The notes below the pieces were generated by a model, which ran no database searches, was not told the DNA's origin, and saw only the letters and a program-made list of their open reading frames with translations. Position numbers and translations under genes: made by a program. A stretch of 64,000 nucleotides of DNA from contig OZ020519.1 of the NCBI GenBank assembly GCA_963971425.1, forward strand, positions 7,456,028 through 7,520,027, given 5' to 3'. Source of the stretch: Bryoerythrophyllum caledonicum. Its lineage: Eukaryota; Streptophyta; Bryopsida; Pottiales; Pottiaceae. This document shows positions 1 to 64,000 of this stretch, piece after piece (position 1 is the first letter of the stretch; every line of letters begins with the position of its first letter).

Positions 1-213
1 CCTCAACCTAGGAAAGAAAGTTAACCGTGTTGTCTACTTCAAACTTTCATCTTTCAATTCGTGTGGTCAATCTTTATACTTAATAAGTATGAACTAAGGT
101 CGTACGCTTAGACGTATCCATAAAACCTTTTTGTTTCCCACTTTACTCATGGCAATAGAATGAGCGGTTTTGAAGAGATTTTGTTGTGGAAATGCCTGTC
201 CTTTAGGGATTAA
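1..213 (-). mobile_element. TTAA-MITE, partial (copy 1, right end)
   Basis: This is the end of a non-coding element of the family typified at 22507-23450, in reverse orientation and cut by the window edge. It ends in GTCCTTTAGGGA followed by TTAA (210-213), which is shared with the next copy. Its interior matches other copies (caattcgtgtggtcaatc; gaatgagcggttttgaag). A TTAA at 80-83 is intact here; the homologous site in the related unit near 60.18 kb carries another TTAA-MITE. Confidence 0.7.
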
Positions 214-1134
214 TCCCTAAGAGTCCAAGTGTATATAAGGGGTACGTTTTAGATCTTGAGCAGGTTACTAAAATTCTAAACTAAATTTTTAAATAATTTT
301 TTTTATTATACTAGATTGTCCCGGATAAGAGCTCTATGGAGATATTTTTAATTTGCTTTTTGGATTCATGGTGTGAAAGTTAGTACCACTGAAAGTTAGA
401 AATGGGGACTCCGGGGAGCTCTAAAATTTTGCTGAGAGTCTCTATTGACATTGAGATTTTCCATACAAGTAGATAATATTACCTTCTTTTAAAATTAAAA
501 AAAATCTTGTCTGTAGTGTAAAAAATAATTTTAATTGAAGTCTAACATTTTTACACCTTTCGGGCAAGCGGGGAAAAAAACTTATTCATTTCTACATAAA
601 ACCTAGGGATCTTCATATTTTTTACTTTTTATTTTTTCAACAAGAATATGTGGCATAAACCTTCTTATTGACCGTTTGGAATATCATTCTAAAACACATT
701 AAACTCTCAAAAGAATATATTGTGAATTGACAATTTTTGAACATCCACTCCTTGCACACTTGTTTTGAATATGCTACAACCCTTCTCTACCTCTGAAAAT
801 TGGTGTAGTGGGAACTAACATCATGCTTATCACAATGGTAAAAGATTTAGACCTTCTGTAGTGCAAAAATTTAATACAAAGTCAAATCAAAGTCTGTTGA
901 TCCACTCAACGCACGGAACATAATCAACCATTTTCTTGACTTGAAACACTATAATCTTTCAATCCGTGTAGTCAAAGTATATGAATTTTTTTGAGTATGT
1001 TATTTAGTAAGTCTTGATGGAGATCCTATGGTCAAAAGGATAAATTTAAGGTTTTATTTCCTTCCTTATCCATTGCACTAGAATGAATAATTTTGAAGTG
1101 TTTTTGGTGTGAAATTGTCACGGGCTTTTAGGGG
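214..1134 (-). mobile_element. TTAA-MITE (copy 2), 921 bp
   Basis: This non-coding element is flanked by TTAA on both sides (210-213 and 1135-1138). The left end reads TCCCTAAGAGTCC and the right end GGGCTTTTAGGGG, an imperfect inverted repeat of the family CCCCTAAAGGACC. The related unit near 61.23 kb has the same flanks joined with no insertion (agggtttagtaacatac), so insertion at TTAA with TTAA duplication is seen directly. No open reading frame is conserved between copies. Confidence 0.82.
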
Positions 1135-1138
1135 TTAA

Positions 1139-1410
1139 GTAACATACTCACAAAGTTTCATAAAATTGACCGCACGGTTTGAATTTTTTTTATTTTTATA
1201 GTAGACAAAATTGGTTCATTTTTCCCCTAGATTGAGTCGATTACCGGAATTCTACTTACCTTGGTTTCAAAAGTTTGAATACATAGGGTCTAGATTCATT
1301 ACCATTATGTCAAGAATGATATTAGTTCCTTGTACACCAATGTTTAGGGATGGAGAAGAAGTGTAGCATATTGGAAAAGACTTTGCAAGGAGTTGACGCT
1401 CTTCAAATAT
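1139..1410 (+). repeat. TTAA-MITE interior fragment upstream of the DUF7869-type gene
   Basis: This sequence matches the forward interior of the TTAA-MITE family (caaagtttcataaaattgaccgcacgg; ttccttgtacaccaa). The same fragment precedes the second DUF7869-type unit at 61236-61400, so it belongs to the segment that was duplicated with the gene and is not a separate recent insertion. Confidence 0.6.
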
Positions 1411-1563
1411 TAAATTTTTTCATTTCAAAGAAGTTTATCAAAAGGTTTAGTATCATCATCAAGTGATGAACACTATATATGTGATCAGAAACATATCTTA
1501 TATCAGATGAATGGTGCTTTAGAGGTTAACAATTAGTATATGTATTTTGACTAATGTGCAACT

Positions 1564-4500
1564 ATGATGTTTTTTTTTTCAATAGTGATAATGGAGAGCC
1601 CCTCGATTCAGACTCCTTCGATACGGCCACACATCCAAAGGGATAATATGCTTTCCACTAGCTCTGTAGGGGCTCGATTAGTACGAGCAACGCGTGCAAG
1701 GCAAATTCAACAGAGATCTGCTGGGATCATGACATCTGAATTGGAAAGGACAGTAGAATTGCTCTCTGAAAGAGAAGATGTGGTGGGCTTAGCAACCAGG
1801 GAGCATGCATTCAAAAGTGGTTTGGAATTGAATGGGTCGAAGCTGTTCCCATTTGAGGTGGCGGTGCGTATCACTAGGATAGATGATGCATTGCATTGGA
1901 CCGGAGAGATTGTAGGAGAACGCCTTGGCATGTGTGTGGGCTTGATCATTCGTTGGCCACGATCTTTGCTACGTGTAGCGGCTGTAGAACCTGATATTAT
2001 AAGAATCCATGGGGACATTGGATCACAGATAGCCCCTACACAAATGATGGCCCCAGAATTTGATTTTCCCGAGTTCATCAACATACCAGGATCCACCGAG
2101 AGGTCTCGACGTAGTAGTCATGCTTCAAACGCCATAGATAAAAATTCGCCATTTTCACAATCTACTCCCTCAAATATCCAAGATTTGCCCCATGTAGATG
2201 GATTTGCTTATGTTAGACCAGCACGTCGTCCATATTCTATGCAAAATAGGAGAAAGAGAGACTCAAGAGAGCCATCATTGACAGAAACTGCACCATCTAA
2301 TGTATTGCTTAGAAGCGTGCAAATTGCAATGGCACAAGGAGGATGCAAACGTAATTGTTTGAAGGATGTTCCAGCAAGGTATCTATTGGACATGCGATAT
2401 AATGCATGGGGTAATAAGTTTTCAGTTCGAAGTACGTGGATGAGACAGATGTTGGTTTCTTTTTATACAAGGACGGAAGGAACTCGTCGATACCAGTTTG
2501 TAACAAAGTTAGATGGGAAACAAGTTTGCCATGCTTGCTACGCTTTTGGGGTTGGATATTCACAGAGGCGCTTTAAGTGATTGAAGAAGGATTGTCTAAT
2601 ATATGGAAGAGTGACATCGATTCACGGCAGAACCCTTTAAGATCCGATAAGAGAGAGTACTAGAATGTCTGCAGCAGAGGCTTGTTTTAAATCGTTTGTC
2701 GATGAAGGTGGTTGTCCTCAACCTCATCGTTGTATTCGCTGTAAGAGTAACAACGAAGTGGTGCCTCTCATTCTCCTTCCTATGAATACAGCCAAATTTG
2801 ATGTATTCAATTACGTGAATGAGGAGGTCAAGAGAATTTGTAATGGAGAAACCATTTCTATGAGTTCGTTCCGGAGGATGTGGCGCATCAAGTATCCCCA
2901 TATTCAGGTACCTCCATTCTCGAGATTCTCAAAGTGTTATCATTGTTGGGAGTATAAATGTGCCATGGAGAGAACCACCAATGCGGATGCAAGGATAAAC
3001 ATAAAGGAGTTGTTTATGTTGCATCTACGCAACCAGATGGAAGAACGTAGGCATTATTGGATATTCAAGAGGTCGTGTTATATTAGCCTTGAGTTGTACA
3101 TATGCATCATAGTAGATGGCATGGACCAAAACACGACCATGGTACCGAGGATGCGGCAGACTGTAAAGAACATTGAACACCGGTTTGTGAAGACCCATCT
3201 GTGTGGTGCTCTTGTACATGGGATTGGTTTATATTGCGACGTGTGGTTTGGGGCTCACCACAAACACGATAGCAATCAAGTCGTGAGTACATTGTTGTAC
3301 ATGATTGGAGATGTGCTGCGGAGGAGGGGCTTTTTGCCACCAACACTGCGAATTCAGGCCGACAACTGCACCCGTGAGAACAAAAACATTTATATGTTTG
3401 CTCTATGTGCTACATTGGTGGGATTGGGGTTTTTTCAGGAGGTGGAACTATCTTTTCTTATAGTGGGCCATACCCACGAAGATATTGATCAACGCTTCAG
3501 TTGTATATTAAATACGTTGAAGAGGTCGGACATGGACTCGTTGAAGGAAATGATTAGTCTTATAGAACGAGGAACATCTCCTACGAAGGCATTTGTTAGC
3601 GTTCGGCTGCTAGAGAATGTATGGGATTGAAAATTGTTCATAACTCCTCACTTACTGACAGGTCAGGATTCATTGGTGGGCATAACATTTCCGCACCACA
3701 TGTGATTTTATATGGACAATCGAGAAGGGACTCGTGAGGTTCGAGTACAACACAAGCATTATTACAAGGATCCATGGGGACCGGAGGCAGGGACGAAAAC
3801 TTTGAGGTCGTTGCCAAATAGGGATGAACGACCATCGTTTGCGGAAGTATTTGCAGCGGACGAACGGGAGTTGAAGGCGTTGGATGACTTCATTGCATAT
3901 AAACAAAGGTGCATTCAAAGGTTGCAACATGAGGACAAGAATCGTGAAGCAAAAGTAGAGGCTGAAAGATTGAAACTCTATTTAGCTCAATTTCCACACA
4001 AAGACCGTAGCAATGAACATCGTACCTCACCGTTTTGGCCTTCAGAGTTCTCCAACACCGGACCTACAGGGAGCGCATCTTTGGATGTAATGGATGGTGC
4101 AAGTGAAGAAAATCATGAGGTAAATGTCGTAGAGCAGGTAGTGGCCATGCTTCCAAATGTCGAGGCTCGAGGATATTTTGGTTCTCGTAGAGGAAGACCC
4201 TCTAATCAAGCAGTGCGTAGGGCACAACAAACAGAGCGCAACTATGTTGAGGAACGCGCCGAAGAAGGAGCAATGTATGAAGGTAATCACGACCCATTTC
4301 CACCATTTAATCCACAATCTGATATCCGTTGTGGACAGTTTGTAGCCTTGAGTGTTGATCGAGCAGAGATAGAAGTCGGTGTACCATTCTATGTGGGGAA
4401 AGTGATTGAGGAAGGAAAAAACCGATGGAGACTTAAGATAAAGGTTTGTTGGTATTGGCCCATCATCCAAAGGGGGGTTGCTAATGGACATGGGTCTTCT

Positions 4501-4782
4501 GCACAACGGTATGCAAATTGCATGGACTCAATCTGGGAGCCATCTGGGGAGAGTCATAGTTGGGTAGAGAAAGATGCATGCATTTTTTCATGGGTAGACT
4601 CTTTGGAAAGAACCATGTCCGGAGCCAACGGGTGGAGAAAGCGCAATGTATTTGGAGTGCAGGTTGAAAGCAGGATTCGCATTCTTCAATCGGCAAAGGC
4701 TCACATCCTACAATATATTGCAATGCAAACCGAAGCTATCGATGACGACCGTTTGCAAGCAGCCCTAAATTCTATGGAGTAG
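1564..4782 (+). pseudogene. DUF7869-type transposase-like gene with four in-frame stops
   Basis: One reading frame runs from the ATG at 1564 to the stop at 4782 (about 1,070 codons) but is broken by TGA at 2578, TAA at 2638, TGA at 3628 and a TGA near 3703. All pieces stay in the same frame. The centre carries IIVDGMDQ (about 3106-3129), QADNCTRENKN (about 3355-3387) and VGHTHEDIDQRF (about 3463-3497). I recognise this set as the DUF7869 family of transposon-associated proteins; it resembles an RNase H-fold DD(E/D) triad, which is inference. A paired-Cys segment, GGCPQPHRCIRC, lies before it. The C-terminus (ending ALNSME) is conserved in the deleted copy at 61469-61765. The stops make this copy very unlikely to give full-length protein. 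Confidence 0.75.
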
Positions 4783-5524
4783 ATAGTGTGCCTTTTTGAG
4801 AGTATACTAGTTGTGTATGGTAATTGATATATAGTGTATGTGTAAGAGTAGTATATTCTAAAGGTGATGTAAGACGTTATGTCATTAATCCTTTAGAGTA
4901 AAGTTGTGTTTACTATTGGTGCTAAGTCCAATTGTTGAAGCATCTATATTTAGTTTTGACCATTATATGCATTATGTACTACGTAGAATATCTTTTAATC
5001 AACTGCCAACCCTTGTATAAAGTATGTTTTTTTGTAATTACGCCTGTTTATATACTACAATCCTTCAAATCTATCTTTGAAATATTGTGAAACTATATTA
5101 AATACACATTTATCTAGTATTAACGAGGGGCCACCACAAATTAGTTGAGAATGCCAAAAAATTGCTTCCCATATGAACAACCATGATTGTACGTAATATT
5201 GTTGCAGAAGTTCAATTTTTTTTCCTTTGGAATTTTTTTTTTTTTCTTTGATTTTTTTTTGGTTGCAATTTTGCCACTTTTGTTCGCAATGGCTGCCGTT
5301 GTACCCAAGTGCACTTTTAAATGGCCAAGTGCATAATTTCTTAATTGCGTGTTAAAAGCGGAATGTAGACAAAAATGGCTCCACCTGCACCTCCCCTTAC
5401 CTCAATGAATTGTAACAAAAAATAGCCCATCTTAAATGTGCAAACATAATACTAACCACCTTGCTATACCACCACCTCCCCCACATATTGTGGTTGTATC
5501 CCCTTAAAGTTTGCCCCTGCATAT

Positions 5525-6992
5525 AGTTACTATACAGATGGTTCCTTCAAAGAACCAACAGACGTGAGCCCGAGACACTGGCATAGAGAAAAAGCTAGAT
5601 ATAGCATATACAACTGAACAAAAGAAATAAAAATATCCAAATGACTCCATGAACTTCAAAATATCCTCAAAGCAGAAATGATGGCCTTCCATAAAACCCT
5701 ACAAATTGTCACCACACAATATATTAATGAACCCGTAGACATCTTTACATATTGCATAAAAGTATTGTATCTATTAAATATACAAATAACACACCCTACC
5801 CTCCACAATAGCCACCCCAACCAAGCCATCCTAACATCCATGGTTCAAATGCTACAAAATCACACACAAATCACAACCCTCCATAAAGTTGGAGCACATG
5901 TCAATACAAAAAGAAACAAACAAGCAGATAAACTAGCCAAAGAAGGACTAGGTAAATATCATAGAAATGCCAAACACTCGCATGAACACGCCCACGCTAC
6001 CCCATACTACCTTCAAAGAGAAAGATGGTCCTCTATAGAAGACACCCCGGACAAAGGCCCCACTAGATTTTTGTTAAATACCTCAAAAAACAAGATTAAA
6101 TTAACAATCTCGATATAATCTGAGAAAGTTTCCCCGGCATAGACAAATGGACCGGTAACAACAACATTGATAATGAACTCTCTACAAACTTTTGGAAAAA
6201 TCCCACAATTATAGACTCACAAAAAACATGTCTTATCAAATTTTGTAATGGGCAATATATGGGAAACGCCCAGAAACAACTCTTCTATGGAATTGAACAA
6301 TCTCCATTCATAACATGTCCAATATGCACATCCATAGACCTGGACACATGGCTACAAGTACTCCTCAAATGCCAAAACCATCATATACACTCCCTAATCG
6401 TCAAAAGGTACAATAAAGCAGTATGGAAAATTTGTAAACTAAAAATATCCTCCAATAAATCACAATGCTCTATACTTGTGAACGCCAGAACCTTCAACAA
6501 CAAACCACAAGAAAATATTGTCCTTCATGGCTACTTCCATCCACATGTGAAAGCCAAAGATGTCACTGTAAGGCTAGATTTAAACGAGACATACAATGTG
6601 TCCAAGGACTACCATATAAAGATTCTCCACCTGACCACATAAATACAAACCTTACTATCCAATTTATTGAATTCAAATTCTGTAATGAAACATTTTCCCC
6701 AGAAACAATCAAAAACAAAATTAATAAACACCAACCGCTCATTAATGACATTACAACCCTTGGATGGAAATTTGACCCCCTTATTGTCATTGCCGTTGGA
6801 GCTAGACCTACTACCATTATCCCCTCTATGAAAAGTCTAAAAACAAAATCCAATATCCCCATTAACCCAATTATAAAGACATTCACAAAAATCAACATCA
6901 ATGCTACCCAACATGCAATGTCCATACTCCTCACAAACAAAAACTTGAAAAACAACCAACCTCTCCCAGAATTACCTGATAGTACCTCGTAA
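5525..6992 (+). pseudogene. Non-LTR retrotransposon 3' part: RNase H, zinc knuckle, endonuclease-like tail
   Basis: Translated pieces in three successive frames form one degenerate polyprotein end. An RNase H domain starts with YTDGS (about 5531-5545), continues with AEMMAFHKTL (about 5666) and ends with NKQADKLAKEGL (about 5920-5955). The usual third acidic position is Tyr (DIFTYCIKVL), so the domain is probably dead. A CPIC...H...C segment follows (about 6310-6400). A frameshift later comes a second Cys-rich stretch (STCESQRCHC) and a conserved block with D, TIQFIEF and K...PLIN (6580-6770). That spacing resembles the PD-(D/E)XK endonuclease of RLE-type LINEs. The reverse transcriptase and 5' end are missing. 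Frameshifts near 6120 and 6500 show decay. Confidence 0.68.
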
Positions 6993-7171
6993 AACCTCTC
7001 AAAAACACTCATCCAATATTTACAGATCACCTCTTGGAACTAAGCCCTGGTTGGTTCTTGGTTCTCTATTGCGGGTTACTAGTTACTGGTTCTTTGGTTA
7101 CATAGTGTCTACCCTCGAGAGGGGGGAGTAGTTCCATACTACTAAACCTATGTCCAATGGACATGGATTTA

Positions 7172-7564
7172 GGGCAAAACCCCATGTGATGCTCGACCCA
7201 AATTATCACTGTAGCTTCCCTACTTGAAGAATGTAGGAAAGAAAATGTAGGGCCACTTCCATGTTTCATTCCCGTCAGCTATTATAATCAACCCAAGGTT
7301 TTAAATGGTTCCAAGTTGTACCCCAATTACCTTTATTAAGAGAGAATCTAACATGTCCCACCTTGAAGTTCACAATCCATCTTCCTCTTATTAGTATGTT
7401 GGGAGGAATGGGGAAGCTAACGGGCTTGAAAAGCGGCTACATCATCCCGAAGATTTTCAGCTACATCTGACCTTATTTTTCCGGGTAGGGTGAGAAGCTA
7501 GCTACACGGAAGTGAGCCGACCCCGTCAGAGATGATGGATCGGGCATTGCATAGAACCAGGCTC
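7172..7564 (+). mobile_element. Tourist-like MITE, family H2, copy 1 (393 bp)
   Basis: The left end is GGGCAAAACCCCATGTGATG. The right end, reverse complemented, reads GAGCCTGGTTCTATGCAATG, so the inverted repeat is imperfect. TTA flanks both sides (7169-7171, 7565-7567), the three-base target duplication typical of PIF/Harbinger. Two more copies are at 7568-7935 and 19670-20060. No coding capacity. Confidence 0.72.
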
Positions 7565-7567
7565 TTA

Positions 7568-7935
7568 GGGCAAAACCCCATGTAACGCTCGACCCGAATT
7601 ATTACTATAGCTTCCCTACTTGCAGAATGTAGGGAAGAAAATGTAGGTCCTCTTCCATGTGTCACACTTGACCTGACACTTCAACCTAAAATGAAGTAGG
7701 GGGATAAACTTGGAGCGACCTTTACGTGTAAATTGACTCTGACACAATCCATGACGCTTTGATTAGTATGTTGGGTAGAAGGGGAGGTTAACGGGCTTGA
7801 AAAGGGGCTCCACCATCCTCGAGATAATCAACTACACCCGACCTTGCTTTTTCGGGTCGGGTGAGAAGCTGGCTACATGGAAATGACCCGACCCCATCAA
7901 AGATGACGAGTCGGGCATTGTATGGAACCAGGCTC
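7568..7935 (+). mobile_element. Tourist-like MITE, family H2, copy 2 (368 bp)
   Basis: This copy is head-to-tail with copy 1 and shares the middle TTA (7565-7567); the right TTA is at 7936-7938. It is similar to copies 1 and 3 at both ends, but the centre differs (the segment around 7660-7750 is replaced). The tandem arrangement could come from insertion at the existing TTA or from unequal exchange. Confidence 0.7.
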
Positions 7936-8001
7936 TTAGTGGTGGAACAAACATACACTTTATTCCCCCCTTCGACTACCGGAGTTCTTCTTTCTTTCTT
8001 A

Positions 8002-8525
8002 CGGCCGCTTCACACTTGGTGGCAAAGTCGAAAGGCCGTCAATTTCCACCAATGAGATTGCTAGAATGGCCAAAGTCCGGACTTTGGGCCTTCACACTTG
8101 TGCCCAAACTCCAAAGGCCGTCGTCTTACATGGCAACACTATTGGGTTGTTTTGGTGCCAAAGCGACGGCCTCTCGAGCAAAACTTGGGTCACCCATTTT
8201 AGTCGACCCAAACTACAATCGAGAGTCCGTCGATTTTTTTATTAAAATAATAAAAAACTGACAAGATCTAGACTGTTAGATGAAAGAGACAGAATTTTTG
8301 GGCTGAATTTTTTATGGCTGATTTTTTTGGCTGATTTTTATTGGCATAATGATATGGGGTTTGGACTTTGGACTTGGCCTTTGGGGCTTCACACCACAAC
8401 CGGCCAAACCTTCAATCTATATTATTTAATGTATTTTTTTGGCAAAAAAGTTTGGCCTCTCGCCATAGTTTGGCCACTCATTTTGACAGTCGGCCTCTTG
8501 ACTTGGGCATAGTGTGAAGTGGCCC
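8002..8525 (+). mobile_element. Harbinger-like MITE, family H1, copy 1 (524 bp)
   Basis: The ends are CGGCCGCTTCACAC and GTGTGAAGTGGCCC, with TTA at 7999-8001 and 8526-8528. An inverted copy lies at 8816-9550. The interior has many GGCC and CGGCC motifs. Open frames in it are not conserved as protein between the copies, so I call it non-autonomous. Confidence 0.78.
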
Positions 8526-8528
8526 TTA

Positions 8529-8812
8529 TAGAATGATTGTTTCATGCATGGCACTATTTTGATGATGGTGAACCTGGTTCCATGAAGTTCTGGGCTGAGC
8601 TTGGGAGCACCAGGACGTCGGAGAAAAAGACACCACATCACACTGAGATATTTTAGTAATCCTGATGCGGTGCTACAGGGTCAACAACTCTGGTATAAAT
8701 TATGAATTCACTACAGTCATATTTAAGGTGACAACAAACCACGCTTATTCTGCAGGGTTGCTATTCCTCGCCGTTGCCCACTTGCTTCTGATTGAGAGTG
8801 ATACCAATGCAG
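8529..8812. other. Spacer between two inverted H1 MITEs; possible gene fragment
   Basis: About 285 bases separate the inverted H1 copies. A stretch at 8550-8655 has an exon-like open frame (GEPGSMKFWAELGSTRTS), and ttctgcag at about 8749-8756 looks like a 3' splice site. I do not recognise the peptide, and no start or full gene is visible. Confidence 0.3.
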
Positions 8813-8832
8813 TAAGGGCCGCTTCACACAAT

Positions 8833-8973
8833 AGGTCTCCGCACATGCACCCAAATTTGGTACAGAATATGGTTCATCCCGAACGTACATGACGGTATGG
8901 TCAGCATGTAGGGGACGAATTTCAGGTTTCAAGTCCCTGAAACTTCCTTTCTTGGGTGCATGTGCGGAGACCT
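8833..8973. mobile_element. Small MITE nested in H1 copy 2 (141 bp)
   Basis: It has a perfect 22-base inverted repeat starting AGGTCTCCGCACATGCAC. AAT flanks both sides (8830-8832, 8974-8976); the H1 copy at 8002-8525 has the unoccupied site as TAT, one base different. That comparison fixes the boundaries. The superfamily is not clear. Confidence 0.78.
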
Positions 8974-9144
8974 AATGCCCAAGTTGAGAGGCCGACTGTC
9001 AAAATGAGTGGCCAAACTATGGCGAGAGGCCAAACTTTTTTGCCAAAAACATACATTAAATAATATAGATTGAAGGTTTGGCCGGTCGTGGTGTGAAGCC
9101 CCAAAGGCCAAGTCCAAAGTCCAAACCCCACATCATTACGCCAA

Positions 9145-9262
9145 AAAAAATCAGGCCAAAATAATCAGCCATTAAAAATCAGCCAAAAAAATCAGCCCAA
9201 AAAATCAGCCAATAAAAATCAGCCAAAAAAATCAGCCATAAAAAATCAGCCCAAAAATTCGG
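9145..9262. repeat. aatcagcc short tandem expansion in H1 copy 2
   Basis: There are about seven units of the type aatcagcc(a/c)a. Copy 1 carries the same motif only about three times (ggctgattttt, 8314-8342), so the run expanded after the copies separated. Confidence 0.6.
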
Positions 9263-9581
9263 TCTCTTTCATCTAACGGTCTAGACCTTGTCACTTTTTG
9301 ATTATTTTAATAAAAAAATCGACGGACTCTCGATTGTAGTTTGGGTCGACTAAAATGGGCGACCCAAGTTTTGCTCGAGAGGCCGTCGTTTTGGCGCCAA
9401 AACAACCCAAAAGTGTTGCCATGTAGGACGACGGCCTTTGGAGTTTGGGCACAAGTGTGAAGGCCCAAAGTCCGGACTTTGGCCATTCTAGCAATCTCAT
9501 TGGTGGAAATCGACGGCCTCTCAACTTGGCCACCAAGTGTGAAGCGGCCCTAAGTAGAGGCACCCAATTCCGATCACTTAA

Positions 9582-10374
9582 CCCCTAAAGGACCACGACC
9601 ACTTTGGCTCTAAAACAAGTCCAAAACTGCCACTGCCAAAAAGAGACATGAAAATCACATTTTAAAGTGAATTTTGGATTCCTTTGCTTGTGTCAACAAA
9701 AAAAAAAAAAGTGAATTTCGGATTTTCAACCGTAAGATCTTAAAATAGACTTCTATATAAACATGCCATTAAATTTTGGTTGCAATCCACCGCACGGATT
9801 GATAGATTTTAGTGTTTAAAGTCAAGTGTGCAAGGAGTGGAGGTTCAAATATTTCCATTTCACGTTTTATTTTTTTGTGAACTACGTATGTATTCAAATG
9901 ATAATCCAAACGGTCAATAAGAAGGTTTTCACCACATATTGTTGTTGAAAAAGTAAAAAGTGAAAAATATGAAGATCTCTAGGTTTTGTGTAGAAAAGAT
10001 GAAGTTTTTTTCCCCCGTTGCCCGACAATGTGTGAAAATGTTTGACTTGGAATAAAATGCCTTTTTACACTAAAGACAATTTTTTTTTTTGAAAATTCCA
10101 AAAAAGGAAATATTCTTTATATGTGTGAAAAATCTCAATGTCAATAGAAACTTTTGTCAAAATTTTTGGAGGTGCCCAGTGTCCCCACTTTTGGCTTTAA
10201 GTGGTACTAACTTTCAAAACACAAATCCAAAAAATAAAATAAAAATATGTCCACGAAGCTCTTATCAGAGGCAATATAGAATAAAAATTTTAGAGAAAAA
10301 GGTTTTTTTTTCGAATTTTATAAACCTGCCCAAAATCAGAAATCCCCCTGAAGGAGACTCTGGTCCTTTAGGGG
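9582..10374 (+). mobile_element. TTAA-MITE (copy 3), 793 bp, perfect ends
   Basis: TTAACCCCTAAAGGACC at 9578-9594 is repeated perfectly in inverted orientation at 10362-10378. TTAA is the duplicated target. The unoccupied site is present at 54696-54699 within the other family T MITE (ccgatcacTTAAggcagttg). This is the cleanest copy for defining the family ends. No coding capacity. Confidence 0.9.
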
Positions 10375-10403
10375 TTAAGCCAGTTGGGGACTCAAGTGAC
10401 ATT

Positions 10404-10847
10404 AGAGTTTTCCTAAAAGTATTCAGGGTTTAAACCATGACTGTCACCCCAAAACGTGATAGGGGTTGTACACCTGAAAGTCTACTTGTTTTTGAGAAAC
10501 ATGGTGGTTTGGTTAACTTTGGGGTTTATTCCATAAATTATGGTCCTTTATCAGCCAACCAACATGCTACAAGGTTAATCATCTAGGCACAATCACCGTC
10601 CGAACATAGATGCAAGGTGGCATTGGTGACTCCAAATTACTAATTTGGTTACATTAGCTTGTTCCATGCGTGTGGCCCATAAAATATGGAGGGTCAGAAT
10701 TTTCACCCTGCAAATATTGCCGTATTCAAATCTCACCCTGCTTTGGTGAATAGAGAAAGACACAAGGTCCTTAAAGGATGCTGCACCGGGTCTTTTTGTC
10801 TGACACAAGGTAGCCACCCTTTAAAACTCAAACCTTTAGAAAAACTC
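10404..10847. mobile_element. Second insertion in MITE T copy 1 (444 bp)
   Basis: The segment is absent from the other T copy. CATT flanks both sides (10400-10403, 10848-10851), and the unoccupied copy at about 54719 has a single CATT. The ends are similar inverted repeats (GAGTTTTCCTAAA and GAGTTTTTCTAAA on the other strand). A deletion in the other copy between CATT microhomologies is the alternative. Confidence 0.62.
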
Positions 10848-11325
10848 CATTGTATGTCAAAAACATTTGTTTAGAAAGATGCGGAATTAGGAATGAAACT
10901 CAACAAATATTTTTTTTAATTTAATCACAAAGATTTGGAATTGATATAGAATTTCAAAGCCCAAAAATCACCGGAGCCCATTATCAAACTAAAGAGTAGG
11001 CGAGATTTAGTGCCCTCCTTCGCCCAATGCCAACAAGTGAGAGTGAGTAAAAGACAGAAGACATGCCATAGATAACCAACTCATGGAGGGTACCCAATGC
11101 CGATTGGCCTTATTCGACTTTACAGGCAATGCCACCAATGAGAGCTCAATTGAGGTGGAGCAACCCAAAATTGCACACCTCATGACCCGATGCCGATAAT
11201 GACTGTTATTTTCAGATTTTGAGTTATCAGCTTTGGATCACTTGATGCACCATTTTGTGCATTTGCCATTTTCATGCACCATGCCATGCATAGTCTACTG
11301 ATCGGAATTGGGTGCCTCTACCTTA

Positions 11326-13268
11326 GTATACAGTCTGGAGCTAGCTACTTGGTAGTTGCCAACTTTATGTTGCTAATTGGTAGTCGGCCACAGTCCACAC
11401 AACCTGAAACGTCGTAAACAGTTAATACTTGTCAAACTTCGGAGCTTTATCTTAACCTTCAACCCTGTGAGGCATAACAAGCATATATAGGTCATTTTGG
11501 CACAAGAACCTTTGAGCAAGCACTACAAGCTACTTTGGAGGAAAAATTACACCATGATTAAGAGGTAGAGGAAGATGGGCATCTATTGAGACCATCGCCA
11601 TGGCAATCGGTGCAAGCATTAGCAAGTTAGAGTGATTTCCGTAAAATGGAACCATAGATTTTTTTGGGTGAAATGTACCTAGTCTGTAGATGTCATTCTG
11701 CACGATCTAGAACAATTGTAGATTCTGTCTGGCCTGAATACCTCATTGGTCGCAATGGGTTAGACGTCAAAGGTGCCATTGGTGGCCACAATATTCTACA
11801 TCTATGGTGTCGTATTGGAACATGATAAGGTTCACATATTGAAATGACTTCCAAATGAAAGGTGTTAGTTGAAGGATCTTCAATTTAAAGGTGTACCCCT
11901 TCCTAAACTTTACTACATATTTTGTATTCTACAGAGTAAAATACATACCTGTATATGTACCCAACTAACATTCAAGGGTTAAGTACAAGTGCATGCTGGC
12001 AAGTTCTCGTGGTGTCAATTTTTGAAAAATTCTCTTCGAGATTTCTAAAAGCTTGTGGCAAATTCACAAGCTTTGCGGTAGTATGATTTCTTTTTAAATC
12101 CGACACTCGATGAAAAATAAAGCAATGTTGTAAGAAGGTAGGAGTTGGACAAGTTTATTAGGCACTAAATAGACTGAGATTTGGTATACAAGTAACCAAC
12201 ATTACTTACTTTGGAGTTTTACAAAACACAACCTTTCTATAGTATAGTGGAGAAACTTTGCACTAAGCAGAACTCTCAAAGTTTCCAGGCACTTGTATAG
12301 CTCTATAATTGAGTTTTCCTAGAGGTCACCAAAATACATTGGATAGGTGCCCCGAATCTTAGTGTCTTCTGTTAGTAACCGGGACCACATGCACATGGTG
12401 TCTTGCCTTGAGAAAGGTTTGGGGGAACTATTGGTCAACTCTGTGAGAACTTAGGGTACTACATGGAGGAGCTTTAGCTTACATGGGATAGGGCCCATGA
12501 ATATTGATTGCAAAGCTTTTCATTGGTGCAGAAAATGGCGATATGAAATTTCCTCATGCTCTTTTTCTTTCCGTTTATACATCTCACACTAAAGTTATCC
12601 GCGAAGTACCCCAAATCCTCAGTTTCTAACTTGTTAAATGGAAAAGCCAGGGTCGCCCAGTCCACTGGCAGGGTTTTACTATAGACCTTGAATAGAAAAT
12701 TGGACATATTAGTTGTTGAGCCACAGAACTCCCAAACTCCAATTTGAGCCTCGCTTTTATTGACCGCTGAGTGTTGCCACAAGTTCCACATGGGGTGTTG
12801 TAGGGTGTTAGAGAAGCACATTGGGATACTAGGGTTGTAGTCGGTTGGGAAGATTGCCCACTATGCCGCATGACTTGCATAATTTAAAAATAAACAAACT
12901 CTGACCCTTCAAGTCATGCACATTTCTAGGATTGTAGGATATATGCCTGAGTGTCATGGCGTTCAACACTGTTCTTGTTTGTTTTTGGGAGATTTGTGCC
13001 ATTTGTGGTATCTGACACCTCCATAAAACCCTCAAATCCTGAATTTATTTCACAGGATTACTTTGAGGCTACACTCAAATGCAGGTTAGATTTTTATTTC
13101 CATGAAAAAAGGAAGACAAAAGACCGGTTGCCTTTACAAAGTCTCTAATATCTCTATTGTCTGGCACCATATTCCTCATGACTTGTCCATTCGGGATGCA
13201 CTTTCAGGAAAACTCTAATATCTTGCCCATTGTGCCCAACCTCCTTAAATATGTGCTTCGGACAACAT
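11326..13268. other. No gene recognised
   Basis: AT-rich sequence with short open frames on the minus strand at 12474-13035 in different frames. None shows a family I recognise or a coherent exon pattern. It is probably decayed repeat DNA. Confidence 0.4.
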
Positions 13269-13269
13269 A

Positions 13270-13398
13270 ACTATTTCATTAAATATTGGATTTAGAAAAA
13301 ATTATACTCCTTCAAAGGTTTAGTAATGCCCGTCTACAGTAAGATTTTCAGAGGTGATGTTATAAATTGACACCACAGGAACCTGACCAAACCTTCCA
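13270..13398 (+). repeat. TTAA-MITE end fragment
   Basis: The sequence tttagtaatgcccgtctaca and ttgacaccacaggaacctga matches the last part of TTAA-MITEs at 23330-23420 and 61005-61070. The terminal bases are missing and another TTAA-MITE (13403) follows directly. Confidence 0.55.
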
Positions 13399-13402
13399 TT
13401 AA

Positions 13403-13944
13403 CCCTTAAGAGCCCAATCGACCATATTCTGGTCGATCCCGAATTTTGAGGAGCTATAGCCGGCTTAAAAAAGATTTTTCTTGGATTTTTTTTTTACTTT
13501 CCAGAAGTTTGGTGAGTTGGGAACTACATCCAATTTACAGAACCTCATTTGGAATCATAGATTGTTCACACCAAGCCTTCAAACACAAACGGGGCAAAGT
13601 TTTCTTAGTGTTAGAAAACTTACTATTAGGGGAAACTAATAATATTCTTCTTGAGCTATTAGTAGCCTTTTTCTATTTTATCATATAACATATAATATTA
13701 GCCAATCATATCAAATTTCAAGTACTAATAATAGAAAGCGTAATTTCTATTGATTTTTAAAGTTTTACCCTTTTTAATTCATTACAAAATAAATAGTTAC
13801 TATTTTAAGGAATTCAACCGTATCGATCTAATTTAAGCATTAAGGTCTTCATATTTTCTTTAGAGAAAAACTTCACAAGGGTTAGGGAACTCACATTTTA
13901 TAACACATCTAAGTTTTTCTCCAAACCCCTCGGGCTTTTAGGGG
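13403..13944. mobile_element. TTAA-MITE, short subfamily (542 bp)
   Basis: TTAA lies at 13399-13402 and 13945-13948. The left end is CCCTTAAGAGCCC; the right end reverse complements to CCCCTAAAAGCCC. Its interior is unlike the ~940-bp copies, so the ends are shared but the filling differs, as expected for independent deletion derivatives. Confidence 0.72.
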
Positions 13945-13948
13945 TTAA

Positions 13949-14570
13949 AGCATTCTGCAACATTTGGTCTGCCAAATGCACTTTTTGCACCCTGTGATGT
14001 CACAGAGCTATTCTGGGTCACGCAATGCAACTTGCACCCCCTCCTCAACTTGCACGATAATAGAGTGGCCATCTTCTCACTTCTAGAACCTGCTCATTCG
14101 TGTCCCGCTTCGGCGTGAATACGACGACGTTATCTCGCCAGTTGCTCACGAAAACACTGTAGTGCGACCTATTGAATCTCACTTGAAGTCTAGCACCTAA
14201 TTATCGGCACAGGTTCGCACTGATATGATTCCGATTCGGTTTGCATGGCGTGAAAGTTTCGGTTTGCACGGTGAAACTGATCGACAGAAGCTTCTGCGGC
14301 GCAAGACGAGTTCCGTTTATATCTATGGCGCCATCTGGTATCCAGGGATCGTGTGGGACTTACAAGTCAACCAAGAGGGCGTGTGCAGACACGGTTGTGG
14401 TCTCGCAATGATTTGGGATCGGAGTCACTAGCTTGGAGAAGTGGTTCTGGTTGAGAGAGTGGATCGATGAGATTGATTCTTTTGGCGTTGTAGGCCAGGG
14501 GAGGGGGTGGGGGAGTACTCTTTGCAGAAGAGATGCTGCATCAAAAGGTTCATAGGTTTCATTCCAGCAG
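13949..14570 (+). promoter_or_regulatory. Upstream region of receptor kinase A
   Basis: This is about 620 bases between a TTAA-MITE and the kinase A start codon. It should hold the promoter and 5' leader. I can point to no convincing TATA box or known element, and the transcription start is not determinable. Confidence 0.35.
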
Positions 14571-17500
14571 ATGGGGCGCCACCTGCTCCAGGCACTCTGC
14601 TGCAAGGTCCTGTTGCTCGGATTCTTCGTGTTGTGGACTCCGCGTGGTGCCAAGTGTGTCTTGGCTTTGAACGACGAAGGTGAGCTTTTTAGCGAAAGTG
14701 AGAGCCTAAGTGTGGACGGGCCTGAGTGACTCACTGTGCTGATAGATAATATTCATCTGAATCCAGGTCAGGCATTACAAGAGTTTGGTAACCGGTTGAG
14801 CCACGGCGGCAATGGCGGTGCAATAGTCTTGTGGTTGGGTTGGAACGCTTCTCATTCCACGCCGTGCGGGTGGACTGGCGTCGAATGCTCCCAGGATCTG
14901 CACGTCGTGTCTGTGTAAGCGAGACTGTCCTCTTTTGTTTTTTTGGTTTTTCAAAATCGCCACTCCTTTGCACATGGATCAGGGTTCAGCAGTGATGGGA
15001 AGCCGAGTTCATGATCTCGTTGTCACTGCTCTGAACGTATCAAGTGAATTTCCAATGGTGCACAGAAACGTATCCGGTAAACAGCTTCAAGGAAATTTGA
15101 CTTTGGACGTGGCACGTTTGGTCCAGCTCCAAGCCTTGAATTTCTCGTTCAATGGTTTCCGGGGTGCCATTCCCAGCTTCTGGGGCAACTCTGCAAACTT
15201 GAGAATTTTGTGAGTGTTGGACTCATGACTCCTCGATTCATCTTCTGTCGCCATGCCACTCTTTTCTATCGTGTTTGTAGAGATGGGGTCAGCATCATCA
15301 GCAGCATAGTTATTCAGATAAGGAGATTTGGCCAGGGTTTTGAGAAAATGAATGTAAAGGAAGTAGTTAAACTCTCTGACAAGATGTCGCCCAACAATTA
15401 TCATAGGAAATCAGATACTTGTACGCTTGGTGGCATCTCTCATACTTTGGTGGAAAATGATGTCGAATGTTAGCCCTAGGTTTTAGAGATTTTCGGGATG
15501 CTAAAGTATGTGTCATACCATAAAGTTCTGAATATCTCTATGATAAGGAGAGGTTGTCAGATGAATGCCTTAAGACATGCTTGCTAAATGAAGGACACAA
15601 AGGGTGGATGGACCCAGTGAGACAATCTTTGGTAAACTTTCGGAATTTGCAGTCATGACTCTAGTTTCTCATTCATTTCTTGTGCTTTCAGGGACCTGTC
15701 AAATAACAGGCTGAGTGACAGGATTCCTGAAGGATTGAACGGGCTTTCGAACCTGACCTTCTTGTAAGAGACCGACCTTAATTATGTTCTAGTTTCACCT
15801 CATTTAAGGCATCCATGGGTACGTTGGAAATCACTGTAACAAATGAGGGAGCTTTGTTTCAATGATTGGCAGAAATCTATCAAACAATGATCTGGAAGGC
15901 GCTCTGCCGCAAGGAGGGATACTCGCGTCGTTCAATGCCACATCGTAAGCGTGGAATGAACTCAATGTGATGAAGCATTAAGGTCTGTGCTGCTCAGCAA
16001 CTCACTGCATAATACGTTGTACGTGCAGATTTGAGGGCAACGACGGACTATGTGGACGCCCAACCAGACGAGCTTGTAATCGTTCTTTGCTTGAGCGTGA
16101 AGCTGATGGCGCAAAGCAGATGAACACTCGGACGATCCTGGCCATATGCATCCCCCTGTTTGCTGTCAGTAAACTTTTGCTCTTCCTGATCTGGTACTGG
16201 CGACGGAGGAAGATGCGCACGACTTGCGAAGTGAAGCTATCAGGTACTGTATCAGAGCCTCGCCTCGCAGGAAGAATCATGTGAGTCATGTAACATTTTC
16301 TAACCAGTGGGCTTGTGCAGGTGGGAGGATGATCATGTTCCAGCTGACAGGGCACGTGACGCCCCTAGCGAAGGCTGTGCTCCGGAAAGCTTTGAAGCTC
16401 AAACCGCAGGACATCATCGGCAGTGGCGGCTATGGCACGGTGTACAAGCTCGTGTTGGATGACATGTCCACATTCGCTGTGAAGAAACTGAACAACGGCG
16501 CCAGGGACCGCGACACAGGGTTTGAGCGCGAACTCCAAACTCTGGCAGACGTCAGACACCGGAACCTGTGCGCGTTGCGTGGCTACTACAGCGCGCCCGA
16601 GATCAACTTTCTGGTCTACGACTTGATGCCGAACGGCAACGTGGAATCTGCCTTACATGGTAACAATTCGCATTTCCGAAAGTAGTAATCTCTTGACAAG
16701 ACTAAATTGTCTACATCGTATAATTATTTATCGTGCAACTTGTAACATTCATGTTCAGATTATGCGAACCGTAACACGGACCCTCTTAACTGGGACGTAC
16801 GTTTGAACATCGCGCTGGGCGTTGCCCGGGGACTGAGCTACCTGCACCATGATTGCATTCCGCACATCATCCACCGTGACATCAAGTGCAGCAACATCCT
16901 TCTAGATGAGCATATGGAGGCCCACGTTGCCGACTTTGGGCTTGCCAAGCTCATCAATCCCGGTGAGACCCACGTGACCACCATCGCTGCAGGAACGCTT
17001 GGGTATCTACCTCCAGGTGTGAAATTTGGTCACTTGTTCACAAAGTCTTACAAGAATGATGTTCAGTTCGTGTCTAATTTATTCTGAGTCCTGTATCTGG
17101 ATATGTTGACTTTTTTTACATGTTGCAAGTGGTTTTCTGTTTTGAACTGTGACTGATTGGATACATGTCTGAGCTGCAGAGTACTTGGACACTGGGAAGA
17201 TCACCGAGAAAGGGGACATATACAGCTTCGGTATTGTGCTCCTTGAGCTTCTGACTGGGAAGCGGTCGAACGATGATAGTTTTAGAGATCATGACTTTAA
17301 TATAGTCCAATGGGTGAGCACTCACCCTGATAGAGTTCCGGCGTTTGCTGATGTGCATACAACTCATGATTCTCATAGCCATTGTTCTCGGTGCTGCAGG
17401 CCAATGCGTTGCTGGCGGAGAATCACCCGGAAGACATCTTCGATGAAACCATACAAGGTTCGGCTCCGTACGAGGACCTGCTGTCCACCCTCAGCATAGG

Positions 17501-17660
17501 GATGAATTGTACAAACGGAGTGCCGAAGGACAGACCTACCATACTGCACGTGGTGAAGATGCTGCAGAAGTTGTGTGGAGAGGAAAAGGGGATTCTCAGC
17601 CGTCGGCCAAGCGCATGCAACCCCAATCCCAAGGTCAAGCCAGCGTGGAAGCCTCTATAG
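14571..17660 (+). CDS. LRR receptor-like kinase A (FEI-like)
   Basis: Predicted 583-aa plasma-membrane receptor kinase. Exons are 14571-14679, 14767-14914, 15066-15209, 15692-15763, 15873-15944, 16029-16243, 16321-16659, 16759-17016, 17180-17313 and 17400-17660, all GT-AG and in phase. Residues 1-32 form a signal peptide; LRRNT follows ([16 protein letters not shown]); four LRRs sit on 144-, 72- and 72-base exons. A GNDGLCG cap precedes the transmembrane helix (about 218-239). The kinase has [10 protein letters not shown] (about 287), Lys308, HRDIKCSN (405-412), DFG (425-427) and [10 protein letters not shown], so all catalytic residues are present. The kinase tail and overall size resemble the FEI/LRR-XIII group, which acts in cell-wall signalling; that role is inferred. 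Receptor kinase B lies downstream on the same strand. Confidence 0.88.
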
Positions 17661-18170
17661 AGACTGCAATGGTGTACCCTTGCGACGATGCTGTTTGACC
17701 AGAGCACCGAAACTGTATTATTTTTTTTCTCCTACTTGAAGAGTAGATAAGAGTTTTTTATTCGACCTTCGGACGAGTATTTCCGCATGTTACTGGGGAG
17801 TTCATCTATACAATATTTTGAAGGTCATTTTATAGTCTTCTAGAGAGTTGGTAGTGAAGCAAGAGCTGCAGAAAAGCTGCATATTGTACACGTCCGGAAC
17901 GTACCAGATTCTCTTGTACAAAGATATCTTACTGCATCGCTCTATTTGAAATGTTGCGGGAAATCCTGCTAGTGCGATTTCATTCAGAATCAAAGATCTC
18001 CACAGCCTGTAGTCAAGGCCTAATACTATTAATCATATAATTGCCATTCCTTTCAAGTTGTAAGAATACAACTCACGTAAACTACGAGCTTAAATTGTCT
18101 AGCGAATTTTCGTGTGCGACAATTTTCAATTGCAATATAAATGTTTCCGCATGGTACTGTAGGTGGTTCC
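17661..18170 (+). other. 3' flank of receptor kinase A
   Basis: It presumably contains the 3' UTR. A T-rich run at 17720-17730 follows the stop. No other gene is recognised before the TTAA-MITE at 18175. Confidence 0.4.
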
Positions 18171-18174
18171 TTAA

Positions 18175-19070
18175 CTCCTAAGAGCCCAAGCCATTTCCCC
18201 TCAAGAAACACTCCAAAATTGCCGCTATCAACAAGTGGCAAGAAAATCTAAGTTTGAGGTACAATTTTGGACTTTGACCGTAAGATCTTAAAAAAGACTT
18301 CTATACAAACTTATCATATTTTTTTGCTTAAATTGTCCGCACAGATATAAGATTATAGCGTTGAAGTCATGAAAATGGTTCATTCTCTTCCTTGCATCAA
18401 ATGAATTAGCAGACTTCAACTTCACTTGGTGTCAAGTTTTTCACTACAAAAGGTCTAAATCCTTCGTGTTAGGCATGATGTTAGTTCCTTATACACAAAC
18501 TTTTAGAGGTAGAGAAGGGGTGTAGCATATTCAAAACAAGTGTGCAAGAAGTGGAGGTTCGAAAATTGCCAATTCACGTTTTGTTTTATTGTGAACTTAA
18601 TATGTTTAAAAAGTTAATCCAATTGGTGAGAATGAAGGCTATCACCACGCGTTGTTGTTGAAAAATTAAAAATCGAAAAATATGAAGATTTTTAGGTTTT
18701 ATGTAGAAAAGAAGAAGTTTTTTGGTACCTTGCCTGACAATGTGTGAAAATGTTTGACTTGGGTTTAAATGTTTTTTTGCACTAAAGACAAGAATTGTTT
18801 GACTTTTTCAAAGAAGGTAATATTCTCTACATGTAGTATTGTCAATGTCAATAGAAACTTCTAGCAAAAAATTTGTAGTTGCCAGGAGTCCCCAATTTGA
18901 CTTTGAAGGCTAATAACTTTCATATTATGAATCTAAAAAATAAGTATTTCCACAAGAATCCTACCAGGGACTACCAGATTAAAAATTTCAAGAAGAAAAT
19001 ATATTTTTTCGAGTTTTAGGAGTCTGCCCAAATTGAAAAACGTCCCCCAGGGTTATATGGGCCTTTAGGG
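18175..19070 (+). mobile_element. TTAA-MITE (about 900 bp), right end mutated
   Basis: TTAA at 18171-18174 is followed by CTCCTAAGAGCCC. The right end is GGGCCTTTAGGGG, after which TTAA has become ACTA. The interior (gtgcaagaagtggaggttcg; acaatgtgtgaaaatgtttg) is shared with the other full copies. Confidence 0.75.
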
Positions 19071-19336
19071 GACTACTGTGGAAACATGAAACTCTCCTCG
19101 AACCAGTATAATGCATGATTGACCAAGCAACACGGAGAAATTATTATATCCGCCACTCCCACTTGCACTTATTCATATCAACTTGAGTTCATCCTATTGG
19201 TTGCTGCAATGAGGATAATGCTCCCAATTTTCATACACACTTTTTTGACAGGTTCATACTTCACAAGCTCAGCTCCTCACATTCCAAGGTTGAGTTACTC
19301 AAAATCTGTCTTGAAGGCTAGGTGTGAAAGAAGTGA

Positions 19337-19538
19337 GTACACCAAAGACTGAATATAGTGTGGATTCATAATTGATGTGGATCACCCACAATAATTTTCA
19401 TCAAGCACATGCATGTCAAAATTTGATTGGCTATATGTTTTCAAGCAAGTGTGTGTCAGTCGCCAATTGGATATAAATTTCCAATTAGTGTAGAAATTTG
19501 AACACTCTAGTCCACACTATATTCAGTGTTAGGTGTAC
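19337..19538. mobile_element. Small MITE, 202 bp
   Basis: The inverted repeat is about 28 bases with two mismatches: GTACACC, four variable bases, then ACTGAATATAGTGTGGA, mirrored at 19511-19538. The interior is AT-rich and non-coding. No clear target duplication is visible, so the superfamily stays open. Confidence 0.68.
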
Positions 19539-19669
19539 TGGTTAGCAATTCCACTAGAAAATATTTAGGGACCTAGAATTGGAAATTTGCAATGGTGATA
19601 ATGAGTTGGCAGTCTTGTTATTGGATGAGGACAAGTGGACAAGTGGACTTGCATGTGGACTCGCTCTTA

Positions 19670-20060
19670 GGGCGAAACCCCGTCTAATGCCCAACCTGAA
19701 TTATCATTGTAGCTTCCCTACTTGCAGAATATAGGGAAGAAAATGTAGGGCCACTTCCATGCGTCACACCCGTCAGCTATTATAATCAACCCAACGTTTT
19801 TGGTGCTTCCAAGTTGTACACCAGTTACCTTTATGAAGAGAATGTGACAAGTGCCACCATGAAGTTCACAATCCATCTTGCTCTAATTAGTATGTTGGGA
19901 GGAATGGGGAAGCTGACGGGCTTGAAAAGCGGCTACATCATCCCGGAGATTATCAGCTACACCCAACCTTACTTTTTGGGGTAAGGTGAGAAGCTAGCTA
20001 CATGGAAGTGACCCGACACCGTCAGAGATGACGGGTCGGGCATTGCATGGAACTAGGCTC
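19670..20060 (+). mobile_element. Tourist-like MITE, family H2, copy 3 (391 bp)
   Basis: It is similar over its length to 7172-7564. TTA lies at 19667-19669; the right flank is CTA, presumably mutated. The ends are GGGCGAAACCCCGTCTAATG and ...GCATGGAACTAGGCTC. Non-coding. Confidence 0.72.
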
Positions 20061-20106
20061 CTATGTGGATACCCCTATTATCTTTGAACACCAATGTGTT
20101 AGGTTT

Positions 20107-20628
20107 TTTTACACAAGCAAAGAGAACCTTTACTGCAAAGAAACGAGGGGAAAGAAACAAGAGAGTCCAAGCAGACCCCGCATGGGCCGGTGAGGCCGGG
20201 TAAAAACCAGGACAAATTAAGGATTAGTGGAGGGGTTAGACCTAGAGTTAGTCCTAAAAGAGTAAGGAAGCGGGTTCCAACACGGTTTCTCGTCGACCCA
20301 CGAAGCCAGAATGTCATTGCAGCACCACAAATCTTAGAACCGCTTCGAGAACTTCGAGCTCTTCTCCGGGGTCTGAGAACTCCTCGCCTGCGCCTTGGAC
20401 CAAGCGATGCGGCCGTAGTCCACCAAGCTGAGCGAAACTTTAGCTCTCATTTTCTGCCTGGTCCACTTGGTGTCATTGAAAGTCGCATCATTCCTCTCGC
20501 ACCACAGCTGCCCAAGAATAATACCTCTCAAAAGAAGCCAAATCTTGCTGATGGGAGAAAATCGCCTCGGAATCCTATGCCCAAAAATACCATGCTTCCA
20601 GGTAGGGGTGAAGGTGCGAGACTGAAAC
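20107..20628 (-). pseudogene. 5'-truncated plant LINE copy with 12-base target duplication
   Basis: A 522-bp insert is flanked by TGTGTTAGGTTT at 20095-20106 and 20629-20640. On the minus strand an open frame ends with LRGIILGQLWCERNDATFND and DYGRIAWSKAQ. I recognise this as the tail after the zinc-binding (zf-RVT) domain of plant L1-type LINEs. The T-run after the left duplication is the short poly(A) end on the minus strand. The reverse transcriptase core is absent, so it cannot move by itself. Confidence 0.75.
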
Positions 20629-21884
20629 TGTGTTAGGTTTCCTAAAGGCCTTACAATAGAATATTTTTCATCCCACTATAAATAACTTGTAAATATCAAC
20701 ATTGTCAATGGACCACGATCATGAAGTTTTAGGGAGTGAGCTCACCATGTACCATTCAAAACCCTGGAATATTTACATGTAACGTCAAAATACCTTAAAC
20801 CGACACTTTAGGGATTCTGAGTTTAAAATTTGAGATTTAATTACAAAAAAAATGCTTGGGTAGAGAAATAAGGTTGTGATGTGTGAGAGAAAAAAAAATG
20901 AAAACGACGCTGTAAATTGTGAGAAATAATTGAGAAAGTGAGTTTTCTCCAATCAACCGTGAAGCGACGAAGTTTCGTGACAAAACCGATACGTGCTTCT
21001 TCAAAATCAGAATATCATGCGGCATGATTGTGCGGGGCCCGGGGGGTGAAAACGTGTGGCTGGTGCTCCGAAATCGGAGCTGACGAGAACAGATTCCCTC
21101 TTGCATGCGATCAGAAAGTATTGCAATAAAAAAGAGCTGACGAGATCAGAAATGCTTGCATGACAACCCCTGAGCATTGCATCAGCTCAACAAACAACTC
21201 CTTAACATCGCTTCATCTGATTAAATTTTGCAACTAAGTAGTACACAAAGTAACTTACCTTGCCTAAAACTATGAGGCTCCCATTATGCTGCCAAATTAG
21301 GCAAGTCGCTTGATGAACTCTTGAGATGAGCGATGAATTGATCACCGTCGACGTGAAGAGCTCTTCGCTTGATTAGTTGAACTATTCAAACTGCACTTCA
21401 AACTAGTTCCATTTCATTTGATCAGTTGCACTTCAAACTGGTTGCTCTTCGCTTGATGACATGTACTTCAAACTGATTGCCCAATTGCTCGTCAAAGTGG
21501 GTTAGTGAGAATTCGCCTGGAAGTGGACGTCAAAGTCAACGAACTGTGTCAAAGTGGACTCGCTTCAAAGTGAATGTTTATGTATACAAAGTGTGTCATT
21601 GTGGAAACGAAGTGTACCGAAGTGGACGTTGACCTGTATTGAAGTGGGCTTGTGAGCGTTCCTGTGCGTCGAACCACATTTGTCGAAGTGAGCTCCTGAT
21701 AACAGTGCGGATTTGAAAATTGAACAAATCTATAGTTGATATAGTCGATACGCAAGTGTTTCGCAGTGCAGTAGCAGTTTCGCAGTGCAATCTACTTCGA
21801 GGTAGCACCTGTTTCGCAGTGCAGTACAGTCTACCGTCGATGCATTGTGCACAATGAACTCGATGCACAATGTGTGTGCGAACA

Positions 21885-22060
21885 TCAAAGTGTGCGAGCA
21901 GACAACGAAGTGTGCGAACAACTCAAGACAACAAAGTGTGCGAACAGCTCAAGCCAACGAAGTGTACGAACAGCGAAATGTGCGAATCGCTCAAGACACC
22001 AAGGTGTGCGAGCACCTCAGTACACAAGATATCAGGGTGTGTGAACAACTCAGTGCAAAC
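21885..22060. repeat. Degenerate 26-base minisatellite
   Basis: There are about seven imperfect units of the type aagtgtgcgaacaactcaag plus a short variable tail, with one shortened unit. Upstream at 21765-21830 the motif gtttcgcagtgcagta recurs three times. The tracts lie within the 2.7-kb inverted-repeat element and resemble subterminal repeats. Confidence 0.65.
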
Positions 22061-22506
22061 AGTCGTAGGAATAGCGCAGTGCCAGCAGTCTACTTCGAGC
22101 TCCTGAACACCGCAAGTGAACCCAAAACTTGGTCGCACCAATCTACGAAACCGTGTCGACGTTGCTAAACCGACACTCCTTCCCTCATGAACTACGCTGC
22201 ATTTTTTTTCTCCGCTATTTTTGAAACCTTCTTCGTGTCGAAATAATTCCATCGCTGCATTTAGATTGTTGTTTGGTCGTGGCGCCATTAATCTTGAAAT
22301 GACGTTTCTTATAATGGAAAGATGTAGGGACGTGTTTCCAAAATTGCGGCGACTGCGGCTGTAAATTCCTGGAAACCTTCCTTTAAATATGTTTTCTCTT
22401 CACACGGCAACTGTCCCTCACCTGCCTCTAAACCGCCCCCTCGTGCGCCTATTTCTGTGCAAGTGTGCCTCCACCACGGTGATAAGACCTCCATTGCACG
22501 ATTTAA

Positions 22507-23450
22507 CCCCTAAGGTACCGTGATAGTTTTCCACCAAAAACACTTCAAAATTAATGGATTCTAGTGCAATGAATAAAGAGGGTAACAAAAACTTTGATTT
22601 TTAGTTCTGACCGTAGGATCTCAATAAAGGCTTATTAAGTAATACATGAACAAAATTTCATAAACTTTGACCGCACGGATTGAAAGATTATAGTGTTTGA
22701 AGTCAAGCAAATGGTTCATTTTCTTCCCTGCGTTTAGTGGATCAGCAGACTTTGACTTCAGTTGGTGTCAAAAAATTTCACTACACAAGGTCTAAATCTA
22801 TTACCATCTTGTTAAGCATGATGTTAGCTCCTCACACACCAATTTTTAGAGGTAGAGATGGGGTGTAGCATATTCAAAACAACTGTGCAAGGAGTGGAGG
22901 CTCGAAATTTGTTAATTCACACTTTATTTTTTTTTGAACTTAATATGTTTTCGATTGATAATCCGAATGGTTAATAAGAAGGTTTACATTACATATTGTT
23001 GTGGAAAAATAAAAAGTGACAAATATAAAGATACCTAGGTTTTATGTGGAAAAGAAGAAGTTTTTTTGGTACCTTGCCCAACAATGAGTGACAATGTGTG
23101 AAAATGTTTGACTTGGGTTGGTATGCTATTTTTCACTAAAGACAAGAACTTTTTTTTGACAATATGAAGGGAAATAATATTACTTGCGAGCACTGAAAAT
23201 CTCACTTTCAATAGAGTGTCCTATCAAAAGTTTTTGGAGGTGCCCGAGGTGCCCGCCCTCCCCATTTAAAATTCAAAACCCTACAACTTTTTCACCAAAT
23301 GTCCAATTTAGGAAAAAATTGTTTTCCCACTAAGGTCTTGGTAATGTCTTTCTATAGTAAATTTTTTAAAGAAGAATGTTGGAAATTGATACCATAGGAA
23401 CCTGACCGAACTTTCAAAAAGCCCATTTTTGACACTTGGTACCATAGGGG
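22507..23450 (+). mobile_element. TTAA-MITE, full-length reference copy (944 bp)
   Basis: TTAA lies on both sides (22503-22506, 23451-23454). The left end is CCCCTAAGGTACCGTG; the right end reverse complements to CCCCTATGGTACCAAG. The interior holds the family blocks used to recognise other copies: ttgaccgcacggattgaaag, gactttgacttcagttggtg and acaatgtgtgaaaatgtttg. No conserved open frame. Confidence 0.85.
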
Positions 23451-23512
23451 TTAATACCCTTTTTGAGTGTTGCTTCAGGGTTGAGTGTCGGTTTAAGGTA
23501 TTTTGACGTTAC

Positions 23513-24925
23513 CCAGACCCTGTTGTATTATTTAGATATCCGGAAATTATTTAGATGCCTCGATCAGAAATTGCCCACGTCACCTGGCCCGGGTGCTTTC
23601 CCCTTTTCTCTCGAACTCTCAAGTTGGCATCAAACTCTGGGACCTGTTCACACGCATATCATCTTCCAGGTCTTTGGTACATGTTGCCTTCTTCCAGTTG
23701 CTGGTCTTAAGTGGGCCGCCTTGGTGGCAACTCGACCTCAACATTAACTTGATACGAGGTCCATATGACACATGGACAAGGCACATGAATCTATGCGTGA
23801 TTCACAGGTGATGTGTCCAGAAGTCTTGGCTGTAATTCCTCTAGTTAAACATAAATGTTCGATGCTCTTCTATGCTCCTCATCCAGGGCACGAGTTATCT
23901 GTTTGGTCTAACTTATAATTCAACTCAAACTTCCAACTTAGCTTAGTCATGGGAAAAATTTGGCAGAAGGTAATTTACAGTGATTGGGTTTTTTTTGGAA
24001 ATTGATGAATTTTATTAGAGAATCTGTGTATAGTTACACGAGACTATGTAAACTACTAAATTAACACAGTATTTGACTCTCTTTTTGGATGTTCCATGTG
24101 TATTTATTGAACTTTAAGGGAAAGTAGTATTAGAGCCTATGGCCGTGGCATCAACTCCAATTTCCATTATTCTGTGTGCTCTAATTTTTCACTACATATA
24201 AGTGGAAATTTTCTTGTTGTGATTTCCTAAAGAAAAGTGAAGAAAATTCATATCAAAATACAAAATACTGTACACATTAGCCCGTTTCAAACACATTGAA
24301 CCATTGTGATTTGGAAAAATAAATCAGACATTCTCCATATTTATGAACAAAAGTGACCAACACGGAGGATATGCTTAAAAATTCTGAGAATTTCACCATA
24401 ATTTGTATACATTATAGTGCCAAAAGTTGTGGTGTAAATGAAACTTCTATCTTCAGCTAAAATTAGAGAATTGGTCGAGCATGGTTATAGGCCCAAAGTT
24501 CAAATTATGAATGTAAAAAATTCAAATTGGAGTGAAAATTAGACTTGAGAAGATTCGTTTCATTAGTTGAACTTAATTCAAAAAATATCATTTTAATGAT
24601 TCAAACTCATATTTTGAGCTATAGCTAGAAGTTTCCAAGATTCACTACATTGAGATCTACATTTCCTTGTTTAGAAATAACATGATTACCTCAATGTGGC
24701 AAGTTTCATCACCATAATGAACTCTCCAGGAAAAAAAGGAAAAAAAGTGCAATTCTTCTTCTCGTATCAAAGTAATCCAAGAAGCTACTTTTTGGCTCTA
24801 GGGTTGGCTCCACTGTGATCGACTCCGGTGAATTATTCTCCATTTGCCATATTCACCAACCTCGGATCGGTTTCACGCGGTCGAGGTAGAAGCCTTTTGC
24901 CCGTTTTTTTCTGAGCACCGAGCCA
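23513..24925. other. No gene recognised
   Basis: AT-rich intergenic sequence before the Mutator-like element. Open frames at 23463-23811 show no family signature and I treat them as chance. Confidence 0.4.
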
Positions 24926-24935
24926 CACAAACAAC

Positions 24936-25210
24936 GCCCAGGGCGAACTGACCCCCTCGTTCCCCCTCGCGGGATGAAGGGGCCAGTTCCCCTCATCCCC
25001 GTTCATGACAGCAGCAACAGTGGGGAACAGATCCCCACCCGAACCCCCACCGGTCTGAACCCAGCCCGACCTGCAGGAACAGTACCCGGCAGGTACAGTA
25101 TCCCCGCGCGGGTCTTCGTTCCTCCGCCCAGCTCCGCTCCCCCGCGTTTATGCTCGTCGCCCCCCATCACCGCGCGCCGCCCCCCATCACCGCGCGTCTG
25201 TCTACGCACC
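24936..25210 (+). repeat. Left terminal inverted repeat of the Mutator-like element
   Basis: GC-rich, about 275 bases, matching the reverse complement of 30870-31146 with a handful of substitutions (for example near 25060 and 25150). Open frames across it are shadows shared by both ends. It probably includes the promoter for the plus-strand gene. Confidence 0.9.
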
Positions 25211-25670
25211 TGCGCCTGTCAACGTTCTGTGCTGCGCCTGTCTACGCCTCCTGTTCCCACATTTCATGTCAGGCTTGCTGCTGCATTTCAACACCATCTA
25301 AGAGGTGAGTTCTAAGTTTACACCATATTCAAGTTTTTGTAAGTACTTTGCTATTACAACATTGACTTATTAGGGTTTAGAGATTGTGACATATTTGCAT
25401 TTGTTTTTCTTTGTGACGGTGTTGCAATGGGAGATAATATGTGTTTTAGGTATGCTTGATAGAGGCATGCAATGCAAGTGACTTGACTTTGCAATATAAT
25501 ATGGTTTTTGGATATTGGGATTTTACAAGAGTGGTGATTTTTGTTTTTTGACTACCAATTTAGGTAGTCACAAGTGCTTTGAAATTGTTGACAATGCATG
25601 ATGTGACATGTTGTGCATATATTATTTTGTAAGAAGTGATGGATTCCACGTTAAGGACATTTTTTTTGAG

Positions 25671-25930
25671 TCGTGTCGGGTATTGCGAGTTTGTCACAGC
25701 CATTAGCAGTGACATATTTAGTGTCCTTTTCTACGTCGTGACGGGTATTGCAAGTTTGTCACAGCCATTAGCAGTGACATATTTAGTGTCCTTTTCTACG
25801 TCGTGACGGGTATTGCAAGTTTGTCACAGCCATTAGCAGTGACATATTTAGTGTCCTTTTCTACGTCGTAAGGGGTATTGCAATGTTGCCACAGAGTTTA
25901 CTTGTGACGTTTTATGTGCTCTTTTTCTCA
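25671..25930 (+). repeat. Left subterminal array, 65-base units
   Basis: Four head-to-tail units start at 25671, 25736, 25801 and 25866; the second and third are nearly identical and the last is degenerate. Each contains (g/t)cgggtattgc. The reverse complement of this core recurs in the right subterminal array, so the two arrays point toward each other. Confidence 0.85.
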
Positions 25931-26215
25931 CGTGAGGGATATTGCATATTTTTTTCCCCTTGTTTAGTAATGTTAGGTGTTCATTAACTTATGATATTGT
26001 TGCAACATATTAGGTGCTTTCTTTTTGGGGTCCTAACAAAAATTGTTTTATTTTTTCCATGACATCGTGTTGTACTTGATGTGTTTTAAATTCATGGCCG
26101 GTATTGGTATGTTAGGACTATCTCTTTCATTTTTCTTGATTTTGTGATTAAGTCTTGTACGGCTTAAAGAGGTTTGAAGGTGTAAGATACTTATATCATT
26201 CTTGTTTGTGTGTAG

Positions 26216-27247
26216 TTTTTCATTCCGCGGGACGGAGTTATCCGCCTTACCACTTGCCGTTCTCGATTGGGACTACAAAGATGTCCCGCATGCGGTGAAG
26301 CCATGGCATTGCGAGGTTGAGAATTGTTTTCTCGGTCCATGGAAGAATCGGCGACACTTGAATATCCATCTTCGTCATCACCATCACATGGAGCTTACGA
26401 CCCAAACACTTGGTCGTCCACGGAAGGTAGAACGACTTCGCAACATCAACTCTCGCCGTATGAATGCAAGAATTTTAACGAAGCCGTTCAAGAGACAACG
26501 GAAGGAGTTTTGGAAAAAACTCCTAGCATGGACGAAGGCGGCGGAGGCGTTGTGGGCACAAGTGGAGTTGGCAGCCACCATTAATCGTACTACGTCGGAG
26601 AAACCTTTTATTGTCATAGCAATGGGGAAGAAGTATGCCACTCACCTCGGGGCAAAGAAGGAAGGAGTTGGAGAATTGGATGCGGCATGCCTTGACGCAC
26701 TACCACGCCATCCCGATTTTGCCAACGCCGTTATGGAGTTGAAGTTAGGCCGTGACGCAGACGACTTGGACATTGCGCAATTGGAGGATCTTCACCGCAT
26801 TTTCAATCAAAAGAAGGATTGGAAGAAAAATTTGAAGCTTCGAGCTAAGTGTGTGGAAGACTTGGTACGTTGGCACCGTCAACAATCTATTCAAGCCATG
26901 TAAGTTCATTTACTTTCATTTCTTCTGAAGTTTGTAAACTAGTAATGTTAGTGAATCATGTTGTATATTCTATTTTTTAAGTATAAATATGTTATTGACA
27001 TAATTTATTATTGTAATGTAGACACAAAGAAGGGAAGACCAAATTCATTGAACGCTACTTGGAGGCCGAGAAGAATGTCTTCTACGTGAAGAACATTCTT
27101 TCTATGGACCGCATTGAAACAGCATGCTCCGTCTATGCGGATAAGCGCGGCTTGGATGTCGAGGAGGAATGTAATGAAGAAGATGAAGAAGAAGAAGAAC
27201 AAGGTGAAGAAGAAGAAGAAGGAGGAGAAGATCAAGAAGAAGAGTAG
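26216..27247 (+). CDS. Second gene of the Mutator-like element: C2H2-like, acidic-tailed protein
   Basis: Two exons are supported: 26216-26899 and 27022-27247, joined by GT-AG in phase (at least 302 aa). The first begins after a good 3' splice site (tgtgtgtag) and has no early ATG, so a 5' exon upstream is expected but not found. Near the N-terminus is a finger-like WHCEVENC...RRHLNIHLRHHHH (C-x4-C, then His residues). A Lys/Arg-rich stretch and a Glu/Asp-rich C-terminus follow (last ~30 residues). The protein is not mudrB by any similarity I can see, but it occupies the same convergent position that mudrB holds in maize MuDR. Its role in DNA binding or insertion is a guess. Confidence 0.68.
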
Positions 27248-27627
27248 ACCAATAAGAGTTTATGCTTTGTATTTCTTGGTTTTTTTTTGTTATGAGTGTC
27301 TTCTTCTTTGTGTGTTGAATACGGTTTTGGATAGTATTTCCATTTTGGTGAAGGATTTGATGTAAACCATGATGTGATATAAATGGATGTGAGATTTATA
27401 CTCATTGTTCATGTTCAATATTATTGAGTATAATGTGAATACCATTTGTGAAATTTTGTATGTTTCATTATCGATGTGTAAATGGTATACATAATATCAA
27501 TATTAACGACTCTATAATAATATGAAAAGTACCAAGACATACATCCTTATTAACCTTGTAAAAAAACCTCAAATTATGGAAAAACCATTGAGATAAACAA
27601 ATAAATAATGTACTAACTATACAATAT
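27248..27627. other. Shared 3' region between the convergent genes
   Basis: 380 AT-rich bases lie between the two stop codons, presumably both 3' UTRs and terminators. No further gene. Confidence 0.5.
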
Positions 27628-30022
27628 CTACTCTATTGGAGTATTGGTCTTTCTCCTCTTCCGAGTGCCCGCTATTCGTTCCCTCCAATCTTTCTTCCTA
27701 GCCACCGAATTACCATCTTTTGTATATAAAATTTCAAAAGTTGCTTGAGGATGCGAAATATTGTTCTCTTGTAACGTACGGATTCGGCGGATGTCACTTA
27801 CAACGGTAGACATCATGGACTGCAAGTGCTTCATAAGGAGTTCACCTCCAGAAGTGGCTTCAGAAATTGACTTCTCCATCAAATCTCTAACCATACGTAG
27901 AGTACATTCGTTGGATGATTCTTCCACCACGTCTTTGTCATCACCGTCTTCACTTTCAACATCTTCAAAAGGATGACTTGGGACATTGTGAGTGAACATA
28001 GCTTCAAGCCCACCTCGAACCGAACCATAAAAAGCTCCTAAATATTCTAACAAAGTTTTCCACGATAAATCAGTAGACACTTTGAGAACAACAAGTTGAT
28101 GCTTACAAAAGTTACCCCGTATGCTCCATTCACATGAACAACACGCATACGAAGTAAATGGGTCATGAATATCATACCAACGGTCGTGAAAAGATTGTGA
28201 TTTCACTTTCCATATTATATCACCTTCTTTCGGGGGTAGAATGTCGTGGAGGGGAATTGTCTTGCCTCGTGCAATTCCTCTTTCTACAATCCCTTCCACG
28301 GATTTGTTGGGAATGTAACCGTTCACCTTTTGCCCTTGCATATACATGTAGTGATTGACAACCGAGTTTGTCAACCGCCATACAAGAAAATCAATTCTTT
28401 TCCCCCGTCTATCTCGATTATCAATCAACATCCACCGTTTAAGAGCTCCATGATAGCCTTCAATACTTGATTGAGTATCTTGGTTTGAATGATGATGCCG
28501 ACGGTGACCAATGAGGTATAAGTCTGTAACAATATAAAAGAAACACATGTTATCTATAAATTGTTATTGTAGTACATCATAAAAAAAAATGTAGTGTTTA
28601 TAATTTAAAAATGTAGTACATACGGAAATATCAAGATCCAATAAGAAGTCAAGTACCTTGATGTTTGTAGTGAGTTTCGAAGTACTTTTGGAATTTATCA
28701 ACATATAAATTTTGGAAGAGAGTTTCACCAATCTTCTTTGCACGTTCCAAAAAATCCGATTCTTCTTCTTTGTACTCGATCTATAAGTACAAAAAATAAT
28801 GAAGAGCCTTGTATACAAGATCCCGTAAGTTTCCCACGTTTGGAACCTTAAGGAGGATATGATTCTTCCAATTTTTGATAATATAGAATGCACATAAGTA
28901 AATGGGGACATCATCTTCCGGCCAAGCACGCTTAATCACGTTTCGAATTTCCACAGCATCGTCAGTCATGAAGCATGAAGGTAAGAAGTGGGGCATATCT
29001 CTCTCGATATGCCGTCGCAAAGGTTCTAACCACATGGTTAAATCCTCTTCTGTAGATCGACTTGAAAGCACCCAAACAACAGGAATTCCGTTATTCCAAT
29101 CATCAAACACAAGTAGAGACCATAGGAGATAGTTAGGGATATTTGTACCATGTGTTGCATCCATAGAGATTGCTCTCTTATGCCCAAATTTCATCATCAT
29201 CTTCTTTTGCCAATCGGTTTGGATACCCAAGATGAAAGGTAAATCCGTCACATCATCTTGTTCATGCCACATGAAAACGTTTTTGGGACATGCTTTAGTC
29301 CACATCTTCACGCTAGAGAAATCCGAAGGATCTCTACGCCAAATCCCCATCTTCTGACGCCCCTCCAAGTATGCTATATCTTTGAGTTTGATGAAGTCAT
29401 CTCGATTGTAAGGCATACATAATTTCTTTCGGCCATTCCAATTCCGCCGATGCTCTTCAAATATTTGAAGAGATGTGAATCCTGCACTCAATTTCCTTTG
29501 AATCCAAGCCTTCATTTCGCCACTCATTCGCGGTTGATATGCGGTTTTTCTTCCAATCGACTCTGGATCACAAGGACCATGAGCTGGAGCCCCATCTTCT
29601 CGTGTGTGATCCACATGATAGTATGCTACTTCGGCAACATCTGGATACAATTGTAAGTGCTTGATTGAAAACTCAGCAATACATCCACGTTTGTGAGACT
29701 TACAAATTCGTGGATCGTTCCTATGATCCTCCGGGCCATACGCACATTCGTACCACACATGCTCAATAAATGAAGTAGTGTATGGCTTCTTCTTCGCTTC
29801 TCCTTTCTTTCGCTCTTTCACATTCCAACCAACCGATGAACCGTCGTCACAAGTTTGACCTCTTATGAAATCTTGAATCCTCTCATAAGGGATGTATGAA
29901 TGCACGATTGCACTTGCATTGCCCCATCCTTGTCTGCTCGCATGCTCCCATGTAATATCATGGAATGAAATTGGTCCAGGCGGAGGATTCTGGACGTTGA
30001 TAGTCTTCCTTGATTTTGGCAT
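27628..30022 (-). CDS. MULE transposase with SWIM zinc finger (mudrA-like)
   Basis: It starts at the ATG at 30022 on the minus strand. Exon 1 is 30022-28657 and exon 2 is 28523-27628 (133-base GT-AG intron), giving about 753 codons in one frame. The N-terminus has Cys residues and a YYHVDHT motif, like the WRKY-GCM1-type finger of many MULEs (about 92-140). The catalytic core has SMDATHGTN (Asp288), FMTDDAVE (Asp354), the YLCAFYIIKNW motif (375-385) and SIEGYHGALKRW (Glu477). The SWIM finger CSC...CKH lies at about 584-597. An in-frame TAG occurs at codon 414 (28781-28783), so this copy is either disabled or removes a very short intron there. It would act in the nucleus on the terminal repeats. 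Confidence 0.85.
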
Positions 30023-30269
30023 GTTGACTCTATAAGAAAAAATTAGAACATAAGAAAGACAAATTCAGCAATGAAAAAGAAAGTGGCGGATAGATCAATT
30101 TACGTACATAAATAGTCATTTATTTTTAATGCGGTAGAAATGAAAAGAATTTTATTTGAATTATGAGAAATTTGTGTAATTAGAAGGTTAGGGAAGACCA
30201 AATATGCATAGCAATACACTTCACAGACATGAGAACTAAAAAAAAATTCCTTAGTTACAATGTTTTTCA

Positions 30270-30530
30270 AGAGTAATACCCGTCACGCTACAAGAATATG
30301 AAACAAATCGTCCCTGGTTTCTTATGACAATATCCGTCACAAAGGAAAAACGTCTCAATAAATGTACTTGAGTGAGCATTTAAATGGCAATACCCGTCAC
30401 ACGCAGTAAAAGTTCCCTAAAACGTCCCTGGGAGCCCTTGCATCCAAACGCAATACCCGTCACCGCGTAGTAAAAGTTCCATAAAACGTCCCTGGGAGCC
30501 TTTGCATCCTATCGCAATACCTGTCACGCA
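30270..30530 (-). repeat. Right subterminal array, ~62-base units
   Basis: (G/C)AATACCCGTCAC-type cores recur at about 30274, 30329, 30388, 30451 and 30514. The last two full units also share gtaaaagttcc and acgtccctgggagcc. It is the mirror counterpart of the left array at 25671-25930. Confidence 0.82.
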
Positions 30531-30869
30531 CAAACCCAAATTTAAGAAATGCGTCACTATCTACTTCTTCTTCTACACCATCTTCAAAAATTGTATGTAG
30601 CATAAATTTGTGCCATAAAAATCCTAAATCACACTCAATGCAATGATTGAAATATGTGTTATATCCTAAACATTAATAACTCACTCATTGCATAAACTAA
30701 TGTATCATTCAAGAAACTTGACAATACAAAACTCAAACCCTAGTTCTCAATGACAACATACCTAAGCACAAAAGATGAGCTCAAAAGATTAATCTCTACG
30801 GAATGGAAACCATCAAAGAAATAATGTATTCAAAATTAGTGTCAAATGGGCACCCCACAGAACAAGTGC

Positions 30870-31146
30870 GCAGGTGCTAGACAGAGAGGCGGTGATGGGG
30901 GGCGGCGAGCAGTGATGGGGGCCGACGAGCATAAGCGCGGGGGAGCGGAGCTGGGCGGAGGAACGAAGACCCGCGCGGGGATACTGTACCTGCCGGGTAC
31001 TGTTCCTGCGGGTCGGGCTGGGGTCAGACCGGTGGGGGTTCGGGTGGGGATCTGTTCCCCACTGTTGCTGCTGTCATGAACGGGGATGAGGGGAACTGGC
31101 CCCTTCATCCCGCGAGGGGGAACGAGGGGGTCAGTTCGCCCTGGGC
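30870..31146 (-). repeat. Right terminal inverted repeat of the Mutator-like element
   Basis: It matches the left repeat inverted, ending ...CAGTTCGCCCTGGGC at 31146. It presumably carries the transposase promoter. Confidence 0.9.
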
Positions 31147-31156
31147 CACAAACAAC

Positions 31157-31799
31157 CGGGTCGATTCTCCGATGAGTTCTTCCATCCACCACCTGATCAG
31201 TTCAGCTGCACCTGCAGTGGTTTACCGCAGTGCACCGAGATGTAGAAAGTTAACAAAGTATTGCCAAGTTGTCTTGCCTCTCGCGACCTTTTGCGAGAAT
31301 CGGGCGCCTCCGATGACACTGGTGCTTGATGGAGGTAGCAACTTTTAGCAGTAGCAGCGCAAGTTGTCCTGAGGAGTAGCGTTCTAGGCTTTTCCTGGTG
31401 GCGGGACGGTGGGTGGACTCTGGGTGTGATTCTGATCGCTTCCTCTCGCGCCACTCGTCTATCGACCATGAGTATCCTCCGAGCACACTAGATTCTGATC
31501 ATGATGTTATAGCTTGTTACTTTCTATCAGGTTGCCTTCTACTCGGCTGCCGAATGCGGATTTGATATCACTTGGGTTGCTTGATGCGGACGCTGTTTTC
31601 ATAGAAGCGAACTTCGTCTTTGGGCGGTAGACACTTGTTCGGAAGCAATTCGTTCTAGCAGTGGCGTTGACTCAGTGTTTGTCAAAAATGGGAATGGAGT
31701 CTGTGGATTTCGAGGTTGTATTTCGTGGCCTTGTTTAGTTAACAATTAGTCGGCGCCTGTTGTGCTGGAGCTTGAGCGCCGGAAGTTGGGGCTCGGAAA
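31157..31799 (+). promoter_or_regulatory. Upstream region of receptor kinase B
   Basis: About 640 bases between the Mutator-like element and the start codon. It should include the 5' leader and proximal promoter. No certain motif is seen. The insertion may have displaced distal elements. Confidence 0.35.
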
Positions 31800-34512
31800 A
31801 TGGAGGTGAAAAATGGTGCCTTTTCGCCGTTACTGACCCTTCTTCTTCTCCTCGCATTGAACTCCAGAGCCTCCGAGGCGGTGAATTATGAAGGTTAGTG
31901 GTTCGAACCCGTTTTCTCCCTTTTTGATGAATGGCCAGTGAATCGGAACCAGGAGTTGATGTTGAAACTGGTTTGTTGTTTGAACAGGAAAAGTATTGCA
32001 ATCCTTCAAGATCCGCCTCGAAGACCCGGCGGGCGCGCTCCGCAACTGGAATGCTTCAGACATAACTCCTTGCGGATGGAATCGCGTCGGCTGCAACAAC
32101 GCCACCAAAGCCGTCACTTCCATGTAAGCTTTGTGAGGAAGGTTTTTGGTGTGATTTCTCTTGCATTACAGAATGAGACACTTATTTGTTGCTTTTGGTG
32201 GGATTGCAGCAACCTTTCGTTTTTGAACCTCACCGGCTTCATTGCTCCTGAGTTAGCCGGTCTCAAATATTTGGAACGACTGTGAGTCACACCTTGTCCT
32301 TCGCATTTTGGCTTTCTCAAATTGGGTTCGTATGACTTGTATATCCTCAATGTCGAATCATTGATCTTACAAATTTCGTTATGATTTGTCAGGAGCCTCC
32401 AGAACAACAACCTCTACGGGAGTATACCGGAGGCTTTCGGCAACTTCACATCCCTCCAAGTCCTGTAAGTGCTCATCCCGAGTGTCAGTGTCACGTGAGT
32501 ATAGTGCGGTGGTTGCAATGTTTCGGCTTCATTTTTCGAATATCAAATTTGTTTGAGAACTGAACTACTGGCTACGTGGGTGTTCTTGTGCTTAGAAATC
32601 TACGCAACAACTCTATTTCTGGAAGTATCCCTGAAACGATGGGCAAGCTGAAGAACCTCCGTTTCCTGGATATGGCCAATAACCATCTCGAAGGCTCAAT
32701 CCCAGAAAGTTTCCGCAATTTAACAAGGCTGGAGCACCTGTAAGATTGCCTTTCGGTGCTTCTGACATCAATGGCGTGAACTTACTTACATGTAGTGCGG
32801 TGTTGTTTTAGCTCCATGGTTACGGTGGATTTATGTTGAAAGAGTTTCGTTTTATGCTGCAGGGATCTTTGCTTCAATCAGCTCTCTGGAAAGGTTCCAG
32901 AGGGAGCTCTACTGCTCTTCAATATATCCTCGTAAGTGGCTAAACCTGCTTTCTTTTGTTTGTGGTTGACACTGAGCTTACTCTGAAAATGCTTCGTCTC
33001 TTAAACGAGTAGAGATGTGTATTGACTTGAGCTGGATACGTGTTGGGAATGTGGTTCAGGTATTTGGGAAATGTCAGGTTATGTGGTCTTGCATCAGTAG
33101 GACTGCCGTCTTGCTCACCACCGCCTGACCTTGCGCCCAGTTTCGGACCTTCTGTGTCTCCTGGTATGCCCTCATTGAATTACCGTGTTGGTGTCTTGTT
33201 CTCCTTGCGTTTGAGTTTACACTTAGTTAACTTGATTTCTGTGTTACGTGTGCTTGCAGTGATAAAGAAGCCTGCGTTGACACTGGTTCAGATCGTGCTT
33301 CTCTCAGTTGGGCTGTTTCTGGGGTTCAAGTTCATAATAGCCATCATTCTCATCATGCGTTGGGTGAGGAAGGACAATCGCATCGAGATCAACCTTGGAG
33401 CGGGCGGGAAGATCGTCATGTTTCAAGGGGGTGCGAGCGTGCCCACCTCGAAGGAGATGCTGTGCGCCTTGCGGCGCATTCGGAAGCAGCACATCATTGG
33501 CGAGGGTGGCTATGGCGTGGTGTACAAGCTGCAACTGAAAGACCATCCAACCTTGGCCGTTAAGAAGCTCAAGACATGTCTGGAATCCGAACGAAGCTTC
33601 GAAAACGAGCTGGACACTCTCGGCACCGTGAAGCATCGCAACCTGGTCAAGCTCAAGGGCTTCTGCTCTACTCCCTACGTCAAGCTCCTGATCTACGACT
33701 TCCTCCCCGGTGGCAACCTCCATCAGCTCCTCCATGGTAAGCATGGCGCTCATTTAGAGTTTTAACTTAGGTTTTCACTTCCAGGTTCTGGTTTTCTAAT
33801 CAATATTGTGGTGTTTGTTCTTGTAGTTGAGAAGAAGGACGAGGACGTAGTGATCGACTGGCCTATCAGGTACCGGATTGCGCTCGGAGTGGCGCGGGGT
33901 CTCGCGTATCTTCATCACGGCTGCGACCCGCGTATCATTCACGGCGACGTGAGCTCCACCAACATCCTGCTCGACACGACTTTCCAGCCCTACCTCTCGG
34001 ACTTCGGCTTGGCGAAGCTGGTCGCCACGAACGACACGCACGTAACAGTCACCGTCGGCGGGACATTCGGCTACGTCGCCCCGGAGTTCGCCAAGTCGGG
34101 CAGAGCCACGGAGATGGTGGACGTGTATAGTTACGGCGTGATCCTGCTAGAGCTTCTGAGTGGGCGGATGGCGGTGGACCAGTTCATGCCAGACGAGTAC
34201 ACGAACCTTGCCGCGTGGGTCCGCGGTCTCCACAGCCAAGGGCGCGCCATGGAGATTGTCGACAAGCAGCTCCGGGATACTGTTGCAGGTGTGGAGCTCG
34301 ATCTGTTGCTGGAAGTGGCGTGCCACTGCATCTCTCTCAACCCGCAGGACCGGCCGCAGATGAACAAGGTGGTGGAGACGCTTGAGATTCTCACGGAGAC
34401 GGAGATGACGCCGTCCGGGACTTCGGTGAGGACGTCGCACACCAACACCACGGACGGTTCTCTCCGAGGTCACTTCAAGCACCTTTCTCTCAAACCTTCT
34501 AGTAGTCTCTGA
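31800..34512 (+). CDS. LRR receptor-like kinase B, non-RD with altered catalytic loop
   Basis: Predicted 617 aa. Exons are 31800-31893, 31988-32123, 32210-32281, 32393-32464, 32596-32739, 32863-32931, 33060-33163, 33260-33736 and 33827-34512, all GT-AG and in phase. A Leu-rich signal peptide is followed by LRRNT (WNASDITPCGWNRVGC) and five LRRs on 72/144/69-base exons. The transmembrane helix is at about 239-263. The kinase has GEGGYGVVYK (311-320), Lys332, DFG (448-450) and GTFGYVAPEF. The catalytic loop reads HGDVSSTN (428-435): the Arg of HRD is Gly and the usual Lys two residues after Asp is Ser, while Asp and Asn remain. It is therefore non-RD and possibly of low or no activity. The family is close to kinase A and FEI-like proteins. 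The start is chosen by good context (gaaaATGG) and signal peptide. Confidence 0.9.
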
Positions 34513-35048
34513 GCACAAAGGATTAGCTAGCTAGATGCCGAGTCTAAACTGAATCTGGTAGCAAATTTTATATGATAGATATGCTACGGAGAGCGTTAGT
34601 AGTTGAGGTTTGTACGCAGTCTAATTCATGCGTGCATGATGTACACTATGGATAGCTGTGGGACATGTTGTATTGCTTTGTTTCTGGAAAAAACAATTTG
34701 GCTCTGTTTGCAACCTTTTTCATATAATCATTCTGGGAAATCGGGTTAGTTCCTCCCTGTATGGAACTGTTGAAATGGAAACTAAGCGTGGTGTTCATGA
34801 AAAGACCATCTTGAAAGTGAGAATCATGTAGAAAAGGTAGCCCCCAACTGCTGAGCAACGTTTTCTTTACTTATACTGAACAGACAATTATCCTCGATCC
34901 CCTGCTGCTACTAAATTATGTACCTCAAAGTTAACCCCTCACAATTAACTTCTAGTATTCAAAAGTGCAGTTTCGAATTGAGTGAAGGCTCTCACTGCCA
35001 TTTATTGATACTTTATTAGAATCTGATTACATGTCATCTCCATTGTCG
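34513..35048. other. Intergenic between kinase B and the STIG1-like gene
   Basis: About 540 bases hold the 3' flank of kinase B and the 3' flank of the minus-strand STIG1-like gene. No other feature is seen. Confidence 0.45.
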
Positions 35049-35519
35049 TCAGTTACCATTGTAGCCGCAGAAGCCATTTCGGCACCTGACGCGACGCCGG
35101 CACCGGTTGCCGCACCGGCCGCAGTTGTCGCGGTCGGAGAGCAAGTTCACGCAGACCCCTCCGCAGCACTTGCGTCCGCTGGGGCGGCAGCTGTGTGTGC
35201 ACGAGCCGCACCGCAGGTCGTTGTCGGCCCCCACGTCGAAGCACCTCCGGTTGTTGCGCGACCAGCAGCACTGGGAGTTCCGATACTGCGGCCATGGGAG
35301 GATCAGCCTGCAGGCGAAGTTGGGTGCCCTCCCCCCGCCGCACCAGTTCTGCCCGCGCGAGTTCCGTTCCCCCTCGTTTTGCAGTAGGAACCGCCCCGGT
35401 TGCCTCGCGGATATCCACGGCGTGGTGTCCTCATTTTCAGGCTCGAAATCCACCTCTGAAGAAGTTGCAGACACCAACCAGAGACTCGCTGATAACACAA
35501 CCAGGACTCGCAGCCACAC
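35049..35519 (-). CDS. STIG1-like cysteine-rich secreted protein (start uncertain)
   Basis: The open frame of about 156 residues begins with a hydrophobic signal-like stretch (LRVLVVLSASLWLVSA). It ends in the STIG1 signature CCGGVC, then DNCGRCGNRC, then CRNGFCGY. Upstream Cys pairs (NSQCCW, CGSCTHSC) also fit the family. STIG1 proteins are small secreted signalling proteins, best known from stigmas and also found widely in land plants. No in-frame ATG exists between the upstream stop and the signal sequence; the first listed codon is GTG. The Met must come from an unseen 5' exon or was lost through a frameshift (an ATG at 35556 lies in another frame). The gene is tail-to-tail with kinase B. 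Confidence 0.75.
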   Translation of the reverse strand: MWLRVLVVLSASLWLVSATSSEVDFEPENEDTTPWISARQPGRFLLQNEGERNSRGQNWCGGGRAPNFACRLILPWPQYRNSQCCWSRNNRRCFDVGADNDLRCGSCTHSCRPSGRKCCGGVCVNLLSDRDNCGRCGNRCRRRVRCRNGFCGYNGN

Positions 35520-35569
35520 CCTGGGAATCTTGCATTTGACCCTTCCTGTCGGAGATTCATAATTAAAAC

Positions 35570-36411
35570 GTCAAAATGAGATACTGATAACTGTGGCGGC
35601 ATTTCACAAACTTTGTCATCTAGAAAATCTGGACCTTAGACCTCGAAGTTTTGCCAGAGTTACGAACAAGACACGTCGGAGAAGTTCCACCCAAAGGTCC
35701 AAACAAAATCTGGTAAAATGCAAGACATACGTGAAATTTCTGCTGTACTCTAAAAAACCTCCAACAGCTTTGGAACACGTTAGATTGAACACTTATGAGC
35801 CTCCACATGACCACAACAATGCAGAAATTCATTCAAGGCTGCAGAAAGGAGAGCGTACGTACGGAATTCCATAGTGGAGCTTGACTATCAACTTCAAGCC
35901 TGGGGCGGCCACCCAGCACTGTGTGTCAGGAGCTTGAAGAAGATGGTTGTGCTTTATACAGATCACTGGTGGAACGGAACGCAAGAAATTTCGTTACCAA
36001 CGCCCCTAGGCTCTTACGTACCAACTTGGCCAAGTTGTGGACAAATTAAAATACTAAAATATTCCATGTTGCAGTTGGCTCTATAGCAATGTGCCTGCAT
36101 GCAGCCCATGCACGTTGTGTTGACAGCCAGATATCAATTTTGAAGCGCCTTTTGCAAGTGAGCATGTAGCCATGATGAGTATGCAATCATGTATCATGAA
36201 TTCAGAGGTTGATAGTTATTATTGATAACCTGATGGACTTGCGGAAGTTGGCACATTCGACAGGTTCAAGTCACTATTTTGTGATCATGAAATTGGTAAT
36301 TTATATTTCTGGAATTTTCAGACATTCCACGTTGAGGATTTCGTCTATCAGAGAGGTTGACTGGGGAATGAACGACGTGAGTTCTTTTTTCCTTCGCTCC
36401 TCTGCATCTCA
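35570..36411. other. No gene recognised
   Basis: Region upstream of the STIG1-like gene. Short open frames show no family features. It probably includes that gene's promoter. Confidence 0.4.
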
Positions 36412-36415
36412 TTAA

Positions 36416-37345
36416 CCCTTCAACTCCTAAATGAAAAAAAGTCCCAGGTTGGGCTTTTGCATATCTCAGGCACGTTCCCATGATTGCAATTCTTGAGATT
36501 TTGTACAGAGATGCAAGAAGACAAGAGATCCATGGGAGTAAATTTTTTGTTCTCATCGAAAGGGAAATTATGCTATCTTAAAGGGAAAATTGTTGAGTGC
36601 GGGCACGCCACTTAACTCTAGAAGCTTTTGCTAGGACACTCTAGTAAATTTTAGATTCACAAAAACTAGCAAGAAATATTATTTCCAATCATGTTGTCAT
36701 TAAACATTTCTTGTCTTTAGTGAAAAAACGCATTTTATCCCAAGTCAAAGATTTTCACACATTGGCACACATTGTTGGGCAAGGAACCAAAGATACTTCT
36801 TCTTTTCCACATAAAACTTGGAGATCTTCATGTTTTTCACTTTATATTTTTTCTATTACAATACGTGGTGTATTCCTTCTTATTGACCACTTGGATTATC
36901 ATATCAAAACACATTATATTCCCAAAAAATTAAAATGTGGATTGGCAATTTTTGAACCTCCAGTCCTTGCACAAATGTTTTGAATATGCTACACCCCTTC
37001 TTTACCTCTAAAAATTGGTCTACAAGGAGTTAATATCAAGATCAACATGATGATATAAAATTTAGACCTTGTGTAGTGCAAAACTTTGACACCAAGTGAA
37101 GTCAAAGTCTGCTGATCCACTCAACGCAAGGATGAAAACGAACCATTTTTCATACTTAAAACACTATAATCTTTCAATTTGTGTTGTCATAGTTGATGAA
37201 ATTTTGTAAGTATGTCATTAATGAAGTGTTTAATGAGATCCTACAGTTAAAACTAGAAATAAGATTTTTTTTTCCTCTCTACAGATTGCACTAGAATTAA
37301 TAGTTCTGAAGTGTTTTGGTGTGTAATTGTCAAGGAAATTTAGGG
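36416..37345 (-). mobile_element. TTAA-MITE, reverse orientation (about 930 bp)
   Basis: TTAA at 36412-36415 is followed by a worn end (CCCTTCAACTCC). The right end ATTTAGGG is followed by TTTA. Interior blocks match the family in reverse (cctccagtccttgcac; gtctgctgatccac; tcacacattgttgggcaagg). Confidence 0.7.
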
Positions 37346-37349
37346 TTTA

Positions 37350-38539
37350 TAGACGAGGAGTGACTATGGGTGGCCAAGAAATAGGCTGAATTGTACACGT
37401 AGGTAATTAAATTCAGCGTGGGAAACCAAATCGAGAAAGGCAAATATGGACACACAAGGATCACTCGGTTGATTCACATAGTCCTACGCTGAAACCAATG
37501 ACGTCTGCAACCCTACCAATGATGTCCCCACCCTGATCAATGCTGTCCGCGTCCAACATCTTTCTTGGCAGCCAGGTGGTGCCAAAGTAGCATCCACGTC
37601 AATTTTTTTTACTTTACCTAAGAGCCAACTACGTGTTGACTACATCGAACGGACGGGACTTCAACCGGACGGGTGAATCGGACGTCTGCCCAGTATAACA
37701 ACCCTAGTGTAAATTGTAATCGGCGTGTGCGTTGCAGGCGATTGTGGACAAACATTGATTGTTGCAATGCAGACAATGAAAAGACCTTAATTGCAAATTT
37801 GCGTCCAATTTGGTACCGCTCATTGTTAATGGGTTATTGCCTACATTTATTGATCCTTGGAAGTCAAGTTCGAACGTGGACATCCAAAGTGCTCTACGAA
37901 TCTAGCCCCAAGTACACATGGAGAAGTTGATGAGTGTATCATAGTTTCTTAATGAAATTGGCTAAAACCAAATGCTAGAGTTGAAATTTTGATCATGTAT
38001 TATGTATCATACTATAATGTATCATCATGTATTATGTATGATCATGTATCATGTATCATGTTTGGACTACTATATATGTCGGTGGTTTCATTTATGACTT
38101 GTTTGGCAATTGCACATACCTCTCTACGAAAATGACTTATCTTCTACATAAGCACCACATGCTAAACTTCAATAATCAAAAAACAAAAAATATGTACGAA
38201 AACAACATTCAGGCATAGTCCAACAGTGGGGTGCTATCTTCAATGTGTCTAGAACATCAAGCATAGATGCCTTTTTGTGCACATCTTCTTTTTGGAGGCT
38301 AGAGGGTAGCTCTGCAACAACAAAGGAAGGGATCAATTTTCATCTCAAAGTTGCGGAACCTGTAACATGCATGAGGAACAAAGAAACAAAGGGTTCGCTG
38401 GAACTACGACCCGATGCTACTCCCTGGTTTCCAATACAGTCAGGCCATGATCAAATGGAAGCAAAAACTCACAATAATAGAGGGAATGAAGACTCAAGGA
38501 AATTGCACAGGGTGACAACACCAAGGCATGCCATGGTAT
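37350..38539. other. No gene recognised; short atcatgtat repeats
   Basis: No 5' LTR of the retroelement downstream could be found here. At about 37993-38062 an imperfect run of atcatgtat/atgtatcatg units occurs. Open frames at 37673 and 38245 have no recognisable domain. Confidence 0.4.
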
Positions 38540-41500
38540 CTGCAGCAGCATTTAGACGGTCAGCTAAAAGGGCTGGCCGCTGAATTATACACCTTAGAGG
38601 TGTAAGAATTATTTGGAACAGAAAAAATGGAAGGATTGACTGAAGGAGTAATCCCGATGGAATATCAAGACATGCAAGGGGCTTTCAGTGAGGAGGCATC
38701 CAACGAATTACCGGATCATGGAACATCAAATATAAAGATAGAATTCAAGGAGGGACAAGAGCCACGAAACATTGGCTTACGGCCCATGTCTTCAGTAGAA
38801 CTACAGGAACTTCGTAAATATTTGGAGGAAAACCTCGGAAAGGGATGGATTAGGAGATTCAAATCTTCGGTCTCAGCCCCAGTTGTGTTTGCTAAGAAGA
38901 AAGACGGAACGATTCGAGTATGTGTGGATTACCGAAATTTCAACCGTGTTACAATAAAGAATCGATATCCGCTACCGCTGATCCCCGAGCTCATTGATCG
39001 GTTATTGGGAGCTCAAGTTTTTACCAAGTTGGACATAAGACAGGCATACCATCGCGTGAGGATGGCCACGGGTCATGAATATAAGACAGCATTTAAAACA
39101 CGTTATGGATTATTTGAGTATTTAGTGATGTCGTTTGGCTTAACAAATGCCCCAGCTCAGTTCCAAGCACATATGCAGTTTATTTTCAATGACCTATTGG
39201 ATATATCAGTGGTGATCTATCTCGACGATATACTTATTTTTTCAAAAAATTTAGAAGAACACCAAGTAGTGGTAAGAGAAGTTCTACGACGACTACAACG
39301 ATATGGGCTTTATGCTAAAGCATCAAAGTGTCACTTCCACCGTAGCTCCGTGGAATTTCTAGGGATGATCGTCTCAGGAGAAGGACTACAGATGTGCCCA
39401 GATAAAATCCAGGCAATTCAAGAATGGCCAAGTCCAAAAACAATAAAGGAGGTCCAAGCATTCTTAGGCTTTGCAAACTTTTACCGCCGCTTTATTTGGG
39501 ATTATTCAAAAATTGCGGTACCCCTCACGATCCTCACAAGAAAAAACCAACAATTTCTGTGGGATACCGTGGCCCAACAAGCATTTGAGGAACTACGATC
39601 GCGGTTTATACAAGCACCGGTATTATTACATCCCAATTTTGACCAACCTTTTATTGTTGAAACGGACGCATCCGACACTACAATGGTAGGCATCCTCTCT
39701 CAACATGGAGAAGATGGGCATTTGCATCCTTGCGCTTATCATAGCTCTAAGATGTCACCAGCAGAACAAAATTATGACATCTACGATAAAAAGTTACTAA
39801 GTATTGTCTTAGCGTTTCAAGATACCTTGAAGGGTCACCTCATCAAGTACGAGTAATTTCTGACCATAAGAATCTCGAGCAATTTCTTACCACCAAACAA
39901 CTTAATCGACGACAAGCTCGATGGTCGGAGCGGCTATCAGCATTCGATTTTGTTATTCAGCACAGGCCAGGATCATTAAATGGACGAGCGAATATGTTAT
40001 CAAGACGCACAGATATTGAAAATAAATTTGACCACAATTCAAGACCTTTACTACGATTAGCAATGTTGGAAACATGTCAACCGGTTTGGAATGACGTCGA
40101 AATTATTAACATGATCAAATTATCAACCATTAAGGATAAAAATCTAGAGCCAATATTGGCATTTTTTACAAATAACCCTGATCAAGCACCAATAAACATC
40201 CAACGACGATTTCAAGACTACAATTTTCAAAATGGAGTACTCTATTTCCAAAATAAGATGGTGGTACCTGAAAATAATGAGTTAAGACTCCAGATACTAA
40301 GATCAAGACATGATGCCCCGCTTGCTGGACATTTAGGCCGTGCAAAGACTTTAGACCTGGTAGCGAGAACATTTCATTGGCCCTCCTTGCATCAATATGT
40401 TCACAGATACGTAGATGGTTGTGATCTATGCCAACGTTCAAAGTCGACACGCCATAGTCGATATGGACTATTACAGCCAATTCCAGCAGCACAAGCTCCG
40501 TGGAAACGGATAACAACATATTTCATTGTAAAATTGCCAAAGAGTGCAGGGTTTGATACTATAATGGTGGTAGTTGATAAGAACACAAAATTGGCTCATT
40601 TTATCCCAACAAATGAAACAATTGATTCAAAAGGAATGGCTACGTTATATCTTCATAATATCTGGAAGCACCATGGAACACCAGAAGAAGTAATCTCCGA
40701 CCGAGGGCCGATATTTGTGTCAAAATTTTTACGACGTTTATATGACCTCCTCCGTATTCACCCCCTTCATACAACAGCCTTCCATCCACAATCGGATGGA
40801 CAAACGGAGCAGGTCAATCAAACTTTAGAGCAAATTCTACGAATGTTCACTACCAGGTGCCAAGATGATTGGTCCGACCTCCTTCCCCTAGTCAAATTTG
40901 CTTATAATAATTCTCTTCATTCTGCTACAGGCTTCTCACCATTTTATGCCACGTATGGCTATCATCCAACTCTATCTTTTATAACACCTACAACTTCCAC
41001 GGTCCCAGCAGCCGAAGAACGGATTTGTCAATTATAAGCGGTGCACGAAGAAATAAAGACTATGATTAAGATTGCAGGAGATCAAGCAAAAAGAAATTAT
41101 GATCGACTTGTTCAACAACAACCGCATTTCAAACTTGGCGACAAAGTACTTCTTCGACACGAACACATTATGACAACTGCACCTTTTAAAAAATTGGGAC
41201 CCAAATTCTTAGGACCATTCCTTATCATAGCTAAAATATCAGATTTGGTATATCGTCTCAAGCTGCCCAAGACACTTCGCATCCACGACGTGTTCCACGT
41301 TTCGTGCTTGGAGCCATACCGCCAAGACACAATCCCAGGCCGCAAACAACAACCACCACCACCTATCGTATCATCTGATGGAAATATTGAATGGGAAGTA
41401 CATAGCATATTGGACTCTCGAATAATTGGCCAAGGAAAGAAACTTCAATATTTGGTTGCATGGCAAGGCTATGGACCGGATCAAAACTCGTGGGAGCCTG

Positions 41501-41586
41501 CAGAAAATTTACAAAACGCCCTAGACGTCGTCAAGAAATTTCACCGTCGACATCCTACAGCCCCAAGACCAAGGACTAGGACCTAA
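38540..41586 (+). pseudogene. Ty3/gypsy chromovirus pol: RT, RNase H, integrase, chromodomain
   Basis: Frame 1 (38540-39856) has the reverse transcriptase with FTKLDIRQAYHRV and YLDDILIFS and the start of RNase H. A frameshift near 39850 moves to a second frame (39864-41037) with the RNase H end and LNRRQARW. Integrase follows, with a His-His-Cys-Cys finger (HLGRAK...CDLC), SDRGPIF and DGQTEQVNQTLEQ. The first integrase Asp is Tyr (ITTYFIVKLP, 40519-40521). A TAA at 41038 precedes the C-terminal part, which ends in a chromodomain (YLVAWQGYGPDQNSWEPAENL, about 41450-41510). Gag and protease are not seen, so the copy is truncated and decayed. The RT and integrase wording resembles fungal and moss Tcn1-like chromoviruses, which I cannot test here. 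Confidence 0.85.
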
Positions 41587-41598
41587 AAGAGGGGGTAA

Positions 41599-42488
41599 TG
41601 TTACGACTATGTCATACATCTGGACTAGTTGACAAGTAACTCTACAAAAGGGGATTCATGGGGAACCGTTACGAATCCAATATGGTTATGGTAGTTGTAC
41701 ACCAAGTCTTCCTTTGTCTCTCTTAAAGCTTAGTGGGAGGAGCTTTGTCTCTCACCTTGCATATTATTAATATAGTGGAATGTTATAGTCTTAAGCTTGT
41801 TTGATTTGCGGTATGATTCGTGGTTGTATTATTTATAGAGTCATGATAGGGAGATTATAGTGGAGTGTCGACAGGAATTCGATTAGGTTTAACCAGTTCT
41901 AATAGAGCAGGAGAATCGAGTGTGTCGAATTCTTCTTTGGACTCAATCTTTGTTCCTTCGTATCCCTAAATACCTAGGAGCTCCTCGTACTTGTTCTGTT
42001 CCGTTGGGGTTGGTACCTCATGCTTGGCGTAGAGATGCATCAAGTATGACAGAAGAGATGTTTGCGTCTTCATCGCCTTCCAGAGGTTGTTGGAACACGG
42101 TTGTTGCAAGTGCATCCCCTTGAGTGTTTTAAGTGCCCAAAACACCCCAAGTGTGACTCGTGTATCGTTCCAGGGATTCAGGTGAAGCTAGCTAGGTTAG
42201 GTTAATCTGGTTATGACTCCTACCTATACTTCCTCTTATTCTTCTTATTCAATTAGGCCCAATCCAATTACCTCACCTTTCTGTTATCCGGATTGCCTCA
42301 TCTTACTTTCGTGTTTCCGCTTTTGCATCCGAATCAGGGAATATCAAACCACACACAATAGTAATCAGCTCTAGTTTCTCCTCATGACAATAGCTATCAG
42401 AGGACGCTTCCTATTTGGAGAGGGACGGTGTACAAAATTCTCTCCTCGTAGATTAGAGTAACGAAAGACTCCACTATCAATCCTAACA
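41599..42488 (+). repeat. Probable 3' LTR of the chromovirus
   Basis: A purine-rich tract (aaaagaggggg, 41586-41595) is followed by TGTTACGAC. A candidate end, CCTAACA, lies at 42482-42488, giving TGTTA...TAACA inverted ends and 890 bases. There is no second LTR in the window to confirm it, so the right limit is a proposal. Confidence 0.5.
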
Positions 42489-43363
42489 TCTCCCACACAA
42501 AACAAACACACGCACCAGGGTGGTGTCTACCTCTTCACAATCGTAGGGACGCTGCCGAAAAGCCGGTCACGCAAGAGGTATTCCGACCCTTTGCTTACTA
42601 CAACGACAAAAATTCTAAAGAATCCGGATCTGGTTAGGACTAGTAATGGTTTCTAATCCTCTCGTGGAATCCCAGATAAACTCGGATCCCTCACCTCTTC
42701 CTTTCCACTACAATCTAGGCTTCATGAAGGTTACACAACCATTTGAAATGGGATACCTCTGTGACAAGGACCACTTTGGAGCTCACACAAAAAGAGATAG
42801 ATAGGTGTTAAGATTTAAGGACACAAACTTAACATAAAAAATGGGCAGCGCACCTCATACAAGCTTACGGATAGTGCCCCGTAGTTGGGTGCTTACAAAC
42901 TCTCTTCCTAACCCTAAGATAACAGGAACTGGATTTTAGCGGCGGCCATGCAAGGCGTCTGACCTACACACCAAAATCCAAGCTACATGGGTATCTAATC
43001 TTCCCACATTTTCACGATTAGGTTAACTAACGAGACCGTAACAGCCTCGCAACTAACAACTAAATACCACCCCCTTGGAAGCAAAACACAAGACCCGGAA
43101 TCCCACAATGAGCCTCGTGGACACCTCATTCCCACAATGGCCACCTACCCATTGGACAAAACGGTCCTTAACAGCAGGCTTGCTACTTTCTAACTACCAC
43201 TGACCAAGTTCAAAAGTTACAAATAAGATCCACCTTTCCCAGAACAAGTTCCGATTCCAGGTAAAAATTCTAATTATCGAGTCACCGCTATGACCGTTTA
43301 AACCTACCACTAGACTTCTAACTACCTACGGCTAGTTTCTTGAGCACAAAACAGGGCGTGGCC
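42489..43363. other. No gene recognised
   Basis: Moderately GC sequence between the LTR and a decayed element gene; it may be the 3' part of that element. No domain found. Confidence 0.35.
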
Positions 43364-45152
43364 CTACTCCTTGTCTTCCTGATCCTGGTCTTCGTCCTTT
43401 GCCGAAGAGTCCAAAAGCTTCACCGTCGAAGTTCTGACTCGGGATAATGCCTCTCCTTCTTCTTCGCCTTTGTCCTCCGGCTTCTGCACCTCCATCAGCT
43501 GGCTTGCGGGCATCCTCGCCTCCACTTTCCATGTGACAGTTTGTGAAGTTGACCGAGTTTGCCGCATGGCGGTTGCCCTCTCGGAATCGGAAATGGTCCG
43601 CCTCTTGAAAACCCCTGAGTTTGGAGTGTCGTCCTCCACCTTGCTCGTCTTCCCCTTCGAACTCCCACTTTTATCTGAGATAACGGAGGGAGCTCGTCCT
43701 TCCGTTTCTTGGGTTCCGGACCAAGAGTTCAGACTCCGGCTTCCGATTCCGAAACCGTAAGCACTTCCGGAAGCGCCTCCGTCGACTCTGAGTCGAGAGA
43801 CACCTTCCGCTTACCTTTCCCAATGTCGCTGAAGATCCCTGCGTGGATCCTCCGGCACTCCTCCAACACCTTCTTCATCTTTGTATGGTACTCCACCAAC
43901 ACCCCAACAAGCTTCTTGCTACCGGGCTGTCAAGTTTCCGGGCTTTGTTGAATCCGACGTCGAACAGTCTCGCCTTCAGCAACACGTTGCCCGGTTGCTG
44001 CACGAACTCTATTACACGGGTGAGAGCAATTGTGAAATCGTTAGATCTCCCCATCGCCACAACCAACTCCTCGTCCTTCTTGTCCATGGCCGTCTTCATC
44101 TTCCGGTTCCGGTTTTCCAAAGAGAGGAGACGAGCCTCTAATTCCTGCACATTATGGGGTTGCATGTTCCTCTCAAGATGCCTGCATAGCTCATCCGCTC
44201 CCATGTCTCCCGCAATCCGGCACGCCTCAGCAAAGAACACTTCGATCTAATTGTAGGTTTCCTTGGCCATGTCGTACCCTTCCGCAATGATGTCGAAAGG
44301 GTCTTCATCCTCTCTCTCGTTGCTCACCTTCTTCCTGCGGATCGGAGGTGTGGTGTTGCACCTCTTGGTCTCCTTCCTCCTCTTCCTCGCGCTGGCTAAT
44401 GCCGGTTGAACGTCGTCTTTGGAGGAATCCAAATCCGGTTCATGTTCAAGTACCGCATCCGATTCCGCATCCTCCCAGCCGTGGCTCGCTAGCACCTTGG
44501 CCATCTCGTAGGCGGTCTTCTTGTTGTCGCGCAGCAGGTCCTCATGCTGGTAGAGGTGATATAGGAATGGGGAGATTGGGGTAGGTCGCACCTTTCCCAA
44601 TCCGGTTAGAAATTTCCCCACTAAACCCCTACGATATCTCTCCACGCTATTTGCCTCTCACCTATGTAAACTCCCCAGATTGTGTTGGCTAACGCCGTGG
44701 TCGTCTTAGAAAGCCGATCCGATACAGGACCGGGAGTAAGAATTCCATTACCCTCCTGACCCTCGGATCCTTGCAGTCCGCCACGTTCAGCCCATCCTTT
44801 GGATCTGCTTTTTGGATAAACTTTCCATCTATGAGTGACTCCCTACGAGAGCACATACCTTCTCCTCCTGTTGAAAATCCGTACACGGCGCTCCACATTA
44901 TCGAGGTCCACTTCTCCGGCCTCCTCCGGATGGTGCCCTCAAACTCGTTGGAGACTCCATTGATCACCCTCCGGACCATCACGCCGTCCTTGAAACCCCA
45001 AGGCTACTTCCGAAATCCTAAACATCCCATCCACTTTAGATTCGCGTCCAGCGCCTTTCGGCCGCTCTCGGATTCGGGAATCACTGAAATCATAGTCCAG
45101 AGATTCACGATTGCTTCAGTCGCCGCCCTGCTGGTGGTCACCTTCTTAAGCA
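43364..45152 (-). pseudogene. Decayed gene of a plant repetitive element (gag-like, unassigned)
   Basis: Minus-strand pieces from an ATG at about 45152 down to 43364 can be joined through frameshifts (near 44700 and 44625) and in-frame stops (near 45000 and 44247). Conserved bits include KADPKDGLNVADCKDPRVRR, TPISPFLYHLYQHEDLL and a coiled-coil-like LEARLLSLENRNRKM. The C-terminus is charged. A related fragment is at 52024-52506 (NADPKDAYNANDLHDPHVR). I recall similar repetitive hypothetical proteins in non-flowering plants but cannot assign a function. Two copies with independent breaks suggest a mobile-element gene. Confidence 0.5.
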
Positions 45153-45232
45153 TCATCACCGCAATCCCTCAATTGAATTCAAACCTTTGCTCTTCCAAAA
45201 GACCCACAAACAAATCCGCACTCAAAACCTAA

Positions 45233-45892
45233 CCCGCACTTTCTCATTCCCAACCCGCAAACGGCAGTAATCCTCGCTACAACGCTCTCACGCACAAACC
45301 CCCAGTTGCCCACGCTCGCTCGCTTGCCGCTAATCAACCTAAAACTCACTCAGAAAGATGAGAGGAAGAACCCTGGGATAAACTATTTATTCCCAGTCCG
45401 GTAATCATTACCTGAATCTAAACCCGCGGTCGGTATTGGCCGTTGGTACCGGTTACGGTTCTAACCGTTAGATCTTGATCCTGGTTATAACCGTTTGAGC
45501 CCGATTTCCGGTCACCAATACTCGGATTCCTCTTTAGCAATTTTAGGGTTTTTGATTTTAGGCAACGAGGACTTAGAATAGTTTTTAATAAAACTATCTT
45601 TATACAATGGGGGTGTTCCTTATTTCCAAAAAAACACCACCCATTCTTCCGTTGACTTTAGAGTTGTTAGGACGCTCGACGTCCATGACGTCCGGCCGTC
45701 TGGACAGAGGACGTCCTCGGCCCCATGACGACGTCCGGTGACATAACGACTTTGGTCAATTTACCCGGGAGTAAATAGCCCTCCGCTACCCCAACCGACC
45801 GCCCGGTAGACGGCGTCGGGCGTCCACCGCTGGATGCGACCGCGATGCGGACGGCCATTCCGTCCGCGGTCCGCCGCGGCGGATGGCCCTCT
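45233..45892. other. Region 5' of the decayed element gene; CpG-dense tract
   Basis: 45233-45660 is the upstream flank. 45665-45892 is rich in gacgtc and cggccg words. No coding sequence is supported. Confidence 0.4.
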
Positions 45893-46425
45893 CCCGTCCG
45901 CGTGGTTGACTGCCTAGCCCTCCGCACGGGTATTTTGGCCATAACTCCCTCATTTTTGGGAGTTTTTGAACTCTAATATACCATTCAATGCGTCTTGAAA
46001 ATGCGCTTCCAACAATACAAAGCGCGCAGCGGACGCCCAAGGGCCGTTCACACGGCGGTCGGCCTTCACCCGTCCGCGCGGTTGACTACTTAGCCGTCTG
46101 CACGGGTTTTTTGGCCATAACTCCCTCATGTTTGGGATTTTTTGAACGTGTAACATACCATTCAAAGCGTCTTGAAAATTCGCTTTCAACAACATAAAGC
46201 GCGCAACGGACGCCCAAGGGCCATCCGCACGGCGGTCGGCCTTCACCCGTTCGCGCGGTTGACTGCCTAGCCGTTTGCACGGGTTTTTGGCCATAAGTCG
46301 CTCATTTTTGGAAGTTTTTGAACGTGTAATGTATCGTTGAAAGATCCTTGAAAATGAGCTTCCAACGGTATATAGCGCGCAGCGGATGCCCAAGGGCCGT
46401 CGGCCGGGCGGACGCCCAAGGGCCG
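45893..46425. repeat. Three tandem units of about 176 bases
   Basis: Units begin near 45893, 46069 and 46246 (cccgtccgcg...gttgact). Each runs through ttggccataactccctcat, a gaacgtgtaata-type block and agcgcgcagcggacgcccaa. Similarity between units is clear but imperfect. A shorter partial repeat of gcccaagggccg follows to about 46470. Confidence 0.8.
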
Positions 46426-48552
46426 ACCGAACGGCGGTCGACTTTGCAATCCGCGGAGCAAACGCCCAAGGACCGAACGATGTGCGGTTGACGAGGCGGA
46501 CCACAGGGGGGGCGCCCAAATGGCAAGAACCGACCGCCGTGTAGACGGCCTGGCGATCGGCCATTCCAATATGCTTGTAGTTATATAAAGGAAGAAAATG
46601 AATCAACATTTCTTATGTAGTCTATTTTAAGTAGAACCACTGTTCACAAATTCTATTCTTCATATGTTTCCAAGCGCATAAAATATTTGGAATGGAATAT
46701 TCAACTGTACTTGCATAAAATCTTCCAAACATTCCTCTGACTAATAATGCATGTGACTCTTTCTCCTTATTTAGACTGCACGTGCAATGTGAAACTACCC
46801 AAAAAAGAAAAGTTGTAAACCACTTTTGTGTTGCCAAAGAGCAGAGAGAAGTGGAGGAGAGGGGAGGGAGTTGCTAAAATTTGAGGCTTCGTAGCATGGT
46901 GGCCGTTCGCAAAGCTCTAGGGGCAGACGGCATGGCAGTCGACCACCAAGTGCCGACCGATTGATCTCAAGTTGATTGATCAAGGATGTTCGATCGGCAT
47001 CGGGTGGAGCGAGCCGTCCGATTAGGCGGGCACAGTCGAGTGCGTCCGCAATCGAACGGCCACGGATGAGAGCAATCAGACAGCTACGATTGATGGTGCC
47101 GACCGCACGGCGGTCCGATCGAGCATTATGGCCAAGTCCGTCCGCTATCGGACAGCCTGAGCGATCTCAAGTGAGGCTGGGCAAAGTCCAAGACATGATA
47201 CTAACTTAGATGAAGATTAATTGTACATGGGCACGTTGTTATGTAGTCTATGTGGATAATGTCTTGGTGCATGAACACTATTCTGTAAATTCCAAAGGTC
47301 GTTTTTAAAGGTTTTTTAGTGGATGTTTATTTCTACATTGCGGCCATGTCAATGTAAACAAAGAATATAAATTGTATGTTATCCATTTTTAAATAAACTT
47401 AATTGATTGTTTTTTGTATAAGTGGATGTGTGGAATGAGAAAATTTTAAGCATTCTAACGTCTCCAACATTACATTTGAAAGGAGTAATTATTTTTGCAA
47501 AGATGTATGTAGTGAATTTGGAACTTGGAGAAAGGTGCAAGTGTTTAACGATACTTTCCAAAATCATAATGTCGATAATGTTCTACAAAAAATGTGATTA
47601 CCTTAGAAATGTCTTAAAATATTTCCAAACTCTACACCATTTTGGGGTGGCAATGTTCGTGTTTCAGATAGAATTGGAAGTTGGGGGTTTGAACGAGGGT
47701 TGAACTTTCTAAACACACTTGGAATAAAAAAAAAAGGAGCGCAGAAGTTAAAAGATGAAGTGTTGGACCGGTAGAATCGGACTTCCTCGTTCATATGAAA
47801 ATCCATATTTCTAATACACAATGCTCTTGACATTATATTGCTGATTTTGGAATGGTATGGCGTTTGAGAATCCGACAAAGAACCAACAACTTCTAAATGG
47901 ATGAAGTACTCCATTGGAAGAGTTCATCCGCATTTAACGCATCCATTAGTTATCCAATGGACTATTGCCATACCATCTTGGAATGAGCATGTCAAAAAGA
48001 AGAGCGTGAAAGCCCTCTAAAGCACTTATTATTGAGATCTCAAGATTTAGAAATACACTACAAGGTCAAGCTCATAAGCTTAAATCATTGGATGTGGACC
48101 ACTTTTTTATTTTTAGAATGCCACGATAGAATTATGGAATAGCCAAATAGTGCCGCATTTTAATAAAAGGTACGAGTACAGTGACACAGTCCTAGTGGCA
48201 AAAGGTAATGGCTAGATCTTCCATAGTTAGATATGGCAATGGCATGTATTCCAAAATTTACATATTAAGCAAGATATATTTGGAAAACCAACCACCATCA
48301 AAATTTGTATATATCCATGCATGAATTTCATATCGATAAACATGTTATATGGAATATCACTCTTGCACCTATCATGCTACTACTATTGATTGAAATTGAT
48401 TATGCGTTCAAGGAAAAAACAATGATTATTTAGAATAATTGTTTTTATTGTTTTCGTCAGAAAGACCACACTACTAGTTATTGTTGGAAACACTATTGGC
48501 AAAAAATTTGTAACAAGAATCTTAACTCATCTAACTCTAGAGCCATATAAGT
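46426..48552. other. No gene recognised; CpG-dense tract and dispersed repeat
   Basis: 46960-47190 is a second CpG-dense tract (ccgtccgatt, gcacggcggtccg). 47740-48010 is similar to 51230-51485 (gaatggtatggc..., gatgaagtactcc, gttcatccgc, gccataccatcttggaatgag). The rest is AT-rich and empty. Confidence 0.45.
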
Positions 48553-48556
48553 TTAA

Positions 48557-51164
48557 CCCCTGCGGACCTCAGTGCACTTTATGGGATTTATTATGTTTAC
48601 CTTGACTGCAATCATCTTTCAATTCAAGTGGTTGAATTTCACGAAATTTTGACCACATCATCTCTTATAAGTTGGAAAAAAACTTCCTGTTGTTACATTT
48701 TCAATAAGTTTCTTTTTGCAAGCTAAACCCCTAAAACTCTTTGAGTATTTCTCATCAAAAATGTACGTTTACTTTGTGCAAAAAGAAATGAGGGAAAAAA
48801 TAGCTTGAAGCTCTACTTTAACCGTGACATCCTCAACAATACATTTAGAATAACATGCGTTAAAAATTTCATGAAAGTTGATGGTACGGATTGAGAGATT
48901 ATACAGTTTGAAGCAAAAACAAGGTTTTTTTTTTCTCTTCCATGTGTTTTGTGGATCATCTCTCTTTGAATTTTTATGATGTCAATTTCAAGCATTAGTT
49001 TAGGATCAAGTTATTTGCAAAAATTTGATATACAATGTTAGTTCCTTGCAAGAAAAATCAAAGAGAAATATGAAGGATGCAAAATATTCAAAAACATTGT
49101 AGAAGGGATTGGGGTTCAAATACTATCATGATATATATATTTTTTATTTTTTTAAATTTTTTTAAATTTTTTTTGTGGTGAACCTAATTTTTCATAAAAT
49201 GAGAATCCCAACAGTAAAAAGGATGACATATATCGCATCATATAGTAAAATAAAACTGTAGAACATAAACATTAAAAATAGTTTTTTTCAAAATTTTAAA
49301 TGTAAAAAGGGTTGTGTATATATTCAAAAATTAGTAATTAGTGTTAAAAGTTCATATCAGTTAGTTTAAATAGCTAAAAGACATATTAAGCCAAGAGTTC
49401 ATTAAAAGTTAGTTAAGATTTAAAGAGGTGCATCCATTTGATGAACGGTTGTGGAAGTTAAAGAAGTTATAATACACACCTCTTCCCAAGAGGTGTCTTC
49501 CCCAAAATTTAGATTATATATAGCATTGGAATTACAATAATTCCACCACTACCACGTTGAAGATTGGAGTGTGTCCTAGCTTTGAAAGCTAGTTTTTTTG
49601 GTTGCTATATGTATTTGATTTATGATTAATATATGTGATTATTCACTGTGTAATTATTGTCTTAATTTTGTGAATTGAGTCATTTGTAATACATTGAATA
49701 TTAGTACTTCATTATAAATTAGAGAATTACTCTAATTTACCTACTAATACAATTTTGTGTGTATGAAGATTAATTATAAACATTGTGATGAGATGTGAGT
49801 GTGATTGAATTAAATTAATGTAAAACTTGAGTGCAAGTAAGAGTATGATTTGATTGAAGCTTTGAGTGGCATTGTAGATGTTTAAGGAGTGATTTCATGA
49901 ATGAGAGATTCATGTGTGTGTGTTAATGTGTAATCAGTGACGTAATGCAATATTCCCAGGAATGCATGGGCACTTGCCACTTGATAAGGATTTAAGTTTG
50001 AGTGTTGAAAATTAAAGAGGCATAAGAGTATGAGTAATTTTTAATGCTAATGATATAAAAAATCATCAAGAGAGATGCATTCCTTGATGCATAGCATGTT
50101 AAGAGTGTTATGTGCACGTTAATAAGTTGAATTAAGTCTAACCTAGAAAGGAGATATTCCTTAAAGTGGATTAATTGCATTTGTGTTTCATGTGACGAAG
50201 ACAATTGAGAATTAAGTGTAATGGAAATTGAGATAATTTCCTAGACTTAATTTTGTGTTATTCTTTGAGACTAACTTGAATATAAGAGGATCATAATGAT
50301 TAAGCAAAATTGAAGAAAGCTTTATTGCATGGGGTAAGGTTTGAATTCTAAGGAGAATATAATTAATGATTTGTATTGAAATTTGATGGAATCTTCCATC
50401 GGCCTATCTAGACATGGATTGAGAGTCTTGACGGTTGACCACATGCACAACTGATAAAGGAATAATGTTCCTACTAGGCACTTAGTCCTTGGGCTCAATT
50501 AATACCTTGTTCCTTAAGAGTGATGCATAACAACCTTAAATTCTTAAGAGTTTGGGTTAAAACTTAAGTTTTGTCAATGGAAGAGAGTTTTTATATAGAA
50601 ATTAGAGTCAAATTACAATACAATAGTCGCTAGACCATCCGAGGAATGGGTTTCGAATCAGAAGGAGAATATGTGTGAGTCTTGGGTGTTTTGTGAGTTG
50701 ATCCATTTTAACTTTTAAACCTTACAAAAACCTAGACCCAAAGATGTGAAAATGTCCAAAATTATTAGTGGTTCTCATTACATTACCTAGAAATGTGTGA
50801 ACATTTTTTACTTTGCTTAGAAAATAGATCTTTCATTGAAGACATGAAATATTTATTGACGTTTTTAAGAAACCTAGGTACGATCTAGTATTACAAAGAC
50901 TCTTAAAATCAATGGAAGCTTCTAGCAAAACGTTTGGAGTTGCGCGGAGTCAAACTATATGTGATTAGAAAAGCATTGCTTTTTCTCTAGAGATCCAAGT
51001 GGAACAAAATTAATGTTCCCACTAGGCTTGCATTATGGAAATCTATGTTAATGCAAGCTTAGTGGGAACATTTTGGAAGTCACAAAATTCCAATTAAAAT
51101 CACAATCATACGAACGTGCACGAAGTGAAAAGTTTCTCCCCGGGGGTGATTTGTCCCTCCAAGG
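48557..51164 (+). mobile_element. Old TTAA-MITE split by about 1.4 kb of other DNA
   Basis: TTAA at 48553-48556 is followed by CCCCTGCGGACC. Family interior blocks run to about 49310 and resume at about 50745 (gatgtgaaaatgtcc, aaatgtgtgaacattt, tcaatggaagcttctagcaaaac). A worn right end (GTCCCTCCAAGGATTAG) is near 51151-51168. The intervening AT-rich segment starts near TGTTAAAAGTTC (49332) and might be a solo LTR, but I could not find its matching end. Confidence 0.5.
51012..51072. repeat. 61-base foldback
   Basis: AATGTTCCCACTAGGCTTGC (arm 51012-51035) pairs with 51049-51072 with one mismatch in 24, leaving a 13-base loop. It could be a tiny MITE or a small-RNA hairpin; a partial arm-like sequence occurs at about 50468. 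Confidence 0.65.
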
Positions 51165-51229
51165 ATTAGACGAAGGTTGTGCATGATCAATACATCTCAA
51201 TAAAAGAAAGATCCATCAATTGAAGGAAT

Positions 51230-51485
51230 TTTTTTTGAACCTTTACAAATTTGTCTTGCCGTTCACATGGGATACCATATTTGTAATACATTACGCTCCG
51301 GAAATTATGCTGCTAATTTCAGAATCGTGTGGCAACTAACAATCCAACAAAAGACGAAGGACTTATGAACGGATGAAGTATTCCGCCGGAAATGTTCATC
51401 CGCCCATAACTCATGCAATTTTGATCCGATGGGCAATTGCCACACCAACTTAGAATGAGCAGGTTATAGAAAAGAGTGTGACGTG
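51230..51485. repeat. Dispersed repeat, partner of 47740-48010
   Basis: The two segments align through cgttcacatggga, gctgctaatttcagaat, ggatgaagtattccg, gttcatccgc and caacttagaatgagca. No coding potential. Confidence 0.55.
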
Positions 51486-51489
51486 CAAT

Positions 51490-51850
51490 TAGACAGCGGG
51501 CTGACCGATTGCAATCGGACGGCCGTTGGGCCGACCGTTTGATCTGCGCGATCGGACGGTTGGCTCTCCGTCCGCGCGATCAAACGGTCGGCGAGCCGTC
51601 CGCACGACCAGACGGCCGCGAGATGTCCACATTGTTCCACATGGAATTGAATGGTCGATAATGGCCCGTGCCGACTGATTTTGCCATCTGCCTGCACCGT
51701 CTGATTTTAGTAAAAATAATTTCACTAAAAATATTTACTTTGGCCCTGGGTTAATGATTTTTTTATCCCACGGACGATGCGTCCGACGCGACGGCCGGAC
51801 ATCCTCGTCTGCACGACGTCTTAGGACGCTCCCAGACCCCCAAGGACGTC
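51490..51850. repeat. CpG-dense tract with cggacggc words
   Basis: 51490-51640 repeats short words such as gatcggacgg, ccgtccgcgcgatc and aaacggtcgg. 51775-51850 repeats gacgtc and gacgcg. It resembles the tracts at 45665 and 46960. Confidence 0.5.
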
Positions 51851-52023
51851 GGATTGGTAACCCTGCTTGACTTACACTAAGACGACAGTTCTTCAAAAAC
51901 TAGGTTCCGACAGAGGTACTTGACCAACCGATCGACTAGGTCACTCATTAAAGAGGCCCAGCCTACGTAGATCTTATCTCTCATTGCTCCAAGAAATGTA
52001 CACGCCGATTTGTAGTGTGCACA

Positions 52024-52506
52024 CTACACGTTTTGGCTTTTTCGGATGAAAATAGGGTTCAGAAACCCTACGACTAACCTGACATGTGGATCGTGGAGAT
52101 CGTTGGCGTTGTAGGCGTCTTTTGGGTCGGCGTTTTGAGAGAACTCCCCTTCCAGCAACTCGTCCCTCCGTTCCACAATCTTCACCTCTCCGTCCCGGAA
52201 GTTATATGTCCGCTTCCACTCCGGTGTTGCCCAATGCTCCGAATGTGCTTTAAGGCTACCGTCATATTGGTTATCCAAAATTTCGATCAACTTCGTCACC
52301 AAGTTTTTGTCCTTGATTCTCCGCAGTACTTCCATTAGGCCTATGTATCCCGTGATCTCCAAGTAGTTGCAGAGGATCTTGATCTCTTCCTCGTCTATGG
52401 GGTACGCCGGCATCACTTTCTGGACTAGTGGCGCCCCGGCGGTGATACTCTTTGCCTTGAGCTTCATGGCGGCCCGATCTCCTGTTCCAAACATGGTGCT
52501 GGACAA
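52024..52506 (-). pseudogene. Truncated relative of the 43364-45152 element gene
   Basis: Open frame of 160 codons on the minus strand. It shares (K/N)ADPKD...DP(R/H)VR and FLxP(V/I) with the gene at 43364-45152 but stops soon afterwards (FIRKSQNV), where the other copy continues. The N-terminal part has EEEIKILCNYLEITGYIGLM. Function unknown; probably a 3'-truncated element gene. Confidence 0.5.
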
Positions 52507-52903
52507 CCTTAATTGCTCACCACCTCACAATCTCTACGGTCACACCTACGCGCACTGTCTTCACAAAAACTCTCCTCTATCAGGAATTCTTCCAGACTAT
52601 GAAATCAGAAGACGGAAAGTAGGAGAGATGAGAGAGAGAGCGAAAGACGACGAAGGAGAATGGTGGCACCTTCCTTTTTCTGACCCCTCTGATATGTGAC
52701 GCGACGTACAGACAACCGCCGAATGACGTCGGGTTCATGATGTCAGTTCCAAATGTCACCCGGAATATTCCGAACTTCTCCGGATTGCTCCGGACGTCAG
52801 GTTTCTGGAAAAGTACCTAGATAACATTGTTTAACAATTTTGGTTAGGCCAATAGTCCTTATTTCTTATTTCTACCTAATTGTACTATTCTGCACTGCTC
52901 TAT
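52507..52903. other. No gene recognised
   Basis: Purine-rich run gagagatgagagagagagcg near 52623-52645. It is the likely 5' flank of the minus-strand fragment at 52024-52506. Nothing else is supported. Confidence 0.4.
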
Positions 52904-53947
52904 TCAAAAATTTCTTTTAATCTTTCTTTTTTTACCGGATTTCAGGGCAATTTCCGGAACCTTGTAGGAACGGATTCTCATAGTCGCTATAATATCCACG
53001 ACTTGGTCATGCACCACTTGAGTGTGGCCCACCCGAATACATGTCACGCATTGAATTATATTGCATTTCCATGAAGCGGGAATTGTCTTCAAGTTTGCGG
53101 ATGTATTCTTCTTGGCTTTGATGGTGGCTTCACGCATTAGCCTCTCAAAATCATCCTCATGTTGGTCACGAGAACTTCGAAAGGATGGTGGTGGGGTATG
53201 ACAATTTCCATGCGTGCTTCTTGCATATCCATGGAAGGTAATAGAGACATCATCTTGTATGATTTGTGGCGGCTCCGCCCTCCAAGGATTCTGATACGTC
53301 TGATAGGTATTCCTCATATGTGCATCTATAAAAGTAGGAGGGGTGTAGCTTCCCGCATTGTATTGACCGCTCTTGTAATAATGGCCTTCACTTCGATTAC
53401 CAAATGTAATGGAGGAGGCATTTTGATCGTTGCCATAAAAACAATCTCTATAGTTATGGGCGTGAAACTCTTCTGCATGTGCTTGCCGTGGTTGTATTCC
53501 ATCCACATCGGTCACGGTAAAACTCTTAGATCATAGCCAATCCACATCTTTGTGCAATACAATTTCAGCCCAATCCATAGCCATGTTTGAATATAACATT
53601 ATCTATGGCCTTGCATTGCATACACCAACGGCAATTGTGACTTCATGATAGCGATGTATGAAATGAGAACTTAGGCAACTACTGGCAAGACCTTCCCACT
53701 GCGGCTCCGATATTCTTGCTTGGGTTCTAGGCCACAATTTCATCAGGTGGGTCATTTTCATATATTTTTTGCACGTGGTGCACGTCCAAGGTATTTGTTC
53801 TTTATCGTGCCATCCTTCTTCAGCTACACAATTGGGATTGTCCGTTCTTTCCCAATTAATCACGGGGGGCTTTCCCCTTTGGAGCATTTCGACATCTAGG
53901 CATGTTGCCTCCTTGAGAATTAACTTAATTGACAAGTTACTGAACAA
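52904..53947 (-). other. Two unassigned minus-strand open frames
   Basis: 53947-53603 (about 114 codons) has WTCTTCKKYMKMTHLMKLWP, a C-x2-C...H arrangement like a half zinc finger. 53515-52904 (about 203 codons) is Tyr/Asn/His-rich and ends in KKRKIKRNF. They could be exons of one gene of a mobile element, but no splice junction is convincing and no family is recognised. Confidence 0.3.
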
Positions 53948-53949
53948 AT

Positions 53950-54660
53950 AAACATATAAAAAATGTTAGATAATTGGTTTGGGGTGCACGTAGAAGTTTA
54001 GAGTGGCGACTTCAAGGGGCGCAATCAATAAGGCTCATGGCCATAGCGAGTAGTTCAACCACTAAAGTCGGGGTGAGTGGTGGCATGTCCGCTATTTATG
54101 CCGTCCGCGCAGGGCGAACGCATGCCGTCGGTCAGCACGATGTCTCGGAAGCCGTCTGATTGTCAACCTCGAGCGGCTGTGATGGATCAAACGGTTGCGA
54201 CCAACGGCATCGCGATTGGGCGGTGCGTGTCAAATTTGCGGTCGCTCTTGGCCGTCTACCATGCCGTTCGCCTCCACGCCTAGCGAACGGTGACCTCGAC
54301 ACCGCGGCTCAAAACTTGAGTCCCTCTCCTCCGGCCTCTCCTCTCCTTGAATCCCTTTGCAACCTTAAGGCGTAGTGTGAGAGAGATTTTACAACTTACC
54401 TTTCTGGGCTCAAGAACATCACACCTGCAATCTAAATTTGGAAATACAAGCACATTAAATGTTGCACAAAGAATGTCTTCAAGATTTGATGCTCATCTCC
54501 TGTAGATCCTTGGCATGCACTAAAACATCTTTTAATTTTAAATATTTTTTAACCAAGTATAAACAATACATGAATTTTGGCCCTACGAATGGTTGTCCGC
54601 TTGAGGGGCCCGCATGTCTTCAATGTGACGAGGCAGATTATCGCCCGGGTGGACATTCCA
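53950..54660. other. No gene recognised; CpG-dense tract
   Basis: 54070-54300 is another CpG-dense stretch (gtccgcgcagggcgaacg, gcgaacggtgacc). The rest is AT-rich. Confidence 0.4.
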
Positions 54661-54669
54661 TTCCTAGTA

Positions 54670-55213
54670 AGGTAGAGACACCCAATTCCGATCACTTAAG
54701 GCAGTTGGGGACTCAAATGACATTGTATGTCAAAAACATTTATGTAGAAAGATGCGGAATTAGGAATGAAACCCAACAAATATTTTTTCAAATTTAATCT
54801 CAAAGATTTGGTATTGATATAGAATTTAAAAGCCAAAAAACCAGTGAAGCCCATAATCAAACTGTAGAGTAGGTGAGATTTAGTGCCCTCCTTTGTCCAA
54901 TGCCAACAAGTGAGAGTGAGTAAAAGAAAGAAGACATGCCATGGATAACCAACGCATGGAGGATACCCAATGCCAATCAACCTTGTTCGACTTTCGAGGC
55001 GATGCCACCAATGAGAGCTCAGTTGAAGTGGAACAACCCAAAATTGCACACTTCATGACCCAATGTTGATAATGACTAGTGTTTTCATATTTGAATTATC
55101 GATTTTGGATCACTTCATGCACCATTTCATTCATTTGTCATTTTCGTGCACCATGCCATGCATAATCTACTTATCGGAATTGGGTGGCCGATCGGAATTG
55201 GGTGCCTCTACCT
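54670..55213. mobile_element. MITE family T, copy 2 (544 bp), with unoccupied TTAA site
   Basis: The ends are AGGTAGAGACACCCAATTCC and its mirror, flanked by TA (54668-54669, 55214-55215). It aligns with 9553-11323 without that copy's two insertions. TTAA at 54696-54699 is the unoccupied form of the site used at 9578. The right end carries a partial duplication of the terminal repeat. Confidence 0.8.
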
Positions 55214-55360
55214 TATTGTATGCATGCGGTTTAGGGTAAATAATAGAATATCACTTTTAAATTTTCTATGCTTACACGGGAAATATGAATATTCTGGAGG
55301 GACGGCCTCCGCAGGAGTTGCCCTTGTTCTTTCCCCTTGTGCTGTAAACGTTTGCCTTTA

Positions 55361-56260
55361 ACACCCAATTAAGCAATTATGCACTTAGCCAAGTGCACTG
55401 ATTGCTGGTAGAAAGCCGCAAGTTTTTTGCTCCTAACGTAAAAAAAATCAAAATTTGGCAAGAGTTTAGTTTGTTTTTTGTCACAAAATTTTGGTGTTTG
55501 TTGTGTCAAACATTGACATCTTCATGTTCATATAAGTGATATATATTTTTTATTTGCTACCTTTTTTTAGAAAATATATGATTTCTAATCTAGTTTGCAA
55601 ATCCTGCTACAAAATAATAATCATGTGGCCAAAGAGATTATAAATGTGTTTTGAGTTATTATAGGATTTTAGAGTACTGCACTACAAATACAATGTGTAA
55701 GAGATACAAAAATATATATGCAATTTCCTAAGACAGTGTAAAGTACCTCACTGTATTTTATAATGCAAAAACATACATAATCAAGCAATTCCACACTATT
55801 GCAGAGGGATTCTAAAATCAAACATATCATATGGACCAGCCAATATATAAATATATACCACCCACGGAACGTGAATTGAGAATTTTTGTACCTCCACTCA
55901 TTGCACAATTTTTTTGAATGTGCTACACTCTTTTTCTACCTCTAAAAATTGGTACACATGGAATTAACAGCGTGCTTAACATTATGGTAATTATTTGAAA
56001 CCTCTTATAGTGCAAAAATTAGACACCAATTGAAGTTAAAGTCTGCTGATCCAGAAAACGCAGGGAAGAAAATGAGCCTTTTCTCTACTTCAAACATTAT
56101 AATCTCTCAATCTGTGCGGTTAAACTTTATGAAATTTTGTGAGCATATTACTAAATAAGTCATTATTCAGATCCTACGGTTGGAACTACAAAAAAAACTT
56201 TACTCTTTCTTCCTTGCTAATTGCACAAAAACAAGCATTTTTTACGATTTTTGGTTGAGA
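55361..56260 (-). repeat. Possible deletion derivative of the DUF7869-type unit
   Basis: 55361-55404 is a diverged reverse complement of the 3' end of the DUF7869-type unit (aagcaattatgcactt, ccaagtgcac). 55865-56200 is TTAA-MITE interior sequence in reverse. The order matches a unit from which the gene was lost, but the middle (55405-55860) shows only weak similarity. Confidence 0.4.
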
Positions 56261-57183
56261 TATTCTCAACATAATTCATGGACCAACGTACATTGGGTAT
56301 CAATAACAAGTGTATCACCAGCAGGGTATGACTTCCTGGGCACCACTACCTGGTTATCAACCACGATATCAACTTAGGGTATCATTTTAGGGTTTTGGAT
56401 TAGGGTTTTGAAATGTGGGTATCAATCCATTGCACCGTTGGGTAGTCCTACGAGAGGTGTGCGTGCGCACACCCCTGGCAGTAATTGTGAGGGAGGCTGT
56501 GAGGGAGGACAATGGAGAGGAGTTGAGGAGGGGAGGAAAGATGTGGGCGGCTAGAGTTCGGGAGAGATGGGTTTGGGAGAGGGGCTTGAGAGAGAGGGAT
56601 TCTGCGCCAACCTGCACGTCTGCGCCAACCTCTGCCGACCCGAGTCTTGCGCCGACCTCTGCGTTTGCGCCGTTCCAAGTACCGATGACGACGAGGTCGG
56701 GAAACGTGCGCGCGGGTGAAGGCCGCACGTTGTACCTGTGAAGATGACGAGGTCGGGAAACCAGCAGACGTTGCAAGAAGACGTTGCACGAAGAGCGTGT
56801 CTGCTGGTACATGTGAAGACGTTGCTTGAAGAGCACGTCTGCTAGACGACGTTGCACGAGGCCGGGAAACCAGCGTGTTGCGGTCCGAGCATGTACTGTC
56901 GTCTGACCCGAGTCTGATTCCGCAGTCTTGGAGTTGGATCGAGATGTGCCGACCTCAGGCACGACGTCGCCTGACCTCCGCACCTACCTCCGACCCGAGG
57001 ACATCGCAGAACCTCCGACGACTTCAGCAGCAGCTCTGACCCGACGACTTCACCAGCAGAGACGACGACTTCACAGGACCTCCGATCATATCTCGGCCGT
57101 CGCTTGACCTCCGCACCTACCTCTGACCCGACGACTGTACATCACCCGACGACTTCACCAGCAGAGACGCTCTTTGTTCGCAA

Positions 57184-57375
57184 GTCTGCTTCGTCGGGTC
57201 ACTAGGCATAGTGGCCGCAGTGGTGGGGAGCGTGGAGTCAGCAGCCTCCAGCCGTGCGTTTGCATTGGTGTATCTGTTGATAGCATCCCTATCTGTGGCG
57301 GTGGGCGTGGGCCTGTTGCTGTATCAGCAAGTGCAGCTTGTGTATACGGGCCAAACGTATCTAGACACACTGAGC
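57184..57375 (+). pseudogene. Captured exon-like fragment, possibly DHHC acyltransferase
   Basis: After a possible 3' splice site (gttcgcaag) the frame encodes two hydrophobic segments (CFVGSLGIVAAVVG and ALVYLLIASLSVAVGVGLLL) and then QLVYTGQTYLDTL. Two helices followed by a TTxE-like motif resemble the region after the catalytic domain of DHHC palmitoyltransferases. The match is from memory of the family layout and is tentative. The fragment ends in element-specific repeats, so it is not a working gene. Confidence 0.35.
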
Positions 57376-57615
57376 TGGGGTGGCGGCACTCACCACCCGC
57401 GTCGAGGTTCACAGGAGTTGCACCGACCTCCGACCCGACGTCTTCATAGGAGTTGCGCTGCACCAACCGTCGCCTAGTTGGTCGAAGTATCTTCGAGCCT
57501 TCTTCTCTGCAGCTTCCTGTGAGTGCACGATGATCTGCAGGGAGTATACGTTCTTGCACTTAAGTGCCAGCGCTTCTTCTTTCTCGCGCGAGTCCAGTTG
57601 ATGCGCTCCATTTCT

Positions 57616-57675
57616 AATCTAATCTCACTGAAATTAATCTAACCTCACTGAAATTAATCTAATCTCACTGAAATT
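57616..57675. repeat. Three 20-base tandem units
   Basis: aatctaatctcactgaaatt is repeated three times head to tail with one change in the middle unit. Confidence 0.9.
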
Positions 57676-58178
57676 ATGCTCACAGAAGGAAACCCAGCTT
57701 GTTGATCTTTACAGGGATGTTCTTCTCGTCTACTTCTCGTTGCTTTCAGATGCAGAGGAGCTGGCCTCCTCGTTGTCAGACTCTGTAGATCTAACCATCC
57801 GCTCCAAGGACTCCACGTCTGTTTGCTCCGATAGTGTGTGAATTCGAATCATTGATCCTCATGTAAGCGTGTTCATCTCTCAGAATTATCAGCTGCTAAC
57901 GCTCTCAGAAATTTTTGTCCAAGATCTCGTCCGAATGTGCTGGATGGAGGAACACCAGTAGTTGGAGGTGTGCGCGCGCACACCTCTAGTCTACGGAATT
58001 CCATGGGATCGTCTAGGATCTCATGGGAACGCAATGGCTAGGGTTTTTAAGTTTAGGGTTTGGATTCCTAGTGGCGGCGGCTAGGGTTTTGATCTGTGGC
58101 GGCTAGGGTTTGAATTTGTGGGCTGATTTGTGTAGCTACACATGGCTTCAGTTGTAGTGGTTTTGATGCCACTCAGTA

Positions 58179-58394
58179 CACTAAAGATGATATTTAGTGT
58201 TAACCACACTAATTTGTTTAAAAGTGCTATAAGTGTTTAATTTTGACGAATATTTTTACCAACTATGTTAACAATGATAACTCTCTTTAAATAGTATTGA
58301 TAGTTGTGCCCTCGGTAAAAATCTTCTCCAAAAGAAAAAAGTTATTACATATCCAAAAACATTAGTGTGGTTACACTAAATACCATCTTTAATG
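58179..58394. mobile_element. Small MITE with TA target (216 bp)
   Basis: TA lies on both sides, with inverted ends CAYTAAAGATGRTATTTAG that continue into aaccacactaat. The interior is AT-rich and non-coding. The TA flank suggests a Tc1/mariner-type MITE. Confidence 0.68.
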
Positions 58395-59020
58395 TAGTCG
58401 ATGTTTTCCACCTTGTATAAACCTTCAACTTCTTCTAAATTTGATGTGAACATATTATTTGGTGTCTTTTTTGTGTGCTTATAGATTGATTTTGCCTCAC
58501 CTTACACTATTGTAAGTTGTAACTATCATTTAACTCTGAGTTGCCTATTTCTAATTCAGCAAATAAACAAAGTTAGGAAAACTTACCTTGTTCCCATAAG
58601 TTCCCTCTAAACACAAATTTCCTCCTCCGGTCTGCACATCACATGCAAAGCCCACAAAAATTAGTAAATGAAAATTAAAATTGACATGGCTTCAACATGA
58701 TTGCAAGAGAGATCACCTTTGAAATTGGGAAGAGAAGAGACCTCTAGGGTTTGTAAAGAAACCTTAAGTGGAAGTTCAAACCTTGTGCCTCAAGCTGATT
58801 TGTCCAATTTTAACTTTTGACTTTTGACTTTGTTTTTTCTATTGTATAAATCTATATCTATAAAAGAATACATGATGATAAATCCGTTGAATGGATGAAC
58901 GCGTATATGAAAACGACACGTCGAGCTTGGATGAAAAATTTATGCAAAAGTTAAAAGTTAAAAGCTAAAAAATAAATAAAAGCTCAAAGTTAGGGTTTTG
59001 GATAAAAGGACGGGGTAGGA
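58395..59020. other. No gene recognised
   Basis: AT-rich sequence between the MITE and the G-rich repeat, without supported features. Confidence 0.45.
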
Positions 59021-59022
59021 AT

Positions 59023-59275
59023 GGGGACGGGGAGGGGGATGGGGATGTGGACGGGGGATGGGGATGGGGACGGGGGATGGGGATGGGGACGGGGGGCGGG
59101 GATGGGGACGGGGGGCGGGGATGGGGACGGGGGACGGGGACGGGGACGGGGGGCAGGGACAAGGACGGGGACAGGGACGGGGGACGGGGACAAGGACGGG
59201 GACGGGGACAAGGGGACAAGGACGGGGGGACGATGGATTGGAGGGAAAGGGCTAGGGGACGGGGAGGTGGGGACT
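59023..59275. repeat. G-rich minisatellite (ggggaygg)n
   Basis: About 250 bases of ggggac/ggggat units, with gggg or longer runs throughout on the plus strand and interspersed aagg changes. Long open frames on both strands across it are artefacts of the repeat. It has strong G-quadruplex potential. Confidence 0.92.
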
Positions 59276-59734
59276 CAACACAAAAAAATGTTGTGTCCGG
59301 AGGACACGGGTAACACTCTAGTTTTTTACATATTATATTAAACCTTTGGTCTAATAATATATAAATAATAATACGAAGATACTTGTTAGTTTTTATCATA
59401 TGATTTTAACAAATCACCATAAAAATTTTATGCACATTTTTCAGGTTTCTTGGAAGAGTTGAAAACATGTCCAACAACAAGAACGGAATGGTGATTTAAT
59501 GTTGAACGCCATCAAACAATGATGTCTGTATCGCTAACACCTGCAACATACTTTGAGGTAATCAATTATTTCTATACATATTTGAGATTGATTCTTGATC
59601 GATCTTCTATACTATGTTGTTTGTAGAATAACCTTTCTGTGGATGTTCAATCCCTTTGTTTTTATTAGCGATTATATCAAGTTCTAATGGTGTCAATAAT
59701 AGTAAGTAATATTATTTGTTTTTGTATCGATAAA
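59276..59734. other. No gene recognised
   Basis: AT-rich sequence leading into the next TTAA-MITE material. Confidence 0.45.
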
Positions 59735-61235
59735 ACACGTTTGTTGTCTTTAGTGAAATTTTCTACATTAACCTAAGTCAATTCCACATACGCATGGTCA
59801 CACATTGTTAGGCAAGGTACAAACTAAACTTCTTCCTTTCCACATAAAGCTTAGAGATCTTTATATTATTTTCATTTTATTTTCTCTATAAAGAGATGTG
59901 GTGTAAATCTTCTTATTGAACATTTGAATTCTCATATTAAAACATGATGAGGTCATCAAAAAATAAAGCACAATAGGATGGTAAATTTTGAATCTCCAGT
60001 CCTTGTACAATTGTTTTGACTATGCTACACCCTTTGTCTACCTCTTAAAATTCGTGTAAAAAGAAATAACATCAAAATTAATAGGATGGTAATGTACTTT
60101 AACATTATGTATTCTGTACTTTGAACACTATAATCTTTCAATCCGTGCGCTGAAAATTTACGAAATTTTGTGAGGACGTCCTTAACTCCTAAGGTATTGT
60201 GACAGTTTTACATCAAAAACACTTCAAACTGTTTGATTCTAGTGCAATGTATAAAGAAGGAAATAAAAATTGTTTATCTCTTCTTTTTACCGTATGATCT
60301 AAATGAAAACGTGATAAATTACATAATCAATTTTTTTAATAAAGTTTGACTGCACCAATCAGAAAATTATGGTATTTGAAGTCACGCAAATGGTTCATTT
60401 TCTTTCCTGCGTTTACCGAATCAATAGACTTTGACTTCACTTGGTATCAAATTATTGCACTACACAATATTTAAATCCAGTACCATCGTGTTAAACATGA
60501 TGTTAGTTCCTTATACCCGAATTTTTAGATGTAGAAGAGTTTAGTAGCATATTTAAAACAACTATGCAAGAAGTCGAGGTTCAAAAATTCTCAATTAACG
60601 TTTTATTTTTTGTGAATTTAAGATATTTTATCCAAATGATCAATAGGAAGGTTCACACCACATATTGATGTGGAATAAATAAGGGCAAAAAAAATACAAA
60701 GACCTCTAAGTTTTATGAGCAAAGGAAGAAGTTTTTTGGGACCTTGCCCGACAATGTGTTACCATGTGTGAGAATGTTTGACTTAGGCTAATATGCTATT
60801 TTTCACTAAAGATAATAAGTTTTAGTACAATATGAAAGGAAACAATATTACTTGCTAGTATTAAAATTCTCACTTTCAATAGAATATCCTAGCAAATGTT
60901 TTTCAGGTGCCCGACGTGCCCGATTTTGCCAAATAAAATTGAAAACCCTAGAATTTTTTCATGAAAATTGGATACGAGATAAATTTCATCTCCCATTAAG
61001 GATTTAGTAATGCCCATCTACAGTACATGTTTAATAGAAAAATGTTAGAAATTGACACCATAGGAGTCCGGCTGATCTTTCAAATTGTCAATTCCGGACA
61101 CTTGGTCCTTTAATGGCTAATAAGTATGAATTGAAGTCATATAATTAGATGTGTCAAAAAATTATGTTTTTCTTTAGTAGTCAACATAGTAGAATGAGCA
61201 ATTGTGAAGTATTTTGTTGTGAATATGCCTTGTTT
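59735..61235 (-). mobile_element. TTAA-MITE (reverse), interrupted by another TTAA-MITE
   Basis: Reverse-orientation family sequence runs 59735-60181 and resumes 61121-61235, ending ...cttcaagggtTTA. It corresponds to copy 1 at the window start (1-213). The break is the insertion at 60186-61116. Confidence 0.6.
60186..61116 (+). mobile_element. TTAA-MITE nested in a TTAA-MITE (931 bp)
   Basis: The left end is TTAA (60182-60185) plus CTCCTAAGGTATTGTG. The right end is CTTGGTCCTTTAATGG plus CTAA (61117-61120, worn TTAA). The homologous position at the window start (80-83, cTTAAtaagtatgaa) is unoccupied. Confidence 0.78.
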
Positions 61236-62313
61236 CTTCAAGGGTTTAGTAACATACTCAGAAGCTTTCAAAAGATTTGACAATACGGATTGAAGGATTA
61301 AAGTTTTTGTAATAGACAACATGGTTCATTTTCTTCCCTAGGCTCAGTTGATTATGAGAGTTCAGTTTACTTGGTTTCAAAAGTTTTCTATATATGTGTT
61401 TAGAAACATATCTTTTATCAGATGAATGGTGCTTTGAAGGTTAACAATTAGTACATGTATTTTGACTAATGTGCAGCCATAATGTTCCTATTTTTTTAAT
61501 ATTGATAATGGAGAGCCGCACGATTCAGACTCCTTCGATACGGCCACACATCCAAAGGGACAATGTGCTTTCATGGGTAGACACACCGGAAAGAACCATG
61601 TCTGGGGCGAGCGGGTGGAGAAAGCGCAATGTATTTGGAGTGCAGGTTGAAAGCAGGATTCGCATCCTTCAATTGGCAAAGGCTCACATACTACAATATA
61701 TTGCAATGCAAACCCAAGCTATCGATGACGACCGTTTACAAGCAGCCCTAAATTCTATGAAGTAGATAGTGTGCCTTTATGAGAGTATACTAGTTGTGTA
61801 TGGTAATTGATATATAGTGTATGTGTAAGAGTAGTATATTCTAAGGGTGATGTTAGACGTTATATCATTAATCCTATAGAGTAAAGGTGTTTTTACTATT
61901 GGTGCTAAGCCCATTTGTAGAAGCATCTATATTTTGTTTTCACCATTGTATGCATTATGTACCACGTAGAATATCTTTTAATCAACTTCCAACCCTAGCA
62001 TAAAGTATGTTTTTTTGTGATTACGCCTGTTTGTATACTACAATCCTTCAAATCTATCTTTGAAATATTGTAAAACTATATTAAATACACATTTATCTAG
62101 TATTAACGGGGGGCCACCAAAAATTAGTTGAAAATGCCAAAAAATTGCTTCCAATATTAACAACCATGATTGTACATAATATTGTTGCAAAAGCTCAATT
62201 TTTTTCTTTGAAAAACATTTTATTTTCAATTTTGCCACTTTTGTTCGCAATGGCCGTCGTTGTACCCAAGTGCACTTTTAAATGGCCAAGTGCATAATTG
62301 CTTAATTGCGTGT
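61236..62313 (+). mobile_element. DUF7869-type element, internally deleted copy
   Basis: It matches the 1.1-5.35 kb unit upstream of the gene, at both gene ends and through the 3' flank to ttaattgcgtgtt. 2,934 bases corresponding to 1656-4589 are missing. TTTC occurs at both break points in the long copy (1652-1655 and 4586-4589) and once at the junction here. Confidence 0.85.
61469..61765 (+). CDS. Fused N- and C-terminal remnant of the DUF7869-type protein (98 aa)
   Basis: The 2,934-base deletion is a multiple of three, so the frame is kept. About 35 N-terminal residues (TPSIRPHIQRDN...) join the C-terminal 60 (WRKRNVFGVQVESRIRI... ALNSMK). The catalytic-like core is absent. All stop codons of the long copy fell in the deleted part, so this short frame is open. 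Whether it is expressed is unknown. Confidence 0.55.
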   Translation: MCSHNVPIFLILIMESRTIQTPSIRPHIQRDNVLSWVDTPERTMSGASGWRKRNVFGVQVESRIRILQLAKAHILQYIAMQTQAIDDDRLQAALNSMK

Positions 62314-62599
62314 TCTTTGTCTAAACCAAAAGAAAAGAAAAACAAGGAAGAAAAAATAAACGATTCGTACTAGCTACTTAAAAAAACTAATAAGGCTTGA
62401 TGTAATGAAAGAAAAGAGATTGCAATTCATGGACATGTCATTTTGCATTTCCAATTTCCAAATAATCATTTCAAACAATTTTTTTAAATTAAATCAAATA
62501 ATGAGTTCTATTGCATACACAAGAAATGAAGATTCATAAAATCAAAAAAATAAAATATGTATGCATGTCCATTGTATAGTGGGGTGACACCCAAATTGG

Positions 62600-63130
62600 C
62601 ACCTTGTGCAATTCCAGGGATAGTGCCCACACTGCTGCCAACTTTGACACCCTCTTGAGCGCTGGAATTTTTTTATTTATACATGAAATTTTAAATGCAA
62701 AATCATTGTTATGTTGACAACATGTGTACCAAATTTCAAAGCTAGAAGATTGATATAGAAAAAGATATTCAAGATTTACTAACAAGGGGTAGCTGTAAGA
62801 AATGTTTCACAGCTGCCAACTTTGACACCCTCCCAAGGATTGAAGAATTTCTTTTTCACATGAAATTTTTGGAGTAGAAATATATTTTTTTTGTTTACAC
62901 ATGTGAAAAAATTCAAGTCCGAAAGACCCACAAAAAAAATGATATTCCAAATCTACCAACAGGTGTAGTTGTGAGAAACAAAGGGGAGAATCATTTCATA
63001 ACTTCCAACTTTGACAGCCTCCCTAGGGCTGAGAATTTGTTATTTCAATATGAAATTTTTGTCACATGATCTTTATGATGTTGATCACATGTATGAAAAT
63101 TTTCAAAGCCAAAAGATACACAAAAAAATA
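62600..63130. repeat. Three tandem units of about 185 bases
   Basis: The marker ccaactttgacaccctc recurs at about 62637, 62816 and (as gacagcctc) 63005. Each unit continues with tgaaattttt, a cacatgt block and gatattc...atctaccaac. They lie next to the 3' end of the Tc1-like gene and may be its subterminal region. Confidence 0.7.
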
Positions 63131-63142
63131 GTTATTTTAAAT

Positions 63143-64000
63143 CTACCAACATGTATGTCCTCCATTAGCAACAATCACTGCTTGTAACCTAGAGGGCATA
63201 GAATGACATAATTGAAGAAGCTTTGTTTCACTAATTGACTTCCACTCTCTTTCAAGAACTACCTTCAACCCATCTATGTTTCTAGGACATGGCTTGTTAC
63301 GTTGTACTGCATCTTTTAGAATCTTCCACAAGTTCTCAATTAGATTGAGATCGGGAGAGTTTGCAAGCCAATTGAGCTTTTCAAGAAGGCGCAGTTGCCT
63401 CCATTCTTCACATATTTTGCTACGATGGACGGGTGCGGCATCTTTCATGAGCACTGCATTTGGAACTTTAACCATGAAATGAAATAATTCCCCTTCGTAA
63501 ACCACTTCCACAAAATCCTTTGCAGAGCGTCGATCTTTAAGCATAAAAACAAGTTTTGACTTTTGGCCTCCAGCAAATGCGCCTCAAATCATCAAGGAAG
63601 TCCGTCCACTTTTAAAAGTAGGAACTGTAGAATTTGATGAATACCGCTCATATGCAATTCTCCAAACACGAACTTGTCTCAAATTCTTCCCAATTTCAAA
63701 GGTAGATTCATCTGTCCAAATAATACGCTCCCAATCTTCTGCGTTCCATCCACGATACTTCTGAGCAAAAACTAGCCTTTGATATGTGTGACGAGGTGTC
63801 AAAAAATGTTTTTTGACTGCAATTCGATTGAAAATGTCACTTCTATGTAAGGGCCTTTGAATGGTACGTCCACACACTGGAGTAGGGCATACACTAGCAA
63901 TCTTTGATACTGACGCACAACGGTTATTTTTTGAGAAACGCAAAATACTACGCACATCTCTATCACTAAGTTTTGTAGTGTGACTTCCACCACAAGGTTC
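63143..64000 (-). pseudogene. Tc1-like DD34E transposase, partial, one in-frame stop
   Basis: The minus-strand frame enters from the right edge and ends at 63143. It shows SHTTKLSDRDVRSILRF (DNA-binding part), IIWTDESTFEI (first Asp), VLMKDAAPVH (second Asp) and SPDLNLIENLW (Glu), with 34 residues between the second Asp and the Glu: DD34E, the Tc1 spacing. A TGA near 63584 sits where Trp is usual (SLMI*GAF); both sides are in the same frame. The N-terminus is outside the window. Confidence 0.85.

Follow-up and report, generated by a model that had tools for sequence, protein, structure and literature searches.

Positions 24936-31146 of the window, the 64-kb stretch of DNA that was analysed, are occupied by a Mutator-like element (MULE) of 6,211 bp, which is best explained, with a probability of about 0.5, as a two-gene element from a moss-type lineage, with a second protein that binds its motif arrays and acts as an anti-silencing factor or as a helper of transposition. 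Its assignment to the MULEs follows from the PF10551 domain of the transposase, the exact 10-bp target site duplication and terminal inverted repeats (TIRs) that are identical in 270 of 280 aligned columns, with 9 mismatches and 1 gap. According to the proposed mechanism, the transposase, an enzyme of the DDE type that bears a SWIM-type finger, would cut and join at the GC-rich TIRs and leave the 10-bp duplication. This cut-and-paste action we infer from its family; the ends, the duplication, the gene layout and the arrays are the anatomy observed. The product of the second gene would be a small protein in which a C2H2-like finger is followed by basic stretches and an acidic tail, and it would most likely be the binder of the 14-bp motif GTGACGGGTATTGC, which is arrayed in both predicted leader introns; once bound, it would keep both genes expressed against silencing or aid the assembly of the transposition complex. 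Alternatively, the binder of the arrays may be the transposase or a host factor. The coordinates of the features are collected in Table 1.

Table 1. Features of the element and of its target site, in window positions.
Feature	Position	Strand	Remarks
Target site duplication, left copy	24926..24935	.	10 bp, CACAAACAAC
Left TIR	24936..25215	+	alignment to right TIR
Second gene, rival candidate start	ATG 25150	+	inside TIR; donor AGAG/GTGAGT at 25305
Second gene, candidate start exon	25427..25449	+	ATG 25427; donor TTTTAG/GTATGC at 25450; frame and splice-site consistency only
Predicted leader intron, second gene	25450-26215, or 25305-26215 with rival start	+	splice sites only
Left array, 65-bp tandem	25670..25946	+	in predicted leader intron of second gene; five GTGACGGGTATTGC copies
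Left-array GTGACGGGTATTGC positions	25673, 25738, 25803, 25868, 25932	+	motif scan
Second gene, main exon	26216..26899	+	C2H2-like Cys/His (by eye), then basic stretches
Second gene, intron	26900-27021	+	GT-AG
Second gene, last exon	27022..27247	+	Glu-rich acidic tail, stop
Transposase exon 2	27628..28523	-	putative catalytic Glu 477 (numbered through stop), SWIM-type Cys/His residues
Transposase intron	28656-28524	-	between exons 1 and 2
Transposase exon 1	28657..30022	-	ATG at 30022; putative catalytic Asp 288, Asp 354/355
In-frame TAG	28783-28781	-	transposase residue 414 of 753
Tyr codon at His of CxxH (CAFY)	28883..28885	-	alignment with relatives
Predicted leader intron, transposase	about 30761-30030	-	splice sites only
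Right array	30211..30527	-	in predicted leader intron of transposase; six GTGACGGGTATTGC copies, 54-64 bp apart
Right TIR	30868..31146	-	alignment to left TIR
Target site duplication, right copy	31147..31156	.	10 bp, CACAAACAAC

Both copies of CACAAACAAC are exact and directly adjoin the TIRs, and the TIRs, of about 280 bp each, have the same outermost 123 nt, so that the perfect 10-base duplication and the nearly identical long terminal repeats described in the earlier note are both confirmed. By our own arithmetic, 10 bases at a given position agree by chance with a probability of about 1e-6, and target duplications of 8-11 bp are given for MULEs in the available text of PMC6446971. The G+C content of the left TIR is 68% (first 269 nt), and that of the element interior ranges from 21% to 35% across the five noncoding stretches measured. 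A blastn search of the element against the 64-kb window (E 1e-3) returned no match outside the element itself. When the 1.5-kb flanks are joined to reconstruct the empty site, the only stop-free stretch across the site that reaches 60 codons is 70 codons long. The alignment of the terminal repeats had also been proposed as a way to date the insertion; this use of the TIR divergence was dropped, because the two TIRs of a cut-and-paste element may differ before insertion and their identity at 270/280 columns therefore provides no clock. The exact duplication is a better sign of youth than the TIR divergence.

The transposase gene on the minus strand and the two-exon gene on the plus strand converge, in agreement with the two inward-facing genes reported earlier. 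Exon 1 of the transposase contains a MULE transposase domain (PF10551, E 1.7e-8, 35.2 bits against a Pfam cut-off of 27.6) and a ZSWIM1-3 RNaseH-like domain (PF21056, E 7e-9, above the Pfam cut-off). The SWIM match stays under its Pfam cut-off (15.5 against 19.6 bits), though the four metal-binding Cys/His residues of the finger are present and line up with those of the relatives that cover them. MULE transposases carry DDE residues with a CxxH motif between the second D and the E. Here D288, D354/355 and E477 are present, the histidine of CxxH reads as tyrosine, and the in-frame stop follows the second putative catalytic Asp and precedes the Glu. At the position of the stop, the three close relatives with sequence there (P0001, P0002 and P0005) all have Pro, and they read CAFH or CSFH where the transposase of this element reads CAFY; in more distant relatives the CxxH position is variable (H, R or T). 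No stop is seen in any aligned relative at the position of residue 414, around which most of the flowering-plant sequences carry a small insertion. A 36-nt intron that would remove the TAG (28816-28781, starting with GT and ending with AG) was considered and rejected, since the three close relatives with sequence there are coding, with Pro at the position; moreover, plant introns are usually longer than 36 nt. The stop may be an assembly error. As read, the copy is not autonomous because of the premature stop and the changed CxxH histidine; its autonomous activity is probably lost, and any movement would require an enzyme supplied from elsewhere. The element had been called structurally complete, which is correct for its ends and for the presence of both genes but not for the broken frame of the transposase.

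The lineage of the element is read from the relatives of this enzyme. Specifically, 38 of 1147 candidates match transposase exon 1, and the best among them include a JGI entry (84% identity over 68% of the query) and an ENA entry (63% over 97%). The best relative that bears a name is a protein of the moss Ceratodon purpureus, with 58% identity over 88% of the query, and the remaining close relatives are ENA, JGI or NCBI entries with identities of up to 84%. The transposase thus appears to be of moss type and, judging by its relatives only, we infer a moss or close bryophyte as the host. A more distant set, P0011-P0037, is about 30% identical to the transposase, and 21 of its 27 members bear species names that we take to be those of angiosperms. 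At the position of the first catalytic Asp, 18 of these 21 have His, and the Asp is kept in 3, two from Linum perenne and one from Aristolochia fimbriata. The set looks like a domesticated host gene family that goes back to the MULE lineage of the transposase and in which the catalytic set is mostly incomplete, and the loss of the first Asp in most of the members recovered here bears on the origin of this flowering-plant family. Two further sequences, P0008 and P0010, keep N- and C-terminal parts of the transposase and lack the DDE core when inspected by eye, as if they came from internally deleted or alternatively spliced copies. Among viral contigs, 21 pattern matches to the transposase alignment were obtained and no relative was confirmed, and the search of phages gave no match. 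The Arabidopsis locus At1g60560 is a possible relative; its name is absent from the text available for the top-ranked open-access papers of a literature search.

The 11 copies of GTGACGGGTATTGC within the element are spaced 54-65 bp apart and are all in sense orientation to the nearer gene. With up to 3 mismatches allowed, the motif has 14 matches in the 64-kb window against 3.4 expected, five on the plus strand in the left part of the element, six on the minus strand in the right part and three elsewhere; likewise, the core CGGGTATTGC with up to 1 mismatch has 10 matches against 2.0 expected, 8 of which lie inside the element. The identity between the two arrays is 0.87 at the motif, falls to the null of about 0.51 within about 10 nt downstream and remains above the null upstream (0.54-0.63), a contrast that is partly circular because the motif copies were picked by similarity. 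In the left array, the entire 65-bp unit is well conserved (0.75-0.91), which leaves only the comparisons across arrays and within the right array as evidence for the motif. A test that does not depend on picked copies took the 401 of 987 14-mers of the left leader with at least 6 G or C and counted their recurrence in the right leader: the best of them recurs six times in sense orientation, against a maximum of one in antisense and of three over 200 shuffles, and the top-ranking 14-mers are those of the GTGACGGGTATTGC motif. The same test on unfiltered 14-mers is not decisive: in 2 of 12 shuffles the recurrence is as high as observed (6 or more), presumably owing to A/T-rich words. The arrays are 73% identical to each other over 94 columns and share ancestry, so the motif copies do not count as independent events; what matters is that the motif has been kept as the rest diverged between the arrays.

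These data also bear on the strongest rival, in which the arrays are subterminal binding sites of the transposase and the second protein acts elsewhere, for instance in integration, the role suggested for mudrB. The two arrays are about equally far from their respective ends of the element (619-922 and 737-996 nt), and transposases commonly bind terminal or subterminal repeats. Moreover, mudrB is apparently required for integration (available text of PMC6446971), and MURA, the transposase of MuDR, itself induces hypomethylation of the TIRs, as described in passages of PMC10398659, which means that a transposase could do the anti-silencing job too and keeps this explanation not far behind. Against it, GTGACGGGTATTGC is arrayed in predicted introns and not in the TIRs, which hold only a resemblance with 4 mismatches, and we consider this rival unlikely, if credible.

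Within the main exon of the second gene there is no in-frame ATG upstream of the putative finger. Two candidate starts with plausible donors, ATG 25427 and ATG 25150, agree in frame, and the scan for a start gave three further candidates. The putative finger, counted by eye, is C-x4-C-x13-H with clustered histidines, a spacing that is off the canonical C2H2; Pfam does not recognise it and has no match anywhere in the main exon, and the acidic tail reaches only a sub-threshold score to NOA36 (E 0.78, 9.5 bits against a cut-off of 32.6). In the earlier label of a C2H2-like acidic protein, the acidic part is supported by the Glu-rich tail, and the finger is seen by eye and not by Pfam. A search with the 280 residues of the second protein in the 5.8-billion-protein database gave 1756 candidates and no relative, and words from main-exon residues 26-128 gave 18 candidates (E up to 1) and again no relative, such searches reaching only proteins that share short exact words with the query. 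Pattern matches in viral contigs (1) and in prokaryote genomes (23) confirmed no relative of the second protein either. The single-sequence fold model of the main exon is unusable (mean pLDDT 36.4). A zinc-finger chain among solved structures (E 0.31) was set aside as a relative because it aligned to residues 113-140, away from the putative finger.

Two further explanations concern this gene. It may be a host sequence captured once, as in Pack-MULEs, with no role in transposition, the arrays being sites of the transposase or of a promoter; such captures are frequent in MULEs according to the available text of PMC6446971, and the transposase is broken here, as in non-autonomous carriers. A captured gene should, however, match a host protein and the second protein found no relative in the database searches; in addition, the predicted leader intron of the gene and the motif array in it have their counterparts in the transposase gene, which makes capture distinctly improbable. 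That the plus-strand frame is no gene at all is very unlikely: the missing homologue, the lack of a clear start codon and the low-complexity tail would fit, but the stop-free frame at 26178-26903 has 241 codons, more than in any of 500 simulated sequences of the region (maximum 228), the GT-AG intron joins two frames consistently, the transposase codons, used to score the main exon in all six frames, fit best in that of the second gene (a moderate contrast, -0.008 against -0.197 for the next frame), and exon G+C (0.49 and 0.44) exceeds that of the introns and spacer measured (0.21-0.35).

Among known systems, maize MuDR is reportedly built of long TIRs and two facing genes (mudrA/mudrB), and the MuDR-like plan recognised in the earlier note is indeed found here in the long TIRs, the facing gene pair and the 10-bp duplication. 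The likeness extends to a duplication of about 9-10 bp and to a MULE transposase with a SWIM-type finger (in part after the available text of PMC6446971). Unlike MuDR, the present element has arrays in predicted leader introns and a transposase that among named hits is closest to moss, and its second protein had no relative in the searches. Its layout resembles that of the VANDAL/VANC elements of Arabidopsis, the closest functional model, in which anti-silencing by the transposon's own protein is already well worked out. In VANDAL21 (Hiun), a MULE with the accessory genes VANB and VANC beside VANA, the element's own anti-silencing protein binds arrays of same-orientation motifs in introns and upstream regions (passages of PMC5735166), and VANC recognises a 9-base motif in one orientation and removes silencing marks (passages of PMC5735166 and PMC10398659). 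One-orientation motif arrays in noncoding regions are thus common to both, with the difference that the transposase array lies in a predicted leader intron here, whereas the tandem-repeat arrays of VANDAL21 are in introns of its accessory genes and upstream of its transposase gene (available text of PMC5735166). The VANC21 motif YAGTATTAY and GTGACGGGTATTGC share GTATT, which may be chance. Unlike VANDAL21, the element has two genes and not three, and the database searches gave no match for its second protein.

Spm/En of maize belongs to the CACTA superfamily, unlike the present element, and its protein TnpA binds subterminal repeats; the putative role of the second protein would be like that of TnpA, a plant-transposon activator. 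In passages of PMC10398659, TnpA activates Spm in correlation with DNA demethylation. In the light of these systems, a narrower version of the preferred reading can be offered tentatively, and is on balance doubtful: a moss-lineage MULE would have independently evolved a VANC-like self-protection, with an unrelated zinc-finger protein that recognises the 14-bp motif in the leader introns of both genes and counters the silencing of its own family. If true, motif arrays with a dedicated protein would be a repeatable answer to plant silencing, of which this would be a further case, with an unrelated protein.

The two-gene layout itself had been considered rare among MULEs, a claim that does not stand, as accessory and antisense ORFs of flowering-plant MULEs are a recurrent finding in the available text of PMC6446971 and the layout alone is hence not unusual. 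PMD domains, sometimes or often antisense, occur in several flowering-plant groups (Table 1 and text of PMC6446971, as available), with 'PMD in antisense for most' in the MUDR group, and second ORFs with a C2H2 finger are noted for both Mutyl and Spectre; for Mutyl, the same source gives the same orientation in its text and antisense in its table. The present element is like these groups in carrying an accessory ORF, which is antisense in several of them, and unlike the PMD-carrying MULEs in that no Pfam match to the PMD domain was found in it. Moss, Physcomitrella and Bryophyta are absent from the main text of PMC6446971 as available, as are MULE, MuDR and Mutator from the available text of PMC7466625 on Physcomitrium transposons, and no earlier description of a two-gene moss MULE was met in the accessible parts of the open-access literature searched, which is weak evidence of absence. 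Hence, the two-gene plan is already known, and the novelty lies in the second protein, in the pair of motif arrays and in the relationship to mosses.

Lastly, the surroundings of the element in the window include a plus-strand frame at 2641-3630 with a DUF7869 domain of unknown function (E 3.6e-45). Protein kinase pieces flanking the element, a STIG1-like frame on the minus strand and a reverse transcriptase frame occupy 16173-16685, 33031-34512, 35049-35570 and 38606-39856. Moreover, a dispersed repeat family with members in both orientations that are about 70-80% alike is present at 207-1401, 9815-10381, 18273-19071, 22503-23456, 36595-37349, 55868-56226 and 59695-61386, and two direct repeats of about 750 bp (4586-5353 and 61569-62314), 90% identical, lie 56 kb apart.
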